Shown in pieces: positions 1 to 38,404 of a DNA stretch of 38,404 bases. The stretch covers positions 1 to 38,404 of the forward strand of contig JAFUCP010000055.1 in assembly GCA_017459565.1 (NCBI GenBank), in the 5' to 3' direction. The notes under the pieces are model-generated. The model ran no database searches, had not been told where the DNA came from, and worked only from the letters and a program-made list of their open reading frames with translations. How positions within the stretch are numbered: position 1 is the stretch's first letter; each line of letters starts with the position of its first letter. A program made the position numbers and the translations under genes. The stretch comes from Clostridia bacterium. GTDB lineage: Bacteria > Bacillota > Clostridia > Christensenellales > Aristaeellaceae.

Positions 1-513
1 CCCCACATCCTGTATATCGATCACCAGCATGTCAAACTTCGCCATATCCTCATCGCTGGGGTAGTGGCTGTTTTCGGCGTAGAGGGACAGAATCGGCACG
101 CCGGTGGCCTCGTCCACGCCGTCGTTTACGTTCTCTCCGGCACCCGCCGTGCCGCGAAAGCCGTGTTCCGGGCTGAATATGGCGGTGACGTTCGCGCCAT
201 GTCCGATCAGCGCGTCCAGCACGTGCTGCCCGTAGCTGATCTCATTTCCCTCGGCGTCCTTGCCGAAGGGGATGAGATCCCCGTTCGCCGCGGGAGCCGC
301 GGCGCTGGCCGAGGTCAGGTCGCCCACGATGCCGGTATGATTGGAAAAAAGAGCGACCCTCGCGCCCTCCAGCAGCGGCATATACGCCTCATATTGTTCG
401 TCTCCCAGTATCACGCGGGTTTCCGCGGCCGGGGCTTCGGCCATAGCAGCGCCGTTCAGGCACAGGGCCAGCAGCGCCAGCAGGCATACGTGACAGAGCA
501 AGCGGTGTTTCAT
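1..513 (-). CDS. DUF1343 / NamZ-type exo-N-acetylmuramidase family protein, 5' part
   Basis: The first 171 codons are present and the gene runs off the left edge of the window. The start is the ATG at 513-511, preceded by an AGGAGG site. The N-terminus is a signal peptide: basic residues, a leucine/alanine-rich core and an AMA-type cleavage site near residue 24. The mature part contains ALFSNHTGI near residue 53 and FSPEHGFRGTAGAGE near residue 115, followed by GVPILSLY and the aspartates of MLVIDIQDVG. These are the conserved blocks at the start of the DUF1343 family, whose characterised member NamZ removes terminal N-acetylmuramic acid from peptidoglycan fragments. A role in cell-wall turnover outside the membrane is inferred from the family. 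The C-terminal half cannot be judged. Confidence 0.85.
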   Translation of the reverse strand, partial: MKHRLLCHVCLLALLALCLNGAAMAEAPAAETRVILGDEQYEAYMPLLEGARVALFSNHTGIVGDLTSASAAAPAANGDLIPFGKDAEGNEISYGQHVLDALIGHGANVTAIFSPEHGFRGTAGAGENVNDGVDEATGVPILSLYAENSHYPSDEDMAKFDMLVIDIQDVG

Positions 514-594
514 AGGCAATCCTCCTGTTTGTTTGTCGGCTGTCCGCCGGGACGCTTTGTAAAACGTCCCTTCATGCGGCGCGGCAGTGACCTT

Positions 595-623
595 ATCATA
601 CCATAGTCGCCGCGAATTGTAAA
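595..623 (-). promoter_or_regulatory. Promoter of the DUF1343 gene
   Basis: On the minus strand TTTACA (623-618) and TATGAT (600-595) are separated by 17 bases. The start codon lies about 80 bases downstream, and the leader contains a GGGACG/CGTCCC hairpin (549-570). Confidence 0.6.
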
Positions 624-662
624 TCCGTTTGCGGGACAGCGCCGGAAATTGCGCGGCTGTGA

Positions 663-691
663 TTGAAGGACGGCCTGGATTCTGCTATAAT
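663..691 (+). promoter_or_regulatory. Promoter of the S41 peptidase pseudogene
   Basis: TTGAAG (663-668), a 17-base spacer and a perfect TATAAT (686-691) lie about 70 bases before the ATG at 763. The AAGGAGG site at about 750 is also intact, so the broken gene is probably still transcribed. Confidence 0.65.
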
Positions 692-762
692 ATACCTGCG
701 AACGAAAGAAAGAGGAAACTGATGGACTGTACAGGATCTGATCAAAAAAGGAGGCTGACCCC

Positions 763-2416
763 ATGCTGAAACGATTGATGGCTTTCATTTCCGCGCTGGC
801 GCTGCTTGTTGGCTGCGCAGCAGCCGAAACAGCGCTGGAACCGGCTGCCAATGAATACGCTGTGCAGCAGAAAACTATCCCGTTTATCTTTTTGAGCCGG
901 AAAAGCAATGGCGGGAGAATTTCCCCCTGTATTTCCTGGACGGCGCGGCCGATCTTCCCTTTGTGGATGTACTGGACTGGGGTGAAGCGCTGAATGAAAT
1001 CTTTACCGAGATGGACGAATATGACGGTTACCACATCACGGCTACCGTCGCCGATGAAGCTGGCGAAGTGGTGACGCTCCAGCGGGAAAACGGCAGCTTG
1101 ATGGCCTGCGATTTTGCCAACGGAATCATTATATTCAGCGATGTCGTCGCTTTCCGGCAGGATGCCAGCGGGCTTTACATCAACCTGGGCTCGGTCACAA
1201 GCACCGATCCGGAAAAAGCGCAGCTGCTGCAGGTCACGAGCTTCCGGGAGCGCCACGGCGACAGCACGCTGCTGAAGCTGAAAGAGGAATACGGCATTCC
1301 CATGATCGCGCAGGACGGGAAATATCTGCTGCCGCTGCAGACGCTTTCCTTTCTGACCCTCTCCAGCACCAACACAGCCGCCTTCTTCAATCAGGAGTCG
1401 CTGATCGTCGCCAAGATATCCAAGATCAAAAGCACGGACCAGCAGCTTCTGAACGCGCTGTATAGCGCGGGACTGCTGACGATGGACCTGTGGCAGGAAG
1501 CCAGAGAGCATACCGAAACCTTTCAGGAGAGCCTGGCCTACGCTCTGGATGTGATCAGCCAGACCGAGGAAGGCCGGCTGGCTGTCGAAACCCACACGGA
1601 AAAGCTGCGGCTATCGCTGGCCGGGCTGTATTTTGCCGGCCCGCAGGGACAGCGCAGCGGCGCTCTGGCGGCGTATGGGTACAGCGAGCTGTGTATGGAG
1701 CTGGATCACGCGTATGGCTTGAAGGATGCGCACGGCATCGACAGATTCACGGATTATTTCATGCAGACCGGCCTTGCCCAAAAACTGTTTGATCCCGACG
1801 CGGCCAAAGCTGACAGCGCCATCGGCGAAATGACGGAGTACTGGTTTGACGACGGACACTCCGGGTTTAACGGCAGCTCCTATCTGACAGGCGGCTAATC
1901 AAGCAATTCGTGGGACAACGGTTTCAGCTTGACAAAGATGATCGACCTGAACGATGAGGTCGATCAAATCCGGAGCAAATATCCCGATGCCGCGCTGCCG
2001 TACCACGAAGTGGGCAATACCGCCTACATCACCTTCGATGAATTCACGATCGACTCTGCCATTGAGACGCTTTCGGATTGCTATGCGCTGGAAGAAAAGG
2101 ACGCCCTGCCGGATTGTACTGCCTGTCCAGCCCACAGTCTTTCTCCTGCGGCAACCTGGTGCCCTGGGCCTTCAAGGCCGACGGACGGGTGACGCTGCTG
2201 GACCGTGTGAGCGGCGGCGGAAGCTGCGCGGTGGATTTCCTGACCACCGCCTGGGGAACAAGCTATCAGCTTTCCGGCCCAAACCGGATGTCCTTTGTGA
2301 AGAACGGCGCGTACTACGACGTGGACCAGGGCGCTGAACCGGACGTTTTCATCCGGGATTTCCGCAACATCTATGATCGCAACGCCCTGACCGAAATCGT
2401 GAACAGCCTGAACTGA
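763..2416 (+). pseudogene. S41-family (CtpA-like) lipoprotein peptidase, broken by two frame changes and a stop
   Basis: The reading frame opens at ATG 763 with a lipoprotein signal ending in LVGC. Near 870-876, in an A-rich run, the protein sequence moves to the next frame and continues as NYPVYLFEPEKQW, as if one base were missing. That frame runs to a TAA at 1896-1898, but recognisable sequence continues in the same frame beyond it (from SSNSWDNGFSL to about 2113). Homology then resumes in a third frame at LYCLSSPQSFSCGNLVPWAF (from 2114) and runs to the stop at 2414-2416. The FSCGNLVP block, with the presumed nucleophile serine, and the later GGGSC and VDQGAEPD blocks mark the S41 family. 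Compared with relatives, the DLSxNxGG segment before LYCLxSP is missing, roughly 70-90 residues by recollection of the family. Three independent lesions argue for a real pseudogene rather than a single sequencing error. Confidence 0.8.
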
Positions 2417-2508
2417 TCCTTCAGCAACGCCCCTCCCTTTACCGCACAGGCAGCCGGAGGAGTTGCTTCCGGGTAATCAAAAAGTGAACCGAACGAGGAG
2501 AAACACGC

Positions 2509-3345
2509 ATGATACAGGATATTCAGCCGCATGTGCTGCGCAATGAATTCATTCCGGGACGCGGAGTGGAGCCTGAGGGATGGCTTTTTCTGTTCAGGGA
2601 TGAGGATGTGCTTTGCACCATCGAAAACGGCACGGTGCGCCTGCCGCGCGTGAAGGATTTGCCGGAGGAGGGGGAGCGCCGGTACCTTTTTGCGCTGGAC
2701 GACGTGCCCTGCTATCTGGGCATGGAGGCGCTTGATCAGCTCGCAAACGGGATGGAATGGGTGAGCGTGCGCCAGCTGCGCCGACTGGCGGAGGGCCCCC
2801 GGGAGGCCATATTCGCCACATGGACGGCCTTCCAGCTCTATAATTGGTACCGGGACAACCGCTTCTGCGGGCGCTGCGGCGTTGCGACGTTTCCCGCGCC
2901 GGATGAGCGCGCCATGGAGTGTCCCCACTGCAAGCGCCGCATCTATCCACGGATCATTCCTGCGGTGATCGTGGGCGTTACAAACGGGGACGAAATCCTG
3001 ATGACGCGCTACAACGGCAGGGATATTCCCTACTATGCGCTGGTGGCGGGCTTTACCGAGATCGGCGAGACCCTGGAGCAGACGGTGGCCCGGGAGGTCA
3101 TGGAGGAAACCGGGCTGCGGGTAAAGAACATACGCTATTACAAATCCCAGCCCTGGGCCATTGTGGACGACCTGCTGGCGGGCTTTTACTGCGACGTGGA
3201 CGGCGATACGCAGATTCACATGGACGAAAGGGAACTCAAGGAGGCCGTGTGGGTGCGCCGTGGGGATGTGGTGGGACAGCCCAACGATTACAGCCTGACC
3301 AACGAGATGATGCTGTTGTTCAGGGACGGTAAAGAGCCGCGGTGA
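2509..3345 (+). CDS. nudC: NAD(+) diphosphatase (NADH pyrophosphatase), Nudix family
   Basis: A 278-residue protein starting at ATG 2509 behind a GAGGAGA site. The N-terminal NUDIX-like region (about 1-105) is followed by a zinc ribbon with cysteines in CGRCG and CPHC (about 119-140). A complete Nudix box begins at GFTEIGETLEQ and ends REVMEETGL, and the SQPW signature of NudC follows (canonical SQPWPFP, here SQPWAIV). NudC enzymes split NAD(H) into NMN(H) and AMP and can remove NAD caps from RNA. The gene stands alone between the S41 pseudogene and a bidirectional terminator. The length fits the family. The divergence after SQPW is the only departure seen. Confidence 0.92.
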   Translation: MIQDIQPHVLRNEFIPGRGVEPEGWLFLFRDEDVLCTIENGTVRLPRVKDLPEEGERRYLFALDDVPCYLGMEALDQLANGMEWVSVRQLRRLAEGPREAIFATWTAFQLYNWYRDNRFCGRCGVATFPAPDERAMECPHCKRRIYPRIIPAVIVGVTNGDEILMTRYNGRDIPYYALVAGFTEIGETLEQTVAREVMEETGLRVKNIRYYKSQPWAIVDDLLAGFYCDVDGDTQIHMDERELKEAVWVRRGDVVGQPNDYSLTNEMMLLFRDGKEPR

Positions 3346-3354
3346 GCGTGATAA

Positions 3355-3402
3355 CCCATTAAACAAACCGAAGTCTTTACAGACTTCGGTTTGTTTAATG
3401 GG
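3355..3402. terminator. Bidirectional intrinsic terminator
   Basis: A perfect 22-bp inverted repeat (arms 3355-3376 and 3381-3402) with a four-base TTAC loop separates convergent nudC and the zinc-ribbon gene. The core CCGAAGTCT stem is flanked by AAACAAA on one side and TTTGTTT on the other, giving a U-rich tail in both directions. Confidence 0.85.
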
Positions 3403-3416
3403 GCGTGAGGCTGCCT

Positions 3417-3677
3417 TCAGTCCTCCCACTGGGCGTCGCCCCATTTGTCGGGGGATTCGTCCACATCCAAAGGCGCGTCCGGCTCATCAAAGCTGGTGAA
3501 AATGTCCCGCATCAGCGCTTCGTTATAGACCAGCCCCTTCAAGGCATCGCGGCCGACCACGCTGTCGGTGCCGAGACAGGCCTTGCAGCGGTAGCCGCAG
3601 TCCGGGCATACGCAGCCCAGTTCCAGCCCCTCGGACTGGACCATATAGGTATCGCACACATGACAGCTGCAACGCAT
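3417..3677 (-). CDS. Small zinc-ribbon-like protein, function unknown
   Basis: An 86-residue protein. The N-terminal 35 residues hold seven cysteines in pairs (CSCHVC, CVCPDC, CKAC) typical of a zinc ribbon. The C-terminal half is acidic, ending DKWGDAQWED. Its ATG (3677-3675) directly follows the TAA of the upstream Nudix gene, and its GGAGG site lies inside that gene's last codons, so the two are probably translationally coupled. I do not recognise a named family. A small metal-binding partner or regulator is possible but unsupported. Confidence 0.75.
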   Translation of the reverse strand: MRCSCHVCDTYMVQSEGLELGCVCPDCGYRCKACLGTDSVVGRDALKGLVYNEALMRDIFTSFDEPDAPLDVDESPDKWGDAQWED

Positions 3678-4166
3678 TTATAAGCCTCCCTCTTGCGAAC
3701 GATGGATTTCCTTTCCGTCCAACAGCGCCCGGACAAGCGCCTCCCCATGGTATATCAGCGTCAGTTCAAAGAAGCTGTCCCGCTCATCGAGAAGCCTCAG
3801 AAAAATGCGGTCGCCCTCCCAAAGCGTAAGGGAAAACCAACGGTCCTTGTCGATCCAGGCCAGTTCGCCCTCGTCACATTCGATCATGTCGCCCGAAAAC
3901 CGCGTGGCGGTGAACAGGTGCATGTCCTCGTCAGGGTATGCGTCGTTGCGGAAGCGCACCAAACCGCGGTAACGGCAGTCCAACAGCGTCAGTCCCGTCT
4001 CCTCCGCACATTCCCGAAGGATGCAATCCATGGGCGTTTCACCCGGTTCGATGTGTCCGCCGATGCCGATCCACTTGTCCCGGTTGTCGTCCCTCTCCTT
4101 TTTCGTGCGGTGGAGCATGAGAAACGCGCTTCCCCGTTGAATGTAGCACAGCGTGGTCTGCTTCAT
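3678..4166 (-). CDS. Nudix hydrolase (MutT/8-oxo-dGTPase-like)
   Basis: A 162-residue protein. I chose ATG 4166 because a GGGAGGA site precedes it; the frame extends further upstream with no ribosome binding site. The complete Nudix box runs from GGHIEPGETP to RECAEETGL (about residues 34-56), with all metal-binding glutamates. The WIGIGGHIEPGE context and the LVRF, MHLF and DEGELAWI strands downstream resemble MutT-type 8-oxo-dGTP diphosphatases. The substrate cannot be set from sequence alone. First gene of a two-gene unit with the zinc-ribbon protein, driven by the promoter at 4204-4232. Confidence 0.85.
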   Translation of the reverse strand: MKQTTLCYIQRGSAFLMLHRTKKERDDNRDKWIGIGGHIEPGETPMDCILRECAEETGLTLLDCRYRGLVRFRNDAYPDEDMHLFTATRFSGDMIECDEGELAWIDKDRWFSLTLWEGDRIFLRLLDERDSFFELTLIYHGEALVRALLDGKEIHRSQEGGL

Positions 4167-4203
4167 GGCGTCCTCCCGTTCAGACGAGCTTTCGACACTG
4201 TCT

Positions 4204-4232
4204 ATTCTATCACATCGCGAGCAGCATTTCAA
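4204..4232 (-). promoter_or_regulatory. Promoter of the Nudix / zinc-ribbon operon
   Basis: Minus-strand TTGAAA (4232-4227), a 17-base spacer, and TAGAAT (4209-4204) preceded by TGA, which adds an extended -10 TGn. It sits directly behind the stop codon of the pentapeptide gene, about 40 bases before ATG 4166. Confidence 0.7.
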
Positions 4233-4235
4233 TGC

Positions 4236-4877
4236 TTAAAGCTTCAGCCGGATTCCGCACAGGGACAACAGGGCAGGGGCCTGGGCCAGGGATACGGTGG
4301 TGCCCTCCAGCCATGCCACCGATGTGCGCAGGGCATCGATCGCGCAGTCGGACAAATCCACGCCCTTCATGGGCGTTTCGATGATCTCGGCCCGGGTCAG
4401 ATCGCAGCCGGAGAGCAGAAGTTCCCTTTGCGAACAGCGGTGAAACAGCACATGGCCCATTGGGCAGTCGATGAAGCCGGTGTTCTGCAGCTTCACTTCC
4501 ACAAACCCGGCGTAATTCAGCTGGCAGCGCTCAAATCGCGCGTCGCGCAGGCTCATGCGGCTGAAAGACGTTCCTGAGCAGCGGCAGTCCTCAAAACAAA
4601 CGCGGCGCAGAGTGCCATCCCGAAGCTGGAAGCCGGAGAGGTCGCAGCTCTCGAAGCGGCAGTCCGTGAAGTGAACGCGCTCAATATCACAGTTGTCAAA
4701 GCGCACCCTGCGAAAAACACATCGGCTGAAGTCGAGGACGCGGGCGCTGACCAGCTCCAGCAGATCATCCTCGAACAGCGCATTCTCGATGGTGTCCGCT
4801 TCTCCGACGGCGGCGCTGGTACGTTCCGACAGGTCCGAGGGCATGATCGCGCCGATTGCGGGCAGCTTGATGGCCAT
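4236..4877 (-). CDS. Pentapeptide-repeat protein
   Basis: A 213-residue protein. ATG 4877 is preceded by AAGGA at about seven bases; a TTG 18 bases upstream is in frame but lacks its own site. From about residue 45 there are repeating five-residue units of the A(D/N)LxX type, with F, L or C at the central position (CVFRRVRF, CDIERVHF, CRFESCDLSG, ARFERCQL). Such repeats fold as a right-handed quadrilateral beta-helix. It is cysteine-rich in the outward positions. Some family members (Qnr, MfpA) mimic DNA and protect gyrase. Its position divergent to a topoisomerase operon makes that worth testing, but nothing in the sequence proves it. Function unknown. Confidence 0.8.
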   Translation of the reverse strand: MAIKLPAIGAIMPSDLSERTSAAVGEADTIENALFEDDLLELVSARVLDFSRCVFRRVRFDNCDIERVHFTDCRFESCDLSGFQLRDGTLRRVCFEDCRCSGTSFSRMSLRDARFERCQLNYAGFVEVKLQNTGFIDCPMGHVLFHRCSQRELLLSGCDLTRAEIIETPMKGVDLSDCAIDALRTSVAWLEGTTVSLAQAPALLSLCGIRLKL

Positions 4878-4916
4878 ATGCAATCCTTCTTTCAAATTGA
4901 TTACAGATTGACTACA

Positions 4917-4925
4917 ATATTAGCA
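4917..4925 (-). promoter_or_regulatory. Possible extended -10 promoter for the pentapeptide gene
   Basis: Minus-strand TGC followed by TAATAT (4922-4917), about 40 bases before ATG 4877. No convincing -35 box was found. Confidence 0.35.
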
Positions 4926-4975
4926 CATAATGGGCAGAAGGTGGACGGTGTGCATGAAAATTAACTTTTCGGTTG

Positions 4976-4981
4976 TATAAT
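4976..4981 (+). promoter_or_regulatory. -10 box of the parE operon
   Basis: A perfect TATAAT 35 bases before the parE start. The -35 region is poor, so activation or a non-canonical promoter is possible. Confidence 0.45.
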
Positions 4982-5015
4982 ATAGTAAGAATACTATGCA
5001 CACGCGGAGGCGGAC

Positions 5016-6977
5016 ATGGCAAAGACATATACGGCAAGCGATATACAGGTGCTGGAGGGATTGGACGCGGTGCGTATGCGCCCCGGCATGTACATCGGCT
5101 CCACGGGCTCCAGGGGCCTGCACCACATGATTTGGGAAATCGTGGACAATGCCATTGACGAGGCAGCCAACGGCTACGCCACCCAGATCAACGTGACGCT
5201 CAAGAAGGACGGCTCCTGCGAGGTGGCGGACAACGGACGCGGCGTACCTGTGGATATCCACCCGAAGCTGGGCATTTCCGCCGTGGAGGTGGTCTATACC
5301 CAGCTGCACGCGGGCGGCAAATTCTCCGACAAGAATTATGCCTATTCCGGCGGTCTGCACGGCGTGGGCGCGTCGGTGGTAAATGCCCTTTCCGAGTGGA
5401 TGGTGGTGGATGTTTACAAGGATTACAGCCACTATCAACAGCGCTTTGAATCCGTGGCGGACCCCAAGACGGGCAAAATCATATCGGGCAGGCCCGTCGC
5501 GCCCCTTGAAAAGCTGGGCAACACCCGCAAGCGCGGCACGGTGGTCTGCTTCAAACCGGATCCCCGGGTGTTTGAGGACGTGCGCTTCCAGTCCGATCTG
5601 GTGCGCCGCCGGGTGCGGGAGCTGGCATATCTCAACAAGGGCGTGCAGTTCATCTTCACCGACGAGCGGATCGCCAAGCCGGAGGACCGCGTCCGGGAAT
5701 ACTGCTACGAGGGCGGCCTGTCAGATTTTGTCAAGTACCTGAACACCGACAAGACCACCATCACCGATCCCATTGTGTTCGAGGCCGTTCGGGACGGCAC
5801 GCTGGTGCGCGTGGCGATTCAGTACACGGATTCCTATACCGAGAACATCTATTCCTTCGTCAACAACGTGCCCACGGCGGAGGGCGGCAGCCATGAGACC
5901 GGCTTCAAGGCCGCCGTCACCAAGGCGTTCAACGACTATGCCCGCCGCGCGGGGATATTGAAGGAAAAGGACAACAACCTGGCGGGCGACGACTTCCGGG
6001 AGGGCATGACCGCCGTGGTCTACGCGGGCGTGAAGAACCCACAGTTCGAAGGCCAGACCAAGGGACGGCTGGGCAATACGGAGGTCCGGCCCATCTTTGA
6101 GGCGGTTTGTCAGGAGCAGCTGTCCATCTACCTGGACGATCTCAAGAACCAGGAGTTTGCCCAGACCATCGTGGCCAAGGCCGTCAAGGCGGCCAAGGTG
6201 CGGGAGGCGGCCCGCAAGGCCCGGGATATCGCCCGGCAGGCCAACCAGCTGGAGGCCGCGCCCCTGGTGGGCAAGCTGTCCAGCTGCACGGGCAAGAAGC
6301 CGGAGCTGAACGAGCTGTTCATCGTCGAGGGCGATTCCGCAGGCGGCAGCGCCAAGCAGGGCCGTGACCGGCGTTTCCAGGCCATACTGCCCCTGCGCGG
6401 CAAGCCCCTGAACGTGGAAAAAAAGCGGCTGGACCAGGTGCTGGCCAACGAGGAGTTCCGCAGCATCATCACGGCGCTGGGCACCGGCATCGGCGAGGAC
6501 TTTGATATTTCCAGGCTGAAATACAACAAGGTCATTATCCTTTCGGATGCAGACCAGGACGGCGCGCATATCCGCGCCATACTGCTCACGTTCTTCTTTC
6601 GGTATATGCGCCAGCTGATCACCGAGGGCCATGTCTACATCGGTATGCCGCCGCTGTACAAGGTTGCCAAGGGCGAAAAGGCCATCTATTGCTACGATGA
6701 CAACGCCCTGCCCCCGGCCATTAAGGCCATCGGCAAGGGCTACACGCTTCAGCGCTACAAGGGCCTGGGCGAAATGAACCCAGAGCAGCTTTGGGAGACC
6801 ACCATGAACCCCGATGGCCGCAAGCTGATGCAGGTGGGCATTGAGGACTTCGTGGAAGTGGAGCGCCGCGTGACCATCCTCATGGGCGATAAGGTGGAGC
6901 CCAGAAGGGAATACATCAGCATGTATGCCAACTTTAACAAGGAAGATAACTTTGTGCCCGTGAACGAGGGTGCGTAA
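5016..6977 (+). CDS. parE: Type IIA DNA topoisomerase subunit B (topoisomerase IV ParE / GyrB-like)
   Basis: A 653-residue protein starting at ATG 5016 with a GGAGG site. The GHKL ATPase domain shows EIVDNAIDEA, DNGRGVPVDIH and GGLHGVGASVVNAL within the first 130 residues. The transducer domain follows, with QTKGRLGN. The TOPRIM part has VEGDSAGGSAKQGRD and DADQDGAH, supplying the acidic metal ligands. It is the ATP-driven half of an enzyme passing one duplex through another, working with the ParC-like protein encoded two genes downstream. The TOPRIM region reads partly GyrB-like (LNVEKKRLD). Pairing with a ParC-type partner favours topoisomerase IV, but a second gyrase cannot be excluded without the rest of the genome. 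Confidence 0.85.
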   Translation: MAKTYTASDIQVLEGLDAVRMRPGMYIGSTGSRGLHHMIWEIVDNAIDEAANGYATQINVTLKKDGSCEVADNGRGVPVDIHPKLGISAVEVVYTQLHAGGKFSDKNYAYSGGLHGVGASVVNALSEWMVVDVYKDYSHYQQRFESVADPKTGKIISGRPVAPLEKLGNTRKRGTVVCFKPDPRVFEDVRFQSDLVRRRVRELAYLNKGVQFIFTDERIAKPEDRVREYCYEGGLSDFVKYLNTDKTTITDPIVFEAVRDGTLVRVAIQYTDSYTENIYSFVNNVPTAEGGSHETGFKAAVTKAFNDYARRAGILKEKDNNLAGDDFREGMTAVVYAGVKNPQFEGQTKGRLGNTEVRPIFEAVCQEQLSIYLDDLKNQEFAQTIVAKAVKAAKVREAARKARDIARQANQLEAAPLVGKLSSCTGKKPELNELFIVEGDSAGGSAKQGRDRRFQAILPLRGKPLNVEKKRLDQVLANEEFRSIITALGTGIGEDFDISRLKYNKVIILSDADQDGAHIRAILLTFFFRYMRQLITEGHVYIGMPPLYKVAKGEKAIYCYDDNALPPAIKAIGKGYTLQRYKGLGEMNPEQLWETTMNPDGRKLMQVGIEDFVEVERRVTILMGDKVEPRREYISMYANFNKEDNFVPVNEGA

Positions 6978-6987
6978 GGGGAGCAAA

Positions 6988-7545
6988 ATGTCGCTGGGAC
7001 TGAAGAGGGGAACGGTGCGCCTTGAGGCGCATGACCCTGCGTGGGATGCCGCCGCCCGGGAGGTGATCGCTGCGCTTTGGGCGGTTCTGGGCAGCGCGGC
7101 GGTGGATATTCAGCATGTGGGAAGCACGGCTGTTCCGAAAATTGCCGCCAAGCCCATCGTGGATATCGCGGTGGCGGTGAAGCGGACCGAAGCGCTTGAA
7201 GACTATGACGATGAGCTGGCAAAGCGGGGCATCGTCTTTCGAAAAACGGAGTTTCAGAATGACCGGCTCTATGTCATGGGAGATGGAGAAACCCGCACCC
7301 ATCACATTCACATGGTTTGCGCGGACAGCACAAGGTGGAAAAACTACATCGCGCTCCGGGACTACCTGAACGCGAACGAGGCCGCGGCGGACCGTTATTT
7401 CAAGCTGAAGCGCAAGCTGGCCGAACAATTCGCCGAGGACCGAAACGCCTATACCCAGGGAAAGTCGGAACTGATCGAGCGGCTGCTGGATGAGGCGGCA
7501 GTCTGGCGGCGGAGCGATAAAAACGAGCAAAACAACATGATTTAG
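6988..7545 (+). CDS. GrpB-family protein (UPF0157), nucleotidyltransferase fold
   Basis: A 185-residue protein. ATG 6988 follows a GGGGAG site; an upstream ATG at 6970 overlaps the parE end and has no such site. Family blocks are QHVGSTAVP (about 38-46) with the GS pair of nucleotidyltransferase folds, KPIVDIAVAV, and HHIHMV near residue 103. Relatives occur alone or fused to CoaE. The biochemical role is poorly known. It lies in a tight operon, 10 bases after parE and 10 bases before parC, separating two genes that are normally neighbours. Nothing suggests a direct role in the topoisomerase; co-transcription is the only link seen. Confidence 0.85.
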   Translation: MSLGLKRGTVRLEAHDPAWDAAAREVIAALWAVLGSAAVDIQHVGSTAVPKIAAKPIVDIAVAVKRTEALEDYDDELAKRGIVFRKTEFQNDRLYVMGDGETRTHHIHMVCADSTRWKNYIALRDYLNANEAAADRYFKLKRKLAEQFAEDRNAYTQGKSELIERLLDEAAVWRRSDKNEQNNMI

Positions 7546-7555
7546 GGAGCGTCCA

Positions 7556-9988
7556 ATGGCAAGAAAGAAGAAGGAAGAGCCGACTCAGAAGCGGCCGGAG
7601 GAGATCATACAGCGCACCATGGAGGACGTGATGCACGACTCCATGATGCCCTATTCGGAGCATGTCATACTGGAGCGCGCGCTGCCCAGGGTGGAGGACG
7701 GACTCAAGCCCGTGCAGCGGCGCATACTGTTCACCATGCACGAGCTGGGCAATACCCCCGACAAGCCCCACCGCAAGTGCGCCCGCATCGTGGGAGACTG
7801 CCTGGGCAAATACCATCCCCACGGCGACAGCTCCGTCTATGACGCGCTGGCCCGCATGGCGCAGCCCTTTGTGATGCGCGCCATGCTGGTGGACGGCCAC
7901 GGCAACTTCGGCTCCATCGACGGTGACAGTCCCGCCGCCATGCGATATACCGAGGCCCGCATGACCGACGCGGCCATGGCCATGCTCCGGGACATCGAAA
8001 AGGACACGGTGGGCTTTCATCTGAACTTTGACGATACCCAGAAGGAGCCGGACCTGCTGCCCGCTCGCTTCCCGAACCTGCTGGTCAACGGCGCCAACGG
8101 CATCGCCGTGGGTCTTGCCACCAGCATACCGCCCCACAACCTGGGCGAGGCCATCGACGCCGTGGTGGCGCAGATCGACCGGCCGAAGATCACCACCCAG
8201 GAGCTGATGGCCATCATGCCGGCGCCGGACTTTCCCACCGGCGGTGTGCTGGCCAGGGACGCAGAGCTTGCCCAGGCTTATGAAACGGGCCGGGGCAAGC
8301 TGAAGGTTCGCGCCAAGGTCCACATTGAGGACGGCGCGGCGGGCCGGAAGCTGATCGTGGTGGACGAGGTGCCCTATCAGGTCAACAAAGCCGCGATGCT
8401 GGAGAAGGTGCTGAAGGTCAGCGAGGAAAAGAAGGGCGTCTTCAGCGGCATCTATGATATCCGGGACGAGTCCGACCGCATGGGTTTGCGCGCTGTGGTG
8501 GAGGTGCGCAAGGATGCCGATCCCGAAAAGATACTGAACGCGCTGTACAAGTATACGGACTTCCAGACCACCTTCGGCGTGAATATGGTGGCCATTGCCG
8601 AGGGCAAGCCGCGTCAAATGGGCATCCGGCAGATGATCGGCTATTACATCGACCATCAGAAGGACGTGGTGACCCGCCGCACGAGGTATGAGCTTCAACA
8701 GGCGGAGGCCCGCGCCCATATCCTGGAGGGTCTGATCATTGCCGTGGACAACCTGGACGAGGTCATACGGCTGATCCGCGGCAGCAAGACCCCGAAGGAG
8801 GCCAGGGAAAAGCTGATTGCCCGCTTCGCGCTCTCGGAGATACAGGCCCAGGCCATACTGGACATGCGCCTGCAAAGGCTGACCAACCTGGAGGTTCTCT
8901 CCCTGAAAAAGGAGTACGAGGAACTCACTAAGCTGATTGCGAACCTCAAGGCCATCCTTGCCAGTGAACGAAAGCTCATGAGCGTGATCAAAAAGGAACT
9001 CATGGAGGTTCGGGAAAAGTTCGCGGACCCGCGCCGCACCCAGCTGGTGGATTCCTTTGAGGAAATCGTGATCGAAGAGGAAAAGCCCGTGGCCGACGAA
9101 ACCGTGGTGATCCTCACCCATGCGGGCTTTATCAAGCGCATGGCGCCCAAGGCCTATGATAAGGCTCTGGCCGGCGGCGAATTCAGCGATCCGCCGCGCC
9201 AGGAGATCCGCACCATGAGCGACGCGAAGCTGCTGTTCTTCACGGACGTGGGCAACGCCTACATCCTTGCGGCGGACAGGATCGCCGAGGCGGCCCGCGC
9301 CAAGGAACGCGGCCTGCCGCTGGGCGGCGTGCTGGCAGGGCTGGAGAAGGACGAGAGCCTCGTGGCGCTGCTGGATGCCGGCGACTGGTCCGGCGAATTG
9401 ATGTTCGTCACCCGAAAGGGCCTGATCAAGCGCACAGCGCTATCCGAATACAATGTGCGCAAGTCCAGGTTCGCTGCGCTGAATCTGAAAAACGGCGACG
9501 CGCTCATGGATGTGCTTCGCCCGAACGGCTGCGAAAGCGCGCTGCTGCTCACAAAGGGCGGCATGGCGATTCATTTTTCCATCGACGATGTTTCCGTCAT
9601 CGGCCGCACGGCCGCGGGCGTCAAGGCCATTGCGCTGAGCGCGGAAGACGAGGTGGCTTATGCTTTTGTCCACAACAGCGAGGGCGAGGTCGTGATGATT
9701 TCCGATATGGGCTATATGAAGCGCTGCCTGCTGATTGATTTTGAGCGCCAGGCCCGGGGCGGCAAGGGTGTGAAAGCCTTCAACTTCCTCAAGAATGGCT
9801 CCAATGGCAGCGTGCTGGCCGGGGCGCTGCTGGTGCAGGAACCCTTCAACTTCAACATTGTGCAAAAAAACGGAACACTGACGCCCTGCAACACGGAGGA
9901 CGTGTCCATCGAGCCCCGGAGCGGGCGCGGACAGCCCTATGCCGTGGTGGTGATGGACGATGTGGTTACGGCGCTGGTAAAGCGCTGA
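7556..9988 (+). CDS. parC: Type IIA DNA topoisomerase subunit A (topoisomerase IV ParC-like)
   Basis: An 810-residue protein whose ribosome site GGGAG overlaps the stop of the GrpB gene. The breakage-reunion domain is complete: LKPVQRRILF, KYHPHGDSSVYDA (Ser and Asp at the quinolone-sensitive positions are retained) and RYTEAR with catalytic Tyr131. The C-terminal beta-pinwheel starts near residue 510. The first blade (GFIKRMAPKAYDKA) lacks a GyrA box, which argues for ParC. A GyrA-box-like QARGGKG occurs at residues 732-738 in the penultimate blade. It forms the DNA-cleaving half of topoisomerase IV with ParE. Assignment to ParC rather than GyrA rests on the missing canonical box and the operon partner. 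Confidence 0.85.
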   Translation: MARKKKEEPTQKRPEEIIQRTMEDVMHDSMMPYSEHVILERALPRVEDGLKPVQRRILFTMHELGNTPDKPHRKCARIVGDCLGKYHPHGDSSVYDALARMAQPFVMRAMLVDGHGNFGSIDGDSPAAMRYTEARMTDAAMAMLRDIEKDTVGFHLNFDDTQKEPDLLPARFPNLLVNGANGIAVGLATSIPPHNLGEAIDAVVAQIDRPKITTQELMAIMPAPDFPTGGVLARDAELAQAYETGRGKLKVRAKVHIEDGAAGRKLIVVDEVPYQVNKAAMLEKVLKVSEEKKGVFSGIYDIRDESDRMGLRAVVEVRKDADPEKILNALYKYTDFQTTFGVNMVAIAEGKPRQMGIRQMIGYYIDHQKDVVTRRTRYELQQAEARAHILEGLIIAVDNLDEVIRLIRGSKTPKEAREKLIARFALSEIQAQAILDMRLQRLTNLEVLSLKKEYEELTKLIANLKAILASERKLMSVIKKELMEVREKFADPRRTQLVDSFEEIVIEEEKPVADETVVILTHAGFIKRMAPKAYDKALAGGEFSDPPRQEIRTMSDAKLLFFTDVGNAYILAADRIAEAARAKERGLPLGGVLAGLEKDESLVALLDAGDWSGELMFVTRKGLIKRTALSEYNVRKSRFAALNLKNGDALMDVLRPNGCESALLLTKGGMAIHFSIDDVSVIGRTAAGVKAIALSAEDEVAYAFVHNSEGEVVMISDMGYMKRCLLIDFERQARGGKGVKAFNFLKNGSNGSVLAGALLVQEPFNFNIVQKNGTLTPCNTEDVSIEPRSGRGQPYAVVVMDDVVTALVKR

Positions 9989-9991
9989 CGC

Positions 9992-10020
9992 TTGCGCATT
10001 AGAACGCTGTGTGGTATACT
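9992..10020 (+). promoter_or_regulatory. Promoter of the YjbR/DUF3795 gene
   Basis: TTGCGC (9992-9997), a 17-base spacer and TATACT (10015-10020). The predicted start of transcription falls at the foot of the hairpin at 10023-10054. Confidence 0.7.
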
Positions 10021-10022
10021 GA

Positions 10023-10054
10023 AATAAACATGACACGCTGTTGTCATGTTTATT
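10023..10054 (+). terminator. 13-bp perfect hairpin: parC terminator and/or 5' leader hairpin
   Basis: The arm AATAAACATGACA (10023-10035) pairs perfectly with 10042-10054 around a six-base loop and is followed by CTTTTG. It could end parC transcription. It also lies immediately downstream of the promoter at 9992-10020, so it would form the very 5' end of the next transcript and could protect or regulate it. Confidence 0.6.
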
Positions 10055-10079
10055 CTTTTGCGGAAAGGGCGATGCGTTC

Positions 10080-10706
10080 ATGCGCTATGAATGGATGGAC
10101 GAATACCTGATGGGCAAGCGAGCCGTGACCAGGGATTTGCAGCCGGAATGGAACTGGATACGCTACAAGGTAGGTGACAGGATGTTCGCCGCGATCCTAC
10201 TGGACGATGAAAACCGACCGTATTACATAAATCTCAAGCTTGAACCGACGGAGGGCGAATTTCTGCGGGGTCAGTATGAGGATATCATCCCGGGCTACTA
10301 TTCCGACAAACGCTGCTGGAATTCCGTCATGCCCGACGGCGCGGTGCCGGACGAGCTGCTCAAATCCCTGCTGGACAAGTCCTATCGGCTGGTGCTGGAG
10401 GGCTTCGGCAAGCAAAAGCAGCGGGAAATACTGGGCCTTAGCTGCTGCGGCACGGATTGCTCCGCGTGCGTTCTGCTGGGAAAGCCTTGCCAGGGCTGCA
10501 ACGCCGCGAAGGGCAAGGTTTTCCACGCTCCAAAGGGAAAGCCCTGTCCGATCTACGCCTGCTGCGTGAACCGCCGCCGTTATGCCACGTGCGGCCAGTG
10601 CCCGGAGGTTCCCTGCAAGCTGTGGCGTGAAACGAGGGACCCAAACCTCACCGATGAGGCCTTCGACGCTTCGATACAGACCAGAGTCTCAAATATGAAG
10701 CTATAA
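10080..10706 (+). CDS. MmcQ/YjbR-like domain fused to a cysteine-rich DUF3795 domain
   Basis: A 208-residue protein starting at ATG 10080. The first ~110 residues look like the MmcQ/YjbR fold (CyaY-like DNA-binding family), from KRAVTRDLQPEWNWIRYKVGDRMFA to LLDKSYRLVLEG. From residue ~118 follows a DUF3795-type segment with twelve cysteines in CCGTDCSAC, GKPCQGC, CPIYACC, CGQCP and PCKLW, which probably binds metal. The biochemical role of either family is not established. The gene is alone, between its own promoter and a cluster of hairpins. The assignment of the N-terminal domain is less sure than that of the C-terminal one. Confidence 0.75.
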   Translation: MRYEWMDEYLMGKRAVTRDLQPEWNWIRYKVGDRMFAAILLDDENRPYYINLKLEPTEGEFLRGQYEDIIPGYYSDKRCWNSVMPDGAVPDELLKSLLDKSYRLVLEGFGKQKQREILGLSCCGTDCSACVLLGKPCQGCNAAKGKVFHAPKGKPCPIYACCVNRRRYATCGQCPEVPCKLWRETRDPNLTDEAFDASIQTRVSNMKL

Positions 10707-10715
10707 AAGACTACG

Positions 10716-10965
10716 TTCTGTTTGTGCGCCTCTGTGCTTGCAGACAACAGAAAAGCCGCTTTCGCGGTTTTCAGACCGCTGAAAAAGCCCGAAAACGCAG
10801 AAATTTCCGGATATACCGCTCGTGCGGTTGAAATTTCTGGTTCCTGCATCAGGACAGCCTGCAAATTCGGTTACTTACGCTCGTGTAAGCGCCCTCATTT
10901 GCAGGCTGTTCTTCCTTATCTTGCAGGCTTTTCAACGGCCTGTCGATTTATTGACTTTGTCAATA
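10716..10965. repeat. Cluster of nested inverted repeats (structured intergenic DNA)
   Basis: No gene is seen between 10707 and 10992. The stretch holds a series of palindromes: TTCTGTT/AACAGAA (10716-10752); 10752-10759/10764-10771; TTTTCAG/CTGAAAA (10768-10785), which shares its arm with the preceding one; CAGAAATTTC/GAAATTTCTG (10798-10839) enclosing ACCGC-TCGT-GCGGT; ACAGCCTGCAAAT/ATTTGCAGGCTGT (10854-10909) enclosing CTTAC-GCTCGT-GTAAG; and TATTGAC/GTCAATA (10949-10965). The two long outer stems have the same plan, with an inner hairpin over the shared loop sequence GCTCGTG. It may serve as a terminator between convergent genes, a non-coding RNA or a decayed small mobile element. Confidence 0.6.
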
Positions 10966-10992
10966 TCCTGAAAGCCACATTCGCGACTTTTC

Positions 10993-11418
10993 TCATGCCT
11001 CCCTGCTCTTTTGATAAATTTGATAGGCGGCGTCAAGAATGGGTCTGTCGCCGTCATAGGTCAGCATATCCCGTGCCTTTTCCACGGGATAGTAATTGCC
11101 GTTCAAAAAGCCCTGCTCATAGGAAATATGAAAGACTCCGTCCAGCGCGCGCATGGCGAACCACTGGATGCGGTTGCTGATCTCACGCCCGCGGCTTTCG
11201 GAGAAGAAGTCGTAACGGGTGTTGCCCGCGATGCCGATGATCTCGGCGTGTATACCGGCCTCGTCCTCCACGCGCCAGAGGGCCACGTCGTTGGAACGGT
11301 TGCAGTTGCGAATGACGCCCTTGGGCATCACCCATTCGCCACGGTCGCTCATCAACAGAAAAACCTCTTCGCCGTAGAACACCACGCCGCCGGCACAGCT
11401 GCGAATGGCGCCTGCCAT
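10993..11418 (-). CDS. Nudix-fold protein with degenerate Nudix box
   Basis: A 141-residue protein. ATG 11418 has a GGAAGG site; the frame extends upstream across the promoter without support. The order of strands (SCAGGVVFYGEEVFLLM, then GEWVMPKGVI) is that of Nudix proteins. The box itself reads GVIRNCN...ALWRVEDEAGI: the first conserved Glu is Asn, and the REUxEE core is WRVEDE, so only the last Glu remains. Hydrolase activity is therefore doubtful, and a binding or regulatory role is possible. The gene is divergent from the sirtuin operon and convergent to the YjbR/DUF3795 gene. Confidence 0.75.
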   Translation of the reverse strand: MAGAIRSCAGGVVFYGEEVFLLMSDRGEWVMPKGVIRNCNRSNDVALWRVEDEAGIHAEIIGIAGNTRYDFFSESRGREISNRIQWFAMRALDGVFHISYEQGFLNGNYYPVEKARDMLTYDGDRPILDAAYQIYQKSREA

Positions 11419-11446
11419 AACAATCACCTTCCTTTGCGGTCCTGTA

Positions 11447-11475
11447 ATGATAGCACAAAAGGCCCAAAAAAGCAA
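11447..11475 (-). promoter_or_regulatory. Promoter of the degenerate Nudix gene
   Basis: Minus-strand TTGCTT (11475-11470), 17-base spacer, TATCAT (11452-11447), about 30 bases before ATG 11418. Confidence 0.65.
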
Positions 11476-11512
11476 ATGCAAATATGTGTCATGCTTAAAA
11501 GCACTGTTTTTG

Positions 11513-11541
11513 TGGACAAATCGGGCGAATGATGGTAAAAT
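11513..11541 (+). promoter_or_regulatory. Promoter of the sirtuin operon
   Basis: TGGACA (11513-11518), 17-base spacer, TAAAAT (11536-11541), about 40 bases before ATG 11583. It is divergent from the promoter at 11447-11475. Confidence 0.6.
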
Positions 11542-11582
11542 GTAAAAGCGGGATTATAAAGCCAAAGAGAGGGGAACGGTCG

Positions 11583-12293
11583 ATGAATGAAACGCTGGCA
11601 AAGTGGGTTGAAGAGAGCAGGCGCATCGTGTTCTTTGGCGGCGCGGGCGTATCCACCGAAAGCGGGATTCCCGATTTCAGAAGCGTGGACGGCCTCTACA
11701 ATCAGCAGTACGACTATCCGCCGGAGACCATACTCAGCCATACCTTTTTCATGCGCAAAACGGAGGAGTTTTTCCGCTTCTACCGCAACAAAATGCTGTT
11801 CCCCGACGCCCTTCCCAACGCCGCGCACAGAAAGCTGGCTCATTGGGAGGCAGCGGGCAAGCTGACGGGCATCGTCACCCAGAACATCGACGGGCTGCAT
11901 CAGAAAGCGGGGTCGAAGCGCGTGTATGAGCTGCACGGCTCTGTGCTGCGCAATTACTGCATGAAATGCCGCAAATTTTACAGCCTTGACGATATCATGC
12001 ATACCCAGGGCGTGCCCAGGTGTACGTGCGGAGGCGTAATCAAGCCGGATGTGGTGCTGTATGAGGAGCCGCTGGACAACGAGGTGGTGACCCGGGCCTG
12101 CGCGGCCATTGAGCAGGCGGATATGATGATTATCGGCGGCACCTCGCTGAACGTGTATCCCGCGGCCGGGCTTGTGGACCTGTACCGGGGCAGCCGCCTG
12201 GTGCTGGTCAACCTTTCGGGCACGCCCCAGGACGACCGCGCGGATCTGGTGATCCGCGAGCGCATCGGCCAGGTGTTTGCCGAACTGCCCTGA
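11583..12293 (+). CDS. cobB: NAD-dependent protein deacylase (sirtuin, CobB/SIR2 family)
   Basis: A 236-residue protein. ATG 11583 has an AGAGGGG site; the in-frame ATG at 11529 lies within the promoter. The Rossmann part shows GAGVSTESGIPDFRS (about 20-34), TQNIDGLHQKAGS and the catalytic His of ELHGSV. The zinc site is CMKC plus a C-x-C pair (RCTCGG). GGTSLNVYPAAGL closes the NAD pocket. The enzyme removes acyl groups from lysines while consuming NAD. Where classical members read VLYGE, this one reads VLYEEPL. First gene of a four-gene plus-strand unit with deoxyinosine glycosylase, pyrimidine phosphorylase and a CPBP-like protein. Confidence 0.93.
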   Translation: MNETLAKWVEESRRIVFFGGAGVSTESGIPDFRSVDGLYNQQYDYPPETILSHTFFMRKTEEFFRFYRNKMLFPDALPNAAHRKLAHWEAAGKLTGIVTQNIDGLHQKAGSKRVYELHGSVLRNYCMKCRKFYSLDDIMHTQGVPRCTCGGVIKPDVVLYEEPLDNEVVTRACAAIEQADMMIIGGTSLNVYPAAGLVDLYRGSRLVLVNLSGTPQDDRADLVIRERIGQVFAELP

Positions 12294-12299
12294 CCGGCC

Positions 12300-12788
12300 A
12301 TGTCCGAACGGATCGTTGCCTTCGGGCCCGTCGCGCCGCCGGACGCCCGCGTGCTTGTGCTGGGAAGTATGCCGAGCGCGAAATCGCTGGAGCAGGGCTT
12401 TTACTACGCCCATCCCCAGAACGCCTTCTGGCGCATCATGGCCCAAGCACTTGACGAGCCCTTTTGCGAGGACATTGACGGGCGCAGGGCACTTCTCTGG
12501 CGGCATGGCATCGCCCTTTGGGACGTGCTGGAAAGCTGTGAAAGGGTGGGTTCTCTGGACAGCGCCATTCGAAAGCCCTGCCTCAACGATTTTGACGGCC
12601 TTTTTCAGCGCTGTCCATGCATCGCGCGGGTGCTGTTCAACGGCGCGTTTGCCCAGCGGTTGTTTATGAAGCACTGCGCGCAATATCTTGAGGGCCGAAG
12701 TTGGGCACGGATGCCATCCACGAGCCCCGCATACACATTATCTTATGAAAGGAAGCTGGCGCAATGGCGCGAGGGGCTGGGACTCTGA
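12300..12788 (+). CDS. DNA-deoxyinosine glycosylase (uracil-DNA glycosylase superfamily)
   Basis: A 162-residue protein starting six bases after the sirtuin stop. The N-terminal motif LGSMPSAKSLEQGFYYAHP (about 20-38) with NAFWRI, the middle block LWDVLESCERVGSLDSAIRK and the C-terminal MPSTSPAY are those of the small UDG-superfamily proteins that remove hypoxanthine (family 6) from DNA. The product would start base-excision repair of deaminated adenine. Substrate choice between hypoxanthine and mismatched uracil cannot be settled from sequence. Probably co-transcribed with the sirtuin and pdp. Confidence 0.85.
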   Translation: MSERIVAFGPVAPPDARVLVLGSMPSAKSLEQGFYYAHPQNAFWRIMAQALDEPFCEDIDGRRALLWRHGIALWDVLESCERVGSLDSAIRKPCLNDFDGLFQRCPCIARVLFNGAFAQRLFMKHCAQYLEGRSWARMPSTSPAYTLSYERKLAQWREGLGL

Positions 12789-12818
12789 CCCCGCCGCCAT
12801 CCGGCCCGGTGTTGAAAA

Positions 12819-14129
12819 ATGAGCATTAATCCCTGCGAAATCATTCGCAAAAAGCGCTTCGGGGGGGAGCTGAACGAGGCGGAAATACGCGCCTTTGTAA
12901 CCGGCGTGGTGGACGGCAGCTTTGCCGACTATCAGACATCCGCGCTGCTGATGGCCATTTGCATCAACGGCATGACGGACCGGGAGACCCTCGCTTTGAC
13001 GCTGGCCATGGCGAAATCCGGCGATATACTGGAGCTTTCCGATATTGACGGCGTGAAGGCGGACAAACACTCCACCGGCGGCGTGGGCGATACGACATCG
13101 CTGATCCTCGTGCCCCTGGTGGCGGCCTGCGGCGTGAAGATGGCCAAGATGTCCGGGCGTGGGCTTGGCTTTACCGGCGGCACGCTGGACAAGCTGGAAT
13201 CCATCCCGGGCATGAGCGTTTCCAAGGACATTGAAGGCTTTAAGAGCCAGGTGCGGGAAACGGGCTGTGCCATCATCGGCCAGACGGCGGAGCTGGCCCC
13301 GGCGGACAAGGTGCTGTATGCCCTCAGGGACGTAACCTCCACGGTGGACTGCCTGCCCCTGGTGGTTTCGTCCATCCTGTCCAAAAAGCTGGCTGCGGGC
13401 TGCGACGTGGTGGTGTTGGATGTAAAGACCGGCAGCGGTGCGATCATGGATACGCCGGAAAAATCCCGCCAGCTGGCGGAGACGATGGTGCGCATCGGCA
13501 ATATGAGCGGCAAGCGCTTTTCCGCGCTGATCACCGATATGGACCAGCCCCTGGGCAACTACATCGGCAACGCGCTGGAGGTGGAGGAAGCCATCGACGT
13601 GTTGGCGGGCCGCGCGTCGGGCGATCTGAAGACCGTGGCGCTGGCCCTGGGCGCGCATATCCTGCGAAATGCCGGCAGGGCCGCCAGCGTGGAGGAGGGC
13701 GTGTCCATGCTGGAAGCGAAGCTTTCAAGCGGTGAGGGTCTTGAAAAGCTGGGCGACATGATCCAGGCCCAGGGTGGTGATCGCCGGGTCGTAAAGGACA
13801 CCAGCCTTTTGCCCAAGGCGCCGCACCGCATTGAGCTGCGGGCGGACCGGGCGGGCTATGTGACACGGATGCATACCAGTGATATCGGAAACGCCGCCAA
13901 GCTGCTGGGCGCGGGGCGGGAGCGCAAGACGGACGCGCTGGATCTGTCCGTGGGTATCGTGATGCACAAGCGGCTGGGAGACGCCGTCCGGCGCGGCGAC
14001 TTGCTGGCGACGCTGCACGCGGGCGAAAAATCGGACCGTGTGGGCGCCTATAACCTGCTGAAGCGCTCCATTGAAATCGGGGCGGAGGCGCCGGAAAAGA
14101 AGCCGCTGATCCAGGCGGTGGTGGAATGA
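12819..14129 (+). CDS. pdp: Pyrimidine-nucleoside phosphorylase
   Basis: A 436-residue protein, the usual family length. It carries KHSTGGVGDTTSL (about 84-96), the phosphate-binding signature of thymidine/pyrimidine phosphorylases, then SGRGLGFTGGTLDKLES, the KTGSGA block and the C-terminal domain containing VGIVMHKRLGDAVRRGD. It cleaves uridine, deoxyuridine or thymidine with phosphate to the base and (deoxy)ribose-1-phosphate in the cytosol. ATG 12819 has only a weak ribosome site, consistent with coupling to the upstream glycosylase 30 bases away. Salvage of pyrimidines fits with the DNA-repair neighbour, but the link is inference. Confidence 0.95.
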   Translation: MSINPCEIIRKKRFGGELNEAEIRAFVTGVVDGSFADYQTSALLMAICINGMTDRETLALTLAMAKSGDILELSDIDGVKADKHSTGGVGDTTSLILVPLVAACGVKMAKMSGRGLGFTGGTLDKLESIPGMSVSKDIEGFKSQVRETGCAIIGQTAELAPADKVLYALRDVTSTVDCLPLVVSSILSKKLAAGCDVVVLDVKTGSGAIMDTPEKSRQLAETMVRIGNMSGKRFSALITDMDQPLGNYIGNALEVEEAIDVLAGRASGDLKTVALALGAHILRNAGRAASVEEGVSMLEAKLSSGEGLEKLGDMIQAQGGDRRVVKDTSLLPKAPHRIELRADRAGYVTRMHTSDIGNAAKLLGAGRERKTDALDLSVGIVMHKRLGDAVRRGDLLATLHAGEKSDRVGAYNLLKRSIEIGAEAPEKKPLIQAVVE

Positions 14130-14157
14130 CGCAGCGCATGGGGACGACAACCTGGCA

Positions 14158-15150
14158 ATGAGCAAGAGCAAGCGATTTGAACAACCGCCGCAGCCGGCCG
14201 AACCGCGCCGCGGCGCAAACTGGTTCCTGTCGCCCGGAGGCGGGCTTCGCACTGGCTGGCTGCTGGCGGCCAGCCTGCTTTGCTATGCTCTGGCGGCCAT
14301 GGCCGCGCGGCTCGGCTTGCAAACGCTGTTTTCGGCGCTGTTTCAAGCATGGGGGATACGCGCGGAAAACGCCCATCTCGCGCCCGCGTGGGCGCGCGCC
14401 GTATACGTCTGGCATGGCAGCGCCGTGACGGTGGCCGTCGGGGCGGCACTGCTGCTGATGGCCGTGCCGTTCAGGCGGGTGTGGCTGGGCAAAAGTGGAA
14501 AAATAGGTCCTCCCGGTGGCGCGTTTGTCCACGCCGCGCTGACGGGCCTGGGCATGGCCCTTGGCATCGCCGCGGCGGGCCTGGCCCTTGACAGTATGAG
14601 GACCCTTTGGCCCCTGAACGCGCCGCGCCTGGCCTGGCGACAGCCGATCCTGTGCGGCGTCAGCCTGTTTGCGGCGCTGGCGGAGGAGACCTTTCTGAAG
14701 CGCGTGCTGTATGACGGCCTGCGCGTCCGCTGGGGCTGCGTATGGGCGACGGCGATCGTGTGTGCCGTGTTTTTCCTGTCAAACGGAGGCTACGCCGGAA
14801 ATGTGATATCCGGCTTCAACGTGCTGCTGCTGGGCGCGCTGTGCTGCGCGCTTTACGCGAAGCGGGGATTTTGGGCCGCTGTGGGGCTGCGTTGGGGCTG
14901 GAGCGCCGCCGTGGTGTTTTTGATGGGCTTCGGCGGACGGGACAGCGCCGTGTACCGAATGTTCGGCGTGTCAGAGCAGCTGCTGACTGGCGGCGACGCC
15001 GGGCCGGTTTACGGACTCTGGGCGACGCTGGCCTTTGCCGGGGCGCTGCTATGGCTTGAGCGCGAATGGATCAAAGAAAGACTGCATATCAATAATCGTC
15101 GACGCCATCCTGCGGATGTCGCCGACCAGGAAAAAGTTCCGTTTTCCTAA
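14158..15150 (+). CDS. CPBP/CAAX-protease-like membrane protein lacking catalytic motifs
   Basis: A 330-residue protein with seven to eight hydrophobic segments after a basic, proline-rich start. The region AALAEETFLKRVLYDGL (E176, E177) matches motif 1 of CPBP intramembrane proteases, and GLRWGWS near the end matches their last motif. The conserved residues are changed: EExxxR reads EETFLKR with the arginine displaced, the FxxxH histidine is Asn (FFLSN), and GLHxGWN reads GLRWGWS. Proteolysis is therefore unlikely. Last gene of the sirtuin unit, 28 bases after pdp. It could be a scaffold or a decayed protease. Confidence 0.65.
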   Translation: MSKSKRFEQPPQPAEPRRGANWFLSPGGGLRTGWLLAASLLCYALAAMAARLGLQTLFSALFQAWGIRAENAHLAPAWARAVYVWHGSAVTVAVGAALLLMAVPFRRVWLGKSGKIGPPGGAFVHAALTGLGMALGIAAAGLALDSMRTLWPLNAPRLAWRQPILCGVSLFAALAEETFLKRVLYDGLRVRWGCVWATAIVCAVFFLSNGGYAGNVISGFNVLLLGALCCALYAKRGFWAAVGLRWGWSAAVVFLMGFGGRDSAVYRMFGVSEQLLTGGDAGPVYGLWATLAFAGALLWLEREWIKERLHINNRRRHPADVADQEKVPFS

Positions 15151-15166
15151 TCATGTACAATTCCCA

Positions 15167-15194
15167 AAAGGCCGCGCCATGAGGCGCGGCTTTT
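15167..15194. terminator. Bidirectional intrinsic terminator
   Basis: GCCGCGCC (15171-15178), ATGA loop, GGCGCGGC (15183-15190), with AAAAG before and TTTT after, lies between the convergent CPBP-like and lipid kinase genes. Confidence 0.85.
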
Positions 15195-15205
15195 CATAGC
15201 CGTGA

Positions 15206-16084
15206 TCAAGGCCTGTAAACCCTGAGTTTGCGCGCAATCAGGCGTACGTCAAAGGGCAGGCCGTCGTATATCTCCCCGTCGATCTGTATGGACAGAGGCG
15301 CGTCTGAGATGATGGTCAGCCGGCGGTCGCGGCGAAAGGCGGTGGTGGGCAGCTCAAGTATGCGGCTTTTCAGCAGCTTTATCAGAGCGGCGGGAATACG
15401 CGCGCGGGATATGCCGTCCACGATCACAATATCCATCAGCCCGTCGTCTATCTCGGCCTCGGGACACACGGGGATGCCGCCGCCGATGCGCCTCCCGTTT
15501 CCGGCGCAGGCGATCAGCGCGCTGTGGGGCCGCCTTGCGCCGTCCAGACATTCGGAAAAGCTGCGCGGCCTGTAGGAGATCAGGGTCATAAGCAGCGAGG
15601 CCAGGTAGGCGGGGGAGCCCTTCAGCAGCTTCATCCGCCCGTAGCGCCTGAGTATCTCCACATCGATGCCCGTTCCGATGACGTTGATGCCGCGCACGCC
15701 GCCACATTCCATGTAGTCCGTGTGCCTGGCTTCGCCCTCAAGCAGCAGCTTCAGCGCCGCCAAGGGCGCATCGGGAATGTGCGCCGCCGCCGCGAAGTCA
15801 TTTCCGCTGCCGCAGGGCATGATACCCAGCCGGACCTTCGCGGGGTCGTCTATGCCGTTCAGAACCTCGTTCAGCGTGCCGTCCCCGCCCATGGCCACGA
15901 TATCCAAATCAGCGTCGCCTGCGCCGCAGGTCAGCTCTTTGGCGATTTCGATGGCGTGCCTGGCGCGGCGGGTTTCATAAAACCGATATTCAACGCCTGA
16001 AGCGACCAGCAGCCCGTCCAATTCAGCGCGGCAGCGCGCGGACCGGCCCTTTCCGGCAATGGGGTTGTATATGAAGTGGTACAT
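15206..16084 (-). CDS. Diacylglycerol/lipid kinase family protein (DagK/YegS-type)
   Basis: A 292-residue protein with the family blocks YNPIAGKG at the N-terminus, MGGDGTLNEVLNG (about 65-77) for ATP, and MPCGSGNDFAAA (about 89-100). The C-terminal beta-rich domain ends in the acidic DGEIYDGLPFDVRLI block. Such proteins phosphorylate diacylglycerol or related lipids on the inner membrane face, often returning diacylglycerol from lipoteichoic acid synthesis to phospholipid. Start ATG 16084 is preceded by AGGTCTCC and a weak ribosome site. It reads away from the GH95/LacI operon across a 429-base gap. Confidence 0.9.
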   Translation of the reverse strand: MYHFIYNPIAGKGRSARCRAELDGLLVASGVEYRFYETRRARHAIEIAKELTCGAGDADLDIVAMGGDGTLNEVLNGIDDPAKVRLGIMPCGSGNDFAAAAHIPDAPLAALKLLLEGEARHTDYMECGGVRGINVIGTGIDVEILRRYGRMKLLKGSPAYLASLLMTLISYRPRSFSECLDGARRPHSALIACAGNGRRIGGGIPVCPEAEIDDGLMDIVIVDGISRARIPAALIKLLKSRILELPTTAFRRDRRLTIISDAPLSIQIDGEIYDGLPFDVRLIARKLRVYRP

Positions 16085-16513
16085 GTTGCAGGAGACCTTT
16101 CCGTCCGGGCGGAATGATCGCCGCCTCTTCCGTTTCCATTTGCGGAAATAAGAAAAGCAGGCCGCGTTGGGATGGCGCGCGATGGGGGGAGCGCGCCGTC
16201 ACGTCCGATTCCTAAGGAAGGGGGCAATCTGAGGGAGATCAGCTGAATCGAACGCGGTCTGCCTTGTAGATAAAGCATACGCGCCAATTATCAACTCAAT
16301 ATAAACTCCGGCGGAGCCGGACGCAAAAAAACGCGGCCTGTCAGAACGGCACATATCCACATTACAAATGAGGCCTCGACAGAATCAACAGGGTTTTTCC
16401 CGGGAATACATGATGTCATAAGCCTGCATCCGCGGCAGATCGTGCATTGAACATTACAAACGAAGGCCGCCCTTGAAGAGCCCTTTTCGTTCCTGTGCGG
16501 GGTTGAGCGCGCG
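16085..16513. other. Intergenic region with hairpins and a short direct repeat, no gene seen
   Basis: No open frame here has a ribosome site or a recognisable motif. It contains a 10-bp stem (16171-16180 with 16191-16200, one G-T pair), a TCCGGC/GCCGGA hairpin (16307-16321) followed on the minus strand by TTTATAT that could end LacI transcription, and two imperfect copies of ACATTACAAA(T/C)GA(A)GGCC at 16359-16375 and 16451-16468. A weak minus-strand promoter for the lipid kinase (TTGATA, 16-base spacer, TATCTA) may lie near 16270-16293. Confidence 0.5.
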
Positions 16514-17545
16514 TTACGGTCGGCCGACGGAATTGCGCTGCACCAGCTCGCCCGCGACGGGGACGCGCAGCTCGCGGGGAATCTGCGCGCCGTGGAGCAA
16601 ATCCAGCAGGCACTGCGCGGCCCTGTAGCCGATTTCATGCAGGGGCAGCGCCATGCTGGTCAGCGACGGGGCCAGAAAATCCGCCGCGTCCGTGTTGTCG
16701 TAGCCGATGACCGAGAGGTCCCGGCCCGCGTGCAGGCCCTGTGCAGACAGATAATCGTATACACCGGCGGCGATGAAGTCCTGAGCGCATATGACGGCGG
16801 TTGCCCCGTTCGCAAGCAGCTTCTCCGCGGCCTCGAAGCCGGTTTGCCGGCCCCAGTGCTTGCAGTAGACCAGCTCCGGGTCATAGGTCAGGCCCGCGTC
16901 CTCCAGGGCCTGGCGATAGCCCTTCAGACGGTTGATGACGTGGATATTGTCTGGTTCGCCGCCGATAAAGCCGATTTTGCCGTGGCCGTTTTCGATGAGG
17001 AACCGGGCCGCCTTTGCGCCGCCGCCCACGTCGTCCAGAATGAAGGCGGGCACATCGGGATCCTCCGGAAAGGCGTAAATGCAGACCACGGGCGTCTTGG
17101 GGTCCTGCCCGATGCCGCGGACCGTGCGCTCATGTCCGCCGACGTACAGCACGCCGTCCACACGGAACCGCCTGAGCTGCTCCAGCGCGGGCTGCAGCAC
17201 CGACTGGTACAGCGCGTCGTCGTTGAACCAGGAATCGCTCCAGCGCGAATACAGGCGAAGGTTTTGCAGGATGATGTGATAGCCGTGGGCCTCGCAGCAC
17301 TCCATAATGCCATCGATGATCCCGGGAATATTGAACATGATAAGGTCGTCCGCGATGACGCCGATCATCCCGGAGGCCTTTGCGCGCAGCCCCTTGCCCA
17401 GATAGCTGGGCTGGAAGCCCGTCTGCTGTATGACCTCGCGGATTCGTCGCGCCGTCTCGGGGCTGACGCGGCCTGTTCCGTTGATCACATTGGATATGGT
17501 TGCCGATGAAACGTTGCATATCCTAGCCAATTCTTTTATCGTCAT
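16514..17545 (-). CDS. LacI-family transcriptional regulator
   Basis: A 343-residue protein. The helix-turn-helix at residues 1-24 (TIKELARICNVSSATISNV, then hinge-helix region VSPETARRIREVI) is standard for LacI. The sugar-binding core follows: GMIGVIADDL, GVLYVGGH, the ARFLIENGHGKIGFIGG block and the C-terminal VIGYDNTDAADFLAPSLTSM. Its ATG overlaps the stop of the GH95 gene (ATGA), so both are made from one message. Regulation of the fucosidase and of itself by a fucosylated or related sugar is the natural inference. No transporter genes are linked. Confidence 0.92.
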   Translation of the reverse strand: MTIKELARICNVSSATISNVINGTGRVSPETARRIREVIQQTGFQPSYLGKGLRAKASGMIGVIADDLIMFNIPGIIDGIMECCEAHGYHIILQNLRLYSRWSDSWFNDDALYQSVLQPALEQLRRFRVDGVLYVGGHERTVRGIGQDPKTPVVCIYAFPEDPDVPAFILDDVGGGAKAARFLIENGHGKIGFIGGEPDNIHVINRLKGYRQALEDAGLTYDPELVYCKHWGRQTGFEAAEKLLANGATAVICAQDFIAAGVYDYLSAQGLHAGRDLSVIGYDNTDAADFLAPSLTSMALPLHEIGYRAAQCLLDLLHGAQIPRELRVPVAGELVQRNSVGRP

Positions 17546-19902
17546 ATCGTATTCTCTCCCGGGTTTTGGATAGCTGCCGGATCGCCGCCTGTGAAGCGCC
17601 AGCTTCTCACCGGCGGTTCGTCTTCTGAAATATGAAGCGTCCGTCCGTTGACATGTACATTGGTAGCTGCGGGGCGCTTCCTCGAAACTGTCAGCCTTGT
17701 GACGCTCCCGTCGTCGAAGTCGAAATCGAGAGTGACGCCGCCCGGCGCGCGCAGACCGGCCGCGTGACCGTGCCGCCAGGCATCCGGCAGGGCGGGAAGA
17801 ATGTCGATGTCAGAGCCTTGCCCCGTGACGAGCATCCGTGCGATGGCGGCGCAGATGCCGAAATTCCCGTCGATCTGGAAGGGCGGGTGGGCGTCCAGCA
17901 GGCTGATATAGCTGCCGCCGTGTTCGAGGTTGCAGGCCGTGCCGGCCTCCACGGGCCGAAGCTGCCGCCGGAGCAGGCTGTGGGCGTGGTTCCCGTCGCC
18001 CAGCGCGGCCCAGGCAGCCGTCTTCCATGCCAGGCTCCAGCCCGTGCCGTCGTCTCCCCGCAGCAGCAGGGACTGCCTCGCGGCTTCGCGGATTACAGCG
18101 TCGGCGCTTTCGCCGGGGTACAGCGCGTAAAGGTGGGAAATGTGGCGGTGATGGGGCTCCGCCTCCTCGTATTCCGCGTCCCATTCCATGAGCTGGCCTC
18201 TGCTTCCGACCTTCAGCGGGGGCAGCCGGTCCAGGGCGCTTCGCGCCTCGGCAGACATGGGTTCGGTCGTGCGCAGCCGGTTAAGAATATGCAGATAATC
18301 CTCCAGGACCTCGCGCATGATCGTCGTCGTCATGGCGCTGCGGGCGGCCACGCCGCACCTTCGCCCCTCATAGAGGAAGTGGTTCTCCGGGGAGGATGCC
18401 GGCGCAATGGTCAGGGCGCCTTCGCCGTCCGGCACCGCCACGTCCAGGTAAAAGCGCGCGACAAGGCGGTAGAGTGGAAGCGCGCGGTCGCGCAAAAAAA
18501 CGTCGTCGGGGCTATAGCGGTCATGCTCCATGAGATGGCGCAGCATCCAGCCCAGCGACATGGGCCAGAAGGCGAAGCCGCCGAAGCCCGCGTGGCGCTC
18601 GCCCACGGGATTTGACAGTCGCCAGATATCCGTGTTGTGGTGGGACACCGCGCCGCCCACGCCGTAATGCGCCCGGGCCGTGCGCTGGCCGGTGACGCAC
18701 AGATCGCCGATCAGGCGGAAAAGCGGCTCGCACAGCTCCGGCAGATTCACCGCTTCCGCGGCCCAGTAGTTCATCTGAGTGTTGATGTTGATGGTATAAT
18801 TGCAACTCCATATCGCCCGCAGGTCCTGGTTCCAGATGCCCTGCAGGTTTGCGGGCTCGCCGCCGGGACGGGAGCTGGCGATCAGCAGGTAGCGGCCATA
18901 GTGGAACAGCAGCGCGCACAGCCCGTCGTCGTCGTCGTACTGTCCCCGTATGCGCGCGTCCGTGGGCAAATCGTCATATCGATCATCTCCCAGCGCCAGA
19001 TCCACGCGGTCAAACAGACGGCGGTGATCCGCCACATGGGCCTCAAGAGCCGCACGCCATGTCAGGCCCAAGAGGCGCTCAAGGTCTGCCTCACAGAGTG
19101 CCTTTTCATCCCGGCCGTCCACAAAGGGCTGGCGGTCATAGCCGTTGAAGCTGGTCCGGGCAACCAGCCTCAATTCGACGGAATCGGCGTCGCGAATGCT
19201 GAGCGTTTCGCCGCGCGCTTCGATGCGCCCGCCTATGGCCGTCGCAGTCAGCACCGCCCTTGCGCGCATACCCTTGCGCTCTGGCTCCGGCAGATAGGTG
19301 ACGGGATTGTCGCAGTCGATATAGGAGGGTACGACATCCGAGGGCGCCAGCACATCCAGAACCAGCCTGCCGCCTTCGGCCCGGCAAGCGCCGCGCAGCG
19401 CAGAGGAGAGGGAAACATCGATGTTAATCGCGCCGGGACGGTCTGCCGAGAGCCGTACCAGCAGCGCCTGGGCGGGATGGGAGACGAAGGCTTCACGGGT
19501 AAAGCGCGCCTCGCCCAGCCGATAGCATGTTTCATGGATGGCGTCCGACAGTGAAAGCCTGCGCACCAGGTCGCGCGCCTCCCGGTCGCCCGTATGCGCG
19601 ATCGTCATATCGCCAAGGGGCAGGTAGCTCTGGGTAAACGCGCCAAGCAGCTTATCATCGATCAGCGACTGTGCCTCGATCAGCCTGCCTGCCAGCGCCA
19701 GATCGCGGGCCTGGGCGTAGTGGGCCGCGGCGCCGACGCGGTCGGTCTGCCTGGGATAGCCGGACCACAGCGTCTCTTCGTTCAGGGCCATGCGCTCCAC
19801 GCGCCCGCCGCCAAAGACCATGGCGCCGATCCGACCGTTGCCGATGGGCAGCGCTTCCTCCCACCGCTGTGCGGAAGAACGGTACCAAAGCTCCTTATTC
19901 AC
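17542..19902 (-). CDS. Glycoside hydrolase family 95 (alpha-L-fucosidase-type)
   Basis: A protein of about 786 residues. I chose GTG 19902, ten bases after GGGAGG; an in-frame ATG at 19920 has no ribosome site. There is no signal peptide, so it should act in the cytosol. The N-terminal beta-domain opens EALPIGNGRIGAMVFGG and NEETLWSG. The (alpha/alpha)6 barrel shows ANLQGIWNQD, ININTQMNYW with the two asparagines of the active site, PASSPEN with the probable acid Glu, HRHISHLYALYPGE, GTGWSLAWK and QIDGNFG. These are GH95 landmarks. Known members remove alpha-1,2-linked fucose; alpha-galactosidase activity also exists in the family. Co-transcribed with the LacI gene. Confidence 0.9.
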   Translation of the reverse strand: MNKELWYRSSAQRWEEALPIGNGRIGAMVFGGGRVERMALNEETLWSGYPRQTDRVGAAAHYAQARDLALAGRLIEAQSLIDDKLLGAFTQSYLPLGDMTIAHTGDREARDLVRRLSLSDAIHETCYRLGEARFTREAFVSHPAQALLVRLSADRPGAINIDVSLSSALRGACRAEGGRLVLDVLAPSDVVPSYIDCDNPVTYLPEPERKGMRARAVLTATAIGGRIEARGETLSIRDADSVELRLVARTSFNGYDRQPFVDGRDEKALCEADLERLLGLTWRAALEAHVADHRRLFDRVDLALGDDRYDDLPTDARIRGQYDDDDGLCALLFHYGRYLLIASSRPGGEPANLQGIWNQDLRAIWSCNYTININTQMNYWAAEAVNLPELCEPLFRLIGDLCVTGQRTARAHYGVGGAVSHHNTDIWRLSNPVGERHAGFGGFAFWPMSLGWMLRHLMEHDRYSPDDVFLRDRALPLYRLVARFYLDVAVPDGEGALTIAPASSPENHFLYEGRRCGVAARSAMTTTIMREVLEDYLHILNRLRTTEPMSAEARSALDRLPPLKVGSRGQLMEWDAEYEEAEPHHRHISHLYALYPGESADAVIREAARQSLLLRGDDGTGWSLAWKTAAWAALGDGNHAHSLLRRQLRPVEAGTACNLEHGGSYISLLDAHPPFQIDGNFGICAAIARMLVTGQGSDIDILPALPDAWRHGHAAGLRAPGGVTLDFDFDDGSVTRLTVSRKRPAATNVHVNGRTLHISEDEPPVRSWRFTGGDPAAIQNPGENTI

Positions 19903-19982
19903 AATCTTCGAGCCTCCCATCGCAGGTCCAGGATTCCGGGGAAAAAACGAGACAGCAAAAACATGACTGATATATCGTCTTA

Positions 19983-20011
19983 ATGTTATGGGAAACCGTC
20001 GATGCCGTCAA
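19983..20011 (-). promoter_or_regulatory. Promoter of the GH95-lacI operon
   Basis: Minus-strand TTGACG (20011-20006), 17-base spacer, TAACAT (19988-19983). A GATATATC palindrome (19969-19976) lies just downstream, about where an operator would sit, though it is not a typical CG-centred LacI site. The 407-base stretch 19903-20309 holds this promoter, the divergent signalling promoter and no gene that I can support. Confidence 0.5.
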
Positions 20012-20142
20012 GGTATGTCTTGTAAACTGGCGGTCGAATAAAGCGAAGGCGATGATCATTTGTTGCAAAAGATCTGAACAGAGCTTCATCCGGCCCGCAA
20101 TCCGTAAAGCTTGCCGAATAAGCAGAATTATGGCAGCAGCGT

Positions 20143-20183
20143 ATTCATAATGAATTACAATTGCAACAATTGTATGATACAAT
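20143..20183 (+). promoter_or_regulatory. Signalling-locus promoter with two palindromic operators
   Basis: TTACAA (20155-20160), 17-base spacer and TACAAT (20178-20183) preceded by TGA, giving an extended -10. The spacer is largely filled by the perfect palindrome ACAATTG-CAA-CAATTGT (20157-20173), directly preceded by a second one, ATTCAT-A-ATGAAT (20143-20155). Both are placed to block or recruit polymerase. The leader to the first gene is about 120 bases. Confidence 0.65.
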
Positions 20184-20309
20184 AACACAGTATGGATATT
20201 TATGCGGATGAGTATCTCAACCGCGCAAAAGCCGATTCCTGATTTATCCTGACAGCATGGATGGACAACCGCAAACCATCGACAAAACTTTAGCGTGGGA
20301 GGGTTGCCT

Positions 20310-21824
20310 GTGATTCAGTGGATCTTTTACGCCATGGTTTATCTTGGAAGCGCGCTCATGGCCTATAATATCTATGGGTTTATATGCTTTACCCGCTTCA
20401 TCAGGAAGATGAAGACCTGGAACCAGGGCAGTTTGATTCTCAGCATCCCCGTCATGCTGCTGGTATTCTTCCTGCTGGGCTATATTGCGATTGGGCTCTT
20501 TGCGGAGCCGTCAATTTTCGTGGGCGGCGTGCTTTTCGGCGGCAGCATATTCGTATTTGTGATGTACAAGCTGCTGAACAACATCGTTCAGCGCGTCGTC
20601 GAGAGCGAGCATCTTGAAGCGCAGCTGTTGGCCGCAGAGGAGAGCAGCCGGGCGAAGTCCAACTTCCTCGCCAGCATCAGCCATGAGATGCGCACGCCCA
20701 TGAACGTCATCCTCGGGCTGGATACCCTCGCCATGAACACGCCCGGCCTGCCCCGGACGACAAAGGAGCAGCTGGAGAAAATCGGTCACAGCGCAAGGCA
20801 TCTGTCAGAGCTGATCAACGGCATACTCGATATGCAGCAGATCGAGAGCGGGGAGATGAAGATCAACAGCGAGCCTTTTTTGCTGATGGAGGCTCTGGAG
20901 CAGGTCAACGCCCTGGCATCCTCGGCCTGCGAGGAAAAGGGACTGGCCTACTGCTTCTCCTTTGACGATTGTGCGGAGCAGCGCTACGACGGCGATGTGA
21001 CGCAGCTGAAGCGGGCGATCATGTGCCTGATGGACAATGCGGTCAAATATACCGACGCGCCCGGCACGGTGAAATTCATCGTCAGCGGCGCAAGCGCCCA
21101 GGAGACGACCAGACAATTGCACTTTACCGTTCTGGATACCGGCGTGGGCATCGACGAAGCGTTTCTGGAAAAGGTGTTTGAACCCTTCGCCCAGGAGGAT
21201 GAGAGCTATACCAACCGCTTCGGCGGCAGCGGCATGGGCCTGACGGTGGCCAACGGCATCGTCACCCACATGGGCGGAAGGATCGACGTGGTGAGCCATA
21301 AGGGCGAAGGCTCCGCGTTCACCATCACCATCCCCATGGAGCTGTCACATCCCGACGCGCCGCCGGCGGAGGCCGGCGCGAAGCAGGACGGGGACGGCGA
21401 TGCCGACAGCCTTGAGGGCCGCCGCGTCCTGATCGTAGAGGACACGCCGGAAAACGCGGAGATCGTGGCGGACCTGCTGGAGCTTGAAGGCGCTCAAAGC
21501 GAACACGCTGAAAACGGAATGGTTGCCATCAAGATGGTAACAGAATCCGAAAAATGGCATTACGACGCGATCCTGATGGATCTTCGGATGCCTGTGATGG
21601 ATGGAATCGAGGCTGCGCGGAATATCCGCGCGCTGGAGCGGGAGGATGCCAGACATGTGCCGATCATCGCGCTGACAGCCAATGCCTTTGACAGCGACAT
21701 ACAGCACTCCAGGGAAGCGGGCATGAACGAGCACCTGGTAAAGCCCGTGGAGGCCGACAGGCTGTATGCCGTGCTTCGGAAATGGATTCGGAGCGAAATA
21801 GCGGGAAGGGGAGTGTGGACTTGA
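20310..21824 (+). CDS. Membrane hybrid histidine kinase (HisKA-HATPase-REC)
   Basis: A 504-residue protein. I chose GTG 20310, six bases after GGAGGG. Three membrane helices lie at about 3-25, 41-63 and 66-88, with almost no extracytoplasmic domain. The phosphoacceptor is His125 in SISHEMRTP. The ATPase has DNAVKY, DTGVGI and FGGSGMGL. The receiver (about 372-495) has phosphoacceptor Asp424 in LMDLRMP. The output must leave by phosphotransfer, since no DNA-binding domain is present. The stand-alone HPt protein two genes downstream is the natural acceptor. The receiver closely resembles the last receiver of the permease-kinase at 23929. First gene of the signalling locus; its stop overlaps the next start (TTGA). 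Confidence 0.93.
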   Translation: MIQWIFYAMVYLGSALMAYNIYGFICFTRFIRKMKTWNQGSLILSIPVMLLVFFLLGYIAIGLFAEPSIFVGGVLFGGSIFVFVMYKLLNNIVQRVVESEHLEAQLLAAEESSRAKSNFLASISHEMRTPMNVILGLDTLAMNTPGLPRTTKEQLEKIGHSARHLSELINGILDMQQIESGEMKINSEPFLLMEALEQVNALASSACEEKGLAYCFSFDDCAEQRYDGDVTQLKRAIMCLMDNAVKYTDAPGTVKFIVSGASAQETTRQLHFTVLDTGVGIDEAFLEKVFEPFAQEDESYTNRFGGSGMGLTVANGIVTHMGGRIDVVSHKGEGSAFTITIPMELSHPDAPPAEAGAKQDGDGDADSLEGRRVLIVEDTPENAEIVADLLELEGAQSEHAENGMVAIKMVTESEKWHYDAILMDLRMPVMDGIEAARNIRALEREDARHVPIIALTANAFDSDIQHSREAGMNEHLVKPVEADRLYAVLRKWIRSEIAGRGVWT

Positions 21825-23515
21825 TCAACTCCAAACAGATACAGAGACCGAAGCTCGTATTGGTCGTGGACGATCAGGAGATCAACCGCGATGCGCTGGG
21901 CGTGATCCTTGAGGATGATTATGAAATCATCTGCGCCTCCGACGGTTCGGAGGCACTGAAGGAGATCCAGGCGCATGTGGACAATCTTTCAATCGTCCTG
22001 CTGGATCTGATGATGCCCGTGATGAACGGCTTCGAGGTTTTGGAGCGCATGGCCGGGGACGACCGAATGAAGCACATACCCGTCATCGTGCTGACGGCGG
22101 ATAAGAGCGCGGAACTGCGGGCCCTGCAAATGGGCGCGGCGGATTTCATCACCAAGCCCTTTGACGTGCCGGAGGTCATCATCGCCCGCGTGGCCAGGAT
22201 CATCGAACTCAGCGAGGGCCGCCAACTGATCTCCGCCGCGGAGCATGACCCGGTGACGCTGCTGTACAGCCGAAATTTCTTCTTTGAATATGCCAACCGC
22301 TTGCACCATTATTCGCCGGAGCTTCATCTGGATGCCGTCGTCTTGGATATTGAGCAGTTCCACACCATCAACGCCGTCAACGGGCGGGACTTTGGGGACG
22401 ATGTGCTGCGCGTCGTGGGCGCGGAGATCCGCGATTTTCTTTCGGAAACCGAGGGCATTGCCTGCCGCTTTGAGGCGGACCGCTTTGAAATCTATTGCGT
22501 GCCGCAGCCAGACTATCAGGCGCTGCTGGAGCGCTTCCAGCGCAGGGTGGGCCGGATATCGCCCAACGTCAGCATCCACCTGCGCATGGGTGTGAACCCC
22601 TGGCAGGAGGGCGTGGAGCCGGTATTGATGTTTGACCGGGCCCGTGCCGCCAGCACCATGGTCCGTGGCAATTACCAGAGCCCGCTGATGATCTACGACG
22701 AGGACATGCGGATGCGGGAGCTGCGGGACCGCCGCTTCCTGAATGAATTACGCTCTGCCATCCAAACGCGGCAGCTCAGGGTTTTCTATCAGCCGAAATA
22801 CGATATTCAGTGCGACCCGCCCAGACTTTCCAGCGCCGAAGCGCTGATTCGCTGGCAGCACCCGGAGCTTGGCATGATCAGCCCCGGAGATTTCCTGCCG
22901 CTGTTTGAGGGCAACGGGCTGATCGGGGTGGTGGACAATTACGTCTGGCAGGTGGCCGCGGCCCAGATTGCCGAATGGCGCAAAAAGTACGGCGTAAAGC
23001 TGCCGGTGTCGGTGAATTTGTCCCGAAATGATGTGTTCGATCCGACGCTCATCGACCGGCTGGTGCGGATTATTGAAGATAACGGGCTGGATTACAGCGA
23101 TATGAAGATGGAGGTCACCGAATCCGCATACACAGAGAAGGCCAACGACCTTTTGCAGGTGGTTAACAGGCTGCGGCAGCTGGGCTTTGAGATCGAGATG
23201 GACGACTTTGGCTCCGGCTATTCGTCGCTTAACATGCTCTCATATATGCCCATCGACGTGCTGAAGATGGACATGAAATTCGTCAGGAACATCGAATCCA
23301 GCGAAACGGACCTGAGGCTGGTAAAGCTGATACTGGATATTGCAAAGTACCTGAAGCTGCGGGTGGTAGCCGAGGGTGTGGAGACGGAGGGACAGCTGGC
23401 GCTGCTGAAGGACAGCGGCTGCGACCTGGTGCAGGGCTTTTACTTTTCAAGGCCCCTGCCGCCCGAATCGTTTGAAAAGCTGATCGAAAGGGAATTGGAG
23501 ATTGAAAGGGGTTAA
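21821..23515 (+). CDS. Response regulator REC-GGDEF(degenerate)-EAL, c-di-GMP phosphodiesterase
   Basis: A 564-residue protein when started at TTG 21821, which overlaps the kinase stop (TTGA) and has AGGGGAG seven bases before it; ATG 21782 is an alternative with more overlap. The receiver (about 12-125) carries Asp62 in LLDLMMP. The GGDEF-like domain has EADRF at residues 218-222 in place of GGDEF, so it should not make c-di-GMP. The EAL domain (about 305-555) is intact: EAL with Glu340, SVNLSR, EVTES, DDFGSGYSS with Asp461-Asp462, DVLKMD and AEGVET. The predicted role is phosphorylation-controlled hydrolysis of c-di-GMP. It is the likely final receiver of the relay. Confidence 0.92.
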   Translation: MINSKQIQRPKLVLVVDDQEINRDALGVILEDDYEIICASDGSEALKEIQAHVDNLSIVLLDLMMPVMNGFEVLERMAGDDRMKHIPVIVLTADKSAELRALQMGAADFITKPFDVPEVIIARVARIIELSEGRQLISAAEHDPVTLLYSRNFFFEYANRLHHYSPELHLDAVVLDIEQFHTINAVNGRDFGDDVLRVVGAEIRDFLSETEGIACRFEADRFEIYCVPQPDYQALLERFQRRVGRISPNVSIHLRMGVNPWQEGVEPVLMFDRARAASTMVRGNYQSPLMIYDEDMRMRELRDRRFLNELRSAIQTRQLRVFYQPKYDIQCDPPRLSSAEALIRWQHPELGMISPGDFLPLFEGNGLIGVVDNYVWQVAAAQIAEWRKKYGVKLPVSVNLSRNDVFDPTLIDRLVRIIEDNGLDYSDMKMEVTESAYTEKANDLLQVVNRLRQLGFEIEMDDFGSGYSSLNMLSYMPIDVLKMDMKFVRNIESSETDLRLVKLILDIAKYLKLRVVAEGVETEGQLALLKDSGCDLVQGFYFSRPLPPESFEKLIERELEIERG

Positions 23516-23519
23516 TCAA

Positions 23520-23888
23520 ATGACGTTGAGGGAACTGTACCAGAATATCGGCGCTGATTATGACCAGGCGCTTCGCGTGCTGCGGGTGGAAAAGCTGGTG
23601 GACAAGCACATCCGAAAGTTTGTCAACAACGGCGTCGTGTCCCAGCTGCTGGAGGCGGGCGCGCAAATGGAGTCCGCCCGCATGTTTGAAGCCGCCCATG
23701 CCGCCAAGGGGGTGTGTGGCAACCTGGGGTTGACCGCGCTTTCCGACATGGCCTCTCAGCTTGCGGAGGAATATCGCCCCGGAAACGCGAGACATATGAG
23801 CGATGAGGACGTAAAGGCCGTGCTTCAAAGGATTGAGACGGTCCACGACGCGATGGCCGAGGGAATCCGGCAATATATCGAAGGCTGA
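23520..23888 (+). CDS. Stand-alone HPt (histidine phosphotransfer) protein
   Basis: A 122-residue helical protein. ATG 23520 lies four bases after the previous stop with AGGGG before it. The HPt core is MFEAAHAAKGVCGNLGL with phosphorylatable His60, followed by a long helix (LSDMASQLAEEYR). HPt proteins carry phosphate between receiver domains. Its place between two hybrid kinases and beside a REC-EAL protein indicates that it carries phosphate from the kinases' receivers to that regulator. Size and the His-x-x-Lys-Gly pattern fit the family. Confidence 0.88.
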   Translation: MTLRELYQNIGADYDQALRVLRVEKLVDKHIRKFVNNGVVSQLLEAGAQMESARMFEAAHAAKGVCGNLGLTALSDMASQLAEEYRPGNARHMSDEDVKAVLQRIETVHDAMAEGIRQYIEG

Positions 23889-23928
23889 AACATATGGGAA
23901 CCTGGCCTGAAAGGAACAAAATGAATCC

Positions 23929-26900
23929 ATGAACCGTATTACTGCAAGCGCCGACCATCAACGCTCCTCATCCGCCTATCTGTCGTCCATCGGCGCATGG
24001 GCGCTGGCCTTCGGGTGCAGCGTGGGCTGGGGAGCCTTTGTCATGCCAGGCACCACCTTTTTGCCCATCGCCGGCCCGCTGGGAACTGCGCTCGGCATCG
24101 CTATCGGCGCGTTGGTCATGCTGGTCCTCGCCGCCAATTACCACTACCTGATGAACCGCTTTCCCGATGGCGGGGGTACCTTTACCTATACCAAGCAGAG
24201 CTATGGCTATGACCACGGCTTTTTAAGCGCGTGGTTTTTGATACTGACCTACATCGCCATCATTTGGGCCAACGCCACCGCGCTGCCGTTGATCGCGCGC
24301 ACGCTGCTGGGCGGAACGTTTCAATTTGGCTTTGATTATGAAATCGCGGGCTACCATATCTATATGGGAGAAATTTTGCTCGCAAACCTTTCGCTGCTGC
24401 TGTCGGCGCTGGTTTGCCTGCGCAATCGGCTGGCTCAGAAGGTACAAACCGCCGCCGCAGTGGTGCTGCTGGCGGGCGTGCTGATTTGCTTTGTCTGCGC
24501 TCTGGGACGCAACGGCGCGGATCTCAGAGCGCTTGCGCCCGCGTTTTCCCCGAATCATTCCCGGCTGGGCGGCGCGTTCACAATCTTTGCCCTGGCCCCA
24601 TGGGCCTTTGTGGGGTTTGAATCCATCTCCCATTCGGCGGCAGAGGCTAAATTCCCGATGAAAAAGGCTTTTGCCATCATGGCCGTGGCGCTTTTAACGG
24701 CGGCGATTGTCTATATAGCTCTGGCGGTGATGGCCGCCTCCGCCGTGCCGGAGGGCTGCGCATCCTGGGTGGACTATCTGGCCAACCTGGACAGCTTCAG
24801 CGGCATCAGCTCCCAGGCTGCCTTTTTTGCCGCCAACGCCGCTCTGGGCAGCTTTGGCAACGCGGTGCTGGGCTTTGCAGCCCTTGGGGCGATCCTGACG
24901 GGCCTGATCGGCAATTATATTGCCTTGAGCCGCCTGCTCCGCGCGCTTTCAGAGGACGGGATGCTGTCTGGCTGGGTGGGCGCACTGGACAAAAACCGCG
25001 CGCCGAAGAACGCCATTCTGCTCATCCTCTCCGTTTCGCTGGTGCTGCCCTTCTTCGGCAGGGCCGCCATCAGCTGGATCGTGGATGTGACCACCGTGGG
25101 CGCGACCATCGCCTATGCCTTTGCTTCGGCTTCGGCCTTCAAGACCGCGCGGCGGGAAAACAACCGGCGCATGGTGGTGATTGGGCTCATGGGGCTGATC
25201 GTCTCCGTGCTGTTTGCGCTGGAATTCCTGATTCCCAATCTGACCAGTGTCAAAACCCTGTCCACCGAATCCTATCTCATCCTCGCCGCTTGGGGGATAA
25301 TGGGCTTTGTGGTGTTCCGGCTCATCCTCACGCGAGATGACAAGCGTCGTATGGGGCGCTCCATCGTGGCGTGGGTGGTGCTGCTGGGGCTGATCATATT
25401 TACCTCAACCGTCTGGATGCGCCAGTCTACCGAGGCATCCATGGAGCGCTCCATACAGCAGGTGCAGCATTACTATGTCGGTAAGCTCGAGGAAACCGGC
25501 GTGGAAATGACCGATGGCAAGATGGATTCGAGCCTGGCCTATCTTGAGGATACGTTGAACGATGCCAATGCCACGCTGGACAATTCCAGCCTCATCATGA
25601 TCATCCTGATTGTCGTCGCGCTGATCATATTGTTGGAAATCTACACCCAAATGCAGAAGCGGGAGCGGCAGGTTGAGGTTGAAAAGGCGCTGGCGGAGGA
25701 AAACAGCCGCGCCAAGACCAGCTTTTTGTCCAACATGAGCCATGAAATCAGAACGCCCATGAACGCCATCATTGGCCTGGACAACATCGCTCTGCGGGAC
25801 CCCGGTCTGACGCCCAGGACCCGGGAGCATTTGGAAAAAATAGGGGCCAGCGCCAGGCATCTGCTGGGCCTCATCAACGATATTCTGGATATGAGCCGCA
25901 TCGAATCCGGGCGGATGGTGCTGAAAAACGAAGAGTTTTCCTTTCGGGAATTCCTGGACCAGATCAACATTATCATCAACGGCCAGTGTCAGGACAAGGG
26001 GCTGCGCTATGAGTGCCAGATCATCGGCCGCGTCGGAGACTACTATTTCGGCGACGACATGAAGCTCAAGCAGGTTCTGATCAACATCCTGGGCAATTCC
26101 GTGAAATTCACCGACGCGCCTGGAGATGTGACGCTGACCGTCGAAGAAGCCGCGCGGGACGACGGGATGTGTAAGCTGCGCTTTACTATGTCAGACACGG
26201 GCATTGGCATGGACGAGGAATATATTCCAAAGATTTTCGAAGCCTTTTCCCAGGAGGACGCTACGGCCACCAACCGCTATGGCGGCAGCGGCCTGGGCAT
26301 GTCCATCACCAGAAATTTCGTGGATATGATGAACGGCGAAATTGACATCAAGAGCAAAAAAGGCGTGGGCTCCACTTTTACCGTCACCGTCAGCCTGAAG
26401 GCCTCCGACCGAAGTGCCATGGAGCGCGGGATGGGCTTTGCCGACGATTTCAGAGCCTTTGTCGCCGACGACGACGAGATCGCCTGTGAGCATACCCTGC
26501 TTGTACTCAAGAGCCTGGGCATTGAGGCTGATACCTGCACGGATCCGATCGAGGCCATCGGACGCATACGCCATGCCGTGGAGGCGGGGCGCGCCTATCA
26601 GCTGGTGCTGACCGACTACAAGATGCCGCGGCTCAACGGTCTGGAGCTGGTTCGGGAACTCAGGTCCTTTGACGGCGGCCTTACCGCGGTGATCATGCTG
26701 ACGGGCTATAACTGGGATATCATCGAGGAGGAAGCCCGAGAGGGCGGCGTGGACGGCATCCTGGCCAAGCCGCTGTTCTGCGACAGCCTGATGCGCGAAA
26801 TCAACGCCGTGCTGGACAGGCGGCTGGGGAACCGAACGGAGCAGGCCGCGCAGGGCCCTGCGGCGGACAGTTCAGCCGTACTGGCGGGGCGGCGCGTGCT

Positions 26901-27285
26901 GATGGCCGAAGACGTGGAGCAAAACGCCGAAATTCTTGCCGACCTGCTGGAGCTTGAGGATATTGAGGCCGAACACGCCAAAAATGGCGAAATCGCGGTG
27001 CAGATGTTCGCAAAGAGCCCGGTGGACTACTACGACGCCATCCTCATGGACGTACGTATGCCCGTGCTGGATGGCCTTTCGGCCACGCAGCGGATTCGCG
27101 CGCTGGATCGCGCCGATGCCGGGACTGTGCCGATCATTGCCATGACCGCCAATGTTTTCGACGAGGACGTCGAGCGCTCCTTACAGGCCGGCATGGACGC
27201 GCATCTTTCCAAACCCATCGAGCCTGAACGGCTCTACGAAACCATGGCGCAGCTGATTACCAAGCGGGAGAAGGAACGGCAGTGA
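23929..27285 (+). CDS. Amino-acid permease (APC) fused to hybrid histidine kinase with two REC domains
   Basis: A single 1118-residue frame. Residues ~16-480 form an APC-superfamily amino-acid permease with about 12 membrane helices; the start shows GCSVGWGAFVMPGT, the substrate-site loop of helix 1, and PFPDGGG-like NRFPDGGGTF follows. Next come a thirteenth helix, an outside segment of about 70 residues and a last helix (to about 580). The kinase follows: His605 in NMSHEIRTP, GNSVKF, DTGIGM and YGGSGLGM. Two receivers carry Asp896 (LTDYKMP) and Asp1041 (LMDVRMP). There is no output domain, so it must signal through an HPt protein such as the one 40 bases upstream. The permease probably senses, or senses and carries, an amino acid or amine. 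No stop or frame change separates the parts. Confidence 0.93.
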   Translation: MNRITASADHQRSSSAYLSSIGAWALAFGCSVGWGAFVMPGTTFLPIAGPLGTALGIAIGALVMLVLAANYHYLMNRFPDGGGTFTYTKQSYGYDHGFLSAWFLILTYIAIIWANATALPLIARTLLGGTFQFGFDYEIAGYHIYMGEILLANLSLLLSALVCLRNRLAQKVQTAAAVVLLAGVLICFVCALGRNGADLRALAPAFSPNHSRLGGAFTIFALAPWAFVGFESISHSAAEAKFPMKKAFAIMAVALLTAAIVYIALAVMAASAVPEGCASWVDYLANLDSFSGISSQAAFFAANAALGSFGNAVLGFAALGAILTGLIGNYIALSRLLRALSEDGMLSGWVGALDKNRAPKNAILLILSVSLVLPFFGRAAISWIVDVTTVGATIAYAFASASAFKTARRENNRRMVVIGLMGLIVSVLFALEFLIPNLTSVKTLSTESYLILAAWGIMGFVVFRLILTRDDKRRMGRSIVAWVVLLGLIIFTSTVWMRQSTEASMERSIQQVQHYYVGKLEETGVEMTDGKMDSSLAYLEDTLNDANATLDNSSLIMIILIVVALIILLEIYTQMQKRERQVEVEKALAEENSRAKTSFLSNMSHEIRTPMNAIIGLDNIALRDPGLTPRTREHLEKIGASARHLLGLINDILDMSRIESGRMVLKNEEFSFREFLDQINIIINGQCQDKGLRYECQIIGRVGDYYFGDDMKLKQVLINILGNSVKFTDAPGDVTLTVEEAARDDGMCKLRFTMSDTGIGMDEEYIPKIFEAFSQEDATATNRYGGSGLGMSITRNFVDMMNGEIDIKSKKGVGSTFTVTVSLKASDRSAMERGMGFADDFRAFVADDDEIACEHTLLVLKSLGIEADTCTDPIEAIGRIRHAVEAGRAYQLVLTDYKMPRLNGLELVRELRSFDGGLTAVIMLTGYNWDIIEEEAREGGVDGILAKPLFCDSLMREINAVLDRRLGNRTEQAAQGPAADSSAVLAGRRVLMAEDVEQNAEILADLLELEDIEAEHAKNGEIAVQMFAKSPVDYYDAILMDVRMPVLDGLSATQRIRALDRADAGTVPIIAMTANVFDEDVERSLQAGMDAHLSKPIEPERLYETMAQLITKREKERQ

Positions 27286-27291
27286 CTACAG

Positions 27292-27331
27292 CGTGTGGGC
27301 TGACCGGTCTGCAAGCCGGTTATTTCACACG
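27292..27331 (+). promoter_or_regulatory. Nested hairpin between permease-kinase and EAL gene
   Basis: CGTGTG (27292-27297) pairs with CACACG (27326-27331), enclosing ACCGG (27303-27307) with CCGGT (27316-27320), in the 72-base gap. There is no U-run, so it may be a processing or stability element rather than a terminator. Confidence 0.4.
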
Positions 27332-27357
27332 AATGGCGCGGGAGGCGCGTTCAAACC

Positions 27358-29103
27358 ATGAATGATTCCATACATATCGACGCGGCTGGTCGGATCCCCA
27401 CAGGGCTTCCGGGCGGGTTCTTCGTCTATGAAGCGCAGGGGGATGAAAAGCTGCTCTTCGCGGATGCCAACGTGGTCAAAATGTTCGGCTGCGAAACCTA
27501 CGCCGAATTTATGGATTATGTGGGCGGCTCCTTCAAAGGCATGGTGCATCGGGAGGACCTCGATAAGATCGAGAACCAGATCCAGGCGCAAACGTCCTTT
27601 GGAGATATGCGCCACGATTACGTGCGCTACCGCATCGTAACCAAGCAGGGCGATATTCGTTACATAGAGGATTTCGGCCATCTGCTGCACGGCGAGGACG
27701 GGAAGAGCTTTTTCTACGTGTTCATCGTGGATGTGGACCAGAATGAGTATCTGAACCGCAATCGCAATTCCCTGGCGGAGGCGGAGATCCTGTCCGCCAA
27801 CCGCGATATCGATGCGCTGACCGGTCTTTTCAACATGTCCTTTTTCTACCAGAAGGTGCAGACGCTCCTTGCTTCGCCCCAGGGACGGCGGAATAACTAC
27901 TCCATCGTCCACTTTGACATTCCGAATTTCAAGCTGTACAACGAGCGCCTGGGCTTCAGAATGGGCGATGAATTGCTCCGCGCCTTCGCCGATGTGATTC
28001 GCAAGACGTTCTCCGGCGGCGTGATCGCCCGTTTTTCGGACGATCACTTTGTGGTCTGTACCACGGGCAGCCGGGACGAGGTGGTCGAGGGCGTGTCGTC
28101 GGTCTGCTCAGCCATGCTTCGCACGGAGGATGTGAACAAGAAGGTGCGCGTAAAGGCCGGCATCTATTGTATGGACAACCGCTGCGCGGAGGTGGGTCTC
28201 GCCTGCGACCATGCCCGGCTGGCCTGCAACAGCATCAAGCAGCGCCACGATGTTTCCTACTGCATCTATGACGAAATGATGCGCGACAGGATGCGAAAGC
28301 AGCAGTATGTGCTGGACAACATCGAAAAGGCTGTGGAATATGGATATATCATGGTCTACTATCAGCCCGTGGTTCGGGTCAGCAGCGGCGAGATTTGCGG
28401 CTATGAGGCGTTGGTGCGCTGGGTGGACCCGGATGTGGGTATGCTCGCGCCCGCGGATTTCATCGAAACGTTGGAGCAGTACCAGCTGATTAACGTCGTG
28501 GACCAGTATGTGGTCAAGCAGGTCTGCAAGGATTTCAGAGAGCTGATGGACGCGGGGGAGAGCATCGTGCCCGTATCCATCAACATATCCCGACTTGACT
28601 TTGAGCTGTGTGACATCGTCGGGATCATCGAACAGACCCGGGAAAGCTACGGCGTTCCCCGGCAGATGCTGGACATTGAGATTACGGAGAGCGCCCTGAA
28701 CGACAATGTCGGCCACATCCGTTCGGAATGTGACCGACTGAAGGCGCTGGGCTATCATATCTGGCTGGATGACTTCGGCAGCGGCTATTCCTCTCTCAAT
28801 ACGCTGGCGGAATATCCCTTTGACGTATTGAAGATGGACCTGGTCTTTTTGCGCACGCGGGAACACAACGCCAAGACCAGCGATTTGATGACCTATATCA
28901 TCGACGGCGTGCAGGGCATGGGCCTTGCGCCGCTGTGCGAAGGCGTGGAATCCGCCGAACAGCTGGCATTTTTGAGGGAAATCGGCTGCGAACGGGCTCA
29001 GGGCTATTTCTTCGGAAAGCCCATGCCGCTGTGGGAATCCAGGGCGTTTGCCAGGAACCGGGGCATGAAGATTGAAACCGTCGCGCCGCAGCTGGACCGT
29101 TAA
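27358..29103 (+). CDS. PAS-like-GGDEF(degenerate)-EAL protein, c-di-GMP phosphodiesterase
   Basis: A 581-residue soluble protein. Residues ~17-128 look like a PAS domain (FADANVVKMFGC, VHREDLDKI, YRIVTKQGDIRYIEDFG). The GGDEF-like domain has SDDHF at 227-231 in place of GGDEF, so cyclase activity is unlikely. The EAL domain (about 318-565) keeps YEALVRW (Glu350), SINISR, EITES, DDFGSGYSSLN (Asp471-Asp472), DVLKMD and CEGVES. It should hydrolyse c-di-GMP in response to a small-molecule or redox signal on the PAS domain. It lacks a receiver, so it joins the locus as a second, independent input to the same messenger. The stop overlaps by four bases with that of the convergent ECF gene. Confidence 0.92.
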   Translation: MNDSIHIDAAGRIPTGLPGGFFVYEAQGDEKLLFADANVVKMFGCETYAEFMDYVGGSFKGMVHREDLDKIENQIQAQTSFGDMRHDYVRYRIVTKQGDIRYIEDFGHLLHGEDGKSFFYVFIVDVDQNEYLNRNRNSLAEAEILSANRDIDALTGLFNMSFFYQKVQTLLASPQGRRNNYSIVHFDIPNFKLYNERLGFRMGDELLRAFADVIRKTFSGGVIARFSDDHFVVCTTGSRDEVVEGVSSVCSAMLRTEDVNKKVRVKAGIYCMDNRCAEVGLACDHARLACNSIKQRHDVSYCIYDEMMRDRMRKQQYVLDNIEKAVEYGYIMVYYQPVVRVSSGEICGYEALVRWVDPDVGMLAPADFIETLEQYQLINVVDQYVVKQVCKDFRELMDAGESIVPVSINISRLDFELCDIVGIIEQTRESYGVPRQMLDIEITESALNDNVGHIRSECDRLKALGYHIWLDDFGSGYSSLNTLAEYPFDVLKMDLVFLRTREHNAKTSDLMTYIIDGVQGMGLAPLCEGVESAEQLAFLREIGCERAQGYFFGKPMPLWESRAFARNRGMKIETVAPQLDR

Positions 29104-29657
29104 GCGTCCATGCGCTTGAGCAGCCCCGAGGATCGCAGCGCGGGCAGCACCGCATGGTAAAACAGCGGCGCGGCCACCACGGCGACGCCCGCGTTGATCA
29201 GCGAGGGGATCAGCTTGGAAACCACCGTCGCCCATACCGTGTCCATCGGATAGCCATAGACAAACTTGTTGAATACAAAGGTCTTGAGCATGTACAAAAA
29301 CACATAGGTCGCGGCGCCGCAGACGCAGGAGAGCAGCGTGCGGTCGATGTGCGCCTTTTCACGGCCGGCGGAGTGAAGCACCCAGCCGCAGACAAAGCCC
29401 ATGGCAAATTTGCTCACGAGGGTGATCAACACATTGACGACATCGTAGCCCGCCACCGCGTCATACAGCGCCGAACCGATGCCCGCGGCCAGACCGCCCT
29501 GCAGGGGGCCCAGCAGTATGCCGCTGAGCAGGCACACCGCGTTTGCAAAGTGGACCTTGGAGCCCAGCAGGGGGAAGCGGAACAGCGTCACGACGTAGAC
29601 CATGGCGGCCATCATGGCCATAAAGGTGATGTTGAATATGGAAAAGGACTTTTTCAT
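29100..29657 (-). CDS. ECF transporter S-component
   Basis: A 185-residue membrane protein. ATG 29657 has a GGAGG site six bases away. It has five to six hydrophobic helices: FNITFMAMMAAMVYVVTLF, then FANAVCLLSGILLGPLQGGLAAGIGSALYD, a block typical of ECF-type vitamin-binding S-components (PF07155-like), then VSKFAMGFVCGW and VSKLIPSLINAGVAVV. It would bind a vitamin or precursor and pair with a general ECF energy module encoded elsewhere. It is divergent from a MocR-type regulator. Relatives of that regulator (PdxR) control vitamin B6 genes, so pyridoxine or a related ligand is a plausible guess, not shown. Confidence 0.8.
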   Translation of the reverse strand: MKKSFSIFNITFMAMMAAMVYVVTLFRFPLLGSKVHFANAVCLLSGILLGPLQGGLAAGIGSALYDAVAGYDVVNVLITLVSKFAMGFVCGWVLHSAGREKAHIDRTLLSCVCGAATYVFLYMLKTFVFNKFVYGYPMDTVWATVVSKLIPSLINAGVAVVAAPLFYHAVLPALRSSGLLKRMDA

Positions 29658-29679
29658 GTCGCACCTCCGTAAATCGCGC

Positions 29680-29708
29680 TTGACTTTTGTTGTGGCCCAG
29701 TATATACT
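29680..29708 (+). promoter_or_regulatory. Promoter of the MocR gene, with palindromic -10
   Basis: TTGACT (29680-29685), 17-base spacer, TATACT (29703-29708). The -10 lies in the perfect palindrome AGTATATACT (29699-29708), so a minus-strand -10 for the ECF gene overlaps it, and one regulator could control both directions. Confidence 0.7.
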
Positions 29709-29758
29709 AAAATTGATTCCATTAAAAGTACCAGAAACAAACAAAATAATAAGGCCAG

Positions 29759-30862
29759 ATGAGACAGGAAAAGCCGGAATACCTCAAGCTGTACGAGCTT
29801 CTGAGGGATGAAATCATACAGGGCGCCTGGCCCTATGGCGCAAGGCTTCCCTCAAGGCGACAGATCGCCGTAGACCGCGGGCTGAGTGCCATCACCGTGG
29901 AACACAGCTATGAGCTGCTCTGCCAGGAGGGCTATGCCGAGGCGCGCCCGAGGAGCGGCTATTACGTTTGCTACCGGCGCTCAGACGGCTTTGCCGCGGT
30001 GGAGCCCGCTTCGCCACGGCGGCCCCTGGTCATGCCTTCGCCGGGAGAGGATGCCTTTCCGTTTTCGGCGCTGGCCCGATCCATGCGGCGGGTGCTGACC
30101 GATTATGGGGAGACGCTGCTTGAAAAGTCTCCCAATTGCGGCTGCGACGAGCTTCGCAGGGCGCTGTCAGGCTATCTTTCCCGCAACCGGGGCATACAGG
30201 CCGATGCACGGCAAATCATCATTGGGTCAGGCTCTGAATACCTGTACGGCCTTGTGGTGGAAATGCTGGGCCGGGAGCGCGTGTTTGCCATCGAGGATCC
30301 CTCCTATGAAAAGATCGAGCGCGTCTATCAGGCGAAGGGGGTCGTTTGCGACCCGCTACCGCTGGGCAGCGACGGCATCATCAGCTCGGCACTGGCCGGC
30401 ACGAAGGGTTCCGTGCTGCACATCACGCCCTTCAGAAGCTACCCCACGGGGGTGACCGCCTCCGCCTCCAAGCGCGCAGAATATCTCTATTGGGCCTCCG
30501 AAGGCGACCGCTTCATCGTGGAGGACGACTTTGAATCGGAATTCTCCATGCTGCGCAAGCCGGAGGAAACGGTCTTTTCCCGTTCGGCAAGCCAGAATGT
30601 GATCTATCTGAATACGTTTACACGCACCATTTCTCCCGCCATCCGCGTCAGTTATATGGTACTGCCGCCGCGCATGGTACCGCTGTTTGACGAGCGCGTG
30701 GGGTTCTATTCCTGCACGGTGCCGACCTTTGAGCAGTATGTGCTGACGGATCTGATTCGCTCCGGCGACTTTGAGCGCCACATCAACCGCATCCGGCGGC
30801 GCATGAGAAAACAGGCAAGGGGGACTGTGATTTTTCGCGCGGCAACCGACACACCCGATTGA
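29759..30862 (+). CDS. MocR/GntR-type regulator with aminotransferase-like domain, C-terminally truncated
   Basis: A 367-residue protein; intact MocR proteins are about 450-480. Residues 1-70 form a GntR-type winged helix (LYELLRDEIIQGAWPYGARLPSRRQIA). The aminotransferase-like part shows DELRRALSGYLSRNRGI, QIIIGSGSEYLYGL, EDPSYEKI and FIVEDDFESEF. The PLP-lysine motif reads NTFTRTISPAIR, with Arg289 where family members have Lys in FSK, so no Schiff base with PLP can form at that position. The frame ends soon after RRRMRKQ, where a palindromic element begins (30823), removing about 90 residues of the small domain. It may be a pseudogene or a non-PLP variant. Divergent from the ECF gene. Confidence 0.75.
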   Translation: MRQEKPEYLKLYELLRDEIIQGAWPYGARLPSRRQIAVDRGLSAITVEHSYELLCQEGYAEARPRSGYYVCYRRSDGFAAVEPASPRRPLVMPSPGEDAFPFSALARSMRRVLTDYGETLLEKSPNCGCDELRRALSGYLSRNRGIQADARQIIIGSGSEYLYGLVVEMLGRERVFAIEDPSYEKIERVYQAKGVVCDPLPLGSDGIISSALAGTKGSVLHITPFRSYPTGVTASASKRAEYLYWASEGDRFIVEDDFESEFSMLRKPEETVFSRSASQNVIYLNTFTRTISPAIRVSYMVLPPRMVPLFDERVGFYSCTVPTFEQYVLTDLIRSGDFERHINRIRRRMRKQARGTVIFRAATDTPD

Positions 30863-30956
30863 AGGCGAAAATACACCGGACTGTTCCTTCGCAGCGCTTG
30901 CGGAGGCGGACAGCTCTTTGGTTTTGATGCTGCCCCGCGTTCAAAAGATCACAGTC
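30823..30956. mobile_element. MITE-like palindromic element at the 3' end of the MocR gene
   Basis: The perfect repeat GACTGTGAT (30823-30831) / ATCACAGTC (30948-30956) continues inward with gaps: the left arm reads on as TTTTCGCGCGGCA and the right arm, reversed, as CTTTTGAACGCGGGGCA. The middle folds too: 30886-30893 pairs with 30899-30906 around GCGCT, with CTGT/ACAG outside. The 134 bases thus form one long imperfect hairpin with no coding capacity, which fits a small non-autonomous element. A target duplication is not obvious. It lies where MocR homology is lost. Confidence 0.5.
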
Positions 30957-31000
30957 AAGTGCCATGCGAAGATTGTATGGCGTCGGGCGTCTGGCATCCC

Positions 31001-31029
31001 TTGCTTTTTTATGCAAATATAGATATAAT
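31001..31029 (+). promoter_or_regulatory. Promoter of the second LacI-type gene
   Basis: TTGCTT (31001-31006), 17-base spacer and perfect TATAAT (31024-31029), about 60 bases before ATG 31092. Confidence 0.7.
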
Positions 31030-31091
31030 ATAAAAGGAACTAACTGTGCTTCAACACCAACGCGCCACGGCGCACGCAAGGAGTGACGAAA

Positions 31092-32105
31092 ATGTCAGCG
31101 AGTTTTAAGGAAATTGCCGAAAGATGCGGTCTGCCCATTCATACTGTCGCCCGCGTTTTGAATGACGCCGCGCAGATTGACGAGGATGTGCGCAGCCGGG
31201 TGCTGAGCGCTGCCGCAGAATTGGGTTATTCGTCCGAAGGCGCGGGTAAGGGGTCAAATACCCACCATATCGGCGTTTTGTTCGTGGATGAAAGCTACAG
31301 CGGGCTGACCCACCCTTTCTTTGCGTCCATGCTGAACGCGTTTAAGGAGCAAGCCGAGTCCCGCGGCTATGACATAACCTTTATCAACCACAACATCGGC
31401 GCGGAGAGCGCGACTTATCTGGAGCATTGCCGCTACCGCGGCGTGGACGGCGTCTGCCTGGCCTGCGTGGATTTCTATTCCAAAGAGGTCGAGGAGCTGA
31501 TGAACAGCGACATTCCCTGCGTAACCGTGGATCATCCCTGGCCCACGCTGGCATGTGTGCTTTCCGACAACAGCGACGCCATGCGGATGCTGGTGGATTA
31601 CGCGGTTTCCCTGGGCCACCGGCGCATCGCCTTTGTTTCGGGGCAGCGCAATTCCGAGGTGACGGAGGAGCGCATCCGCCAGTACCATGAAAACATGAAG
31701 GCGCACCATCTGGACGTGCCCAACGGGTATTATCTGGAGGGCCGATATGGCGATACGGCCCTCACCCGGGAACTGGTGAGCAGGCTGCTTGAGCGATCGG
31801 ACCGTCCCAGCTGCATATTGCTGCCGGACGATTCCTGCTATTTCGGCGCGCAGGAGGCTGTGCGGGAGCATGAACTTCGAATCCCCGCGGATATTTCCCT
31901 TGCGGGCTTTGACGGCATCGGGCTGACGCAATCGCTGCGGCCGAAGCTGACCACCATCCGACAGGACAGCGAGGAGATGGGTCGCCAGGCCGCCATCCGG
32001 CTGATCGAGCGGATCGAGCATCCTGAAAGCGCCACTGCGGAGCGCGTGAAGATTCCCGTCACGCTGCTCAAAGGCGCGACTGTGGGCTGGTGCGAGGAAT
32101 GGTAA
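31092..32105 (+). CDS. LacI-family transcriptional regulator
   Basis: A 337-residue protein. ATG 31092 has a GGAG site at eight bases. The helix-turn-helix (SFKEIAERCGLPIHTVARVLND) departs slightly from the usual VSxxTVSRVLN pattern. It is followed by IDEDVRSRVLSAAAELGY and a full periplasmic-binding-like core: HHIGVLFVD, THPFFASMLNAF, RYRGVDGVCLACV, LGHRRIAFVSG, PADISLAGFDGIGLTQSLRPKLTTIRQ. The ligand is unknown; a sugar is typical. It stands alone with its own promoter, so its targets lie elsewhere. Confidence 0.9.
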   Translation: MSASFKEIAERCGLPIHTVARVLNDAAQIDEDVRSRVLSAAAELGYSSEGAGKGSNTHHIGVLFVDESYSGLTHPFFASMLNAFKEQAESRGYDITFINHNIGAESATYLEHCRYRGVDGVCLACVDFYSKEVEELMNSDIPCVTVDHPWPTLACVLSDNSDAMRMLVDYAVSLGHRRIAFVSGQRNSEVTEERIRQYHENMKAHHLDVPNGYYLEGRYGDTALTRELVSRLLERSDRPSCILLPDDSCYFGAQEAVREHELRIPADISLAGFDGIGLTQSLRPKLTTIRQDSEEMGRQAAIRLIERIEHPESATAERVKIPVTLLKGATVGWCEEW

Positions 32106-32162
32106 TCAAACAGCATGGCAGTCTGAAAAGGAAGGATGCTTTTTAGGAAAACACCATCTATG

Positions 32163-32229
32163 GGGGCGGCGGCGCGCCGCCCGCCGGGTACAAGCAATCT
32201 GTACTCAGCGGACGTCGCGCCGCCGCCCC
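32163..32229. terminator. Long GC-rich nested hairpin between convergent genes
   Basis: GGGGCGGCGGCGCG (32163-32176) pairs perfectly with 32216-32229. Inside, a CCGC/GCGG pairing and GTACA-AGCAATC-TGTAC make an inner hairpin. It separates the LacI and murI ends but lacks a clear U-run on either strand. Transcription stop or a repeat-type element are both possible. Confidence 0.5.
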
Positions 32230-32264
32230 TGTGTCATTGGAAATCAATGATATTCCCTGGTGTG

Positions 32265-33020
32265 CTATGAAAGCGAAGTCATCATGGCTTGCATCAGCGC
32301 CACAGCCCTCGGTCCGCCGGAGCTTTGATACTCTATGGTGCCCGGTTCATCGTTTGAGAGCAGGCCGCGCTGCTCCAGCAGGTATTTGAGGCGCTGTGCC
32401 GTGCCGTCGCGCCCGTCGAACAGCTGTGCCTGCGGGAAGAGACGTTGGATCGGCGCGCGCAGAAACGGAAAATGGGTGCAGCCGAGGACCACGGCGTCGA
32501 TCTGCCGGTCAATATACGGGCCCAAAAGCGCGTACAGGCGCGCCTCTGCTTCGGAAGACGCCGCCTTCCCGCCCTCTACCAGCTCCACAAGCCCTTCGCC
32601 GACCACGCAGATCACATCGTCGCCGTACAGGGCCATCAAGCGCTCGAACTTCTCCAGGCGAAGGGTCGCGTCCGTGGCCAACACAATCACCTGGCCGCCG
32701 TGGCGCGCAAAATGGGCGGGCTTCAGCGCAGGCTCCATGCCCACGATGGGCATCTCCGGGTGCTGCGCGCGCACGATCTCCGCATAGGCGGAGGTGGCGG
32801 TGTTGCAGGCAATGACGATTGCTTTGACGCCACGCGACAGCAGGCGATTGATGCCCGCCGCGCTCAGAGCCCGTATCTGCTCCAGAGGCCGCGGCCCATA
32901 GGGCGCGTTCAGATTGTCGCCATAAAAGAGAAAGTTTTCATTGGGCATAAGCCGATGGGCCGTGTGAAGCACGCTGATGCCGCCAACGCCCGAATCAAAA
33001 AAGCCGATCAGGTCATTCAT
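32265..33020 (-). CDS. murI: Glutamate racemase
   Basis: A 251-residue protein. It carries the two catalytic cysteines, Cys72 in IACNTATS and Cys181 in VLGCTHFPF, the N-terminal FFDSGVGGISVL and the NAPYGPRP block. It converts L- to D-glutamate for peptidoglycan in the cytosol. Start ATG 33020 has AGGAG ten bases before it. Length is normal. Driven by the strong promoter at 33053-33081, alone on the minus strand. Confidence 0.95.
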   Translation of the reverse strand: MNDLIGFFDSGVGGISVLHTAHRLMPNENFLFYGDNLNAPYGPRPLEQIRALSAAGINRLLSRGVKAIVIACNTATSAYAEIVRAQHPEMPIVGMEPALKPAHFARHGGQVIVLATDATLRLEKFERLMALYGDDVICVVGEGLVELVEGGKAASSEAEARLYALLGPYIDRQIDAVVLGCTHFPFLRAPIQRLFPQAQLFDGRDGTAQRLKYLLEQRGLLSNDEPGTIEYQSSGGPRAVALMQAMMTSLS

Positions 33021-33052
33021 CGATGCCGGACTCCTATTAATCTGTTGATTAT

Positions 33053-33081
33053 ATTATAGATGCTTCGCGCATGAAAAGCAA
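33053..33081 (-). promoter_or_regulatory. Promoter of murI
   Basis: Minus-strand TTGCTT (33081-33076), 17-base spacer, perfect TATAAT (33058-33053). Confidence 0.75.
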
Positions 33082-33165
33082 GGGGAAAACGTGAATGGGG
33101 TTGAGCGTGCCGGGGCAGAATAACCGCGCGCAAAGCGTGAAAAAAAGATTTGGAGGTCATGCGTT

Positions 33166-33339
33166 ATGTCCCAGAAAAAGCCTAACACCAGCATCCACTG
33201 CCGCGTCTCCAGCTGTGAATACCATTGCGGTGACGAGGAATACTGCTCCCTGCGAGCGATCAACGTGGAGCCCTGCGAAGCGTGCGCCAGCGGTGTCGCC
33301 GCGGATGAAAGCATGTGCGGAAGCTATCTGCGCAAATAG
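33166..33339 (+). CDS. DUF1540-type small cysteine-rich protein
   Basis: A 57-residue protein with GGAGG nine bases before ATG 33166. Seven cysteines are spread as C-x4-C-x3-C-x5-C and then C-x2-C near EPCEAC, with a final C in MCGSYL. This is the pattern of DUF1540, common in Clostridia and probably metal-binding. Function is unknown. It is followed at once by a terminator and so forms a single-gene unit. Confidence 0.8.
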   Translation: MSQKKPNTSIHCRVSSCEYHCGDEEYCSLRAINVEPCEACASGVAADESMCGSYLRK

Positions 33340-33367
33340 GACGCGATGGCGCCAAAGCGCCTTATCC

Positions 33368-33401
33368 CGGGTCTGCCGCGCATGTGCGGCAGGCCCGTTT
33401 T
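33368..33401 (+). terminator. Intrinsic terminator of the DUF1540 gene
   Basis: A 12-bp stem (33368-33379 with 33386-33397, one G-T pair), six-base loop, then TTTTG. Confidence 0.85.
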
Positions 33402-33443
33402 GCGCTTAAGTGTGATGATTGGCAAGCTATGAATGAATTGTGC

Positions 33444-33471
33444 TTGAAATTTGACAAAAACGTGCTATACT
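33444..33471 (+). promoter_or_regulatory. Promoter of the kinase-ktr unit
   Basis: TTGAAA (33444-33449), 16-base spacer, TATACT (33466-33471), 40 bases before ATG 33512. A consensus TTGACA lies within the spacer but is only nine bases from the -10. Confidence 0.55.
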
Positions 33472-33511
33472 TATTTGTAATGATTGGATTCGGCAGTTGT
33501 GGGGCGGTGTC

Positions 33512-33706
33512 ATGACAAGCACACAAAAGATCGTCTTGATCGCTTTGGCAGTGGCTGGCGTGGTTTGCCTGCTGGTGGGCTTATCGCTGATGCACTACAT
33601 CGGCGGCTTTATGCGCACCGTGGAGGACGAGGCGCGCAAGGAGAAAGAGGAAAGGGACGCCCCGGATATCGAATCCGACGAAAATACAAAGAACACAGGA
33701 GCATAG
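33512..33706 (+). CDS. Small single-span membrane protein
   Basis: A 64-residue protein started at ATG 33512 behind GGGGCGG. One hydrophobic helix (IVLIALAVAGVVCLLVGLSLM, about 7-27) is followed by a charged acidic/basic tail (DEARKEKEERDAPDIESDEN). I recognise no family. It is first in an apparent operon, three bases before the sugar kinase. It could be a small membrane adaptor, but no function is supported. Confidence 0.65.
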   Translation: MTSTQKIVLIALAVAGVVCLLVGLSLMHYIGGFMRTVEDEARKEKEERDAPDIESDENTKNTGA

Positions 33707-33709
33707 TAT

Positions 33710-34639
33710 ATGATCACATCCGTTTCCCTGAACCCGAGTATTGATCGAACGCTGACGGTGGAAGGCTTTACCCCAGGTGGCCTGAACCGCGTCATTTCCA
33801 AGACTGATGTGGCCGGCGGAAAGGGTATCAATGTAGCGCTGACGGTCTCCGGCCTCGGCTTGGATTCCGCCTGCGTCGGCTTTATGTACAAGGACAGCGC
33901 TCCGCTGTTTGAAAAGCACCTGATGCTCAATTCCACGGCCTATGATTTTGTATGGTGCGAGGGTACTGCGCGCACAAATATCAAGGTGTTTGACCGCGCG
34001 GCGGGCGTGGTGACGGAGCTGAATGAATCGGGCGTGACCATCGGCGAGGATGCCCTTCACAGGATGGTGGACATGGTGATTTCCCACGCGGAAAACAGCG
34101 ATTATCTGATTCTTTCCGGCTCTGTGCCGCCCGGCTGTCCCCAGGATTACTATCGCACGTTGATCAATGCCGTGGAGGGGCTCGGCTGTCGCTGTGTATT
34201 GGATGCGGACGGCGAACGGCTGAAATACGGCCTGGAGGCCCGTCCCTTTATGATCAAGCCCAATCGGTATGAGCTTGAGATGATGACGGGCAGCTCCATG
34301 AAATCCATTTCGGAGGTTCGCGCCGCAGCCCTGCGCTACATTGACATGGGCGTTGAGGTTGTGGCGGTCTCCCTGGGCGTGGACGGCGCGCTGATCACCA
34401 ATGGGGATGTGACGCTCTACGCGCCCCGCATGAATATCGATGTCAAGAGTACGGTAGGCGCGGGCGACGCTATGGTGGCCGGACTCGTGGCAGGCTTTAT
34501 GGGCGAAAACGAGTTGGAGGAGTGCTTCAGAATGGGCGTGGCCTCCGCCGGGGCTCGCTGCATCACCGAGAGCAACAGGGCCATCGACCGAACCGTTTAC
34601 CGGGCATTTTTGGACATGGTGAAGATCGAGAGGGTATAA
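33710..34639 (+). CDS. 1-phosphofructokinase / tagatose-6-phosphate kinase family (PfkB fold)
   Basis: A 309-residue protein with AGGAG before ATG 33710. PfkB-fold landmarks are SLNPSIDRTLTV at the start, AGGKGINVALTVSGLG (about 35-50), LSGSVPPGC, IKPNRYELEMMTG and the anion hole with catalytic Asp in STVGAGDAMVAG. The family phosphorylates fructose-1-phosphate or tagatose-6-phosphate to a bisphosphate for glycolysis. No PTS or fru regulator is adjacent, so the substrate is open. It sits two bases upstream of ktrB, which is unusual company. Confidence 0.88.
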   Translation: MITSVSLNPSIDRTLTVEGFTPGGLNRVISKTDVAGGKGINVALTVSGLGLDSACVGFMYKDSAPLFEKHLMLNSTAYDFVWCEGTARTNIKVFDRAAGVVTELNESGVTIGEDALHRMVDMVISHAENSDYLILSGSVPPGCPQDYYRTLINAVEGLGCRCVLDADGERLKYGLEARPFMIKPNRYELEMMTGSSMKSISEVRAAALRYIDMGVEVVAVSLGVDGALITNGDVTLYAPRMNIDVKSTVGAGDAMVAGLVAGFMGENELEECFRMGVASAGARCITESNRAIDRTVYRAFLDMVKIERV

Positions 34640-34641
34640 AC

Positions 34642-36072
34642 GTGCTTTCTGATTGGAAAGGACCATCGTCCGTCGACGAAAAACGGAGCAAATCAAACCG
34701 ACGTCGGTTTGCTAGCGGCGTAGTCGCGTTCTTTTACAGGCGCTCGGGCTTCGATGCGCTGCCCATCATTGCACTGGGCTTTGTTGGGCTGATCCTGCTG
34801 GGGAGCCTGCTTTTGACGCTGCCTGTCGCGTCGGCGACGGGCGTCAGCGTCCCGTGGGGCGATACGCTCTTCACCGCCACGTCCGCGGTGTGCGTCACAG
34901 GACTCGTGGTTCGGGACACGGGCACGGCCTACTCCACCTTTGGGCATGTGGTGCTGCTTTTTCTGATCCAGATGGGCGGCCTCGGCTTCATGACCTTTGC
35001 CACGCTGATTTTTGGGCTCATGGGGCGCAGCCTTTCCATGCGGGAGCGCATGATCATGCGCGAATCCCTGAATGAGGATGATATGAGCGGCCTGGCGGCC
35101 CTGGTGCGGTGGGTGGCCAAGAGTACCTTTACGGTGGAACTGGCCGGCGCGATGCTGTTTGCCGTGCGCCTGATGCCGGCCTACGGCCCCGCCAAGGGCG
35201 CGTTTTTCTCGGTGTTCCACGCAGTATCAGCGTTTTGCAACGCCGGCTTTGATCTTTTTGGCGGCGGAAAGAGCCTGACGGGCTATACGGGCGATTTGCT
35301 GATAAATTTGACGGCAATGGCGCTCGTCGTCATCGGCGGGCTGGGGTTCAGCACCCTTCAGGACGTGCTTTCAAAGCGCAGCTTCCGGCGCTTCAGACTG
35401 CATACGAAGCTGGTGCTTGTCAGCTATGGAACGCTGTTGCTGGGCGGCGCGCTGATCGTGCTTGTGCTGGAGTGGTCCAATCCCGGTACCCTCGGCCCGC
35501 TCAGCTTTCCGGACAAGCTGCTGGCCTCGCTGTTCCAATCGGTGACGCTGCGCACGGCAGGCTTCAACACCATCGACCAGGCGGCGCTGCGGGACAGCAC
35601 AAAGCTGATCGGCGGCTTTCTGATGCTTATCGGCGCGGCCCCGGCCTCGACCGGCGGCGGCATCAAGGTGACGACGCTGGCAATCCTGGTGCTGACGGTG
35701 CGCATGGTGTCCCAGGGCGAGAGCAGCATCGTGGTTTTCGAACGGCGCATCGACAGGGAACTGATCCAGCGAACCGTGGCCATCACATTCATCGCCATAG
35801 CGGTGGCGTTTGTGGACATATGCGCGCTGTCAATCCTTCAGCCCGGCGCGGCGTTCTTGGATTTGTATTATGAATGTGTGTCCGCCGTGGGCACGGTGGG
35901 GATTTCCGCCATCGGTTCTGCTAACCTCCGCCCGCTGGCACGGATACTGATCATCATCACCATGTACATAGGGCGCATAGGGCCGCTTTCGATGGCCCTG
36001 CTGTTTTCACGCAGGCAGAACAGGTCCAGGGAGCTGGCGCGTTATCCCGAGGACCGCGTGATGATCGGCTGA
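34642..36072 (+). CDS. ktrB: Potassium uptake channel subunit KtrB/TrkH
   Basis: A 476-residue membrane protein started at GTG 34642, seven bases after AGAGGG; frames further upstream run inside the kinase gene. Four pore motifs are visible with their filter glycines: SAVCVTGLVV, SAFCNAGFDLF, LRTAGFNTID and SAVGTVGIS, each between two membrane helices. The APASTGGGIKV block follows the third. It forms the ion path of a Ktr system with the cytosolic KtrA encoded next. Sodium coupling is usual for Ktr. The short basic N-terminus (KRSKSNRRRF) is cytosolic. Confidence 0.93.
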   Translation: MLSDWKGPSSVDEKRSKSNRRRFASGVVAFFYRRSGFDALPIIALGFVGLILLGSLLLTLPVASATGVSVPWGDTLFTATSAVCVTGLVVRDTGTAYSTFGHVVLLFLIQMGGLGFMTFATLIFGLMGRSLSMRERMIMRESLNEDDMSGLAALVRWVAKSTFTVELAGAMLFAVRLMPAYGPAKGAFFSVFHAVSAFCNAGFDLFGGGKSLTGYTGDLLINLTAMALVVIGGLGFSTLQDVLSKRSFRRFRLHTKLVLVSYGTLLLGGALIVLVLEWSNPGTLGPLSFPDKLLASLFQSVTLRTAGFNTIDQAALRDSTKLIGGFLMLIGAAPASTGGGIKVTTLAILVLTVRMVSQGESSIVVFERRIDRELIQRTVAITFIAIAVAFVDICALSILQPGAAFLDLYYECVSAVGTVGISAIGSANLRPLARILIIITMYIGRIGPLSMALLFSRRQNRSRELARYPEDRVMIG

Positions 36073-36101
36073 TGATAAAAGACCTTCGGAGGTTTTGCGT
36101 T

Positions 36102-36770
36102 ATGGGCAGAAGCAAGGGAAAGAAGCAGTTTATCGTGGTGGGCCTCGGACGGTTTGGCAGCGCGATTGCCGAAACCCTGTGTAAGGACGGCTCCGAGGTG
36201 CTGGGCGTGGACAGGCGCATGGACCTGGTGGAGGATATGCGCGATGTGCTGACCCACGTCGTGCAGATGGACGCCATGGACCGGGACGCCCTGGCCACGC
36301 TGGGCGTGCAGGATTTTGACGTGGCCTTTGTGACCATGGGCTCGGATATCCGCGCCAGCGGAACGATTGTTCTGCAGCTCAAGGAGCTGGGCGCAAAGCG
36401 CGTGATAGCAAAGGCCCACGACGAGTTCCACGGCAGGATGCTGGAAAAGCTGGGCGCGGATCAGGTTTTGTTTCCCGAACGTGATATGGGGCGTCGCGTC
36501 GCGCATAACCTTGTATCGGGAAATATCATCGACTTTCTGGATCTGAATTCCGAATACTCCATCGCGGAAATCAGGCCGAAGCCGGAATGGGTGGGGCGCA
36601 GCCTCGTGGAGCTGTCCATGCGCTCTGCCATGGGCATCAACGTGGTGGCCATTCGCAACGGCGATTCGCTCAATGCCATGCCCATGCCGGAAGACCGGCT
36701 CCGGGAGGACGATGTGTTGCTGGTCGTGGTGAAGGACAAGACGCTGGAAAAGCTGGATCGGCGGAGGTAG
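36102..36770 (+). CDS. ktrA: Potassium uptake regulatory subunit KtrA/TrkA (RCK)
   Basis: A 222-residue protein. ATG 36102 has GGAGG nine bases before it; an ATG overlapping the ktrB stop (36072) has none. The RCK-N Rossmann domain shows IVVGLGRFGSAIAETL (about 10-25), then the acidic VLGVDRRMD and the MGSD, KAHDEFH and KLGADQVLFPE blocks. The RCK-C domain spans ~135-222. It forms the ring that gates KtrB in response to ATP/ADP or c-di-AMP in relatives. Confidence 0.93.
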   Translation: MGRSKGKKQFIVVGLGRFGSAIAETLCKDGSEVLGVDRRMDLVEDMRDVLTHVVQMDAMDRDALATLGVQDFDVAFVTMGSDIRASGTIVLQLKELGAKRVIAKAHDEFHGRMLEKLGADQVLFPERDMGRRVAHNLVSGNIIDFLDLNSEYSIAEIRPKPEWVGRSLVELSMRSAMGINVVAIRNGDSLNAMPMPEDRLREDDVLLVVVKDKTLEKLDRRR

Positions 36771-36809
36771 CGCTCGTCTGCCTCCGAAATCTCAAGGAGG
36801 CGGTGGGCA

Positions 36810-37457
36810 ATGCTGTCACTCAAGGCGCCGGGCGGCTCGGTGAGCTGCCTTTTGATCGATGATCTGTGGTCCGGGGAGAGTGCGCTCTCCGGACTTTCCT
36901 GTTTTTCGGGCCTGGCGGGACGGCCCTTCGTGCCCGGGGAAGGAATTGAGCTGCACGAAGCTTTGCAGATCGCGCTGCAGGAATGTCGCGCAGACGGCGG
37001 TGCCGCGGCCATTGCGGCGCGGGGGCTGGGCTGCGAAGCGGCGCTGGCGGCGGCGGAGCAGCTGCCGGTGGAACGGCTGGCACTGCTGCGGCCCATGGCG
37101 CGCTCTGATATCAGAAAACGCATACGGTTCTTGCCGCCAAAGCAGGAACGGGACGTCGCCGCGCGCCGCCGGCAGCTGGCGCGGTTGTCCGCCTATGCCC
37201 GAAGGAACCTGTCGCTGTGCGTGTCGGATGTACTGATTGTAGAGGATACAGCCGCCCGGGCCGGACGCGCCCTGCTTGAGGCCGGGCTGGGGGCGAACGG
37301 GCGCGTGACGCTGCTGAAAATTCCGGGCGGGATCGATAAATCTTTGTATATTAATCGTGAATTTGAGTTGAAAAACGCGATATCTTCCTTTTTGCGCAGC
37401 GGAGAATTGCCAAAATCCCTTGCGGAAAATCACGAAATGTGTATAATATATGGGTAA
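36810..37457 (+). CDS. Unknown protein, possibly a degenerate alpha/beta-hydrolase-like fold
   Basis: A 215-residue protein with AAGGAGG before ATG 36810. No family is recognised with confidence. Strand-turn-helix spacing around AAIAARGLGCEAALAAAEQL (67-84ish) resembles the nucleophile elbow of alpha/beta hydrolases, with Gly where Ser would be. VLIVEDTAARA (141-151) resembles the acid strand, and GGIDKSLYINREFELKNAI (173-191) the His loop (GDHSLY) with His lost. If right, it is a catalytically dead relative. The promoter of the next gene lies inside its last codons, which explains the AT-rich end. It follows ktrA by 39 bases. Confidence 0.55.
   Translation: MLSLKAPGGSVSCLLIDDLWSGESALSGLSCFSGLAGRPFVPGEGIELHEALQIALQECRADGGAAAIAARGLGCEAALAAAEQLPVERLALLRPMARSDIRKRIRFLPPKQERDVAARRRQLARLSAYARRNLSLCVSDVLIVEDTAARAGRALLEAGLGANGRVTLLKIPGGIDKSLYINREFELKNAISSFLRSGELPKSLAENHEMCIIYG
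37420..37447 (+). promoter_or_regulatory. Promoter of the PrsA/SurA-like lipoprotein gene
   Basis: TTGCGG (37420-37425), 16-base spacer, perfect TATAAT (37442-37447), inside the 3' end of the preceding gene and about 54 bases before ATG 37501. Confidence 0.7.
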
Positions 37458-37500
37458 ACATATTTTTGGGTGATTGAGCCCGCAATGGAGAGGAAGATTC

Positions 37501-38404
37501 ATGATGAGACACGCGCTTGTGCGGCTGACCGGCCTTTTGATCGTACTGATGCTGGTGCTTACCGGCTGCAATCTGATTGGCATTGACCCGATCATGCAGC
37601 TGGATGAGGACTTTGCCGCTCTGAAAAAGCAGTATTCCGGCGTCGTCGCCACCTATGATGGAGGCCAGGTGACGCAGGAGGACGTGATGGCCAGCTTTTC
37701 TTCGCAGTACACCTATATGAGCCAGATGTACAGCATGTATGGCATCAGCATGACCAGCGATATCATGTCCAATGTGGAGCAGTCCGTCGTGGAAAACGAG
37801 ATCCAGAACATCGCCATCGCCAAGCAGATGGAGAGTCGCGGCCTCTCGCTGGACGCCGACAAGCTGACGGAGATTCAGGCCGAGGCCGACGAGCATTACC
37901 AGGAGGCCTACGATTCCTTCTATGCCAACGCCACGGGTGAAAACGACGAGGTCCGCGCCAAACAGACGGAGTATGACCTTGCCGTCAACGGCTACAGCAG
38001 GGATGCGCTGTACAACATGGAGCTGGCTTCCGCCAACTATGATCTGATCGAGCAGACTGTGCGCGACGAAATCGCCGAGGTGACGGAAGATCAGCTGACC
38101 GCCGCCTATGACGAAAAGGTCTCTGCCGACGAGGATACCTATACCGCCGCGCCCGGCAGCTTCGGCAGCGCCATGACCTCTGATACCAGCACCGTGTACT
38201 GGGTGCCCGAAGGATATCGCACGGTCAAGCACATCCTTGTGGTTCCCGAATCTGATGCGCTCAGCGCCGTCACCGACGCGCGCAAAGCTCTCGAGGACGC
38301 TGAGAAGGCCCTGGAGGATCTGCGCAGTGAGCTGGACAGCCTGAACGATGAAGACGCCGGGGCCGAAGCGGAAGCCGATACCGAAGCCGAAGAGACCGAA
38401 GCCG
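37501..38404 (+). CDS. PrsA/SurA-like peptidyl-prolyl isomerase lipoprotein, 5' part
   Basis: The first 301 codons are present and the gene runs off the right edge. GGAGAGG precedes ATG 37501. The lipobox VLTGC marks a lipoprotein (Cys about residue 24). A helical chaperone-like region (about 50-210) begins VVATYDGGQVTQEDV, the usual start of SurA/PrsA N-domains. The rotamase domain begins at VKHILVVPES (about 242) and is then interrupted by a charged, alanine/glutamate-rich coiled-coil insert. It would fold exported proteins at the outer face of the membrane. The remaining rotamase domain lies outside the window. Confidence 0.85.
   Translation, partial: MMRHALVRLTGLLIVLMLVLTGCNLIGIDPIMQLDEDFAALKKQYSGVVATYDGGQVTQEDVMASFSSQYTYMSQMYSMYGISMTSDIMSNVEQSVVENEIQNIAIAKQMESRGLSLDADKLTEIQAEADEHYQEAYDSFYANATGENDEVRAKQTEYDLAVNGYSRDALYNMELASANYDLIEQTVRDEIAEVTEDQLTAAYDEKVSADEDTYTAAPGSFGSAMTSDTSTVYWVPEGYRTVKHILVVPESDALSAVTDARKALEDAEKALEDLRSELDSLNDEDAGAEAEADTEAEETEA

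Follow-up and report, generated by a model that had tools for sequence, protein, structure and literature searches.

Circuits that control c-di-GMP have been worked out mostly in Proteobacteria and, to our knowledge, little is known about the inputs of such circuits in anaerobic gut bacteria. In Pseudomonas aeruginosa, the PvrS/RcsC-PvrR/RcsB and Roc (RocS1/RocS2-RocR) systems are outlined as relays in which a hybrid kinase signals through an Hpt to a REC-EAL phosphodiesterase (PMC5812489). In Xanthomonas, the hybrid kinase RpfC, which contains an Hpt, acts on RpfG, in which a receiver is joined to a c-di-GMP phosphodiesterase (PMC3749722). Transporter-type sensors are represented by CbrA and CrbS/MxtR, SLC5-STAC transceptor kinases in which a LeuT-fold transporter domain is fused to a histidine kinase (PMC13022988, PMC7918813), and by a protein of Candidatus Kuenenia stuttgartiensis in which a membrane ammonium transporter is fused to a histidine kinase (PMC5764959). 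A stand-alone HPt is described for the HptB-HsbR system of Pseudomonas, where it works with several hybrid kinases and with a regulator that has no DNA-binding domain (PMC5812489).

The window analysed here is a stretch of 38,404 nucleotides from a Clostridia bacterium, an uncultured gut bacterium (assembly GCA_017459565.1, contig JAFUCP010000055.1, positions 1-38,404, forward strand). Five open reading frames, all on the plus strand, were found where the initial annotation had placed them (20310..29103), with the following features:

20310..21824, + strand: gene 1, hybrid kinase with Pfam HisKA, HATPase_c and one receiver; GTG 20310 lies behind GGGAGGG
21453..21488, + strand: alpha1 docking helix of the gene 1 receiver, NAEIVADLLELE (receiver alignment, similarity excess, class-informative columns)
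21821..23515, + strand: gene 2, response regulator REC-degenerate GGDEF-EAL (Pfam, orthologue residues, solved relatives)
22742..23455, + strand: EAL domain of gene 2 (genome search with PF00563)
23520..23888, + strand: gene 3, stand-alone HPt of 122 aa with His60 (PF01627 above cut-off)
23697..23699, + strand: codon of the HPt phospho-acceptor His60, HAAKG motif
23929..27285, + strand: gene 4, APC-family amino acid permease-helical linker-HisKA-HATPase_c-REC-REC (Pfam)
23989..25233, + strand: AA_permease_2 domain of gene 4, AdiC/CAT-like fold (Pfam, AlphaFold2, Foldseek)
25366..25695, + strand: two long helices joining permease to kinase (model helices 466-509 and 518-575, gene 4 residues 480-589)
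26458..26802, + strand: first receiver of gene 4, optional among relatives
26896..27243, + strand: terminal receiver of gene 4, present in 70 sequences
26923..26958, + strand: alpha1 docking helix of the gene 4 terminal receiver, NAEILADLLELE (receiver alignment, similarity excess)
27358..29103, + strand: gene 5, PAS-degenerate GGDEF (SDDHF)-EAL (Pfam), a neighbour and not a conserved member

The implied starts GTG 20310, TTG 21821 and ATG 23520 are each preceded by a purine-rich, ribosome-binding-like stretch recognised by eye. With these starts, the residue numbers assigned earlier, D62 in the REC-EAL protein and H60 in the HPt, hold; in the longer reading frames they become D75 and H66. The coupling described for two gene pairs was also observed: the gene 1 stop and the gene 2 TTG overlap by 4 bases, and 4 bases lie between the gene 2 stop and the HPt ATG. 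The domain content was recovered in part. HisKA, HATPase, REC, EAL, Hpt and AA_permease_2 all scored above their Pfam cut-offs, whereas the degenerate GGDEF domain of both EAL proteins and the second receiver of gene 4 had been overlooked. No HTH regulator is present among the first four genes, no Rfam family (such as a c-di-GMP riboswitch) reached the gathering score in the window, and a promoter and terminator scan at the locus returned nothing decisive.

Judged from their sequences, genes 1-4 are likely to form a multistep phosphorelay with an enzymatic output, a c-di-GMP phosphodiesterase, which by analogy would work like PvrS-RcsC-PvrR or RpfC-RpfG. As in the Pvr and Roc systems, the signal would pass from hybrid kinase to HPt to REC-EAL, and RocR (3sy8) is a sequence relative of gene 2. 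In those systems, as outlined in the source, the Hpt is part of an unorthodox kinase and phosphate also goes to a sibling HTH regulator, whereas here the HPt is a separate reading frame and the four genes include no HTH protein. Two further differences are the extra degenerate GGDEF domain of the regulator in the window and the permease sensor of one kinase. RpfG is presented as an HD-GYP protein and its Hpt as fused to RpfC, in contrast to the EAL output and stand-alone HPt found here; HPt relatives in other genera of the order adjoin REC-HD-GYP(-GGDEF). Unlike CbrA and CrbS/MxtR as their sources introduce them, gene 4 combines an APC-family AA_permease_2 domain (AdiC/CAT-like), without SSF or STAC, with a presumed target that is a phosphodiesterase and not a transcription factor. 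The Candidatus Kuenenia stuttgartiensis kinase is described with an Amt-type transporter rather than an amino acid permease, and the output of HptB-HsbR is given as PP2C-like and Ser/Thr kinase domains, where the window has a c-di-GMP enzyme. Titles and abstract openings in the open-access literature searched yielded no description of the four-gene unit or of an APC-permease/histidine-kinase fusion, a weak indication of absence. The combination appears new, and its parts are of known kinds.

The hydrophobic N-terminus of gene 1 contains about three transmembrane segments (by eye) and no named sensor domain. Its kinase histidine is present in 65 of 65 ungapped rows of the orthologue alignment, and the phospho-acceptor aspartate of its receiver in 66 of 66. 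Gene 2 is a predicted c-di-GMP phosphodiesterase with phospho-acceptor D62, counted from TTG 21821. Ten positions of its EAL domain (E, A, L, N, E, E, D, D, K, D) are identical in 70/70 orthologues and three more in 69, 69 and 68 of the 70, the remainder being gaps only; from general knowledge of the family, we take these to be the catalytic positions. The receiver residues D, D, D, T and K are conserved in all 70 as well. The GGDEF signature reads EADRF and departs from the active-site signature GG[DE]EF; Gly occupies the first position in one of the 70 orthologues, and Arg the fourth in 56. The solved relatives identified by sequence are GGDEF-EAL and EAL proteins, including RocR. Gene 2 has no HD domain match in Pfam, unlike the RpfG type with its HD-GYP output.

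The HPt histidine was found in all 99 aligned homologues, and the AlphaFold2 model of this protein (pLDDT 97.2) is helical, with His60 within helix 52-68. Gene 4 is a predicted transporter-like sensor kinase. From sequence and model, it seems to consist of a complete APC-type transporter core joined to a histidine kinase, that is, a LeuT-fold transceptor kinase in the wide sense. The best Foldseek match of the permease model (pLDDT 84.4, pTM 0.85) is AdiC 5j4n, with a TM score of 0.81 on target length, and Pfam at E 0.01 returned AA_permease_2 and AA_permease only, with no match to SSF or STAC. The kinase histidine of gene 4 is conserved in 77/77 ungapped rows. Its first receiver is missing in 19 of the 70 sequences that have the terminal one; the terminal receiver, with its aspartate in 72 of 86 rows (13 gaps, 1 Ile), is the predicted phosphate donor to the HPt.

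The synteny counts place the four-gene arrangement far beyond chance. The complete order HK-REC / REC-GGDEF-EAL / HPt / permease-HK was observed in 18 of 21 evaluable loci of the same genus (24 in total) and in 37 of 62 evaluable named loci (75 distinct), including ones titled Clostridia, Erysipelotrichia and Coriobacteriia. In Ruminococcus albus, a cultured relative, loci L190 and L198 contain most of the unit, with REC-EAL, HPt and permease kinase present. Among 99 distinct HPt loci, REC-GGDEF-EAL adjoins the HPt in 70, an HK-REC gene occupies the place of gene 1 in 66, and the next gene after the HPt is of permease type in 86, some loci being cut by contig ends; the most constant neighbour is the permease kinase and not the REC-EAL. 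Of the 70, 21 have a spacing of -4 bases between the REC-GGDEF-EAL stop and the HPt start, and 27 have one of 3 to 6 bases. Of the 24 loci of the genus, 23 have REC-GGDEF-EAL immediately upstream of the HPt, and the remaining one (L097) ends at a contig edge with an EAL fragment visible. In an order-wide sample, the HPt stands beside REC plus EAL or HD-GYP in 53 of 74 loci, and beside a receiver of any other output in none of the 74.

With contig ends set aside, no REC-EAL adjoins the HPt and permease kinase in 17 of the 75 distinct named loci. Eight such genomes were searched: six have a REC-GGDEF-EAL elsewhere with its own HPt of another type, one has a REC-GGDEF-EAL with no HPt in the stretch covered, and the last has no receiver-bearing version. 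Of the five-gene order expected in relatives by the initial annotation, genes 1-4 are kept within the genus and gene 5 is not; scattering of the set, which had been named as an argument against the circuit, was not seen within the genus and was partly seen outside it. On the REC-GGDEF-EAL tree, class labels require 5 changes against a minimum of 3, but an AU test does not reject a single genus clade (p 0.327), and the Actinomycetota hosts are metagenome bins that may be mislabelled. For these reasons, we do not claim horizontal transfer of the unit.

Gene 5 begins 72 bases past gene 4. Its orthologues (72% identity) were detected in 2 of 27 other genomes of the genus, on contigs different from that of the HPt. 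The proposal of this PAS-EAL protein as a third input was not borne out, and gene 5 was rejected as a unit member because it is not conserved alongside genes 1-4.

The receivers of gene 1 and gene 4 (terminal) share 71% identity in the 17 columns of alpha1, against 57% over the whole domain. Overall, the gene 4 terminal receiver is nearer to two other hybrid kinases of the genome (63-64%), and at alpha1 the receivers of those two are 35-41% identical to those of genes 1 and 4. Across 47 loci, the eight alignment segments with the greatest gene 1/gene 4 similarity excess all overlap alpha1. When receivers were classed only by the type of the adjoining HPt, the 7 most class-informative columns all fell in alpha1 and 0 of 300 label shuffles attained the alpha1 class contrast, class A being a subsample (24 receivers from 12 of the 47 loci) and class B heterogeneous. 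Because of this sampling, and because the classes are phylogenetically structured, shared descent may explain part of the signal. The alpha1 identity of gene 1/gene 4 pairs is nearly equal within the same genome (0.650) and between different genomes (0.644); therefore, only a class-wide shared helix is demonstrated, and pairwise co-evolution of the two helices was rejected.

The simplest relay put forward in the initial annotation, from kinase receiver to HPt to REC-EAL, is consistent with the neighbourhood counts (70/99), the kept catalytic residues and the common docking helix. In this mechanism, the two membrane hybrid kinases would autophosphorylate and transfer phosphate to their own terminal receivers, gene 4 sensing via its APC amino-acid-permease domain and gene 1 via its short membrane anchor. 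Both terminal receivers would dock through the common alpha1 helix onto the stand-alone HPt (His60), which would hand the phosphate to Asp62 of REC-GGDEF-EAL and thereby set phosphodiesterase activity. The non-catalytic GGDEF domain of gene 2 would probably act as an allosteric or dimerisation element. We infer this direction of phosphate flow, activation and not inhibition of the phosphodiesterase, an amino acid or amine as the permease ligand, and any downstream effect of the relay. No PilZ match was found in the genome, and no effector was identified.

Besides genes 1-4, the genome encodes the hybrid kinases C149, C146 and C211 (at least three additional hybrid-kinase receivers), another HPt paired with a REC-GGDEF-EAL of its own (C57), and the receiver-EAL proteins C158 and C34. 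Because of these extra relay parts and the 17/75 loci without an adjacent REC-EAL, the earlier description of the circuit as self-contained and complete is unproven. The HPt could instead be a hub that takes phosphate from the permease kinase and gene 1 and feeds several receivers, including C158 (permease-GGDEF-REC-GGDEF-EAL) and perhaps others. The C158 receiver looks intact; C158-like proteins directly follow the permease kinase in three loci of the genus (L080, L082, L085) and three named loci (L145, L147, L202); and L143 and L173 have the HPt and both kinases with no REC-EAL between or beside them, the L143 genome carrying a permease-GGDEF-REC-GGDEF-EAL elsewhere (L233). The near-invariant position of REC-GGDEF-EAL before the HPt in the genus, with L097 as the contig-cut case, speaks against such a hub, which we regard as possible while leaning against it. 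Another arrangement, compatible with the main reading and in our view evenly balanced, is that two or more insulated relays run in parallel, the type A relay of the window and a type B relay at C57 each using a separate HPt and REC-EAL, and that the orphans C149 and C146 belong to type B. In alignments, HPt-A and HPt-B are distinct families, and an NAEIMxMVL alpha1 occurs in C149, C146 and the hybrid kinases that adjoin a type-B HPt at loci L247 and L248, with a near match at L250. At alpha1, however, C149 and C146 have a mean identity of only 0.46 with class B, compared with 0.38-0.40 with class A, and of the 10 class B helices 6 belong to other types. Among 28 genomes of the genus, 9 have the strict motif and 20 have HPt-B (E below 1e-40); 7 have both, which is about chance.

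The sign of the output could also be reversed if the HPt mainly drained phosphate, as a sink or phosphatase path, so that the kinases kept REC-EAL unphosphorylated. HPt transfer is generally reversible and hybrid kinases may act as phosphatases, both of which count for this opposite effect on c-di-GMP, although we consider it unlikely. Ordinary co-location of unrelated signalling genes with no common pathway might be expected in a genome this rich in c-di-GMP genes (16 EAL and 34 GGDEF matches), but an order kept in dozens of genomes, the coupled spacing and the common docking helix make it very improbable.

Beyond the likely relay of genes 1-4, a wider reading is offered tentatively, at slightly less than an even chance. 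The stand-alone HPts of this gut-bacterial branch would be a dedicated class tying hybrid kinases to EAL/HD-GYP phosphodiesterases and not to transcription factors, with several parallel relays per cell separated by the docking helix. The relay in the window would be driven by a permease turned sensor, nutrient flux directly setting c-di-GMP breakdown. Among rumen and gut bacteria, the unit is kept in Clostridia, Erysipelotrichia and, judging from metagenome-bin titles, Coriobacteriia. The docking-helix classes suggest a cheap predictor for pairing orphan hybrid kinases with HPts. As the unit runs from a transporter-derived sensor to a phosphodiesterase, purified proteins could be used to address a specific nutrient-to-c-di-GMP question.

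The assembly totals 3.4 Mb in 249 contigs, one of which is the window, and ORF calls confirmed the five genes that the initial annotation had described at 20310..29103. Pfam assigned the following domains:

Gene 1, + strand: HisKA-HATPase-REC after ~110 largely hydrophobic residues (HK-REC)
Gene 2, + strand: REC-GGDEF-EAL
Gene 3, + strand: Hpt alone (the HPt)
Gene 4, + strand: AA_permease_2-HisKA-HATPase-REC-REC (the permease kinase)
Gene 5, + strand: PAS_3-GGDEF-EAL

Likely start codons, read from the bases themselves, are GTG at 20310, TTG at 21821 and ATG at 23520. The GGDEF motifs of genes 2 and 5 are both degenerate (EADRF and SDDHF, respectively), and EAL residues are retained in gene 2, across 70 orthologues, and in gene 5, as read by eye. 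The surroundings are ordinary (5016-9988, 17542-19920, 29100-29744), comprising DNA gyrase B and A genes, a family 95 glycoside hydrolase and an ECF-type riboflavin transporter S component.

Genes 1–4 form a conserved unit. The HPt search covered 60 genomes, the window's own included. Of the 27 other genomes in the genus, 23 gave strong matches (E below 1e-28); none at this threshold was found in G013, G016, G023 and G024, with listed completeness of 67, 94, 88 and 83. Up to 20 kb was fetched around the genus matches, and ORFs were classed by profiles built on domains of the window itself. A further 80 loci, the top-scoring 80 among 223 relatives, came from scanning named bacterial genomes and were classed in the same way. 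Removing 5 rows with an HPt C-terminus equal to another row's left 99 distinct loci, some cut by contig ends. Of these, 70 have a REC-GGDEF-EAL gene adjoining the HPt, 66 an HK-REC gene upstream and 86 a permease-type gene downstream. With contig ends set aside, the complete four-gene order was observed in 18 of 21 evaluable genus loci and in 37 of 62 evaluable named loci among those best 80 of 223; all synteny counts rest on home-made profiles with E-value cut-offs of 1e-3. One genome of another genus of the same family (G335, locus L253) also carries the complete order. Among the locus titles are isolates of Lachnospiraceae, strains of Ruminococcus albus, and bins of Erysipelotrichaceae and Coriobacteriia. 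Close named relatives of the window HPt bear titles such as uncultured Clostridiales bacterium.

Some loci depart from this layout. In L155, gene 4 is divided at the sensor/kinase border into a permease ORF (7400-9061) and a kinase ORF (9058-10578) with a 4-base overlap, either by a natural split or by a frameshift. A large SBP_bac_3 and PAS protein adjoins the HPt and permease kinase at loci of Ruminococcus albus and others (L190:10304-13714, L197:10617-14156, L152:7613-10243), with GGDEF also present in two of the three; it is possibly another extracellular input adjoining the predicted relay.

Gene 5 was rejected as a member of the unit. Its orthologue (72% identity) was identified in only 2 of the other 27 genomes in the genus (G022:C66 and G027:C13), on contigs apart from the HPt genes (C247 and C59, respectively), and the next matches by E-value share only 38-40% identity.

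Catalytic and phosphotransfer residues are strongly conserved. The receiver residues D, D, D, T, K and the EAL-domain residues E, A, L, N, E, E, D, D, K, D are identical in all 70 REC-GGDEF-EAL proteins; E, E and Q at three more EAL positions occur in 69, 69 and 68, the remaining rows being gapped. The GGDEF motif has Arg at position 4 in 56 of the 70 and Gly at position 1 in one. All 99 HPts share the same His, Lys and Gly. Mean pairwise identity in gene 4 is highest in the kinase core (0.773), followed by the permease (0.637) and linker (0.500); for gene 1 it is higher in the receiver (0.653) than in the kinase core (0.504).

The N-terminal region of gene 4 (576 residues) was modelled from an alignment of 35 sequences with pLDDT 84.4 and pTM 0.85. 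The best Foldseek match was the arginine/agmatine antiporter AdiC (TM 0.81 on target length, E 2.5e-11), with a bacterial CAT homologue ranked fourth; by sequence, the permease best matches cationic amino acid transporters. The motifs GWG.FVMPG and PWA.VGFES, presumed to represent the first and sixth transport helices, vary little or not at all, and the modelled permease to kinase junction consists of two long helices. We infer that the ligand of this predicted sensor is an amino acid or amine. A second permease in the same genome, on contig C158, shares 40% identity with that of gene 4 and is fused to GGDEF-REC-GGDEF-EAL (L135:6992-11356), with the first GGDEF motif intact and the EAL motif kept. 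Its relatives in L080, L082, L085, L145, L147 and L202 lie directly 3' of a permease kinase, filling the place after it in the first three; complete proteins measure 1,330 to 1,454 aa, those of L145, L147 and L202 being cut by the locus end.

Across the order, the HPt profile matched 86 of 396 genomes, and 74 HPt places were fetched, all outside the window's genus and mostly from the top of the list. Counting same-strand neighbours within 600 bases, a receiver fused to EAL or HD-GYP adjoins the HPt in 53 of the 74 and a receiver with another output in none; this sample is not neutral, because some of the HPts behind the profile were already known to adjoin such regulators. Neither kind of receiver was near the HPt in 20 loci, in two of which (L290, L334) the phosphodiesterase gene is seemingly cut by a contig end. 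At the remaining locus, L260, the length filter missed the HPt ORF, whose neighbour is REC-HD-GYP-GGDEF. The HHE..(D/N)G.GYP motif is kept in all 14 HD-GYP regulators checked.

Receivers bind HPt and kinase helices chiefly by their helix alpha1. Within the window's genome, the gene 1 receiver has NAExxADLLELE in common with the gene 4 terminal receiver, with 71% identity in 17 alpha1 columns and 57% over the domain. The latter is closer overall to the receivers of two other hybrid kinases, on C149 and C146 (63-64%), but unlike them at alpha1 (41%). When 17-column windows were ranked across 47 loci by excess of gene 1-gene 4 over gene 4-C149 similarity, the top eight all overlapped alpha1. Pairwise co-evolution of the two helices was rejected: same-genome pairs (identity 0.650) are no more alike than different-genome pairs (0.644), which points to a class-wide shared helix. 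Terminal receivers were then classed solely by neighbouring HPt type: A, the window type (24 receivers from 12 of the 47 loci); B, the type on contig C57 (10); and C, HPts beside HD-GYP regulators (16). Alpha1 holds all seven of the columns that are most informative on class, and mean class information there is 0.63 bits vs 0.32 elsewhere. Relative to column entropy, the values are 0.36 vs 0.23, the alpha1 value being reached by 6 of 101 contiguous windows. Its contrast was reached in 0 of 300 label shuffles, which ignore relatedness, so the result supports rather than proves that alpha1 may mark the HPt class of a receiver. Class B is mixed, with NAEIMxMVL-like sequences in four helices and not in six.

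The circuit had also been described as self-contained, which the genome does not support. It gave 14 HisKA and 32 receiver matches, with further hybrid kinases on C149, C211 and C146 (the last cut by a contig end), and with receiver-EAL proteins on C57, C158 and C34 (two); two HPts were found for them, so cross-talk among these kinases, HPts and receiver-EAL proteins may occur. The C34 pair is REC-GGDEF-EAL-GGDEF with degenerate receivers (L134:89-2302, 15879-18104), one with Glu replacing the phospho-acceptor Asp. PilZ had no match in this genome (G000), against 16 EAL and 34 GGDEF matches.

The genome's two Pfam Hpt genes belong to different HPt families, that of C57 lying directly 3' of a REC-GGDEF-EAL gene; its type (E below 1e-40) is present in 20 of 28 genus genomes. 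Ten named genomes, eight without a REC-EAL gene adjoining the window-type HPt, were searched for REC-GGDEF-EAL, and nine had a match of at least 45% identity over nearly full length. At the two R. albus loci, this is the gene adjoining the HPt; among the other seven, the second-type HPt adjoins it in six, and the stretch fetched for L229 holds no HPt beside it. The sole match in the tenth, G434, was without a receiver. Type-B HPts also occur near type II secretion genes (F family, L079:6586-7644; E family, L106:7930-9483 and L112:8524-9660), and these genes are a possible target of the putative second relay. Scores intermediate between A and B (E about 1e-20 to 1e-22 against the type-B profile) mark a third HPt group, present in six genus genomes (G001, G003, G004, G006, G007, G012).

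No description of the conserved four-gene form was found in the open-access literature searched. The unit is predicted to work like the PvrS-RcsC-PvrR and RpfC-RpfG relays; it is a member of neither.
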